Source: a virus
Virus record (IMG/VR): IMGVR_UViG_3300023179_002841
Coordinates: 1-34,882 of that record
Strand: one strand, 5' to 3'
DNA: 34,882 nucleotides
Shown: positions 1 through 34,882 of the stretch, in pieces
Layout of the letters: each line of letters opens with the position of its first letter
Position numbering within the stretch: position 1 is the stretch's first letter
Made by a program: the position numbers and the translations under genes
The notes under the pieces: generated by a model
Databases searched by the model: none
What the model was told of the DNA's origin: nothing
The model's input: only the letters and a program-made list of their open reading frames with translations

Positions 1-263
1 CCTTCATTGAGCCCTTGCTTGACCCAATCCATTTCTAACCCATCAACATACACAAGGCTTTTACCGTCTACATAAACTTTGACACCGTAACTATCATAGA
101 CAAACTGATCTCTAGTCAATGTTGGGTTATCCACATATTCTAGCACATAGGCCAATCCACTACAACCTGTGGTTTTTACTCCTACACGTATGCCCAAGCC
201 CTTACCACGTTTAGCCAAGTTGGCTTTAACACGTTCTGCGGCAGTTTCTGTTAGTGTGATCAT
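1..263 (-). CDS. iscA: IscA/HesB-type Fe-S cluster carrier protein (3' end beyond the window)
   Basis: A-type iron-sulfur carrier, which receives or delivers Fe-S clusters to apoproteins in the cytoplasm. The visible 87 codons begin [16 protein letters not shown] and contain [18 protein letters not shown], the signature around the first cluster-ligand cysteine (Cys34 here, Cys35 in E. coli IscA). The C-terminal CGCG ligand pair expected near residue 100 lies left of position 1, so completeness cannot be judged. The ATG at 263 has no Shine-Dalgarno sequence but follows a TAAATA late-promoter-like motif by only 5 nt. An upstream hairpin terminator (283..302) separates it from the preceding genes, so it is probably its own transcription unit. 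iscU lies about 0.5 kb upstream on the same strand. IscA-like genes are known in T4-like cyanophages; the family call is secure. Confidence 0.93.
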
Positions 264-268
264 AATAT

Positions 269-276
269 TATTTATC
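269..276 (-). promoter_or_regulatory. T4-late-type promoter motif (GATAAATA) for iscA
   Basis: GATAAATA on the minus strand matches 7 of 8 bases of the T4 late -10 element TATAAATA. It lies directly after a terminator hairpin and 5 nt before the iscA ATG, so a transcript from it would have almost no leader. Confidence 0.5.
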
Positions 277-282
277 AGTAAA

Positions 283-302
283 AAAGGACCCGAAGGTCCT
301 TT
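283..302 (-). terminator. Rho-independent terminator with UUCG tetraloop
   Basis: On the minus strand AAAGGACC-TTCG-GGTCCTTT forms an 8-bp stem closed by the very stable C(UUCG)G tetraloop, followed by further T residues. It sits 1 nt after the TAA at 304..306, which supports that stop codon being the end of a real coding region, and it precedes iscA. Confidence 0.88.
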
Positions 303-303
303 G

Positions 304-540
304 TTATGCGTAAACTTCATCGAACTTACGCAGTGCCCGTTGTCTTGCCAACCACAATTTTAATCTTATAACCAGTGATAATTCGACTTCATCTTCAGTG
401 ACTATGCGTAGACGTTGTAAATTACGTGCTATGCTGTCATCAAAAACTATGTATTTGACATCCTCTAAATCACGATTAACTGTGGTGGGGGCAAAACGTC
501 GGACTAATATTACTTCTTTGCTTCTGCTTTCTTTTCCTCT
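304..540 (-). CDS. Open frame with no start codon; possible -1 frameshift extension of the secreted Ala/Pro/Lys-rich protein
   Basis: This frame is open from a TGA near 551 to the TAA at 304..306, which abuts a strong terminator. It has no ATG, GTG or TTG near its beginning. It lies in the -1 frame of the gene at 510..722, and the two frames meet at a run of seven A (540..546) read GCA AAA AAA GAG, a perfect A-AAA-AAA slippery heptamer. A -1 shift there would add 78 residues ([20 protein letters not shown], continuing to a basic, helix-rich end [14 protein letters not shown]) to the first 61, giving 139 aa. The composition looks like a real protein. Alternatives are a one-base error in the A run, an ORF with a rare start codon, or a decayed gene. 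I recognise no domain. Confidence 0.45.
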
Positions 541-722
541 TTTTTTGCTTCAGGCTTAGCGGCAGGAGCAGCGGCAGGAGCAGCGGCAGGAGCAGCGGCA
601 GGAGCAGCGGCAGGAGCAGCGGCAGCAGGCTTAGTATCAGCCTTCTTTTCTTCTTTCTTAGCATCAGCAGCGAAAGCGGTTACTGCAAAAGCAGCAGTGA
701 TAAGTGCGATCAATGTTTTCAT
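510..722 (-). CDS. Small secreted Ala/Pro/Lys-rich protein
   Basis: A 70-residue protein with a typical signal peptide: MKTLIAL, a hydrophobic core to about residue 17, and an AFA|A signal-peptidase I site near residue 18. The mature part is low complexity: Lys/Glu-rich, then Ala-Ala-Ala-Pro repeats encoded by a perfect 12-bp tandem repeat, then Lys/Glu again. An AGAGGAAA ribosome-binding site lies 6 to 7 nt before the ATG. The likely location is periplasm or envelope; the function is unknown. Such proteins are more typical of bacterial than phage genomes, so host origin is possible. The signal peptide closely resembles that of the protein at 1986..2336. See 304..540 for the possible frameshifted extension. 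Confidence 0.75.
   Translation of the reverse strand: MKTLIALITAAFAVTAFAADAKKEEKKADTKPAAAAPAAAPAAAPAAAPAAAPAAKPEAKKEEKKAEAKK
540..546 (-). promoter_or_regulatory. Candidate -1 ribosomal slippery site (A AAA AAA G)
   Basis: Seven A residues read in frame as GCA AAA AAA GAG; a -1 slip continues into the open frame that ends at 304. No strong downstream pseudoknot is evident by eye. Confidence 0.35.
559..618. repeat. Five perfect copies of a 12-bp tandem repeat
   Basis: The unit gcggcaggagca occurs five times head to tail (559, 571, 583, 595, 607), followed by a degenerate sixth. On the minus strand it encodes the Ala/Pro repeat of the secreted protein. The copy number may vary by slippage. 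Confidence 0.95.
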
Positions 723-743
723 TTAAATTTCCTCTTTAAAATA

Positions 744-762
744 GTAGCATATTTACTGCTAC
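744..762 (-). promoter_or_regulatory. Hairpin with a TAAATA late-promoter-like motif in its loop
   Basis: On the minus strand GTAGCA-GTAAATA-TGCTAC is a 6-bp inverted repeat whose 7-nt loop is the motif itself (AGTAAATA at 750..757). It lies 28 nt before the secreted-protein ATG and after iscU. Confidence 0.4.
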
Positions 763-789
763 ATTAATATTAACGCCTTAATCCTAGTT

Positions 790-1182
790 TTAGTTGACAG
801 GATTATGCTTTAATTGATAATCTTTTATTGCGGCTTTAATAGCATCCTCTGCTAGGATCGAACAGTGGATCTTGACTGGCGGGAGAGCCAATTCTTCAGC
901 TATATGGGTATTACGTATCGTGGATGCTTGGTCAATAGTTTTTCCTTTGACCCATTCTGTAATCAACGAACTGCTTGCAATCGCCGAACCACACCCGTAC
1001 GTCTTGAAGCGAGCATCAGTGATAATTCCCGTTTCATTGTCTACTTTAATTTGTAATTTCATTACATCACCGCAAGCAGGAGCACCAACCATACCAGTAC
1101 CTACTCCCTCTTCATCTTTATTGAATGAACCTACATTACGGGGATTTTCATAATGATCTAACACTTTTTCAGAATAAGCCAT
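790..1182 (-). CDS. iscU: IscU Fe-S cluster assembly scaffold protein
   Basis: Scaffold on which the cysteine desulfurase IscS builds [2Fe-2S] clusters, later released by HscA/HscB. The 130 residues match the usual length (128 in E. coli). All functional residues are present: Cys37 and Asp39 in GAPACGDVMKL, Cys64 in FKTYGCGSAIASSS, Cys107 in LPPVKIHCSILAEDAIKAAI, and the HscA-recognition motif LPPVK at 100 to 104. The protein should therefore be able to use the host IscS and HscA. GAGGAG lies 9 nt upstream of the ATG, inside a small overlapping ORF (1169..1318). The similarity to proteobacterial IscU is striking and suggests acquisition from a host. iscS, hscA and fdx are not in the window. 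Phage-borne iscU is much less familiar to me than phage-borne iscA. Confidence 0.96.
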   Translation of the reverse strand: MAYSEKVLDHYENPRNVGSFNKDEEGVGTGMVGAPACGDVMKLQIKVDNETGIITDARFKTYGCGSAIASSSLITEWVKGKTIDQASTIRNTHIAEELALPPVKIHCSILAEDAIKAAIKDYQLKHNPVN

Positions 1183-1318
1183 AGTCGTAAATCTCCTCTT
1201 CTATGTTTGTTGTTTGTTTTTGTATGGGTGGAAATTTTAGATTTCCAAACTTTTGGAGGAAAAGGCTCCAGGCCTCATCCTCTTCTGGTGTTACTTCTAA
1301 ATTGTTATAATTTATCAT
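1169..1318 (-). CDS. Hidden 49-aa acidic protein overlapping its neighbours at both ends
   Basis: An ATG at 1318 overlaps the TGA of the upstream methyltransferase-like gene (ATGA, 1315..1318), and the ORF ends 14 nt inside iscU, carrying the iscU ribosome-binding site. The 49-residue product begins MINYNNLEVTPEEDEAWSLF and is rich in Glu and Asp. This tight packing suggests translational coupling. No family is recognised. It is supported by position and by filling an otherwise empty 130-nt gap, not by homology. Confidence 0.6.
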   Translation of the reverse strand: MINYNNLEVTPEEDEAWSLFLQKFGNLKFPPIQKQTTNIEEEIYDYGLF

Positions 1319-1995
1319 TGTAAAAATATCTTATAATCTGCATTAAATTTATTTGAATAAAATTCTGCTTCTATAATATAATTTTCTTTAAGAAGTGGTA
1401 TTAAATGTTCTAATTTTTTTGATATAAGAATTCCGACATGAGCGTCAAAGGTTCTGTCAAATAGTCTAACATAATTCTCACTTGGCTTAAAAAGACTATA
1501 ACTATAGCTGTATTCGTGCCGAGGTTCTGCATCATGATAAGCTACTACATCAAAAGACTCATGAAGTTGGATTAAAGTTTCAAGTCTAAATCCTGCGTAA
1601 CCATCAACAAATAAAAAATTCAAATCATTCGTCATAAACAATTTATAAAATGATATTGCTTCATCTAGTATATTTTTTGGTATATCTTTTCTTCTTGTCC
1701 CTCTAAGGATTTTATTAGGAATTTCATGATGAATAAGTTTATGATTATCATTTTCAATAATCAAATTTTCATTTCTCAACTTATTAATCCAATCTTGATC
1801 ATTCTCAATAGAGATAACCTTTGAACAATTGTTAAAGAAAAGTGGAGTACTATTTAAACCTGCTCCAATTTCAAGTACTCCAGATATAGGAAAAGTTTTC
1901 AAAATACTAGAGTTAATAGGTACATGAGATCCCCATCTTAGATCCTTAAATACATTAGGTTTTAATTTTAATTGTGGTATTTTTTTCATTTGCAT
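1315..1995 (-). CDS. Class I SAM-dependent methyltransferase-like protein
   Basis: 226 residues. VLEIGAGLNSTPLFF (about 40 to 54) resembles the glycine-rich SAM-binding motif I, VISIENDQDW the acidic end of strand 2, and LNFLFVDGYAGFRLETL plus FDVVAYHDAEP later Rossmann strands. This pattern fits the loosely defined group of methyltransferases linked to sugar and surface-polymer genes; the substrate is unknown. Two starts are possible: ATG at 1995, or ATG at 1989, which overlaps the TGA of the upstream gene (ATGA) and so may be coupled to it. No strong ribosome-binding site is seen. The gene is visibly more AT-rich than its neighbours (several 60-base lines are near 25% GC), a sign of recent transfer. 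Confidence 0.65.
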   Translation of the reverse strand: MQMKKIPQLKLKPNVFKDLRWGSHVPINSSILKTFPISGVLEIGAGLNSTPLFFNNCSKVISIENDQDWINKLRNENLIIENDNHKLIHHEIPNKILRGTRRKDIPKNILDEAISFYKLFMTNDLNFLFVDGYAGFRLETLIQLHESFDVVAYHDAEPRHEYSYSYSLFKPSENYVRLFDRTFDAHVGILISKKLEHLIPLLKENYIIEAEFYSNKFNADYKIFLQ

Positions 1996-2336
1996 CCGTA
2001 GATTGTACCATAAATTGCCCTTCCCATTTGATCCTTATACCAACCCCTTTCTTCGGTAAGTTGCGTACCTGCTGGACATACTAGATTCGGCACACTGTCA
2101 ATATTATATATCACAGTAGGGGCTGGTTGATTCTGCATGATTATAGTAGGTTGTGCTTCTACTCGATTACTGGCTATAGCAGCACCAACTACACCACCAA
2201 TGATCAAAGGTGCTACCCAATGATGGGCAGGGGGACTCTGCCAATACCTGTTATGATACCTATATCCATGATGATATGGACCTGCTAGTGCTACTGAACC
2301 AAATGCTAATGTTACTGCGGCTATTAATGTTTTCAT
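1986..2336 (-). CDS. Secreted glycine-zipper-like small protein
   Basis: 116 residues with a signal peptide (MKTLIAAVTLAFGSVALA, cleavage near residue 18). The mature part starts with a His/Tyr-rich stretch (GPYHHGYRYHNRYW), then a hydrophobic small-residue segment LIIGGVVGAAIA (about 44 to 55) like glycine-zipper segments of outer-membrane-associated proteins, then two Cys near the C-terminus (in VCPAG and YGCK) that could form a disulfide in the periplasm. AAGGAG lies 6 nt before the ATG and a TAAATA motif about 27 nt upstream. Function unknown; it looks like a bacterial envelope protein carried by the phage. Confidence 0.7.
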   Translation of the reverse strand: MKTLIAAVTLAFGSVALAGPYHHGYRYHNRYWQSPPAHHWVAPLIIGGVVGAAIASNRVEAQPTIIMQNQPAPTVIYNIDSVPNLVCPAGTQLTEERGWYKDQMGRAIYGTIYGCK

Positions 2337-2363
2337 AACTTACTCCTTGTAAGTATATAAACG

Positions 2364-2371
2364 TATTTACC
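2364..2371 (-). promoter_or_regulatory. TAAATA late-promoter-like motif (GGTAAATA)
   Basis: Minus-strand GGTAAATAC lies 27 nt before the ATG of the secreted glycine-zipper protein and overlaps the stop of the Hc1-like gene. Confidence 0.4.
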
Positions 2372-2580
2372 TAGGATTTAGTTGACTTATCTGCCTCTTT
2401 TCTAGCATTTTTTACAGCAGTAACATCATTACGTACTTCTTTACATAATTTTGCCAATTCCTGTAAATGCTTACGTACTCTAGTACCTGCGGCTCCATTA
2501 CCTTTAACATAAAACTTGTCAAAGTCGCCCTGCATACCATCTACTAGTTTTTTGAAATCGTCAAATCTGTTTTGATCCAT
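2371..2580 (-). CDS. Histone H1-like (Hc1 family) DNA-binding protein
   Basis: 69 residues. The core KGNGAAGTRVRKHLQELAKL followed by a conserved basic helix (CKEVRNDVTAVKNARKEA) is the pattern of bacterial and chlamydial Hc1 histone-like proteins. These small, basic, helical proteins bind and compact DNA. Here it could act on phage or host nucleoid DNA, or be packaged; the role is inferred. AAGGAG lies 6 to 7 nt before the ATG, and a weak sigma-70-like promoter is upstream. Confidence 0.75.
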   Translation of the reverse strand: MDQNRFDDFKKLVDGMQGDFDKFYVKGNGAAGTRVRKHLQELAKLCKEVRNDVTAVKNARKEADKSTKS

Positions 2581-2598
2581 ATAATTCTCCTTACTAGT

Positions 2599-2627
2599 AA
2601 TTTAGCAAAAGCCTATACTTTAGTCAA
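2599..2627 (-). promoter_or_regulatory. Weak sigma-70-like promoter upstream of the Hc1-like gene
   Basis: Minus-strand TTGACT (2622..2627), 17-bp spacer, TAAATT (2599..2604). The -35 matches 5 of 6 and the -10 matches 4 of 6 consensus bases. Confidence 0.35.
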
Positions 2628-2636
2628 TAAAAACGA

Positions 2637-4112
2637 TTACTCAGCATCAAAGAAGAACATATGCCATAATCTACAGTTATCTTTGTTGTATCCAAAATAT
2701 TCTTTGGCCGCGTGAATCAATCCACCATCGTAGATTACCAATCTATTATACACATTACCCACTACGTCAACATCTTCGTATTGTGTGCCATCTAAGAAAG
2801 TGATTTGATTAAAACAGTCCATAATACGTGGATCGCTACAATGACGTACACGGTTGGCCTTAAAAGCAGCCATTCTAGTGCCTGCACTATATGGAGCATT
2901 AGGAGTAAGATATATTAGTCCAGCAAACTTTTGAAAATCAGTATGCCAAGTTGTCGATTCACCTGCTACATTATGTTGAAAACGTCCATTCATTCCATGA
3001 CTTTCCCAATTGGTTATACGCATACCCATAATTTGTTCAAACTTTTCTTTCATTCCTGGAAAGAAAAACTGTTCCCTAGTACGTTTACCAATAAAACCAG
3101 GATCATCATAATAATTTTGATATAGGGCGAATTCACGCACACTATCTGGATCATCATAGAAATCTTCTACAATCCACATTCTAGGCTTTTTCTTTGTGCC
3201 CATAGTAATACCGTGCATTTGTGGAAAACTAAAGACTAAAGGCTGATGTATGCCCTCTAATACTGGCATAAAGAAACTATTCTCTTTAACTATTTGAGGA
3301 AGCTTATCTACATTGTATGGCCTTAGATGATGATCCCGTACAGCTACAGGATCTTGTCCTGTTTCTACAGGTACAAAAGTTTTCATATAACTTTCACGTA
3401 TATCGTGTCCTAATGCACTATGTTCACTGTAAAAGTGGCTATTTGTGTACATCTTCCACTTATCTTCACGTGATCCCATCCACTGAAATTTCCATCCTGC
3501 ATCCTGTATTTCGTTATTATCTTGCAAATACATTCCAGGGAAGTCTACCCAAGTCCAACGTCCGTCTCTAGTTTTCTCTCTACGAAAGTCACTCAAGCTA
3601 TATATGGTAAAATGTTCACTGCGACAAACATAGCCTTGTCTGTTTTGTACCATTTCGCCTGTAGTTGCCTGTAGTTGCCAGGCGCTGTGTCCACTCAAGT
3701 GTGCTAAGGGCAGTCTAATATTATGTATAGGACTATTATAGCTTATACTACGATAGTAATCTACAAAACCGTAGTTAGGAATTTCATCTTCATAGTTGAC
3801 AAATACTATACTATTTTGAGGTATATGCTTACGCATACAATCAAATAGCCAATCATATCGTTCTTCCATAGTGTAGCCAAATTTAGGAAGATCATTTTTC
3901 CTTGCCTGCACTATTTGGATCTTATCTGTGGGAATACCTAATTGTACAATATCCTCTTCTAGTGTGAATGGCTTTTCTTTTCCTGATAGTGTATAGTCTG
4001 CTTCTGCTATAATGAATAAATCAAATCTATCATATAAGTAACGTAGTCTTAATTCTAATAATTCCTTAACACCAGTATAAACTGAGCAATTTACAACAGG
4101 TTTATCGTACAT
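2637..4112 (-). CDS. GT17-like glycosyltransferase fused to a 2OG-Fe(II) oxygenase-like domain
   Basis: 491 residues in two parts. The N-terminal half has the GT17 pattern: ELLELRLRYLYDRFDLFIIAE, ADYTLSGKEKPF, then ERYDWLFDCM and the acidic VNYEDEIPN, as in enzymes that transfer N-acetylglucosamine. The C-terminal part, after about residue 310 (MWIVEDFYDDPDSVREFAL), resembles 2-oxoglutarate/Fe(II) dioxygenases of the phage DUF6445 type: TTWHTDFQKFAGLIYLTP supplies the H-x-D metal pair, RLVIYDGGLIHAAKEYFG a distal His, and a following Arg could bind 2-oxoglutarate. It may glycosylate and hydroxylate a virion or host target; the substrate is unknown. It follows the tail-fibre gene on the same strand, with a TAAATAC motif upstream and GAGG before the ATG. 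Confidence 0.75.
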   Translation of the reverse strand: MYDKPVVNCSVYTGVKELLELRLRYLYDRFDLFIIAEADYTLSGKEKPFTLEEDIVQLGIPTDKIQIVQARKNDLPKFGYTMEERYDWLFDCMRKHIPQNSIVFVNYEDEIPNYGFVDYYRSISYNSPIHNIRLPLAHLSGHSAWQLQATTGEMVQNRQGYVCRSEHFTIYSLSDFRREKTRDGRWTWVDFPGMYLQDNNEIQDAGWKFQWMGSREDKWKMYTNSHFYSEHSALGHDIRESYMKTFVPVETGQDPVAVRDHHLRPYNVDKLPQIVKENSFFMPVLEGIHQPLVFSFPQMHGITMGTKKKPRMWIVEDFYDDPDSVREFALYQNYYDDPGFIGKRTREQFFFPGMKEKFEQIMGMRITNWESHGMNGRFQHNVAGESTTWHTDFQKFAGLIYLTPNAPYSAGTRMAAFKANRVRHCSDPRIMDCFNQITFLDGTQYEDVDVVGNVYNRLVIYDGGLIHAAKEYFGYNKDNCRLWHMFFFDAE

Positions 4113-4134
4113 ATGTGTCCTCTAATATTTGTAG

Positions 4135-4142
4135 TATTTACA
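4135..4142 (-). promoter_or_regulatory. TAAATA late-promoter-like motif (TGTAAATA)
   Basis: Minus-strand TGTAAATAC lies 22 nt before the ATG of the GT17/oxygenase gene, in the 55-nt gap after the giant fibre gene. Confidence 0.45.
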
Positions 4143-4167
4143 TCCTACAATAAACTATAGGAAGATT

Positions 4168-7100
4168 TTACATACGTCCTACTACAACTTCAATCATGCC
4201 CTCTTCGCCATCAAAATCTTCAAGGGATTTACCTATTACCATACCCATTCTTGGATCATCATGTGCTTTAGCATAACCATCGCCTGCACTGACTAACATA
4301 TCACCCTTGGCAATTTTACCTTTTACCCTAACTGGTACTCGACCCTGTAGTGCTACAGTAGCTACATGTTCAGCTTCTAATTCAGCGTTCATCAAATGAG
4401 CTGGATTCTTACTTATTACGCCTATGACCTTTCTTGTTTCTTCAATGGCCAATGTAACTTCATGTACGCCACCTAACATCAGTACAGTGCCTTCTTCATA
4501 GTCAGCATCAGCTACATAGTTTTCTGCTAAGTCAGCATAACGTGCTGATGTGGCTGTTCCATACATTATATTAGCATAAAAACTTTCTCTACCAGTACCT
4601 GGATTATTATCAAAACTAAATGCACCGTCCGCTCTTAAACTGATAGAACTTGCTACTCTTCCTGCCCAGTGAAAACCAAGTCTTGGGTTGTACGCAGCAC
4701 TACCATCTTGAGCACCTGCTAGTCCACCCTCTCTAACTTGGAAAGCTTCACTATAACTTGTTGAAGCTGCACCATAAATATATTGCTTATAATGTATTAT
4801 TGGAGGGAAATTTACATTATCTAAAATGGTTGCTAGAGTACTACCACCCGGATTTCCTTTAGAAATATATCCTGTTCCACTGTCCCAATACATTTGCCAT
4901 CCATAACCCTCTCGATGAAACCCTACTGTTGCACTATTCATCATTAAGGTTGATCCAGTATCAAAATATAGACCACCCCAACCATTTCTTGTTCCTGCTA
5001 TACGCCATGAACCATATGAAGTATTATTAGGATAAAAATGTGCGCCGTTAAGAGGTGAATATAATCCCGTATAATTAGGAAATTCTATCCATTCACGACT
5101 ATAATTACGAACACTGGAGTCAAGTTTGGATGAAACATCGGAGACTCCGGAATATGCTACATATGCAGGTGCATGATAGGTGTCTGCATTATATCCTCTT
5201 AATGACCAATATCCTGTCCTATCAGCTTGCCAAGTTATTTGTAAGTTATAATCACTATCATCATCGTTTCTGTATAATTTTGTTACCCCTGGTCTAGCAG
5301 CACTGGTATCCAAAGTAACTTTTCGTTGGGCAGTGTCACCTCCCGCATAGATTTGACCAGTGGTTATTAATGTGTTTGATCCATCTCCACCTGAATCTAA
5401 ATCTACTTGCGATGCAACATTTGTTAGAGCAGCGAAATTATTAAGACCGCCAGGATTAAGACCATTGGCTATCCAATTTTTCATTGACCACCCATTTGCT
5501 TGATCATTTTCGTACATATAAGCTATTACAGCAGAACTAGGAGAATCAATATATATCTGTAACATTGCACCATCATAGGTGCTACCTTCTACTATACGAA
5601 TATATCTAAATGGAGTTACACTATATGCACTTTGATGTAATACTGTGATATCACTATTATTTCCAAAAAAGTGACTGGCATAGAATACTACACTTTGATG
5701 ATAGCTACTGGCCACATCACGTAAAATAAATTTAGCACTAGCACGATCACCTGAATTAGTTGCAATAGTATACCAGCCTACTGCTAAATTGGAAGTTTCT
5801 GCATTAAAATTTCTTCTACTTACAGTACTATCCACGCTTAAAGTAATAGTTCCATTGGAACTCTGATTAGCAGTAAATGTTCCACTACCACTCAAACCAT
5901 TATTACCTTGTACTGTTAAAGTACCATTATTCACATTAGCAGCAGTGGTAGCAGTTGTAGCATTACCATTTATGTTCATTGATTGACCACTGATAAATGC
6001 AGCCACTTTAGCAGCCGTTGCAGATCGATAATAGTTATCACCGAACTTGGCCATTATATGACTTATATTGCCATTGCTTACATCATCACTACTATTAAAA
6101 TAGCCAGAGTTAATATAACGGCCATAGAAATCACCATTACTATCACGAGCAACAATGGCATTGGCAGTATTTGCACTGGTAGCATTGCTAGTCACTGTGA
6201 ATGTTTGAGCAGTTGTGCTATTAGCAGTAAATGTAGCACTTCCACTTAATCCTACACCACTTACACCCATAGTTAGTGTGGCATCACCAACATTAGCTGT
6301 ATCCACTGTGGCTGCTGTAACGTGCCCAAATGTATCAAATGTAAAGTTAATATCCTGTATGAATGTAGTACCACTATTATCGCTTGCTAGATTAGCAACA
6401 CTACTGGTGTCTGCGTGAGATATATTAACTGTAACACCTTCACCTGTTCCACTTATAGTCAATCCGCTAGTTCCAGTTTGTGATCCAGGTGTTCCAGAAG
6501 CTACTGATGCTACATAATTACCCGTAGTATCTGTTCCCAAGGCAACACTGTTAGTAGTCACTGTGGTATTAATTGTAATATCTTGTGTACCATCAAAATA
6601 AGCATTACCACTAACATCACCTGCTAATGTAATATTCCTAGAAGTAGCTAACTGTGTGGATGTGCTACTGTTACCTGCAATAGTACCTTCGAAATTACCT
6701 GCAACTACAGTGGCTCCACCAAATGTCCATTTATCACTAGCTTCATCCCATAACAAACTTACATTAGTCGATGTTCCTCTTTCAATTTCAATACCAGAAT
6801 TCTGGCTTGGTGCACCTGTTTCGTCAGCATTTAATACTATTATATTGTCACCAATATTAACTGTGTTACTATTCACTGTAGTAGTTGTACCATTTACAGT
6901 GAGGTTTCCTGTAATGATAGTATCACCACCAACATTTAGATTACTTCCTATATAAAGATTTTCACTAATACCTGCACCACCAGTCACTATTAAGGTTCCA
7001 GTTGTAGTATTAGTGCTGGCAATATTAGCCAATAACTCTGTTCGGCCAGTACCAAATATCTTTAGCCTATCTGTACTAACTATATTGGTTGGTCCACCGT

Positions 7101-10100
7101 AACTAAAAGAAATGTAACTAGTGGTATCAGTTGTAGTTAAGATTTTATCTATCTTCCAATGCCCTTTAGCATTATTATCTTTTACCCAAGCGACTCCACT
7201 CCAATTTAAATTAGTTAACCAACTAAAACTAGAATTATTATTTACACTGGTAAATCTTGACTTGAAATCTGTTGTATAAGCACTTTGTAATGTTACACTA
7301 GTTAATGCATTAGTTCCGCCAGTGTAGGTAAGATTTAATGTTGGATTATCTATTACAGGAGCATTTTTATAAACTACAGTACCGCCAGTGCCGAAAGCAA
7401 CGGTACTACCATCTGTGCCATTAAAGGTCAATGTATTATTGTTGGTTAAGGTCTTGCCATTAGCCAATGTAAATGTACCGGTGCTATTTGTAATAGTCAT
7501 TCCATTTACAGTTTTGTTGGTCAATGCTTCTGTACCAGCCAATGTAGCCAATGTTCCTGTAGTTGGGAAGGTAACAGTAGTGATACCTGTCATAGTAAAT
7601 GTACTAGCAAAGGCTCCGCTGGTTGTTAGATTACCACCTAATGTTATAGTTTTGGTACCGTTATTAACACCAGTACCTCCGTAAGTTGGGCTTATAATAG
7701 TTGCTTGCCAGGTTCCAGTACCTAGAGTTCCTACACTGGTTAAGCTACTATTGACTACCCCCGATCCTAATGTTGTGCTGGATAATACACTTGTTCCATT
7801 AATTCTATAATCTTTTGAAAAGGCTAAATTCAAACTTTCTGTACTATTCCAAGCATTTGAATTTTGTGACCAAGTAAATGATTTAGTTGTCGATCCTGAT
7901 ATAGTAATACCACCACCATTAGCAGTAAAATCTGTTATGCCACCAACACTAAATGTTATAGGTGCACCGCCGGCAAGCTGTGTGATGCCGCCATCCGAAC
8001 TAAAACTAAATGTAGTTGGACTATTAATACTGGTAATTCTAGCATTATTTCCTAATACACCACCTGATATTCTTAACAGACTCATTCCTGCGATCAATCC
8101 AGCAGTGCTTAATCCATTATCTACTGTAATTGTTGTTGTAGTAGTCCCTACGCTAGTAAAGTTAATTGTGCCACTTAAACTTGATATTGCAGAAACCACA
8201 CCTAATCTAAGATTGTTGTCCTGCATGTTTATTCTATTAGCACTGAATAAACTTGCTCCACCCACATTACTCAAATTGCCTGTTACTGATATTGAGCTCA
8301 ATGTAATTGAATTTGTCCATAGAGGAGCTAATCCATTACTGGTTAGAATATTACTTGCAGTTCCAATAGGTAATTTTTGCAGGATATCTACAGATGTAGC
8401 ATATAACATATCACCAGCAGTATAACTTCCTATTGCGGTACCACCCTTTGTCACAGGCTGCATGGTATGATTAATACTATCTAACAGATCAAGGCTATCT
8501 AACCCGTCAATAGTTCCTGCATCAACTACTCCAGATTTAATGCTTACTCTACCAGTTGTTACACCCGTTCCAACTTCAAATTGTGCCTTGTTGAATCTGG
8601 CAACACCTAAATTAGTATGTCCCGGATGTTTTGGAACTTCTCTGCCAGCAGCACTATCAACTACATCAACATCAAATGTAACTTCATTATAGAATTCATT
8701 ATTACCATTCACTGTTTCAAAACTTCCAGTGATCGTGATAGCACTCTCATCATTGAATCGTTTGATTTTTTGTACTGCACGTTGCCAACTACTATCTCCT
8801 CGAAGGAAAGTTAAGCTGTTAGCCTGACCTATAGCTAATCTACTAGTATTAACAATACCACTGATAATATTATTTGCATCAACATTATTAGCACTTAGAG
8901 CACTCCAATTTTCACTTAGGATAGAACTATTTTCAATAGTACCTATCACTTTAATGTTCAGTTTGGTCAGGCTCATTGTGCCTGTAGCTTGTAGACCATT
9001 ATCTTCTAAGTCTACAGGATCAATAGTTGCTCCATCAAAACTCAGTACAGAATCAGTTCTTTCTGAGTGTAAAGAAAAAGCATTGGTTGTAATAGAACCC
9101 ACATAATATACACTTCCTCCCTTTAATGCCTGTGGCAATGCCGACCCAGTTACTCTAACAGGATCAGTACGACTGTATCCATGATTTGGCAGATAGAACA
9201 TTTTTTCTTCTATGTTAATATTCTTTATTATTAACTTGTGTGTTCCAGAACCTGACCCTGTAATATTAATCTTTGTTGCTAGGTTATAGTTTTGGTACAG
9301 TTCAATAGTATTACTATCTATTACTTTAACATAGTATGATGCCTCATCAACCAATGGTACAATAGGAGTGTTTCCATTTGAGTCATATACTACAGGATCT
9401 CCATTTGTATATCCGTGCGCTGTTACGATTATTTGTCCTAATGATGTATTAACATTTCCAGCTATGATAGTTGAAGCACCGTTAAATGTTTTCTCTCTTG
9501 TACCTTTTTGATCTATAGTTTTTGTTACTGCATTGGCATCTTCAATAAAATCGTTGAGTAATGCATTGGCACCAAATCGTAAAGCACCTAATATATCTAA
9601 GTACAGTCTGTTTTGAACTTCTGATACTTTAATAGTAAATGGAGTTGGTGATCCACCACCTAAATTTATAGCAGCAGCACTTAGGTTATCACCTACAATA
9701 TATCCACTACCAATCCTTGATAGTGAAACTGCTGATACTATACCATTTGTGACGAATACATCGCCTCTAGCTCCTGTACCACTTCCACCTGTTAACGGCA
9801 CATCCTCATAGATACCACTTGGTGGAGTAACATAGTTAGATCCTCCAATTAATCCTATACCTGCTCTGTTATCTAGTGCGTTACAGGTTCCTAATATTAG
9901 ATTTGTTATATCACCTTGAGCACCATTGTTAGCACTGGTTACTCTTGTTATACCTGTAAAATTATAAGTCTGTGTTGTATCCAACAACAATATTTGTAAT
10001 ACATCTAATTCACTTAAAATATAGTTAGCTGTTTGATCTGCTATAACAGGATTAACTGTTGTTGGTGTTAGACCAGTTGCAGCTCCATTTTTTGTCAATG

Positions 10101-13100
10101 TACCAGTAGTATTAAATGAAGCATTAAATGTTTTTGCAACACTGCCTAAAATAAATGTATTGCTACTTGAACCACCAATAACGACCCCTTGAGCACCTGT
10201 ACCATTTTGTATGATTAGATCACCATCTTTGGCTGTTAGTGTTCCATTAGTTACTAATTGCACACTGCTATATTCTTCAATACTTAGGTCACCACCTAAT
10301 ACACTGATAGCTGGTACACTGTCTACTAGCTTTAATCGGCTTCTATACCCTTTGCTTCTATAAACAATAAAGTTTCTAATTGGAGGTATTAGATCAGCAC
10401 TGAGCTTACCTAAACTATTAAGCTGAGGGATGGCTCCAGGTACATTACTAGTACTAACCTCTCTATCAATAAAGTTACCTAATCTATTTTCCAAGAAACT
10501 ACGAACAGCTAATTGTGTGCTTAAACGGTTGTGAGTTGGTCCACCAATTTCATTATCACCTAAATCAATATCTGCACTGAATTCTTCAATGGTAATATTA
10601 CCCACGGCCAACTTCAATGCATCCAATGCAGCAATACTCACTGTGTTGGTGAATTGTACATTACCAGTTTTGTTTTCTGCTCTAATAAAGTCACCAACTT
10701 TAAAGTCACCTAATTCGTTGGTTCCTGAACTATATACTCTACCTGGTAATTCGCTGACCTGTTCATATTCTACTCTGGTTCTACCTCCGTTTTGTGGTAG
10801 TGCGTTATAGTCAACACCACTACCTGCATATTCCCAAGTATGACTACTACTGTTTACAATACTAGGTCTGTGTAACCATAATTGCTTTTCTGGTAATGTG
10901 CCTAAGTTTGTCAGAGAACTACCAACCTGTGTTGGTAATATTTTAAATGTGGCTGTATATAAATTATTAACGGGCTCAACAAAATCTACATTTATAAATG
11001 TACTTGGTGAACCCTTATGATCAAAACTAACTGTACTATCTAATGTGAATTGGTTTCTAATAAAAGCATTTCCAATTTGTACTTTTTCTACGCTCACTAC
11101 TAATTTGTAGGTAGTAGGATCATAGCTTAATACATAAGCTTTATTTGGTTGTCCTATAGTGGCGCCTTGTATTTCTCTACCTTGAACAAAGGTATAGTTC
11201 CCAGCCTGTAGAGTAAGTTCTTGATAAACCTGATGGCTGTCTATTAGATCATCAATAAAATATTCTCTAACATTCTTAATAAATTTGTGGTTTGTTCCAG
11301 TAGGTGTTCCTCTAAGATCAATTGGTTTAGTTAGACTATCATCGGTATAAAGTTTAAATTGATCAGCACTGATTTCCTTGACGTAATAGCTTTGTCCATC
11401 AGTTAACCCTCCAATTACTGGATTTGAATTACTTGTATAAACTAATTTTAATTTATTAGTGAATCCATGACCAACAATATCAAAAACATTATCGTTTACA
11501 TTAACAACAGATGCGTTAAATGTTATTTCATCAGTTGGCTCTTTTGACTTGTAAAATTCAGTAACATCACCTCTGCTACTGTAATCAACTATTTCTGGTA
11601 CATTTACAATATCATCTATTATATCTATAAGTAGGTCAAAATAATCACCCACAGTGGCCTGTAGATCAATAGGGACAAGAGCTAAGGTTAATGTTTTTAA
11701 CTGTGTAAATGCTGCTATGTTTTGTTCTTTTTGATTTATTAGATTTACACTAGTAGCAGTAGCATAGCTTAATCCTGCTTCTACAGTTTTATTATTTCCT
11801 CCACTTAGTAAATCATAGGCCACAGCTTCTAGTATAAGTTTGGTATCTCTTCTACATTTGATTTCATCGTAGTTAAAAACTGTGGGAATACCATTTACTA
11901 ACCTAACTTGGAAAGGAGTATTATTATTAGTAATTTGATCAGCAATCCAATCTATTAGATCGTCTGTAAGTTCTTCTTTATTATTTAGAATTGTATTGTA
12001 TGTGGTTCTATATTTAGGATCTCTTACTCTAATAATATAGTGTTGTACAGGTAAATCACCAAACCCAATTGCAGTGAGAGTAGGTATACCACCTGCTGAC
12101 GTACCAGTGGCTACAATAATACCTTTATTAAAATCAAAAGCATTTGGGCTATAACCTGTAGCACGTAGAGCAAATTGTCCAAAGTTTGTAGCACTGTTGG
12201 TAATACTTAAATATCCACCGCTTTGGCAATAACTACCATTTAAACAGAAAATTTGGAAACAGCTAACAATCTGTGCATAAGCATCGTTAATCACACGCCA
12301 ACCTGTACCACCAAAGCTCAACATAGTAAATGCGTTTGCAACCATTGACTTACCCTGTTGTGGTACAGGTCCTTCAACAGGATTTTCAGCTTCTATACTA
12401 TTAGCTGGCACGTTTGGTGTAGCAACTTTACTACCATCAACCAATACACCATTACCACCTAAGAAACTTATAATACTACAATTTTGTACATATGGACTTA
12501 TACTGATAACAGGTTTAGTATTAGGTAAGTTGATGTATCCTGCACGACTACAGGTTAAATCACTGGGGTCGTCAAAGGCCACAGCATAATCAAATGTTTG
12601 ACTTGGCACAAGATTTACATCTAATTTATCTCTAAAAGTAATTTCTGTAAAGTAACAGCCATTACGTACACGCAGCATATCTTTATTAGCATTAGCTGGT
12701 CTAATATTACAGGCACGTAGACCAGCACCAACTACACTGACATTATCTGGAATGATAATTGGATTATCTTCCACATAATCACCGCTGGCTACTGTGATGA
12801 CAATACGTTTATCGTTTGGTCTATAATCTGCTATATAGGCCACTGTGCTAGTTTGTAATACTATCTTATTGGCCAGTAATGTATTTCTAGCTGGGACTAA
12901 AGAAACATTAGATGTAGCATTGGGGTAGAACAATGTTGGTTCACTAAAAGCTGATGATATAATAGTAGTGTCAATTAGATCGAATAGGTCATCTATCTTT
13001 GTAAGTGCTATGCTTGATGCTACATTGGTATTAGGAGTTCTGTTTATACCATTTTGATATGAGGTAACTGGGCTTAAATTTTTTACTATCTGTTTAATCA

Positions 13101-16005
13101 GATAATTCATATGTTGATAAGCAGCCTGTGTAATAACCTGCTCACCAGGGATTACTGTAGGCTCATCACCATAACTAAAGTATTTTCTAGCTGCATCTAC
13201 AGTTTGACTATTACCACCATAAGTCATATCATAGGCCACACTATAGGCAATATACTTTACGTCGCGACTACATTTATCGGTAGCATAGGTAAAGGTTGGA
13301 TGGTTGGTAGTTATCCATCCTATAACTTCTGCCGCTATATAGCCTATATTAGCTAATATATGATCCTTAGCATAGGTAAATCCTGAATCAGATCCTGCTG
13401 GGTTCGGCATTACTACTGCTGGGATAGGACCTTGATTAGGTGTAATGATATCTCCAAAGTTAGTATTGGCTAGGATAGTTTTTATAGTTTGTACTGATTG
13501 TGCTAGTAGGCTAGCCTCTGCACCTCCAATTAGTTTAACAATCTGGTTACTTAGATACGTTAAGCTTCTTATGGTTATATCTTTCTGTGCCGTAACTACT
13601 AGGGCAGCAGTAGCATTACTATAAGTTATTCCAGACTTTACAGTTTGCCAATTACTACCATAGATAAGATCCCAGCCAATAGATTCTAATATAAGTCCTA
13701 CATCTCTAAAACAGGTTTCTCTATCAAATTGATTTTTTGGACTATAAACCAAACCACTGGCTATTTGTAGCGCACGTTTAATAGTTTTAACTGGTTTGTT
13801 AATACCGTCAAAGAGATCATCACCATAGTCTGCACTAACAGCCACTTGTCCACCACCAAATAGATCAGGACTAGAAAACTCTAATTTATTTCCATCTTTG
13901 TTTAAAGTTAGTACTGATCCATCTACACCTAATACTCTAGGGAAGGTTACTGTATAACTGCTTATAAATTCACTGGGAGCTCTTAGTCCTACATAATTTT
14001 GGCCGTTTGTGCTGCTTTCTCGTAGACGAAGTTCACCATAATTATCTATAGTTATAGAATTTGCATCTATATGTGTAGCTTTGACTGTAGACGGAGTCGT
14101 TGCACCGATAGTAGTGTTATCTATGGTACCACTATTAATATCTACTTGAGCTAGGGTACTCACACCATTTACATCAAGATCGTCATTAACTGTGACATTG
14201 TCCACAGTGATATTATCCAATGTTAAGTCAGCTAGAGTTGTTGCACCCTCTACTGTAAGATCACCTTTAATTACTGTATCACCTGAACTAGTTTCTACAG
14301 TGAATCTTGCGGGAGCAACTAGATTAGTTGGGTTAGCTAAACTGAACAAACTTCCTGTATAAGATAAATTAGGTGCTGTAACTATACCAGTAAAATTAGT
14401 AGAACCATCTACTTGTAAATTACCAGTAATATTAATGTTACCACCTACATTAAGATTTTGACTAATACCTACACCACCTGTGACTACTACAGTACCTGTG
14501 GTAGTACTTGTGCTACTTGTATTTTTTGTAGCTGTTATATTTCCCTTAAGAGTAGTTGTTAATTTAACTGTGAGATCATCTATGGTTGCAGTATTGTTTA
14601 CTGTCAATTTATCTGTAGTGATATTTTTAGAAGTCACATCGCCCAATAAATCGCCCTGTACATTTCCTAGCACATTTCCTGTATAAAGAGCATTGGTGCC
14701 ATTAGTGCCTCTATCTAATATAGTAATTTCTGTGGGAGTAGCTGGATTAATTGGATCTGGTATGTATAGGATTATATCAGCTATGGCTTTGGCATTAAGT
14801 CCATCACTGCCATTTTCGAAAACTTTAAGCCTATTGTCTGCAAAGATATCGCCTGTACTAGGACCAACGATTTGACCCTCAAAAGTACCAATAAATCTTT
14901 CAGTAGCCTCAATAATGGTGCCTGTAATAGGTCTTGGTGCTGTAAACCCTATCACAGTACCATCAATATTACCACCGTTTATATCAACCTGATCTAATCT
15001 ACTTAAACTATAACTGGTAATATCACCTGTAACATTACCTATAAATTCTGCTTTCCTGTAATTAGGATCTCCAGAACTACCACCAGTTCCGTTTTCTAGT
15101 ATTTTAGTAGTTCCATCTTCTGCATAGATATCACCAGCAAAATTACCACTGATACTACCTTGTACATTACCATAGAACATAGGTGGTTGGTATGCTGGAT
15201 CATTTGTTGGTCCACCAGTTCCATTATCTAAAACTAGGGTGCGTCCATCTTCCGTATAAACATCACCTACGTGTTTACCTTCGTGAACACCTACGAATTT
15301 GTTTGTAGCTGTTATAGTAGTACCAGTTATCAGTGTAGGTCCAGTATTACCTATAACAGTACTATTGATAAATCCACCGTTAATGTTGGCTCTACTTATT
15401 TCACTAGTGCCTGTTGTTTGTACTAATCTTCCATTGACTTGTCCAGAGAATATGGCAAGATTACCATTATTACCATTGACTAGTACAATATCGCCATTAT
15501 TAGCTCTAACATTGCCAATTATATCACCAAAATGAGTACCAGTAGTATCGCCCTGTAAATTAGCTTCTATTTCTTCTTCTACGTTAATTTTATTAGCAGT
15601 GATATCACCAGCAATATTAAGATCACCACCGATACCTACACCACCTGTAACCACCACAGCGCCAGTATATGGATCTATACTAGCAGTGTCATCGTCAAAT
15701 AATGCTTTTATATTGAGTAGAAAAGAATTTGTTGAGATTTTTAAGGTTTCTATTGAATTATTAGTTAGAACCAGTGTGTTTACTTCGCCTAAAGGACCTA
15801 CTTCTAGGAAAGTATTTTCATTAAATTCAGAACTTAATTTACCTAAGGCAATAGCATATTCTATGCTATTCCATCTTGAAGTTCCATCACCAATTTTGAG
15901 ATTCTGTGTGTTTAAATCTATGCCAATCTCACCCTGTGCAAGTATTGGATTAAGAGTTTCCCAATTTTCCTTAATATCTCTTCTTAACTGTATCCTTTTG
16001 GTCAT
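4168..16005 (-). CDS. Giant mosaic tail-fibre / adhesin-like virion protein (about 3,945 aa)
   Basis: The N-terminus MTKRIQLRRDIKENWETLN with GEIGIDLNTQNLKIGDG is the Mtd-like attachment module of tail fibres. Then come TGxVVVTGGVGI...LNxGGxI modules (near residues 120, 500, 3000) and three GD(V/I)(Y/F)..D...(V/I)L.NG.GG repeats. A DDLFDGINKPVKTIKRAL segment (about 720) and a beta-helix-like stretch around 1065 to 1125 (DNVSVVGAGLRACNIRP) follow. Three C-x-R-D helical modules (about 760, 915, 1385), three HG(F/Y)...YYV..I repeats and NIGDNIIVLNADETGAP (about 3050) come later. The end, ARYADLAENYVADADY (about 3825), is a C-terminal domain common on phage fibres, perhaps a trimerisation or self-processing chaperone. 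I chose the ATG at 16005, not the in-frame ATG at 16041, because GGAG lies 7 nt before it and homologues start MTKRIQL. It probably binds the host surface. Confidence 0.9.
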   Translation of the reverse strand: MTKRIQLRRDIKENWETLNPILAQGEIGIDLNTQNLKIGDGTSRWNSIEYAIALGKLSSEFNENTFLEVGPLGEVNTLVLTNNSIETLKISTNSFLLNIKALFDDDTASIDPYTGAVVVTGGVGIGGDLNIAGDITANKINVEEEIEANLQGDTTGTHFGDIIGNVRANNGDIVLVNGNNGNLAIFSGQVNGRLVQTTGTSEISRANINGGFINSTVIGNTGPTLITGTTITATNKFVGVHEGKHVGDVYTEDGRTLVLDNGTGGPTNDPAYQPPMFYGNVQGSISGNFAGDIYAEDGTTKILENGTGGSSGDPNYRKAEFIGNVTGDITSYSLSRLDQVDINGGNIDGTVIGFTAPRPITGTIIEATERFIGTFEGQIVGPSTGDIFADNRLKVFENGSDGLNAKAIADIILYIPDPINPATPTEITILDRGTNGTNALYTGNVLGNVQGDLLGDVTSKNITTDKLTVNNTATIDDLTVKLTTTLKGNITATKNTSSTSTTTGTVVVTGGVGISQNLNVGGNINITGNLQVDGSTNFTGIVTAPNLSYTGSLFSLANPTNLVAPARFTVETSSGDTVIKGDLTVEGATTLADLTLDNITVDNVTVNDDLDVNGVSTLAQVDINSGTIDNTTIGATTPSTVKATHIDANSITIDNYGELRLRESSTNGQNYVGLRAPSEFISSYTVTFPRVLGVDGSVLTLNKDGNKLEFSSPDLFGGGQVAVSADYGDDLFDGINKPVKTIKRALQIASGLVYSPKNQFDRETCFRDVGLILESIGWDLIYGSNWQTVKSGITYSNATAALVVTAQKDITIRSLTYLSNQIVKLIGGAEASLLAQSVQTIKTILANTNFGDIITPNQGPIPAVVMPNPAGSDSGFTYAKDHILANIGYIAAEVIGWITTNHPTFTYATDKCSRDVKYIAYSVAYDMTYGGNSQTVDAARKYFSYGDEPTVIPGEQVITQAAYQHMNYLIKQIVKNLSPVTSYQNGINRTPNTNVASSIALTKIDDLFDLIDTTIISSAFSEPTLFYPNATSNVSLVPARNTLLANKIVLQTSTVAYIADYRPNDKRIVITVASGDYVEDNPIIIPDNVSVVGAGLRACNIRPANANKDMLRVRNGCYFTEITFRDKLDVNLVPSQTFDYAVAFDDPSDLTCSRAGYINLPNTKPVISISPYVQNCSIISFLGGNGVLVDGSKVATPNVPANSIEAENPVEGPVPQQGKSMVANAFTMLSFGGTGWRVINDAYAQIVSCFQIFCLNGSYCQSGGYLSITNSATNFGQFALRATGYSPNAFDFNKGIIVATGTSAGGIPTLTAIGFGDLPVQHYIIRVRDPKYRTTYNTILNNKEELTDDLIDWIADQITNNNTPFQVRLVNGIPTVFNYDEIKCRRDTKLILEAVAYDLLSGGNNKTVEAGLSYATATSVNLINQKEQNIAAFTQLKTLTLALVPIDLQATVGDYFDLLIDIIDDIVNVPEIVDYSSRGDVTEFYKSKEPTDEITFNASVVNVNDNVFDIVGHGFTNKLKLVYTSNSNPVIGGLTDGQSYYVKEISADQFKLYTDDSLTKPIDLRGTPTGTNHKFIKNVREYFIDDLIDSHQVYQELTLQAGNYTFVQGREIQGATIGQPNKAYVLSYDPTTYKLVVSVEKVQIGNAFIRNQFTLDSTVSFDHKGSPSTFINVDFVEPVNNLYTATFKILPTQVGSSLTNLGTLPEKQLWLHRPSIVNSSSHTWEYAGSGVDYNALPQNGGRTRVEYEQVSELPGRVYSSGTNELGDFKVGDFIRAENKTGNVQFTNTVSIAALDALKLAVGNITIEEFSADIDLGDNEIGGPTHNRLSTQLAVRSFLENRLGNFIDREVSTSNVPGAIPQLNSLGKLSADLIPPIRNFIVYRSKGYRSRLKLVDSVPAISVLGGDLSIEEYSSVQLVTNGTLTAKDGDLIIQNGTGAQGVVIGGSSSNTFILGSVAKTFNASFNTTGTLTKNGAATGLTPTTVNPVIADQTANYILSELDVLQILLLDTTQTYNFTGITRVTSANNGAQGDITNLILGTCNALDNRAGIGLIGGSNYVTPPSGIYEDVPLTGGSGTGARGDVFVTNGIVSAVSLSRIGSGYIVGDNLSAAAINLGGGSPTPFTIKVSEVQNRLYLDILGALRFGANALLNDFIEDANAVTKTIDQKGTREKTFNGASTIIAGNVNTSLGQIIVTAHGYTNGDPVVYDSNGNTPIVPLVDEASYYVKVIDSNTIELYQNYNLATKINITGSGSGTHKLIIKNINIEEKMFYLPNHGYSRTDPVRVTGSALPQALKGGSVYYVGSITTNAFSLHSERTDSVLSFDGATIDPVDLEDNGLQATGTMSLTKLNIKVIGTIENSSILSENWSALSANNVDANNIISGIVNTSRLAIGQANSLTFLRGDSSWQRAVQKIKRFNDESAITITGSFETVNGNNEFYNEVTFDVDVVDSAAGREVPKHPGHTNLGVARFNKAQFEVGTGVTTGRVSIKSGVVDAGTIDGLDSLDLLDSINHTMQPVTKGGTAIGSYTAGDMLYATSVDILQKLPIGTASNILTSNGLAPLWTNSITLSSISVTGNLSNVGGASLFSANRINMQDNNLRLGVVSAISSLSGTINFTSVGTTTTTITVDNGLSTAGLIAGMSLLRISGGVLGNNARITSINSPTTFSFSSDGGITQLAGGAPITFSVGGITDFTANGGGITISGSTTKSFTWSQNSNAWNSTESLNLAFSKDYRINGTSVLSSTTLGSGVVNSSLTSVGTLGTGTWQATIISPTYGGTGVNNGTKTITLGGNLTTSGAFASTFTMTGITTVTFPTTGTLATLAGTEALTNKTVNGMTITNSTGTFTLANGKTLTNNNTLTFNGTDGSTVAFGTGGTVVYKNAPVIDNPTLNLTYTGGTNALTSVTLQSAYTTDFKSRFTSVNNNSSFSWLTNLNWSGVAWVKDNNAKGHWKIDKILTTTDTTSYISFSYGGPTNIVSTDRLKIFGTGRTELLANIASTNTTTGTLIVTGGAGISENLYIGSNLNVGGDTIITGNLTVNGTTTTVNSNTVNIGDNIIVLNADETGAPSQNSGIEIERGTSTNVSLLWDEASDKWTFGGATVVAGNFEGTIAGNSSTSTQLATSRNITLAGDVSGNAYFDGTQDITINTTVTTNSVALGTDTTGNYVASVASGTPGSQTGTSGLTISGTGEGVTVNISHADTSSVANLASDNSGTTFIQDINFTFDTFGHVTAATVDTANVGDATLTMGVSGVGLSGSATFTANSTTAQTFTVTSNATSANTANAIVARDSNGDFYGRYINSGYFNSSDDVSNGNISHIMAKFGDNYYRSATAAKVAAFISGQSMNINGNATTATTAANVNNGTLTVQGNNGLSGSGTFTANQSSNGTITLSVDSTVSRRNFNAETSNLAVGWYTIATNSGDRASAKFILRDVASSYHQSVVFYASHFFGNNSDITVLHQSAYSVTPFRYIRIVEGSTYDGAMLQIYIDSPSSAVIAYMYENDQANGWSMKNWIANGLNPGGLNNFAALTNVASQVDLDSGGDGSNTLITTGQIYAGGDTAQRKVTLDTSAARPGVTKLYRNDDDSDYNLQITWQADRTGYWSLRGYNADTYHAPAYVAYSGVSDVSSKLDSSVRNYSREWIEFPNYTGLYSPLNGAHFYPNNTSYGSWRIAGTRNGWGGLYFDTGSTLMMNSATVGFHREGYGWQMYWDSGTGYISKGNPGGSTLATILDNVNFPPIIHYKQYIYGAASTSYSEAFQVREGGLAGAQDGSAAYNPRLGFHWAGRVASSISLRADGAFSFDNNPGTGRESFYANIMYGTATSARYADLAENYVADADYEEGTVLMLGGVHEVTLAIEETRKVIGVISKNPAHLMNAELEAEHVATVALQGRVPVRVKGKIAKGDMLVSAGDGYAKAHDDPRMGMVIGKSLEDFDGEEGMIEVVVGRM

Positions 16006-16037
16006 TATTTTCTCCAGCAATAGCTTGGAGAATGACT

Positions 16038-16075
16038 CCAAACCGCTCTATTTGTATTTATTTAGAACAGTTTGG
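16038..16075 (-). promoter_or_regulatory. 12-bp hairpin with TAAATA motif in its loop, upstream of the giant fibre gene
   Basis: In minus-strand RNA, CCAAACTGTTCT (16064..16075) and AGAGCGGTTTGG (16038..16049) pair over 12 bp with two G-U wobbles. The 14-nt loop AAATAAATACAAAT contains the late-promoter-like AATAAATA (16055..16062). There is no following U run, so it is not an ordinary terminator. It lies 33 nt before the fibre ATG and could be a promoter element, an RNA-stability leader or a processing site. Confidence 0.55.
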
Positions 16076-16115
16076 GAATCTTGGACTAATTTAAAATCTT
16101 CCATTGTTTGCCATC

Positions 16116-16382
16116 TTAATTGACAAACACATTACTGCTACCCGAAGATCTATGTCCGCAGTTAGCTACATCACCTCTTCTACATGTTTTTTTATTATTG
16201 GTAAAGACATTTGGACTACCTGAAGCCATTCTAGGTCCTCCGTGAGTACCAGGTCCATGTGGTTGTACTTTATCAAATATCCTTACTACGGGTTTATTAT
16301 TGGCAAAAACATTGGGGGAACCTTGTATATTTCTCCCCCCGGTCGTATCCTTACCTGTATCTCTAGTTATTCCTCTGGCCAT
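16116..16382 (-). CDS. PAAR-domain tail-spike tip protein (T4 gp5.4-like)
   Basis: 88 residues with the PAAR pattern: two copies of GSPNVF(A/T)NN(K), a central PHGPGTHGGPRMASGSPNVF, Cys in KTCRRGDVANCGH, and a third SGSSNVFVN ending. PAAR proteins form the sharp, metal-stabilised cone on the trimeric spike of contractile machines and puncture the outer membrane; T4 gp5.4 is the phage example. Length and motif spacing fit. The start ATG overlaps the stop of the upstream gene (TAATG), so translation is probably coupled. It lies between structural genes and the giant fibre, as expected for a baseplate component. Confidence 0.88.
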   Translation of the reverse strand: MARGITRDTGKDTTGGRNIQGSPNVFANNKPVVRIFDKVQPHGPGTHGGPRMASGSPNVFTNNKKTCRRGDVANCGHRSSGSSNVFVN

Positions 16383-17002
16383 TATGGTGAATCGTTAGTT
16401 GTTATCAATGCGTTTCTATGCTTAAGAGCTTCTTCTACTTTAGTTTTAATTTTAGATAAATTAGGAATAATCTTATTAAGGGCATCATCAAAGTTAAAAT
16501 TTTCATTTTGATAAAATAGTAATGTTGAATAGATATTCAAATATTCCCAAGGATTTTTAAAGTGTATACCATCATTCTCGCCCATTTCTTTTAACCTGTT
16601 AAGCCATTGTTCCATTAAAGTTTGTTTGTCAGCAATTATGGTTTGTTTGGCAGCAATTGTGTCTATATCAACACGTATTTCTTCAATGTCGTTTTTCACA
16701 TCATTGGCAATTCTTGTTCGGATTACTTGTGCAGCAGAATTTATAGTTTGTGCCCACACTAGTGCTACACTATCATAATCTATACCACTACCACTACCTC
16801 CGCCACCGTCACTAAATGAATAATTAAAGCTGCCACCACCAAAGAATTCTTGTCCTGGGATATTTGCATTTGCAGATGTAATTTCATTGGAGAGGTCAGT
16901 CAAAGCAGTAGCTAGAGCAGACAACCCTGCCTCTGTTGCTTCTACTGCTAGGGTGCTAGCTTGTATTGCTAATATTGCTTTTGCCGCTACAAACGTTGCC
17001 AT
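16382..17002 (-). CDS. Probable virion/baseplate-associated protein, unknown
   Basis: 206 residues, no recognised family. The N-terminal third is Ala-rich and helical (MATFVAAKAILAIQASTLAVEATEAG with hydrophobic heptads). A Gly/Ser-rich flexible stretch lies around residues 55 to 73 (FGGGSFNYSFSDGGGGSGSG). A long probable coiled coil follows (about 90 to 145, IRTRIANDVKNDIEEIRVDI), then NPWEYLNIYSTLLFYQNENF and a helical, Lys-rich end. A good TAAGGAT ribosome-binding site precedes the ATG. Coupling to the PAAR gene suggests a partner in the tail tip or baseplate, but this is inference from context. Confidence 0.65.
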   Translation of the reverse strand: MATFVAAKAILAIQASTLAVEATEAGLSALATALTDLSNEITSANANIPGQEFFGGGSFNYSFSDGGGGSGSGIDYDSVALVWAQTINSAAQVIRTRIANDVKNDIEEIRVDIDTIAAKQTIIADKQTLMEQWLNRLKEMGENDGIHFKNPWEYLNIYSTLLFYQNENFNFDDALNKIIPNLSKIKTKVEEALKHRNALITTNDSP

Positions 17003-17037
17003 AGTTTATCCTTATTAAATACTCCTAGTACTATTTC

Positions 17038-17328
17038 TTATGCCAGTTTAATACCAGTCGTGCTCTGAATATATTGATCAGCAAATTGCTTGTCAGTAGC
17101 TTCCATCATCATTATGCTAGCTCTTGAAATTTTAATATTTTTATCTGGATTTACGGTGAATACAAAAGGCATCATTCCTAATCCCTGTTGTCCCATACTT
17201 AATACCATAGGCTTACTAATTGATACATTTGTAGCTGTATCTTCTATAAGTTTACCTATAATCTCTTCACCAGTGTTTAATCTTAAAGTTACTACTTCAC
17301 CTACGCTTGCACCCTTGTCAATAATCAT
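17038..17328 (-). CDS. Small Sm-like (LSm/Hfq-like fold) phage protein, tentative
   Basis: 96 residues. VVTLRLNTGEEIIGKLIEDT followed by a second strand set (NVSISKPMVLS ... PFVFTVNPDKNIKISRASI) resembles the Sm1/Sm2 arrangement of small beta-barrel RNA-binding proteins, and the helical C-terminus ADQYIQSTTGIKLA recalls a conserved protein of T4-like marine phages. RNA binding is not proven, and typical Hfq motifs (YKH) are absent. The start ATG overlaps the stop of glutaredoxin (TAATG) and AGAGG lies upstream, so it is coupled to the nrd genes. Confidence 0.55.
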   Translation of the reverse strand: MIIDKGASVGEVVTLRLNTGEEIIGKLIEDTATNVSISKPMVLSMGQQGLGMMPFVFTVNPDKNIKISRASIMMMEATDKQFADQYIQSTTGIKLA

Positions 17329-17558
17329 TATGCTGCCTCTTTTAGATATTTAGTAAGTTCATTATACCCACCAATGAGTTCATCATTGATAAAGATTTGA
17401 GGGACTGTACGTGCTGTTGGCACTGATTCTAATAGTTCTTCCTTAGTGTAGCCGTCACCTATTTTACGCTCTTCAAATTCTATGCCTTTTTGTGTTAATA
17501 AAGACTTGGCCATATCACAATATGGACAATGGTACTTACTCCATACGATTGCTTTCAT
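17328..17558 (-). CDS. Glutaredoxin (electron donor for ribonucleotide reductase)
   Basis: 76 residues, a compact glutaredoxin. The redox motif is CPYC (Cys11, Cys14), the cis-proline loop is TVPQIFI, and GGYNEL is the glutathione-binding turn. It reduces the C-terminal dithiol of NrdA after each catalytic cycle, the role of T4 NrdC. I chose the ATG at 17558 because GAGGAAAAT lies directly before it and the motif spacing matches the family; the longer frame to 17603 overlaps nrdB. It is placed nrdA-nrdB-grx on one strand with 7 nt between nrdB and grx, which fits co-expression. Confidence 0.95.
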   Translation of the reverse strand: MKAIVWSKYHCPYCDMAKSLLTQKGIEFEERKIGDGYTKEELLESVPTARTVPQIFINDELIGGYNELTKYLKEAA

Positions 17559-17565
17559 ATTTTCC

Positions 17566-18663
17566 TCACATTGTTGGTAGTTCATCATAGTTAATAGCGT
17601 CACTCATAACGCCTATAACATAATTAGTTGATTCGTTTTCCTGTAGTGCTGTTTGTTTCTTACTGGTATCACTATGTTTGTTGAACCATGGGATTGGATT
17701 GGTCTTGACTGTTGTAACATACTTAAGCCCAATATCCTTTAGTCCAGTTGCGGCTGTATAATCTACAAACTCTTTTAGTATATTGGCATTGAGACCTATC
17801 ACAGGGCCTTTCTTAAACAAATAGTCTGCCCAGACTTTTTCCTCACGGATAACATCCATATACATAGCATATACTTCTTGCTCACATTCTTGTTTGGCCT
17901 TGGCGAATCTTGGATCTTCCTTGACCACTTGATTAATAATCCAAGCAGTCCATCCTTTATGTAGTAGTTCATCTTGTAGGATTAGGCTGATAATATTGCC
18001 ATTACCAATAAAGATTTTGTTCTCTACCATGGCTAGGCTTGTGGCAAAACTTACCATAAAGCGGAAGGCTTCTAATGCATAACTGGCATTGAGCGCTAAC
18101 CAAATATGCTTGATATGATGACTTTCAGCCACATCGGTACCTATTTCTTTGAAGCAATTTAGTTGGTGTAGAGCCTCGTAATACCGACCTACACTTGATG
18201 CCATATCTACTATCTCTGAGGTATCGTGTATGGTATTGAATACATCCTTGGGCACATTATATATGTTACGAATAATATGACTATAACTGCGACTATGAAT
18301 ATTAGTCTCGAAGAATGTCCAGTTATATACTAATGCTTCTAGTTCTGGTAAACTAATTATTGGAGTAAAGATTTGGCTAGGGCCACGTCCTTGTAGACTA
18401 TCCAAGGCTGTTTGACGCAATAGATTACTGGTGAATATGTGCTTAACTGCTTCACTGGCATCTTTAAAATCCTGTGCGTCTTTGACTAGGCTGATCTCTT
18501 CTGGTACCCAAAAGAAACCACGTGCTGTTTTTTCATAGTCGGCTATTTTGTTGTACTTGACTTCCTCAAACCTCTGTATGGTAACAGGTCCTTGTGGATC
18601 AAGGAACATCTTACGATGTAGGTAGTCTGTACGTGTCTGTAGGTTGTATTGTTGTTTGCTCAT
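17566..18663 (-). CDS. nrdB: Class Ia ribonucleotide reductase, small (radical-generating) subunit NrdB
   Basis: 365 residues. The diiron/tyrosyl-radical subunit that starts the radical used by NrdA. Recognised residues: Trp52 (FFWVPEE), Asp88 (ALDSLQGR), Glu119, His123 and radical Tyr127 (FETNIHSRSY), Glu198 (YALEAFRF), Glu232 and His235 (QDELLH), and a C-terminal Tyr in NYDELPTM for the transfer path. One oddity: E. coli has ETIHSRSY, with Glu and His 3 residues apart; here an inserted Asn makes them 4 apart. The ATG at 18663 overlaps the nrdA stop (ATGA) and is preferred over the upstream 18681 start, which lies in nrdA. Translation is coupled to nrdA. Confidence 0.96.
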   Translation of the reverse strand: MSKQQYNLQTRTDYLHRKMFLDPQGPVTIQRFEEVKYNKIADYEKTARGFFWVPEEISLVKDAQDFKDASEAVKHIFTSNLLRQTALDSLQGRGPSQIFTPIISLPELEALVYNWTFFETNIHSRSYSHIIRNIYNVPKDVFNTIHDTSEIVDMASSVGRYYEALHQLNCFKEIGTDVAESHHIKHIWLALNASYALEAFRFMVSFATSLAMVENKIFIGNGNIISLILQDELLHKGWTAWIINQVVKEDPRFAKAKQECEQEVYAMYMDVIREEKVWADYLFKKGPVIGLNANILKEFVDYTAATGLKDIGLKYVTTVKTNPIPWFNKHSDTSKKQTALQENESTNYVIGVMSDAINYDELPTM

Positions 18664-20996
18664 AATATACAGGAATCGCAATCCTCTTCAAAATTTATTT
18701 CTGCTAGTTCTAACTTGGGATCAATGTGATGTCCATTAGTCTGTACGGGATCCATCCTTGAACCCTGCTTATTGATTAGGCTATAGTAGAATGTTTTAAT
18801 ACCCCACTTGTGAGCCTGCATCAAATTCTTTGCTATCAATGTTGTGGGTACACGACGATCTGCATAATGTGCTGGATTATAAAATGTATTTGTGCTTATA
18901 CTTTGATCTACGTAGGCAGCAAGTACAGCAGCAGTTTTAATATAACCTACGCAGTCTGTTTGTTCCCACATCAATTGATATTTGTTCCTAAGTTTATGAT
19001 ACTCTGGAACTACCTGTGTAAATGATCCTGCTTTACTTTCTTTAGTACTGATCAAACTCATAGGTAGTTCAATACCATTAGTACTATTGATAACCACACT
19101 GCTACTTTCCACAGGAGCAATGGCCATTAATGTAGCATTACGCACACCATATTGCTTGGCCTGTTCTCTTAATACTTCCCAGTCAAGTTCAGGAGTAAAG
19201 TCTGCTAGTTCATTCACACCCTTGGCTCTACGTTCCCAAGGGAATATACCCTGACCATAATAGGTCTTATCACTGTCCTTACACTTACCACGCTCTTTGG
19301 CTAGTTCAATAGTTGCTTCTGTCAAGTAGTAGGCCTGATGTTCCATCCAACTCTTAACTTCACTAAGAGCAGCAGGTTCACCATACTTTAACCCTCTCTT
19401 GGCGTGCCAGTAGGCTAAGTTAGTAACACCAATGCCTAATGGCTGTATTTCTTCGTTACTTAATTTACTTTGTATGCTTAAGTAATCTTGATAATCAAGT
19501 ATGTTACACAGACTGCGCTGAAGTATACGGCAAGCACGGCGCATATCCTCAGGATGCCTGAACATTCCCCAGTTGATTGACCCCAAGGTGCATAGAGAAA
19601 TGCGGCCTTTTTCGTCGTCAAGTCTCTTGAAACTCTTGGTGGGCAAAAGGATCTCACAGCATAGGTTACTTTGATATATGGTATGGTACTCTGGATCAAA
19701 CGGTCCTTGGTTCATTACATTATCTATAAACACTAGATATATGCGACCAGTATCCGTACGCTCTTTTAGAATACCTCCCTTGAATACTTCCTCAGCACTG
19801 ATTGTCTTTTTTCTCAGTCCTAGTGTGTTTTCATATTTAACATATAATTCTTCAAACAGAACTGTGTTACTGTAGAAGGCTTCATATAGGTCTGGGACTT
19901 CGTTGGGGTCAAAGAAAGTTATGTTTCCTTGTTCTCTGAATCTTCTCCAAAAGAAACTACTAAGGACAACCCCATAATCGAGATGACGGACACGGGTTTC
20001 GTCGGTTCCTTGATTGTTTTTAAGTACAATAAGATCATCAAACTGATAATGCCATATAGGATAAAAAACAGTTGCGCTAGCATTGCGTATGCCTCCTTGA
20101 CTGCAACTACGCAGGTCACTAAACCATTTCTTAAGGAAGGGCAACATACCTGTATGCATGATCTCACCGCCTCTAATAGGACTGCCTAATGGCCTTACTC
20201 GTCCTACCTCTAAGCCTATGCCTGCTCGTTTGCTGGCATATTTAGCCATCATTTCTCCACTAGCAAAAATGCTGTCAAGATCATCATCGCTGCGTATGAG
20301 TACACAACTACTGAACTGCTTAGTGGGAGTGCCAAGCCCAGCAAGAACAGGAGTAGCGAGAGTGAATAAGCCGTCTGAAGCCGCATCATAATAATCCTTA
20401 ATATAACGCAAACGAGCCTTGTTGGGCTCTTCTCGATGAAACACAGTGGCAGCAGCAATCATATAGCGTACCTGTGGTGTTTCATATATTTCTTTTGTAC
20501 TACGATTTTTAACTAGATACTTTTCGATAAGTTGTTCAATGGCAGCATAACTATACTCTTGATCCTTATCGTGATCCAGCATGTCATTCATTCGATTCCA
20601 GTCTGCTTCGCTGTACCATTCTAATAGTTCTTTGGTATATAAACCAGTAGCAATATTACGCTTGACTATATCATATAAATGTGGGATAATACTGCTACCA
20701 TATACATCCTTACGTAACATATGATAACGCTGTCGTCCTGCTACATATTGATAGTTAGTATGTCCAATATCTGGATTAGACTCTACATCAATCAAATCTA
20801 CAATGGCACGTAAGGTAATGCTATCAATTTCCTTAGTGCTGATTCCATCGTAAAAATGTGGGTTACTACGTATTTCAATCATACTTTGGCTGACATCAGA
20901 AACACCTTGGCATATTCTACTGACCTGAGTTTGCCATTTTGTCAGGTCTAATGGCTCTCTACTGCCATCTCTTTTAACTACTGTGATTTTTTCCAT
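18660..20996 (-). CDS. nrdA: Class Ia ribonucleotide reductase, large (catalytic) subunit NrdA
   Basis: 778 residues; reduces ribonucleotides to deoxyribonucleotides. An N-terminal ATP-cone-like region (TVVKRDGSREPLDLTKWQ) suggests possible dATP/ATP control. Active-site residues: Cys231 (QFSSCVL) and Cys469 (SLCTLGSINWG) as the redox pair, Asn444, thiyl Cys446 and Glu448 (SNLCCEILLP), and radical-path Tyr737 and Tyr738 (KTFYYS). The C-terminal dithiol is Cys773 and Cys776 in CDSCIL, a C-x-x-C where E. coli has a longer spacing. A second Cys447 sits beside the thiyl cysteine, where E. coli has Leu. A sigma-70-like promoter lies upstream. It forms an operon with nrdB, grx and the Sm-like gene, bracketed by virion genes. 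Confidence 0.97.
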   Translation of the reverse strand: MEKITVVKRDGSREPLDLTKWQTQVSRICQGVSDVSQSMIEIRSNPHFYDGISTKEIDSITLRAIVDLIDVESNPDIGHTNYQYVAGRQRYHMLRKDVYGSSIIPHLYDIVKRNIATGLYTKELLEWYSEADWNRMNDMLDHDKDQEYSYAAIEQLIEKYLVKNRSTKEIYETPQVRYMIAAATVFHREEPNKARLRYIKDYYDAASDGLFTLATPVLAGLGTPTKQFSSCVLIRSDDDLDSIFASGEMMAKYASKRAGIGLEVGRVRPLGSPIRGGEIMHTGMLPFLKKWFSDLRSCSQGGIRNASATVFYPIWHYQFDDLIVLKNNQGTDETRVRHLDYGVVLSSFFWRRFREQGNITFFDPNEVPDLYEAFYSNTVLFEELYVKYENTLGLRKKTISAEEVFKGGILKERTDTGRIYLVFIDNVMNQGPFDPEYHTIYQSNLCCEILLPTKSFKRLDDEKGRISLCTLGSINWGMFRHPEDMRRACRILQRSLCNILDYQDYLSIQSKLSNEEIQPLGIGVTNLAYWHAKRGLKYGEPAALSEVKSWMEHQAYYLTEATIELAKERGKCKDSDKTYYGQGIFPWERRAKGVNELADFTPELDWEVLREQAKQYGVRNATLMAIAPVESSSVVINSTNGIELPMSLISTKESKAGSFTQVVPEYHKLRNKYQLMWEQTDCVGYIKTAAVLAAYVDQSISTNTFYNPAHYADRRVPTTLIAKNLMQAHKWGIKTFYYSLINKQGSRMDPVQTNGHHIDPKLELAEINFEEDCDSCIL

Positions 20997-21014
20997 TTCT
21001 TATTTTACACAATT

Positions 21015-21043
21015 ATTATATACAAATCTAGCATTTAGGTTAA
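21015..21043 (-). promoter_or_regulatory. Sigma-70-like promoter for nrdA-nrdB-grx
   Basis: Minus-strand TTAACC (21038..21043), 17-bp spacer, TATAAT (21015..21020). The -10 is perfect and the -35 matches 4 of 6. The ATG is 18 nt beyond the -10. There is no TAAATA motif here, consistent with early or middle expression unlike the adjacent structural genes. Confidence 0.6.
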
Positions 21044-22774
21044 AACTTTATATGTATAAGTTAGTTTTCCTGTTTCGTAAGGGATTTGATTAGTATTTAC
21101 TGCTAGATGCTTGTAGGTGATAATAATTTGTCTGTGATTCTGTATGGTAAATATCTGTTCTTTAGCTTGAAAAATTAAATTGATATCCTCTTCAGTGACA
21201 TTGCCTGTTGCATTGGTAGTGATTCCATAACCCACATATTCATAATCATCATAAAAATTGATTATAGATGCGCTTTGTTGATTAGTTCTAAAATCTACTA
21301 TCACTGTTAAGGTGCCTTTTCTTAATCTTCTTGATCTTTCATAAATCTGTCTATCATTGCTGCTAGGATCAAAACTGTAACTCTGATATAGATAGTCAAC
21401 TTCTACGCTCATTGATTCAGGACCAACACCACTGGTATTACTCAAAGGTATGGGGAATCTCATCAATTCAACTTCTGCTAGGCTATGAGTTATTTTTTTC
21501 ACAAAAGTAATATTATTAGCATTTAGTCCATAACCAGTAAACTCACTGACATATGGTCTAGTACTATAACTGTCTGTTCCATATCTAGATAATTCAGTAT
21601 GTCTTGTACTTGAATAATCTAAGTTTAGATTACCTGGTACATCAAACTCCACCTGACCAAATGTGGCATTTTGTACACCACCAAAATTATTACCTACATT
21701 GAGAAATACATTATTAGCACAAAGATTAGCTGTACCCTTAAAAACCTTTATACCCTGTCTTTGAATATATTCAAAGAAACAAGATCTTATAGTATTTTGT
21801 GTAGGGCCAAGATCACTATCAGCTTTGCCTAACTCAATACCCAATCTTGAATTAGTAAATTTACAGTCTGTAATTAAATTTTTATTAATAGGCTGTGTAG
21901 CAAAAATACTTGTTTTCCAGTTTTTAAAAATTACATTCTTAAAAGTATTTAGATTGCTAAAGGTAAATGGGCTTAGAGTAAATTGTGTGCCTAATCTAGT
22001 TTCGTCAATCTTTATGGCCATACTATTAATAGTATCTGGATTTACACTACCTGATACTAAAGGACCAATTAATTCTAGATTTTCAAATTCACATTGGGTA
22101 ACACCATAAAGATCAAATATTACAGATTGTGTAGATGTCCATATGGAAGTTACTGTAGCAGGCCTAACTATTTCAATAGATAGATCACTAATTTTAATAT
22201 ATCTACATTGATTAATTAACTCAATTGGATCATCATCGTCATGTACTGTTTCAAACATTGTACCTGCATTTACAAATTTAAAAATAGTATTACCTTTACC
22301 AGACCCTTTGATATGTGTGTAGCTTGGTAGAGGTATAGTACTATCAAATAGATAAATTCCTGGACCAAATTCAATAATAGCTCTACTATCTCTTCCTGCA
22401 TTGGTATATAATTTTTGTACTATTTCTTTAAAGATATCAGTATTAATACTGGCATTAGATGCAATATCACCTTCTAACATACCGAAGTCACTGGCACTTG
22501 CTCTATCCTCCAGTCTCTTACTGATAGTTCTAAAGAAGCCATTTTGCTTATAGGTATATCGACCTAAGCTAAAAATATCACTATTCTTAGTTAATATCTC
22601 AATGTTTTCTAATTGTGTAGCGTTATTGACTAATGAAGAACCTATGTACAATTGTTTAGTATCAATACACCAGGCAAATTCTCCATTGCTTAATCTAATT
22701 GGTAGATCACTATCTGGTGCAGCGTCCTTAACATCGCTACGAATTTGTATTTTAGATATTTGTACTACAGCCAT
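21035..22774 (-). CDS. Beta-helix (pectate-lyase-fold) tail fibre/tailspike protein
   Basis: 579 residues. The N-terminus (KIQIRSDVKDAAP ... LSNGEFAWCIDTKQLYIGS) is a divergent copy of the attachment module also seen on the giant fibre. A linker and the tailspike head-binding-like signature RASASDFGMLEGD follow (about residue 92). Then comes a right-handed beta-helix: IIEFGPGIYLFDSTIPLPSY, THIKGSGKGNTIFKF, and repeated strand turns (CEFENLELIG, FKNVIFKNWKTSIF, NLITDCKFTNSRLGIELGK, IRSCFFEYIQRQGIKV). The last 180 residues look like a separate beta domain. It may bind or cut host surface polysaccharide; catalytic residues cannot be assigned by eye. GGGGAA ribosome-binding site and a GATAAATAC late motif precede the ATG. 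Confidence 0.8.
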   Translation of the reverse strand: MAVVQISKIQIRSDVKDAAPDSDLPIRLSNGEFAWCIDTKQLYIGSSLVNNATQLENIEILTKNSDIFSLGRYTYKQNGFFRTISKRLEDRASASDFGMLEGDIASNASINTDIFKEIVQKLYTNAGRDSRAIIEFGPGIYLFDSTIPLPSYTHIKGSGKGNTIFKFVNAGTMFETVHDDDDPIELINQCRYIKISDLSIEIVRPATVTSIWTSTQSVIFDLYGVTQCEFENLELIGPLVSGSVNPDTINSMAIKIDETRLGTQFTLSPFTFSNLNTFKNVIFKNWKTSIFATQPINKNLITDCKFTNSRLGIELGKADSDLGPTQNTIRSCFFEYIQRQGIKVFKGTANLCANNVFLNVGNNFGGVQNATFGQVEFDVPGNLNLDYSSTRHTELSRYGTDSYSTRPYVSEFTGYGLNANNITFVKKITHSLAEVELMRFPIPLSNTSGVGPESMSVEVDYLYQSYSFDPSSNDRQIYERSRRLRKGTLTVIVDFRTNQQSASIINFYDDYEYVGYGITTNATGNVTEEDINLIFQAKEQIFTIQNHRQIIITYKHLAVNTNQIPYETGKLTYTYKVLT

Positions 22775-22793
22775 TGATATTCCCCTTATAGGG

Positions 22794-22801
22794 TATTTAT
22801 C
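22794..22801 (-). promoter_or_regulatory. T4-late-type promoter motif (GATAAATA) for the beta-helix gene
   Basis: Minus-strand GATAAATAC, 19 nt before the ATG, followed by the small inverted repeat CCCT-ATA-AGGG that contains the ribosome-binding site. Confidence 0.55.
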
Positions 22802-23513
22802 ATAGACCGTAGTATTGTTCTACCCTGTCAAACCAACGATGACTCCAGTGGTTAAAATCCTTGCTTTCTAAAACAAATTGTTGATACTGTGGTTCTCCCC
22901 ATTGTCCAGGGCTGGTTTCTGGGGGTCTAACACACATCATAATCACACCCTTGCGTATGTTAGTACCATATACAGCATTATGAGCCAGTGCATAGGCAGT
23001 GATCTGTAGATAGTAGTCCTCTATCCATTCTAATTTTTTAGGCTTGTTAGTCTGTTTGAAGTCTAATATACTGGGTTCACCATCGTGCATACCCACGCAA
23101 TCTGTAGTTCCAGCATAGAGTTCTGGATAATATAATGGAACTTCATTGCCCCATATCTCATTGATATCAGCAAAGCCCTCGTCAATAACCTTTTTGGCCA
23201 TTAACAAACTTTGTTGGGCATAGGGATTGCTTACACTATCTTTGATACCTTCGCCTTTGATATAGCGTTCTAGGAAGGTATGCATCCTAGTACCTCGGGC
23301 AGCAGCTTCTGTAGTTATGGCCTGTGCTTGTGCGTGACCAACACGATTGCGCCATTCCTTTAAGGCCTGTTTGGCTTCTTCTGGTTTGGTCTTATCTAGA
23401 ATAGTTGTAACACTGGGTACTCTACTACCATCTGGGCAAGCATATAATCTTTTACCTGCTGATTCTTCTCTGGTTAGATTCTTGTATTCGTATATAGGAT
23501 TTAGTAATGTCAT
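22800..23513 (-). CDS. PD-(D/E)XK exonuclease (Cas4/RecB-like)
   Basis: 237 residues. Nuclease signature in order: RVPSVTTILD (about 31 to 40), RGTRMH (73 to 78), Glu124 in GNEVPLY, Asp138 in GTTDCVG, Asp151-x-Lys153 in ILDFKQ, and Gln170...Tyr174 in YYLQITAY, the motif IV helix of Cas4/RecB-family exonucleases. Similar single-domain exonucleases occur in T4-like cyanophages, where they are thought to act on host or recombining DNA. The ATG at 23513 has no ribosome-binding site and begins only 6 nt after a perfect -10 box, so the mRNA is probably leaderless. No other start fits before residue 70. It is set between virion genes but with its own host-type promoter, so it is probably expressed early. 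Confidence 0.85.
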   Translation of the reverse strand: MTLLNPIYEYKNLTREESAGKRLYACPDGSRVPSVTTILDKTKPEEAKQALKEWRNRVGHAQAQAITTEAAARGTRMHTFLERYIKGEGIKDSVSNPYAQQSLLMAKKVIDEGFADINEIWGNEVPLYYPELYAGTTDCVGMHDGEPSILDFKQTNKPKKLEWIEDYYLQITAYALAHNAVYGTNIRKGVIMMCVRPPETSPGQWGEPQYQQFVLESKDFNHWSHRWFDRVEQYYGL

Positions 23514-23519
23514 AGAGCA

Positions 23520-23547
23520 ATTATACTATTTTTTATTATTTTGTCAA
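23520..23547 (-). promoter_or_regulatory. Strong consensus sigma-70 promoter, probably giving a leaderless exonuclease mRNA
   Basis: Minus-strand TTGACA (23542..23547), 16-bp A-rich spacer, TATAAT (23520..23525); both boxes are perfect. Six nt (TGCTCT) separate the -10 from the ATG, so transcription should start at or next to the ATG. Confidence 0.85.
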
Positions 23548-23867
23548 CGTCTTCGGTTGAGTGCGCTCTTTGCCATATTTTTTGTAAGGTTACCTTTGTT
23601 AGGGTCACCACCTGACTGGGATGGCATTTCTGCTGCGCTGGTCTTTAACTTTACACCTTGCGGGTCAAAACTACATATTTCAGCAAAGCTAGGGTTGGCT
23701 TCAAAACGTGGACCAAATTTGCTAGGGCTGTCTATACGTTGCCCTAGCACATTTTGTGTTAAATTGCCTAATGCGTTCCAATTGATTACTTCTGGATTGC
23801 CTGCACTATCAGCAGCATTACGTTTGGCTACTAATAGATCAAATAGTTTATCTTGGTTTTCAATTAC
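23544..23867 (-). CDS. Open frame with no start codon; possible -1 frameshift extension of the 316-aa gene upstream
   Basis: A 107-codon open frame (VIENQDKLFDLLVAKRN ... NMAKSALNRRR) begins at the TAA of the preceding gene. It has no ATG, GTG or TTG until a GTG at 23750, which lacks a ribosome-binding site. It is in the -1 frame of the upstream gene, whose last codons are ACA AAA AAA AAG TAA over a nine-A run (23868..23876); A-AAA-AAG is the classical bacterial -1 slippery heptamer. Slippage would give a 423-residue protein. The sequence reads as real protein (EVINWNALGNLTQN, ICSFDPQGVKLKTSAAEMP). The alternative is a one-base sequencing or assembly error in the homopolymer. No known domain is recognised. 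Confidence 0.55.
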   Translation of the reverse strand, partial: VIENQDKLFDLLVAKRNAADSAGNPEVINWNALGNLTQNVLGQRIDSPSKFGPRFEANPSFAEICSFDPQGVKLKTSAAEMPSQSGGDPNKGNLTKNMAKSALNRRR

Positions 23868-24814
23868 TTTTTTTTTGTAAGTATGCCTGCAAGTCTACGG
23901 CTGTATTCAGATGTTTCTCTCATACTGCGTCCAGCTGCACCTTCTTCACCACCTGCTAGTTCATCCTCCATACCAGCTGCGGCTTCTGGAGCTCCTACTT
24001 CTGGTGGTCCCATACCAGCAGGACCTGCCATACCTAAGCCTGCTCCGCCTGGTGATTCTGTACCTGTAAGTACACCGGTAGCTCTTGCTAATAATTGACG
24101 ATTCTTTTCTAGTGCCAAATAAATTTCATCCAGTGCTGGTCGAACTGTTTGTTCAAAACTAGTACTGACGTCGCTGCCCATTTCATCTCTTATAGAGTCT
24201 AATAAATCTAACATGGCTTCGGACTTCATGCTTGCTACGTCCTCTAGCCAGCCTGTGATACGGTCTGTCATGTCCTTAGCGGCCATGATCAATTCTGCCT
24301 TTTCTTCTTCGCCTTCTGTTAAGCGTAGATCACGAACAACACCTTTGGCTGTTGTTTCATCTAGGTCATAACGAATAATTAGTTCGCTGACTACTTCCTC
24401 ATCAGCATCACGCTCCAACATTAAACGCTGGCGTGCATTTACTTTCCATTGCTCTGGTAGTCTAAATGTGCGTAGTCTGCGCTGTGCCTGATGGTATTCT
24501 TTTAAACTTTTTGCCTTGCGCTCTTTTTTGTCTTTTTTATCTTCGGCCTTTTCGCCTTTCTCTTCACGCTCAGCAATTTCTTGATTAATCACATCAAGCA
24601 TACGCTGGTTCTTTTGATATTTGTGATCTTCCAATACACTGTCATAACTATTAACACTTTCAAATTGACTTTGCTCTGTGCGTAGTTTATTTCTAGCATC
24701 ATATAACTGTTCCATTGTGAACTTTTCTAATGCTATTTTGTAGCCAAATTGACGGCCTAAATTTTCATTTAATTTCTTGCTGGTAATGGGTTTTTGAAGA
24801 TCATTGATGTTCAT
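23864..24814 (-). CDS. Conserved T4-like phage protein, possibly head/scaffold-related
   Basis: 316 residues. The N-terminus MNINDLQKPITSKKLNENLG then KFTMEQLYDARNKLRTEQSQ and YQKNQRMLDVINQEIAER resembles a protein common in marine T4-like phages, role not established. The middle is strongly charged and helical (EKGEKAEDKKDKKERKAKSL, LPEQWKVNARQRLMLERDAD). The C-terminal quarter is a Gly/Ala/Pro/Glu-rich flexible tail (GGAGLGMAGPAGMGPPEVGA). Such composition fits a scaffold or core protein, but that is inference. AGGAA ribosome-binding site and a GATAAATA motif lie upstream. It ends in a nine-A run and may be extended by -1 frameshifting (23544..23867). Confidence 0.7.
   Translation of the reverse strand: MNINDLQKPITSKKLNENLGRQFGYKIALEKFTMEQLYDARNKLRTEQSQFESVNSYDSVLEDHKYQKNQRMLDVINQEIAEREEKGEKAEDKKDKKERKAKSLKEYHQAQRRLRTFRLPEQWKVNARQRLMLERDADEEVVSELIIRYDLDETTAKGVVRDLRLTEGEEEKAELIMAAKDMTDRITGWLEDVASMKSEAMLDLLDSIRDEMGSDVSTSFEQTVRPALDEIYLALEKNRQLLARATGVLTGTESPGGAGLGMAGPAGMGPPEVGAPEAAAGMEDELAGGEEGAAGRSMRETSEYSRRLAGILTKKK
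23868..23876 (-). promoter_or_regulatory. Candidate -1 slippery site directly before a stop codon (A AAA AAA AAG TAA)
   Basis: Nine A residues read ACA AAA AAA AAG TAA. A stop immediately after the slippery codons can favour slippage. A -1 shift enters the 107-codon open frame. Confidence 0.45.
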
Positions 24815-24836
24815 ACCGAGTTCCTAATATTTAAAA

Positions 24837-24844
24837 TATTTATC
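24837..24844 (-). promoter_or_regulatory. T4-late-type promoter motif (GATAAATA)
   Basis: Minus-strand GATAAATATTTT, 22 nt before the ATG at 24814, within an AT-rich inverted repeat (AATATTT-A-AAATATT on the plus strand). Confidence 0.5.
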
Positions 24845-25280
24845 TGAATGCGTAATTAAACGCCTGAGTTATTTCTTGCTTGTAGTAATCTGCACGATCA
24901 CGACTTTGTTCGTAACGCCATAAGAATATGTCACGTTTGACTTCGTCTTTAGTCTGCTTATATCGTTCTTTAAAATGTGTGCTATCTACATAGCTGCTCC
25001 AATAGCGTTGATCCAAGTCTCTTATACGATGCATGGCCATTATTTGATTATAGCTATGCTGCTTTGCTGCCATTAGTGCGCTGGACTTTAGGTAAAAAGT
25101 GGCTATATTATTCCTAAGACGTTTACCCACTTGAATAAGATCCCATTGACCAATCTTATTCTTTCTAATAATGTAGTTATTATAAGCTACACTGCCGTCA
25201 TCTAATATCACAGCAGGCATTATTTTGTTTACGTCATTGAGTAATTTATTGAACTTGGTTACTGCTTTGTCTATAGTCAT
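24840..25280 (-). CDS. Phage hypothetical protein, 146 aa
   Basis: 146 residues, no recognised family. The N-terminal half looks like a small beta/alpha domain (AVILDDGSVAYNNYIIRKNK, IGQWDLIQVGKRLRNNIATF). The C-terminal half is helical, basic and Tyr/Arg-rich (SSYVDSTHFKERYKQTKDEV, DIFLWRYEQSRDRADYYKQE). Its first 35 nt overlap the end of the 74-aa gene upstream, so the three genes from 26042 down to 24840 are probably co-translated. The location among virion genes suggests a structural or assembly role, unproven. Confidence 0.7.
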   Translation of the reverse strand: MTIDKAVTKFNKLLNDVNKIMPAVILDDGSVAYNNYIIRKNKIGQWDLIQVGKRLRNNIATFYLKSSALMAAKQHSYNQIMAMHRIRDLDQRYWSSYVDSTHFKERYKQTKDEVKRDIFLWRYEQSRDRADYYKQEITQAFNYAFR

Positions 25281-25470
25281 TGGCCACTACCTTTGGATTA
25301 ACACTGCCTATCTTAATCAATAAACTTTTTCTAATTAAATTTTCTGCTACGTGTTGTTCACGTTCTGGCAATGTACTTAGCAGAGTCGGCTTGGTCAGTC
25401 TCTGTAATAAGGCACGTTCCTCGTTTGTCGTGAAGATTTCAAAACTACGTACAAGTTCGTTTATTTTCAT
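25246..25470 (-). CDS. Small phage protein, 74 aa
   Basis: 74 residues (MKINELVRSFEIFTTNEERA ... NLIRKSLLIKIGSVNPKV). Mostly helical and soluble; no domain recognised. FEIFTTNEERALLQRL resembles a short winged-helix-like or adaptor segment, but this is weak. Its ATG overlaps the stop of the 191-aa gene (ATGA) and its end overlaps the 146-aa gene by 35 nt. It shares the N-terminal pattern M-(K/N)-I-x-(E/D) with two neighbours. Confidence 0.65.
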   Translation of the reverse strand: MKINELVRSFEIFTTNEERALLQRLTKPTLLSTLPEREQHVAENLIRKSLLIKIGSVNPKVVANDYRQSSNQVQ

Positions 25471-26042
25471 AAGCCTGCTAGTTTCTTAAGGTCTATGACG
25501 TCTTGTTTTTGTTTAGCTGATGATTTAACTTCTACATTGCTGATACGTTTGGCTAGATTAACTATGTCCTTACCTTCAAAATAGTGTTCTTTATCTGTAA
25601 CATTCTGCATGGCCTTACGCATCATAGCTTTTTCCCTATAGTCATCATCATAGCCTGTTGGAACATAACCAGCTTCTACCATCTCTGGTTCTTCCTCCAT
25701 CTCCTCTGCTGCTGCTTGATTTTGCTGTTGACCTTGAGCTGGAGGATTGGGTGTTAGAGGACTACCTGGTTGGCTGGGAGCATCTATATCTCCTGCTACA
25801 TTTACTTCACTGCCTTGTTTTAATTGTGGAATCATTGGCTGTTGATTAGGATCAGCATTAGGATTCACTGTGATACCTTCTGGACCTTGTTGTATCGCAT
25901 TTGGGTTTTTAGTAGGATCAAATGTTGTTTGAGCCTGTGTTTGAGGATTTTGTAAAGTAACTTTATTTGGTGTAGCCTGTACTACCTTCATCTTGGTCAT
26001 TTGACCTTGTGGCTGTTGTCCTGTAACTTCATATATTTTCAT
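25467..26042 (-). CDS. Gln/Pro/Asn-rich phage protein, 191 aa
   Basis: 191 residues. The N-terminal 125 residues are low complexity and probably disordered, rich in Gln, Pro and Asn (QQPQGQMTKM, NPNADPNQQPMIPQLKQG, PPAQGQQQNQAAAEEMEEEP). The C-terminal third is a charged helical region (DDDYREKAMMRKAMQNVTDK, NLAKRISNVEVKSSAKQKQD). No family is recognised; it could be a scaffold or a decoration protein. GGAG lies 9 nt before the ATG, just after the small inverted repeat AGGCT-GATAG-AGCCT. Confidence 0.68.
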   Translation of the reverse strand: MKIYEVTGQQPQGQMTKMKVVQATPNKVTLQNPQTQAQTTFDPTKNPNAIQQGPEGITVNPNADPNQQPMIPQLKQGSEVNVAGDIDAPSQPGSPLTPNPPAQGQQQNQAAAEEMEEEPEMVEAGYVPTGYDDDYREKAMMRKAMQNVTDKEHYFEGKDIVNLAKRISNVEVKSSAKQKQDVIDLKKLAGL

Positions 26043-26073
26043 TATTATCTCCAGGCTCTATCAGCCTATGCAT

Positions 26074-26081
26074 TATTTATT
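26074..26081 (-). promoter_or_regulatory. TAAATA late-promoter-like motif (AATAAATA)
   Basis: Minus-strand TTAAATAAATAATG, 31 nt before the ATG of the 191-aa gene, overlapping the stop of the gene upstream. Confidence 0.45.
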
Positions 26082-26472
26082 TAAGCATTTCAAAACTTAT
26101 ATTGACCCCTGGAACCCACATAGCAGGCTTACAATCTATAGTTTCTGTTAGATCTGGTATATAGGGAACAAGTTTAAAGTCCTGTTTGAGAAAAGCAACG
26201 TCATCACCGTTTTCAGTAAACGAATAATCCAGTTGCACACTCCAGTCAAATATCCATATATTACATAATTTTTTACCAACCATTCCATATTGCTCTGGAT
26301 AGTCTACAATGACCTTGGGAGGATAATCATATTCAATATTTGATCTCATACCAATAGTATTAATTAGAGTATCAAAGTTTTGTTGTTGAAGACGAGCCTG
26401 TTCTTTGCCCTCTTCTTTTCTATACTGTCTAGTATTTGTTATGTCTACAGTGGTGTGGATTCTATATTGCAT
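26077..26472 (-). CDS. Conserved phage hypothetical protein, 131 aa
   Basis: 131 residues. The motif RIHTTVDITNTRQYRKEEGK followed by ARLQQQNFDTLINTIGMRSN and WIFDWSVQLDYSFTENGDDV recalls a protein conserved in T4-like marine phages; the function is not known to me. The beta-rich second half suggests a structural or tail-associated protein. The ATG at 26472 has no Shine-Dalgarno and lies 4 nt after an AGTAAATA motif, an arrangement also seen at 33482. Confidence 0.7.
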   Translation of the reverse strand: MQYRIHTTVDITNTRQYRKEEGKEQARLQQQNFDTLINTIGMRSNIEYDYPPKVIVDYPEQYGMVGKKLCNIWIFDWSVQLDYSFTENGDDVAFLKQDFKLVPYIPDLTETIDCKPAMWVPGVNISFEMLK

Positions 26473-26476
26473 CCAC

Positions 26477-26484
26477 TATTTACT
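26477..26484 (-). promoter_or_regulatory. TAAATA motif 4 nt from the ATG (AGTAAATA)
   Basis: Minus-strand CTACGCAGTAAATAGTGG then ATG; the layout is nearly the same as upstream of the LpxH-like gene. Confidence 0.45.
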
Positions 26485-26491
26485 GCGTAGA

Positions 26492-26851
26492 TTATTTTAA
26501 CATCTTAAGAACGGCATCACCGTGTGCTGCTACCCAACCTATGGCAATGGCTACACCGGATATTATATAGACCCACTTCATTTTAAAGTCTTGTAGATCG
26601 TTAATCTTTTTCTTAAGTTCGCTCTGAGCCTTATCCTGTTCTTCTTTACGACGATCTAATTTGTCATAGAAGATGTCACGATTTTGCTCGTACTTTAGTT
26701 CCATATCATCTAACTTCTTCATCATAGCTAGATGATTGCTGGCAATACTCTGTTTGGTTTCTTTGACATCTTCTTTGATATCATCTACTTTTTCATTTAG
26801 GTGTGCTACCTTTGTTTCAACTACACCTAATCTTTCCTCTGTTGTAGGCAT
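26492..26851 (-). CDS. Coiled-coil protein with C-terminal membrane helix (XhlA-like)
   Basis: 119 residues from the ATG at 26851, chosen because GGAG lies 8 nt before it; the longer frame starts with TTG at 26872. The protein is one long coiled coil (VETKVAHLNEKVDDIKEDVK, then KLDDMELKYEQNRDIFYDKL) followed by a single transmembrane helix (WVYIISGVAIAIGWVAAHG, about 93 to 111) and a short basic tail. This layout resembles haemolysin XhlA-type and holin-associated proteins of phages; a role at the inner membrane during lysis or assembly is possible but unproven. Confidence 0.7.
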   Translation of the reverse strand: MPTTEERLGVVETKVAHLNEKVDDIKEDVKETKQSIASNHLAMMKKLDDMELKYEQNRDIFYDKLDRRKEEQDKAQSELKKKINDLQDFKMKWVYIISGVAIAIGWVAAHGDAVLKMLK

Positions 26852-26875
26852 ATCCAGGCTCCGTTTCTTCAAAAA

Positions 26876-26883
26876 TATTTATT
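26876..26883 (-). promoter_or_regulatory. TAAATA late-promoter-like motif (AATAAATA)
   Basis: Minus-strand CAAATAAATATTTTTG, 24 nt before the ATG of the coiled-coil membrane protein. Confidence 0.45.
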
Positions 26884-26941
26884 TGCCATAGGACAGAAGT
26901 TATATATGTGTAAAAGTTTTTTAAAACTATACCCAATAAAA

Positions 26942-26959
26942 AGGGCTCCGAAGAGCCCT
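26942..26959 (-). terminator. Rho-independent terminator with UUCG tetraloop
   Basis: Minus-strand AGGGCTC-TTCG-GAGCCCT then TTTTA: a 7-bp GC-rich stem with UUCG loop and a U run, 29 nt after the stop of the 144-aa gene. Same tetraloop as the terminator at 283..302. Confidence 0.88.
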
Positions 26960-26988
26960 AGTTTTCCCATCCCGATTGAGAAATTATG

Positions 26989-27423
26989 TTAGGTTGAACT
27001 TAAACCAAATAGACTTGTGATGCTACCAACTTCTACAAGAGCTGTTGTAGCTGGTGCTGCTGTGGTTCCTGCCACTGCACTACCACTACCACTGCTATAA
27101 CCATCATTTACGTAGTTTACTAACTCACCTGTGCCTCCTAGAGCACGATCAGCACGACGAGCAATGATGTTGCTGTCTAGTGCATGACTGTCACCAACGA
27201 TGATCAGTGTGTCTGCATCAAATTCAATAAGGGCACCTGTGGTACCAAACTCTTGTGCTAGATGTTCTGCTGTGCCGCCGATACCATCACTAAAAGCACC
27301 TGTCTTTTCAATTCTCCAAGCACGGATTTGTAAGTGATCATATAATACATCTTTTACGTGACCAACACCATTTACACGGCCGTTCTCTAGTACGCCGTTA
27401 ACTAAAATTTTCATTTGTGGCAT
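26989..27423 (-). CDS. Phage hypothetical protein, 144 aa
   Basis: 144 residues from the ATG at 27423, selected over the longer GTG frame (27459) because GAGGAG lies 6 to 8 nt before it. The start MPQMKILVNGVLENGRVNGV and AWRIEKTGAFSDGIGGTAEHLA suggest a beta-rich virion protein; IIVGDSHALDSNIIARRADR is a distinctive central stretch. The end is Ala/Thr/Gly-rich and flexible (SGSGSAVAGTTAAPATTALV). Function unknown. It has its own late motif and terminator and so is probably monocistronic and abundant, like a small capsid or decoration protein (inference). Confidence 0.7.
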   Translation of the reverse strand: MPQMKILVNGVLENGRVNGVGHVKDVLYDHLQIRAWRIEKTGAFSDGIGGTAEHLAQEFGTTGALIEFDADTLIIVGDSHALDSNIIARRADRALGGTGELVNYVNDGYSSGSGSAVAGTTAAPATTALVEVGSITSLFGLSST

Positions 27424-27473
27424 GTTATTCTCCTCGTTGCCTTTGCCCGTCAACTCCACGGGACTTGTATAAT

Positions 27474-27481
27474 TATTTATC
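27474..27481 (-). promoter_or_regulatory. T4-late-type promoter motif (GATAAATA)
   Basis: Minus-strand CGATAAATAATTATAC, 50 nt before the ATG of the 144-aa gene; the leader contains the small inverted repeat CCCGT-GGAGTTG-ACGGG. Confidence 0.5.
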
Positions 27482-27496
27482 GGTTTTGGAGAATTC

Positions 27497-27511
27497 TACC
27501 CAGTTTGGGTA
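27497..27511. terminator. Possible hairpin after the 86-aa gene
   Basis: TACCCA-GTT-TGGGTA, a 6-bp stem 13 nt past the stop of the gene at 27524. The T run follows on the plus strand rather than the minus strand, so terminator function for the minus gene is doubtful. Confidence 0.3.
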
Positions 27512-27523
27512 AATTTTTATTAC

Positions 27524-27784
27524 CTAATGTTTTACCTTACGACTTTCATGAATTTTACCCATGCCACGTTTGAACTTATCGCTATCTCCGCTTCGTATAG
27601 CGTTAATAAACCTACGCTCTAATTCAGTAGCAGTCTCTAAATCGTAGTTTTCTTTGATTAGTTTGAGAAGGTTAATAGTACTGGCTATTAGATTGATACC
27701 TTTGCTCTCTATGAGATGATCCTTATTTCTAACAAGACTGATCTCATTAAGTTCTTCTAATATGCTCCTAGTGCTTTTTTTCAT
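27524..27784 (-). CDS. Conserved small phage protein, 86 aa
   Basis: 86 residues. MKKSTRSILEELNEISLVRN, LIASTINLLKLIKENYDLET and ELERRFINAIRSGDSDKFKR form a helical protein closely resembling a small conserved protein of T4-like cyanophages (pattern recalled, not searched). Function unknown. AGAGGAAAG ribosome-binding site, and the only perfect TATAAATA late promoter motif in the window, lie upstream. It is the last minus-strand gene before the plus-strand island. Confidence 0.72.
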   Translation of the reverse strand: MKKSTRSILEELNEISLVRNKDHLIESKGINLIASTINLLKLIKENYDLETATELERRFINAIRSGDSDKFKRGMGKIHESRKVKH

Positions 27785-27801
27785 TCTTTCCTCTCACCAG
27801 T

Positions 27802-27809
27802 TATTTATA
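27802..27809 (-). promoter_or_regulatory. Perfect T4 late promoter element TATAAATA
   Basis: Minus-strand CACTATAAATAACTGG, 17 nt before the ATG of the 86-aa gene. It lies back to back with the plus-strand sigma-70 promoter at 27816, making a divergent late/early control region. Confidence 0.75.
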
Positions 27810-27815
27810 GTGAGC

Positions 27816-27843
27816 TTGACATATCAAATAATTAGTATATAAT
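27816..27843 (+). promoter_or_regulatory. Consensus sigma-70 promoter for the plus-strand small-gene cluster
   Basis: TTGACA (27816..27821), 16-bp spacer, TATAAT (27838..27843); both boxes perfect. The leader of about 50 nt contains CATAAATA (27865..27872). Confidence 0.88.
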
Positions 27844-27864
27844 ATCATATATGCTGCTCTGCCG

Positions 27865-27872
27865 CATAAATA
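27865..27872 (+). promoter_or_regulatory. TAAATA late-promoter-like motif (CATAAATA), plus strand
   Basis: GCATAAATAGTTACACACAT, 30 nt before the first ATG of the plus cluster; it may allow a second, late round of expression. Confidence 0.35.
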
Positions 27873-27902
27873 GTTACACACATATACTGAGAGGACCTAT
27901 AT

Positions 27903-28082
27903 ATGACACTATCAACTATGATGCTCAATATCCTTGAGCGACTAGCAGAAATGTTTCCAAATGACTCTTACCAAGATCGTTTGGAAAAATATCTTAAAAC
28001 CAAAAGCATTACCGATGCTGCTACTCTTGAAAACTATATCAAAGAGTTTAATTATAATTCTCACAAGGAACATTTAAAATGA
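27903..28082 (+). CDS. Plus-cluster small protein 1, 59 aa
   Basis: 59 residues (MTLSTMMLNILERLAEMFPN ... LENYIKEFNYNSHKEHLK). Helical, soluble, with an amphipathic N-terminal helix; no family recognised. GAGAGG lies 9 nt before the ATG. Its TGA overlaps the next ATG (ATGA), so translation is coupled. First gene after a consensus host-type promoter, so probably expressed immediately after infection. Confidence 0.72.
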   Translation: MTLSTMMLNILERLAEMFPNDSYQDRLEKYLKTKSITDAATLENYIKEFNYNSHKEHLK

Positions 28083-28183
28083 TTAAATATATTATAATGG
28101 CTATTTTTCTTGCCCTCGAAAAGAGTGGTCAGGCACGTGCCCGTAGATATTTGAGTAACCATATTAAAGGAGCGTGGCAATGA
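28079..28183 (+). CDS. Plus-cluster microprotein 2, 34 aa
   Basis: 34 residues: hydrophobic N-terminus MIKYIIMAIFLALEKSG, then an Arg-rich segment QARARRYLSNHIKGAWQ. It starts in the stop codon of protein 1 and its own stop overlaps the ATG of protein 3 (ATGA), so the three are coupled. Possibly a peripheral membrane peptide. No family recognised. Confidence 0.6.
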   Translation: MIKYIIMAIFLALEKSGQARARRYLSNHIKGAWQ

Positions 28184-28287
28184 AATTCATTACAATGATG
28201 CGTGAAGTATTATGCCAAGCCTTATTGGCCAGTCATCTCACTCGTAGAGGTCGTTGGCAAAATGCTGCTAAACTAATGGGGAAATAA
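28180..28287 (+). CDS. Plus-cluster microprotein 3, 35 aa
   Basis: 35 residues: MKFITMMREVLCQALLASHL then TRRGRWQNAAKLMGK, an amphipathic helix followed by a basic end, the same general plan as microprotein 2. AAGGAG lies 8 nt before the ATG, inside the preceding gene. No family recognised. Confidence 0.6.
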   Translation: MKFITMMREVLCQALLASHLTRRGRWQNAAKLMGK

Positions 28288-28288
28288 T

Positions 28289-28432
28289 ATGATCTTATGC
28301 TTTTTAATTATGACTCTAGCAACATTAATAGTTTATTTGGACAAAAGATTAATAAAAGACGATCCTGTTTTGGGCGAGGAATGGGATTTTACTCGCCCTA
28401 ATTATAAAAAAACTATTGACATTATTAAATAA
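28289..28432 (+). CDS. Plus-cluster small membrane protein 4, 47 aa
   Basis: 47 residues. An N-terminal transmembrane helix (MILCFLIMTLATLIVYL) is followed by a charged cytoplasmic-looking tail (DKRLIKDDPVLGEEWDFTRP). It begins 1 nt after the stop of microprotein 3. The -35 box of the next promoter lies inside its last codons. No family recognised. Confidence 0.62.
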   Translation: MILCFLIMTLATLIVYLDKRLIKDDPVLGEEWDFTRPNYKKTIDIIK

Positions 28433-28443
28433 ACATATATAAT
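28416..28443 (+). promoter_or_regulatory. Second consensus sigma-70 promoter of the plus cluster
   Basis: TTGACA (28416..28421), 16-bp spacer, TATAAT (28438..28443), the same perfect boxes and spacing as at 27816 and at 23520. The leader acatacacagggagaag resembles that of the gene at 28791. Confidence 0.87.
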
Positions 28444-28466
28444 ATACATACACAGGGAGAAGATCT

Positions 28467-28763
28467 ATGTTCAATCAACCAGAATTATTCATTGACACTG
28501 TACAGAATGCCAAAAAGCAGTGGGTTGAAAAATGTGTTCGTAATGACGATATAAAAAATAACTGTCATATCTATATTGACGCACAATCAAAATTTTTAAA
28601 AACAGCATTGACCGTAGCCGGAGGTATTGCTACCGTTGTAGGCCACGAAATGCTGAACACAAAGATTGAAAAAATGTTTAATCCTTTTGGGATAGACTTT
28701 TTCAAAGCAGGCTGGGATGCCTGGGCAGAGGCTAACAGAGAAGCCTACGCTAAAAAATCCTAA
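28467..28763 (+). CDS. Plus-cluster protein 5, 98 aa, weakly phasin-like
   Basis: 98 residues. MFNQPELFIDTVQNAKKQW and IYIDAQSKFLKTALTVAGGI, an amphipathic helix pattern that weakly recalls small phasin-family (polyhydroxyalkanoate granule) proteins; KMFNPFGIDFFKAGWDAWAE follows. The phasin idea is a guess and needs a profile search. GGGAG lies 8 nt before the ATG, and the gene has its own strong promoter. Confidence 0.68.
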   Translation: MFNQPELFIDTVQNAKKQWVEKCVRNDDIKNNCHIYIDAQSKFLKTALTVAGGIATVVGHEMLNTKIEKMFNPFGIDFFKAGWDAWAEANREAYAKKS

Positions 28764-28766
28764 ATA
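28759..28766 (+). promoter_or_regulatory. TAAATA motif before plus-cluster protein 6
   Basis: CCTAAATAGACATACACACA overlaps the stop of protein 5 and lies 24 nt before the next ATG; the leader acatacacacagaggag is shared in part with the gene upstream. Confidence 0.3.
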
Positions 28767-28790
28767 GACATACACACAGAGGAGAATATA

Positions 28791-29075
28791 ATGTCTGATT
28801 TTAACGGTTTAACACAAAAAGTAACAATGCCTGAAGTCAAGTTTAATAAAAACGGTTATGAAATCCGTACAGAAATACTAGGTATGGCCAAACAAATGGC
28901 CGAATTTGAATACAGTGCCAAGTTTCAAGGATGGGAAATGAGCACTGCTCGCGATGAGAAGACTGGTCAGTTTGTCACTACGGTAGGGATGCCGCAGGTT
29001 CCAGGTTTGGAGCAGATTCTACAGACTGCACAAAAAATGTATGACTTTGTAAATCAAGGTACAAATAAAAGATAA
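28791..29075 (+). CDS. Plus-cluster protein 6, 94 aa, conserved in T4-like phages
   Basis: 94 residues. MPEVKFNKNGYEIRTEILGM, FQGWEMSTARDEKTGQFVTT and MPQVPGLEQILQTAQKMYDF make a pattern I associate with small uncharacterised proteins of T4-like cyano- and pelagiphages; no function is known to me. GAGGAG ribosome-binding site. Followed by a strong terminator that closes the plus-strand island. Confidence 0.72.
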   Translation: MSDFNGLTQKVTMPEVKFNKNGYEIRTEILGMAKQMAEFEYSAKFQGWEMSTARDEKTGQFVTTVGMPQVPGLEQILQTAQKMYDFVNQGTNKR

Positions 29076-29103
29076 CACCGCATAGCGGACACAATAATAA
29101 TAC

Positions 29104-29125
29104 GGGGCCCTTGTGCCCCTTTTTA
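29104..29125 (+). terminator. Rho-independent terminator closing the plus-strand cluster
   Basis: GGGGC-CCTTGT-GCCCC followed by TTTTT on the plus strand, 28 nt after the stop of protein 6. It overlaps the stop codon of the convergent glycosyltransferase gene. Confidence 0.87.
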
Positions 29126-30124
29126 TTTGGCCTCGACTAGGTTTTCTTTAAATATGTTCCAGGCTTCTTCCCAAGTCCAACGTAGGCTACCTTTATATAC
29201 ACTATGTCTATCCAAGGTTAAAGCACGGGTAATAGCCTCGTTCAAGTCTTTATCCATATATCCTGTGACACCCTCATCTATTACATCTAATGGACCACTC
29301 ACAGGATATGCTGCCACAGGAGTAGCACAGGCCATGGCTTCTATCATAACTAGGCCAAATGTTTCCCAACGTGACGGAAATACAAACACATCAGCATTGG
29401 CGAAATATTCTGCTAGGGCAACTCCAGTCTTGAATCCTACAAACTCTACATCCTTATATTCTGCCTCATAACGTGCTCGCATGGGTCCATCACCTACCAT
29501 GATCTTACGACTATTAGGATATTGTATTCGGAAGAAATCCTCTAGGTTCTTTTCCTTACTTACTCTACTCACACATACTAGATTGAAAGTGCTATCTGTT
29601 CTATTGCGTAATTCAGGACGGAATGTACTACGGTCTACTCCTCTGGTCCATGGTATGATATCGGCCACTAGGCCATGCTGTTTAAGTTCATTTGCAAGTG
29701 TGCGTGTAGTAGTTAATACATGCCCAGTATGCTTATGAAACCACTTTATATACCGCCATGTCATATTTTCAGGCAGACCCATCAAAGTTTTTAATCCTTC
29801 AGGAAACCTTGTATGATAGGCAGTGTTATATCTAATACCACGTTTAGATAGATATGCTCTAGCCCATAGACCAACAGGTCCTTCTGTGGCTATGTGTATA
29901 TGATCTGGGTCAAGTTGCTTGATTTTCTTACCCATCTTTCTAGGATAAGCCAGCTTGACCTCATTATAGATAGGACAATCTACAAAGCGAAATAAACTGG
30001 GGTCAATATAATCAATAGAATAGCCATCATTTAAGGCCAAACTTTCAATATTGGTATAGGTGGTAACTACTCCATTGATTTGATCTGGCAAATTATCTGT
30101 TATTATTAGTATTTTTTTCATCAT
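29123..30124 (-). CDS. GT4-family glycosyltransferase (GT-B fold)
   Basis: 333 residues. The N-terminal domain opens ILIITDNLPDQINGVVTTYT, the usual acceptor-side glycine loop, with HIATEGPVGLWARAYL and NTAYHTRFPE following. The donor domain has NLVCVSRVSKEKNLEDFF, IMVGDGPMRARYE and the GT4 E-x7-E motif ETFGLVMIEAMACATP with VSGPLDVIDEG. It most resembles mannosyl- or sulfoquinovosyl-type transferases (SqdX/MgtA-like); donor and acceptor are unknown. The start (ATG at 30124 or 30121) overlaps the previous gene by about 30 nt, so it is translated as part of that operon. It might alter host lipid or polysaccharide, or virion sugar. Confidence 0.87.
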   Translation of the reverse strand: MMKKILIITDNLPDQINGVVTTYTNIESLALNDGYSIDYIDPSLFRFVDCPIYNEVKLAYPRKMGKKIKQLDPDHIHIATEGPVGLWARAYLSKRGIRYNTAYHTRFPEGLKTLMGLPENMTWRYIKWFHKHTGHVLTTTRTLANELKQHGLVADIIPWTRGVDRSTFRPELRNRTDSTFNLVCVSRVSKEKNLEDFFRIQYPNSRKIMVGDGPMRARYEAEYKDVEFVGFKTGVALAEYFANADVFVFPSRWETFGLVMIEAMACATPVAAYPVSGPLDVIDEGVTGYMDKDLNEAITRALTLDRHSVYKGSLRWTWEEAWNIFKENLVEAK

Positions 30125-30698
30125 TTAGTAGTATAAATCCTATCCTATCTCCACAAGAACTTGGATAATATTGTTCTTTCCATATGGGTATAATTGTAGT
30201 AGCACTATGATTGGCAAAATCATCATTATATCTAAAATGTACTTCTACGATCTTGTCCCCTATTGTTTCTACATTGATCCATTCATACCTATAGGCCACT
30301 TCTTGTATTAATTCAGGTAGTTGATATTGATCATCAATCTTGGTCCACCTACTGAACCTATTTAATCTATTTGGATCCTCTCTAAAACCTTCCACAGCCA
30401 AAGTTTGCTGACCCCAATTATAATCAAAACTTCTATGCCTACCTTCAAATATTTCACACCAGAAGTAGCCATCTGGTATAATATCATCTACAGTATTTAA
30501 CCATATAAATTCTGCTCCATAAGACATCATTCTAATATTGATACAGGGACGCACTACATATCTTGCTGCTTTTGGAGGGAGACAGCCAGCAGGACCGCAT
30601 ACATATCCCAACCTCTTGGCTAATATGAACTTATCGATTAACCAAAGATCCTTAGGATCAATACTATCTAAGACATCACTATCACTTATTGAATTCAT
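30093..30698 (-). CDS. Conserved phage protein, 201 aa, ATP-grasp-like C-terminus possible
   Basis: 201 residues. Distinctive stretches: LWLIDKFILAKRLGYVCGPA, ARYVVRPCINIRMMSYGAEF, PDGYFWCEIFEGRHRSFDY, and ETIGDKIVEVHFRYNDDF followed by IIPIWKEQYYP. Similar uncharacterised proteins occur in marine phages near ligase and sugar genes (recalled). The order, a nucleotide-like cleft then E-x-H-x-R, is reminiscent of ATP-grasp enzymes, but the fold is not established. It overlaps the upstream metallophosphoesterase by 17 nt and the downstream GT4 gene by 32 nt. Confidence 0.65.
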   Translation of the reverse strand: MNSISDSDVLDSIDPKDLWLIDKFILAKRLGYVCGPAGCLPPKAARYVVRPCINIRMMSYGAEFIWLNTVDDIIPDGYFWCEIFEGRHRSFDYNWGQQTLAVEGFREDPNRLNRFSRWTKIDDQYQLPELIQEVAYRYEWINVETIGDKIVEVHFRYNDDFANHSATTIIPIWKEQYYPSSCGDRIGFILLNDEKNTNNNR

Positions 30699-31479
30699 TA
30701 ATATCTATGGAGAGTGCTGTGTAATCCACTCGGTTCCAATCTTCTCTACGACCACGAGGATTACTGACAAATCTTAGATATTTATAAGGTATATTCTTTG
30801 TATCATGGTTATGTCCAAAGACCCAATAACGACATTTTTCATTAATGTCCGCGTCTAAGGTCCATTGGAATCGTGAATTTCCATAACAACCTACTACATT
30901 ATAATCTGGAGGATATCTATTCCAACTTATACAACTCGAATGAGGCAAACTATGACTTACAACTATGATATCTTTGACATTAGGATCCAACGTGGCCTCC
31001 ACCATCATATTGGCTAATAGGTTAGCATCTAATAGACTTTGATTCATTTGATTTTTTATTATTGTATCTGTCATGTCATAATGATTTTTACAAGTGGATA
31101 CAGTTTGATGAGCAGCAATATTTGGCTGTCCAAAATCAAAACTCCACCATCCACATATGCCTATAAATTTCACATTATTTATTAGGAGTTGCTTATCTCC
31201 CAGATAAGTTGCTTTTGTTTGAGATATACAGGATTTCCAATATTGAATTGATGCTTCCAAATTTTCCATATTATTTTGATGTTCATGATTACCATCAATA
31301 ACTAGAACATGGTTATAATAATTAGTAAGCTTGTGTAAATATTCACAAGTAATATCTACACTATCACTAGTATCTCCTGCTACTACCAATATATCGCTAT
31401 TTTGTTCATAGAGCCAATCTGTTTCATAGCTGCGACCCCAATGATCGATGTGTAAATCACTAACCAGATCAAAATTCAT
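30682..31479 (-). CDS. Calcineurin-like metallophosphoesterase
   Basis: 265 residues with all metal-binding blocks: DLVSDLHIDHW (D-x-H), VVAGDTSDS (GD), VIDGNHEHQ (GNHE), VVSHSLPHSS (H) and WVFGHNHDTKN (GHxH). The two-metal centre hydrolyses a phosphomonoester or diester; the substrate is unknown. The ATG overlaps the rimK-like stop (ATGA, 31476..31479). It belongs to the same overlapping operon as RimK and GT4. It is distinct from the LpxH-like phosphoesterase at 32703..33482. Confidence 0.9.
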   Translation of the reverse strand: MNFDLVSDLHIDHWGRSYETDWLYEQNSDILVVAGDTSDSVDITCEYLHKLTNYYNHVLVIDGNHEHQNNMENLEASIQYWKSCISQTKATYLGDKQLLINNVKFIGICGWWSFDFGQPNIAAHQTVSTCKNHYDMTDTIIKNQMNQSLLDANLLANMMVEATLDPNVKDIIVVSHSLPHSSCISWNRYPPDYNVVGCYGNSRFQWTLDADINEKCRYWVFGHNHDTKNIPYKYLRFVSNPRGRREDWNRVDYTALSIDINEFNK

Positions 31480-32369
31480 AGTCGTTTCCTTATATAGTTA
31501 ACAATTTCCTCGCCCATGTCAGTGCCACAAAACCTATCTATGCCCTCAAAACCTGGACTACTATTGGCCTCACAGACCAAATATTTTTCGCCATCAAACA
31601 ATAGATCCACGCCAGTTATTTCAAGATCAAATGCACGAGCAGTCTTACTGGCCAATTCAGAGATCTCTTCTGTTAGTTTAAATCTTTCCCCTAGACCTCC
31701 ACGGCTTATATTAGCTTTGAAATCACCTGCAGGTGGTATACGTTTCATTGCTGTCACAGTCTTACCACCAATAACCCAAACTCTGAGATCAAACAATTCT
31801 CCGCTGTTAACAAATTCCTGTATGATCAAAGTTTTTTTACTCTTAAGATTGTCTGTAAGATCCATAAAGTTTACAAACATGTCCTTGTCTTTACAGAGAT
31901 ATACTCCCTTGCCCTGACTGCCCGTTACCAATTTTACCACACAGGGAAAACCAATTTCTGTTTCTACAATATCGATGTTAATTGGGTGACTGACCAGCAT
32001 GGTTCTTGGTGTGGGCAACTTGGCACGGGCCAGTATTTGACTGCTGATCATTTTATCTCTACTATTGAGAATACTTTGACTGTTATTGACAATTGGAATA
32101 TCAAAGTTTTCTAATTGTCTCAGCAGAGCCAAAGTAAAATAATTAGTACCGGCACCTGTTCTTACTAACACAGCATCAGGAAGATTAATACGATTACCTT
32201 GATATCTAATACTTTTATGACTTTTACGACTGGTTATTATGTCAAAGTTTTTAGGTTGAAACACCGAGCACTGGATTTTATGACGATCAAACCTTTTTAC
32301 CAGTGTCTGTGTTTCCGCATCTTTTTCCGCAGCAGCACTATTATTATGGAAAATCCATACAGATTTCAT
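31476..32369 (-). CDS. RimK-like ATP-grasp ligase
   Basis: 297 residues (E. coli RimK has 300). ATP-grasp blocks in order: FPCVVKLVTGSQGKGVYL (about 148), TLIIQEFVNSGELFDLRVWV (about 185), a lysine/arginine strand TAMKRIPPAGDFKANIS with RGGLG, and the metal-binding end ITGVDLLFDGEKYLVCEANS (about 258). RimK adds glutamates to the C-terminus of ribosomal protein S6; phage relatives may act on S6 or another acidic tail. It starts in the stop codon of a 48-aa acidic protein (ATGA) and ends in the start codon of the metallophosphoesterase, so it is the second gene of a tightly coupled operon. Confidence 0.9.
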   Translation of the reverse strand: MKSVWIFHNNSAAAEKDAETQTLVKRFDRHKIQCSVFQPKNFDIITSRKSHKSIRYQGNRINLPDAVLVRTGAGTNYFTLALLRQLENFDIPIVNNSQSILNSRDKMISSQILARAKLPTPRTMLVSHPINIDIVETEIGFPCVVKLVTGSQGKGVYLCKDKDMFVNFMDLTDNLKSKKTLIIQEFVNSGELFDLRVWVIGGKTVTAMKRIPPAGDFKANISRGGLGERFKLTEEISELASKTARAFDLEITGVDLLFDGEKYLVCEANSSPGFEGIDRFCGTDMGEEIVNYIRKRL

Positions 32370-32512
32370 TCTGCGTCCTCATCATCTAAATCAAAATCCT
32401 GTGGATCTTCTGGTTCTGGGTCCACAACGGGTTCTGGAGATGAGGGTGGGGGGAACAATTGATTCCATAAATTAAAAGGATTGAAAATTTGTAGGAAATT
32501 AAAAAAATTCAT
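32366..32512 (-). CDS. 48-aa protein with acidic C-terminal tail, coupled to the RimK-like gene
   Basis: 48 residues: hydrophobic/aromatic start MNFFNFLQIFNPFNLWNQLF, a Pro-rich hinge PPPSSPEPVVDPEPED, and the acidic end FDLDDEDAE with a terminal Glu. AGGAG lies 6 nt before the ATG at 32512, and its TGA overlaps the rimK-like ATG. S6, the RimK substrate, also ends in acidic residues with glutamate, so this protein could be the ligase's substrate or partner; this is inference only. An AT-rich inverted repeat lies just upstream (32522..32545). Confidence 0.6.
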   Translation of the reverse strand: MNFFNFLQIFNPFNLWNQLFPPPSSPEPVVDPEPEDPQDFDLDDEDAE

Positions 32513-32521
32513 ATCTGCTCC

Positions 32522-32545
32522 TGTATAAAATATTTTTATTATACA
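32522..32545. repeat. AT-rich inverted repeat upstream of the acidic-protein/rimK operon
   Basis: TGTATAA (32522..32528), 10-nt spacer, TTATACA (32539..32545), a perfect 7-bp inverted repeat. It fills the gap between two genes and could be a weak operator or an mRNA 5' hairpin. Confidence 0.45.
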
Positions 32546-32734
32546 TTATTTTTGTTTATCTTTTATTAAAACGCACTGTCCTTCTACTCGAAACCAGGGA
32601 AACTTCACCCAATATGTCATATTTTGTAGAGCCTGTTCGCAGGTGGCCTGATCCCTATACTGTAATTGTATGCGACCCGGTATGTCTGTGGAGTCGTAGA
32701 TATTAACCACTATGAGGAATAAGATCCACATCAT
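32546..32734 (-). CDS. Small exported or membrane-anchored two-cysteine protein, 62 aa
   Basis: 62 residues from the ATG at 32734 (a second ATG follows directly), chosen because GGAGCAAAG precedes it; the longer frame to 32821 would lie deep in the LpxH-like gene. The N-terminus MMWILFLIVV is a short hydrophobic export or anchor segment. The rest is small and soluble with two Cys (ATCEQAL and GQCVLIK) that may pair outside the cytoplasm. Pattern typical of small periplasmic phage proteins; function unknown. It overlaps the end of the upstream gene by 32 nt. Confidence 0.62.
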   Translation of the reverse strand: MMWILFLIVVNIYDSTDIPGRIQLQYRDQATCEQALQNMTYWVKFPWFRVEGQCVLIKDKQK

Positions 32735-33482
32735 CTTTGCTCCGATTCCAATATATGATTTCCCAACGACCGTCATGATGCTCAACAAGAGCACTGCATG
32801 ATTCAACCCAGTCGCCATCATTCATATAGGCAAATCCATCTATGATTTTGATTTCTGGTTTGTGGATGTGTCCGCAGATGACTCCATCATAGCCACGCTT
32901 ACGGCCATAGTTAACAAGATTATGTTCAAAATGGAATATAAAATCTATAGCCCGCTTGACACGCTGTTTAAGAAATTGACTAAGACTCCAATAACCAAAT
33001 CCAAATCTATGCCTCCAACGGTTAAAGGCAGTATTGAATATGAGTAGTAGATCATAGGCCTTGTCCCCAAGAAAACTGATCCAAGGTGCCAGTCTTGTTA
33101 TACCATCAAATAGATCTCCATGTATGACTAAATATCTCTTACCATCTATCCCCCAATGTTCGCATTGATTGGCTATCTCAATACGACCAAAGGTTATATT
33201 ATAGGGTATCATAGGTCTTAGAAATTCATCATGATTGCCTGATATATAGACAACCTTGGTATTGCGTTTAGCATGTCCTAATATACGACGTACTACATTA
33301 GTATGGTTTTGATTCCAATGCCACTTGTTCTGCTGTATTTTCCACCCATCTATTATATCGCCTATGAGATATAACCTATTACAGGTATTATGTTTAAGAA
33401 AGTTATTTAAAATTTCAGCTTTACATCCTTTGCTACCAAGATGTATATCACTGATAAAAATGGAAGCATAGGTTTTTTCCAT
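32703..33482 (-). CDS. LpxH-like metallophosphoesterase (UDP-diacylglucosamine pyrophosphatase family)
   Basis: 259 residues. Blocks: IFISDIHLGSKGCKAE, YLIGDIIDGWKI, YISGNHDEFLRP, LVIHGDLFDGIT and CGHIHKPEI, matching the LpxH/YbbF-type subgroup (HGDLFD is characteristic). Cellular LpxH cleaves UDP-2,3-diacylglucosamine in lipid A synthesis; the phage protein may touch lipid A, but the substrate could differ. Basic and aromatic residues near 155 to 190 (RWRHRFGFGYWSLSQFLKQR) would suit membrane contact. The ATG lacks a ribosome-binding site and follows an AGTAAATA motif by 4 nt, like the gene at 26472. It is followed by the small two-cysteine protein. Confidence 0.85.
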   Translation of the reverse strand: MEKTYASIFISDIHLGSKGCKAEILNNFLKHNTCNRLYLIGDIIDGWKIQQNKWHWNQNHTNVVRRILGHAKRNTKVVYISGNHDEFLRPMIPYNITFGRIEIANQCEHWGIDGKRYLVIHGDLFDGITRLAPWISFLGDKAYDLLLIFNTAFNRWRHRFGFGYWSLSQFLKQRVKRAIDFIFHFEHNLVNYGRKRGYDGVICGHIHKPEIKIIDGFAYMNDGDWVESCSALVEHHDGRWEIIYWNRSKDDVDLIPHSG

Positions 33483-33496
33483 ACAGTATTTACTGT
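33483..33496 (-). promoter_or_regulatory. Palindromic AGTAAATA promoter-like element at the LpxH-like start
   Basis: ACAGTA-TT-TACTGT, a 6-bp inverted repeat containing minus-strand AGTAAATA (33487..33494), 4 nt before the ATG. It suggests a promoter that yields a nearly leaderless mRNA, or an operator. Confidence 0.45.
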
Positions 33497-33515
33497 AGGT
33501 TACGTTACAAAAAGA

Positions 33516-34882
33516 TTACTTTTTTCTAGCCTTGCCTGATTTCATATTGGCCATCCAATGTGCCAACTGTCCTTTACGCCCACCTTGTTTAGCCACCTTA
33601 CGCAGTGTGCCTACTGACGCTTTGGTTGGTACTCCATGTCTTTTACTATCACCTTTGTCCTGTGGGTTCCGACCATCAGCAAAGTTTTCTACTTGTCTTC
33701 TATAACCTTCATCTAGGTCACGTGCTATAAATTTAATACCAACAGCACCAGCAACTTTCTCCCACGCACCGCCGCTCATGTCTTCATCTACACTGAAACA
33801 AACATCATCAGCACCAGTTTTTTTTAATTGGCCACTAGCCCATTTTTTCCATTCACTAAGTATTATCCTCCATACACCAGGATAACTTCCGCTAGCGGCA
33901 TCTTCAACCATTAGTTCAAGATATTTACGACCATCAGCATGATTAAATAAAGGCCCGCAGAAGAAATTACATTCCCAATCTTTTTTACCATATTGTCCAA
34001 ACACATCGGCTTTGACATTAACACTGGCTAGATCAGTGGTTGCTGATACTCCTTCATCCTCCGCCCAAACCTTTAATTTTACATCAGGGTAAAGACTGTT
34101 GAAGGCTTGTTTTACAACTCGAGCCATATATCTTGAGGCCTTAGGAGACCAAACATCCATAAGTTTGCTTTCCCATTCTGGACCTGACTCTTGATTAGTG
34201 GCCTGTGGGTTCGGACCATCGGCAAAGTTTTCAGTTAATTTAGGTTCTTGGGTTCGTAATTTATAGGCAAGTTTACGGAAAATTTGGTTTTCAATTGCAC
34301 GTACTCTGTCTATACTGACACCAAACTCAGCAGCTATTTCATCAAGAGTTAGATCATTAAAATATCTAAGTTTTATTAGAAGTTTTTCTCTATCGGAAAA
34401 ATTGTCTAAATTCTGTAGTAATTTTTTTATATCAATTTGATCAGTATTCAATTCATAAGATCCTGAATCACGATTCGTGTATCTTCTAGCATTATCAACT
34501 GGATCAGGTTCTAGAGTTGGCATTCTTTTTCCTCTATAAGTAGGACCATCATACCTATATTTGGAAATCTGTTGATTAGGATGAGCTTCAGTTAGTTTGG
34601 TCAAGTCTAACATTTGACGCAGACCAGGCTTGATAGTGGTGGCTCTCAATTTTTTAGTATCTATTTCTTGATCCTTATATCCTTGGATCTTATTCATATT
34701 GTTAACCACCCACTGCCATGCTTCTTCATCTGATTTAGCATGAAGTTTTATACTAGGCAAGTTAGGATCTTCTATGTGATAAACATAAAGTATAGGCTTG
34801 AACGCACTGTGTTGTGGTTTATTCACATCTTTATATTGTTTAGGAGCAGGACCTTTGGCTATGACAAAATTAAAATCAAGAG
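33516..34882 (-). CDS. Modular protein with a sigma-70 region-4-like helix-turn-helix (5' end beyond the window)
   Basis: At least 454 codons; the frame stays open to the right edge, and the GTG at 34826 is probably not the true start. Order from the N-terminus: a small beta/alpha segment (KPILYVYHIEDPNLPSIKL), a linker, a helix-turn-helix (FSDREKLLIKLRYFNDLTLD, EIAAEFGVSIDRVRAIENQI, FRKLAYKL) strongly like sigma-70 region 4, then TENFADGPNPQ, an unrecognised domain of about 170 residues, a second VENFADGRNPQ, and a basic C-terminus (GVPTKASVGTLRKVAKQGG, HWMANMKSGKARKK) seen on phage modular proteins. The two ENFADG linkers are also a 31-nt DNA repeat. It could bind DNA or RNA polymerase; a regulatory role is inference. 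Confidence 0.75.
   Translation of the reverse strand, partial: LDFNFVIAKGPAPKQYKDVNKPQHSAFKPILYVYHIEDPNLPSIKLHAKSDEEAWQWVVNNMNKIQGYKDQEIDTKKLRATTIKPGLRQMLDLTKLTEAHPNQQISKYRYDGPTYRGKRMPTLEPDPVDNARRYTNRDSGSYELNTDQIDIKKLLQNLDNFSDREKLLIKLRYFNDLTLDEIAAEFGVSIDRVRAIENQIFRKLAYKLRTQEPKLTENFADGPNPQATNQESGPEWESKLMDVWSPKASRYMARVVKQAFNSLYPDVKLKVWAEDEGVSATTDLASVNVKADVFGQYGKKDWECNFFCGPLFNHADGRKYLELMVEDAASGSYPGVWRIILSEWKKWASGQLKKTGADDVCFSVDEDMSGGAWEKVAGAVGIKFIARDLDEGYRRQVENFADGRNPQDKGDSKRHGVPTKASVGTLRKVAKQGGRKGQLAHWMANMKSGKARKK
33659..33689. repeat. Direct repeat copy A (encodes the second ENFADG linker)
   Basis: 31 nt matching 34202..34232 with two mismatches, same strand and frame. The two copies bracket the unrecognised central domain of the sigma-like modular protein. 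Confidence 0.9.
34202..34232. repeat. Direct repeat copy B (encodes the first ENFADG linker)
   Basis: Partner of 33659..33689; 29 of 31 nt identical. The repeats are 543 nt apart, an exact multiple of three, so recombination between them would remove the central domain without breaking the frame. Confidence 0.9.

Follow-up and report, generated by a model that had tools for sequence, protein, structure and literature searches.

What does a phage gain from six very small plus-strand genes set among large genes that all run in the opposite direction? Host inhibitors are plentiful among the early small genes of phages, most of which are confined to one lineage. The window analysed here, i.e. the whole IMG/VR record of 34,882 bases, carries RNR, exonuclease, glycosyltransferase and sigma-factor-like genes, all on the minus strand, and its plus-strand ORFs outside the island overlie longer minus-strand genes. 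Between minus-strand genes, the island (27785-29125) holds plus-strand frames of 59, 34, 35, 47, 98 and 94 aa that span 27903-29075 (Table 1). The original prediction, made from the letters alone, had described these six frames, four of them coupled or nearly abutting, together with two perfect sigma-70 promoters and a strong closing terminator in a window that is otherwise minus-strand, and this layout holds in every respect: both promoters are exact, the o59/o34 and o34/o35 junctions are ATGA overlaps, o35 and o47 are separated by 1 nt, a GC hairpin with a T run ends the unit, and every large gene elsewhere lies on the minus strand. The 86-aa flanking gene has cultured homologues that adjoin a DnaB-like helicase. 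Elsewhere on the minus strand, the window contains a single open frame of 3,957 aa beside the RNR genes (4168-16041), two possible auxiliary metabolic genes encoding a NifU-like Fe-S protein (790-1182) and a RimK-like S6 modification enzyme (31476-32369), and a 436-aa protein with a sigma-factor-like segment (33516-34826; phrog_36, phrog_351) that may serve the phage as a sigma factor for further classes of genes.

Table 1 Features of the small-gene island and its flanks, with positions in the window.
Feature	Position	Strand	Remarks
Flanking 86-aa gene (phrog_11854)	27524..27784	-	Divergent; synteny anchor
Sigma-70 promoter P1	27816..27843	+	TTGACA-16-TATAAT, 12/12; before the 59-aa gene
o59, 59 aa	27903..28082	+	First gene of the unit; new family 'YQxxLExYIxxxxPxxAADVE'
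o34, 34-aa basic helical peptide	28079..28183	+	'GQARARRYLSNHIKGAWQ'; ATGA-coupled to o59
o35, 35-aa basic helical peptide	28180..28287	+	ATGA-coupled to o34; 35 aa from ATG, 37 from upstream GTG
o47, 47 aa	28289..28432	+	One hydrophobic helix, then conserved acidic tail 'LGEEWDF'
Sigma-70 promoter P2	28416..28443	+	TTGACA-16-TATAAT, 12/12; within the 3' end of o47; leader ~17 nt
o98, 98-aa helical protein	28467..28763	+	Fast-evolving family, conserved core 'IDAQTxFxK'
o94, 94-aa core protein	28791..29075	+	'KFNKNGYEIRTDILxMAK...AEKMYxFVN'
3' hairpin	29078..29088	+	CCGC-AUA-GCGG, NUA triloop
Intrinsic terminator	29104..29119	+	GGGGCCCTTGTGCCCC-TTTTT; GC hairpin and T run, closes the unit
Flanking glycosyltransferase (GT4)	29123..30124	-	Convergent

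Iterated profile searches over 80-odd fetched loci found 64 relatives of o59, 31 of o34, 38 of o35, 16 of o47 and 43 o98-like proteins. Loss of the frames in related phages, which had been named beforehand as evidence against the prediction, was not observed. For all six frames, dN/dS stays well below 1 in almost every pair, with pairwise values of 0.02-0.12 for o94, 0.02-0.26 for o35, 0.07-0.34 for o34, 0.09-0.55 for o59, 0.24-0.37 for o47 and 0.05-0.54 for o98 (leaving aside one near-identical pair that differs by three changes); because of the common ancestry of the pairs, these estimates are not independent. Chance frames are not expected to be kept in relatives, to show such dN/dS values and to retain their promoter positions (see below) and, judged by sequence comparison, the six frames are genuine genes that are mostly under purifying selection. 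The best conserved is o94, which has at least 599 IMG/VR relatives, shows 35 invariant residues across 17 diverse sequences and is single-copy in all six large contigs (up to 400 kb). When used as a query against 50,697 cultured-phage records (INPHARED), o94 found no relative; a later search gave only weak matches, one of which led to Roseobacter phage CRP-9, and a pattern scan of 84,980 bacterial and archaeal species genomes confirmed none. IMG/VR records are metagenomic contigs and mostly fragments, and these negative results cover the contents of the libraries only.

No Pfam or PHROGs family matched o59, nor did o47 match any significantly when scanned as a single sequence. The peptides o34 and o35 group in one family (A4), and o35 is likely a tandem relative of o34; TPR membership was rejected for them, as the match to repeat proteins covers only 13-16 residues and was read as composition. 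Phasin_2 matched one of 28 members of the o98 family weakly (E 0.0094), and assignment to Phasin (PF09361) was rejected, since the gathering score was not reached. Likewise, phrog_4624 was discarded as the o94 family: member matches were weak (best E 0.013), and the profile failed to detect o94 in three contigs out of four, matching over 15 positions only in the remaining one. Two low-confidence AlphaFold models (pLDDT 52 and 67, the latter for o94) had no significant Foldseek match in the viral and PDB libraries, and no solved fold matched o94.

To which phages does the island belong? Contigs bearing o94 reach 400 kb, and the one of 399,796 b (G001) encodes a T4-type capsid gene, a terminase and 27 tRNA genes; the source phage is an uncultured jumbo phage from a lake, and the o94-bearing contigs represent a jumbo-phage clade. 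The terminase of G001 is 54% identical to that of PA5oct, the closest cultured terminase, and this similarity places the o94-bearing phages near PA5oct. The TTGACA/TATAAT promoters presumably point to a host with a standard sigma-70, and not to one of the Bacteroidota.

With regard to timing, the whole window has three perfect sigma-70 promoters, compared with 0.14 expected in shuffles, the third being located on the minus strand (23520-23547) upstream of the exonuclease gene (22800-23513). A perfect promoter in G001 (373361-373388) adjoins its 238-aa counterpart of the exonuclease gene. In the best-scoring relatives P1 keeps its position: the sites score 10-12 of 12 and lie at -82 to -94 relative to the first gene. 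P2 is likewise kept in relatives, at -48 to -66 relative to o98. Sites of at least 11 of 12 are present at a constant distance upstream of o59 in 15% of loci (0.2% in shuffles) and upstream of o98 in 29% (0.3% in shuffles), and the internal control position upstream of o35 has no sigma-70 promoter in relatives. Near-consensus sigma-70 promoters are therefore kept among relatives, as expected for early genes read by host polymerase, and terminators follow o94 in most of them. G001 has 36 perfect promoters, just one of which falls within the 80-190 kb plus-strand block with the capsid (93 kb) and terminase (165 kb) genes, where about 10 would be expected under uniform placement; no probability is attached to this depletion because promoters cluster. 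Thirteen of the 36 fall at 10-19 kb, where the ORFs are mostly small. At 10312-19385 of the corresponding locus (L098; G001:1-20000), 12 of the 13 perfect promoters start TTGACAGG, and many have a small ORF ~29 nt downstream; this stretch is probably the main early region of the o94-bearing phage group. T4-type late promoters (TATAAATA, opposite strand) occur twice in the window against 6.7 expected, and therefore give no late-promoter signal. Of the original prediction, which saw in the island early genes for host takeover or superinfection control, the early-gene part thus gains indirect backing, through promoters that are kept in place across the clade and are rare in the capsid/terminase block of G001; this supports early expression of the island without proving it.

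The weak tblastn match (E 0.1) that led from o94 to CRP-9 gp61 (MW514246) turned out to be informative. Comparison of o94 with the profile of the marine-contig homologues of gp61 (the NPYQIRTD family A6, 76-80 aa) by hhalign gave 97.1% (E 5.8e-11, 74 columns), against at most 0.7% for 20 column-shuffled controls and for reversed controls, and both share an N-terminal Y-x-IRTD-I/L-L-x-M-x-K and a C-terminal A-E-x-x-Y-x-F-V. At the profile level, o94 is a member of an NPYQIRTD/o94 protein superfamily, with homology over most of the protein. Directly upstream of the marine core gene there is often either a DUF1127 gene or a gene for a 57-60 aa protein with the motif 'GYSRAAxxLAxxGxxxEAK' (ARAA). 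The o34/o35 family matches this ARAA family at 97.5-98.2% (hhalign, E 7e-12 to 4.5e-14; shuffled controls at most 0.5%), so that o34 and o35 are, by the same kind of comparison, homologous to the marine small helical peptides. The presence of two homologous families side by side in such different phages suggests a functional link between them. The ARAA-bearing marine loci examined have T4-like replication surroundings, with Hsp20 adjoining the cassette and RegA, clamp loader and DNA polymerase in the aligned region; the order is Hsp20-DUF1127-ARAA-core in two of the T4-like loci (L128 and L132) and DUF1127-ARAA-core in L148, L164 and others. Seven marine loci that were checked (T4-like and CRP-9-like) have no comparable sigma-70 promoter, and the marine cassette is located in replication or, sometimes, structural gene neighbourhoods, which argues that early control is not family-wide.

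These neighbourhoods bear on whether o94 acts on the host at all. The CRP-9 homologue lies two genes ahead of the one for the small terminase, and homologues in further marine podovirus-like contigs adjoin structural genes; combined with the very strong conservation and single copy of o94, which fit a core structural role, this could mean that o94 is a virion or assembly helper, i.e. a small scaffold-, packaging- or ejection-associated protein, and not a takeover factor. We think this improbable: in the jumbo clade o94 belongs to a metabolic region remote from the capsid and terminase genes, runs in the opposite direction to its neighbours and lies behind sigma-70 promoters, and the T4-like marine copies are near RegA, Hsp20 and DNA polymerase genes.

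More telling for function may be the company of the core gene. A same-strand DUF1127 gene no more than ~1 kb away is present at 54 of the 76 distinct marine loci, and nine show the order DUF1127-ARAA-core; gp62 of CRP-9 is itself DUF1127 (Pfam E 3e-8, above the cut-off). Since the marine core and ARAA genes usually lie beside DUF1127, one small-gene cassette recurs across unrelated phage lineages. In six jumbo contigs no DUF1127 scored above the cut-off, and the freshwater cassette is without it; there, o59 takes the DUF1127 position. Membership of DUF1127 (PF06568) was rejected for the island proteins, with no match for o59 or for members of the o34/o35 family, and o59 has no detectable relation to the phage DUF1127 profile (hhalign, 0.4%). 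A seemingly recurrent C-terminal tail (such as KGAWQ, RGW, LRGFV or LKGWV) is seen in o34, several o59 members and marine DUF1127 proteins. DUF1127 proteins are small bacterial regulators that bind RNA, as CcaF1 does, or sensor kinases such as PhoR (PMC12501420, PMC10253847). The association suggests that the cassette could act on the host at the RNA or sensor-kinase level, and gives a concrete guess at the function of its proteins.

An RNA-level role could also concern the phage itself. A hairpin closed by a C-G pair around an NUA triloop occurs within 75 nt 3' of o94 in 43 of 70 distinct sequences (61%), against 3.8% in mononucleotide shuffles. For 17 distinct 11-mers, 94% of cells agree with the pairing and 16 double changes were counted (5.5 in shuffles), with compensatory changes at three of the four pairs; because these 17 rows were picked for pairing, 61% against 3.8% is the fairer number. 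Rfam gave no match, and a genome-wide element was rejected, as the other matches in G001 look scattered and are mostly AT-rich. The covarying hairpin is confined to the 3' end of o94, CcaF1 assists the maturation of small RNAs that lie downstream of it in the same operon (PMC12501420), and the T4-like marine copies adjoin the gene for the RegA translational repressor. All three would suit a cassette that regulates the phage's own transcripts, with small RNA-binding proteins and the hairpin forming an autoregulatory or RNA-processing circuit that times the early-to-late switch. The hairpin is, however, missing from a second synteny group (such as L007, L008, L055 and L079) and from the marine loci, and so cannot be a universal target; we regard such a circuit as unlikely. 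In the second synteny group (L007, L008, L009, L010, L014 and others), a terminator 3' of o94 is followed at once by another sigma-70-like promoter.

Taking the data together, we tentatively favour, at a little under an even chance, an early cassette of RNA- or regulator-binding peptides that acts on host gene expression. Unmodified host RNA polymerase would read this jumbo-phage early unit from the two sigma-70 promoters up to its own terminator. The core of the cassette would consist of o94 and the short helical ARAA-type peptides o34/o35. These peptides would most probably target RNA or regulators of the host early in infection, tilting its RNA turnover or signalling to the advantage of the phage. 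The 3' hairpin may have a role in protecting or processing the o94 message, or may provide the site at which cassette products bind to exert control; o47, as a membrane peptide, and the variable o98 would have been added in particular lineages. It is also conceivable that the unit serves superinfection exclusion or otherwise acts on the membrane, with o47 as effector and the other proteins as accessories, given its hydrophobic helix and conserved acidic tail and the fact that early promoters suit immunity genes. This is most unlikely, since o47 is found in only about 15 loci and is therefore not a constant part of the cassette, whereas o94, o59 and the ARAA peptides are far more widespread. 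None of the island proteins matches a known takeover or exclusion protein; host takeover by the favoured early cassette is plausible. A bolder version, which we consider doubtful, is that an undescribed cassette (the YxIRTDILxMAK...YxFV core plus ARAA peptides and DUF1127 or a substitute) in at least three unrelated freshwater and saltwater phage lineages intercepts host DUF1127-type regulation of RNA turnover or phosphate signalling, the NUA-triloop hairpin being its own RNA target in the jumbo phages.

The recurrence of the cassette across lineages, its association with DUF1127 and the hairpin 3' of o94 all go beyond the original prediction. The core protein o94 is nearly universal in an abundant clade of uncultured jumbo phages, whereas the cultured-phage and family libraries searched contain only the distant CRP-9 homologue. 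Profile homology and gene order connect o94 with T4-like and CRP-9-like phages of the sea. With its partners, it may represent a shared, undescribed phage toolkit for acting on the host cell.

How does the island compare with known systems? Like the early host-takeover clusters of T4-type phages, it is a bank of tiny genes with near-consensus sigma-70 promoters, overlapping frames and its own terminator, but no homology to a described takeover protein was found for it. In the Pseudomonas phage PA5oct (Arenbergviridae, Wroclawvirus), the 86-aa flanking gene is present without a small-gene island beside it, and no o94 homologue was found there. DUF1127 small proteins (YjiS, CcaF1, Agrobacterium SDPs; PF06568) are likewise very short, basic and helical, and the marine cassette has one beside the core gene, although neither PF06568 nor the phage DUF1127 profile matches any protein of the island. 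Finally, gp61/gp62 of CRP-9 differ from the island in that gp62 is DUF1127 rather than an ARAA or o59 protein, and in lying near terminase genes with neither a sigma-70 promoter pair nor an NUA hairpin, but gp61 is homologous to o94 at the profile level and has a small basic gene directly upstream; CRP-9 being a cultured phage, the function of the cassette can be approached at the bench now.
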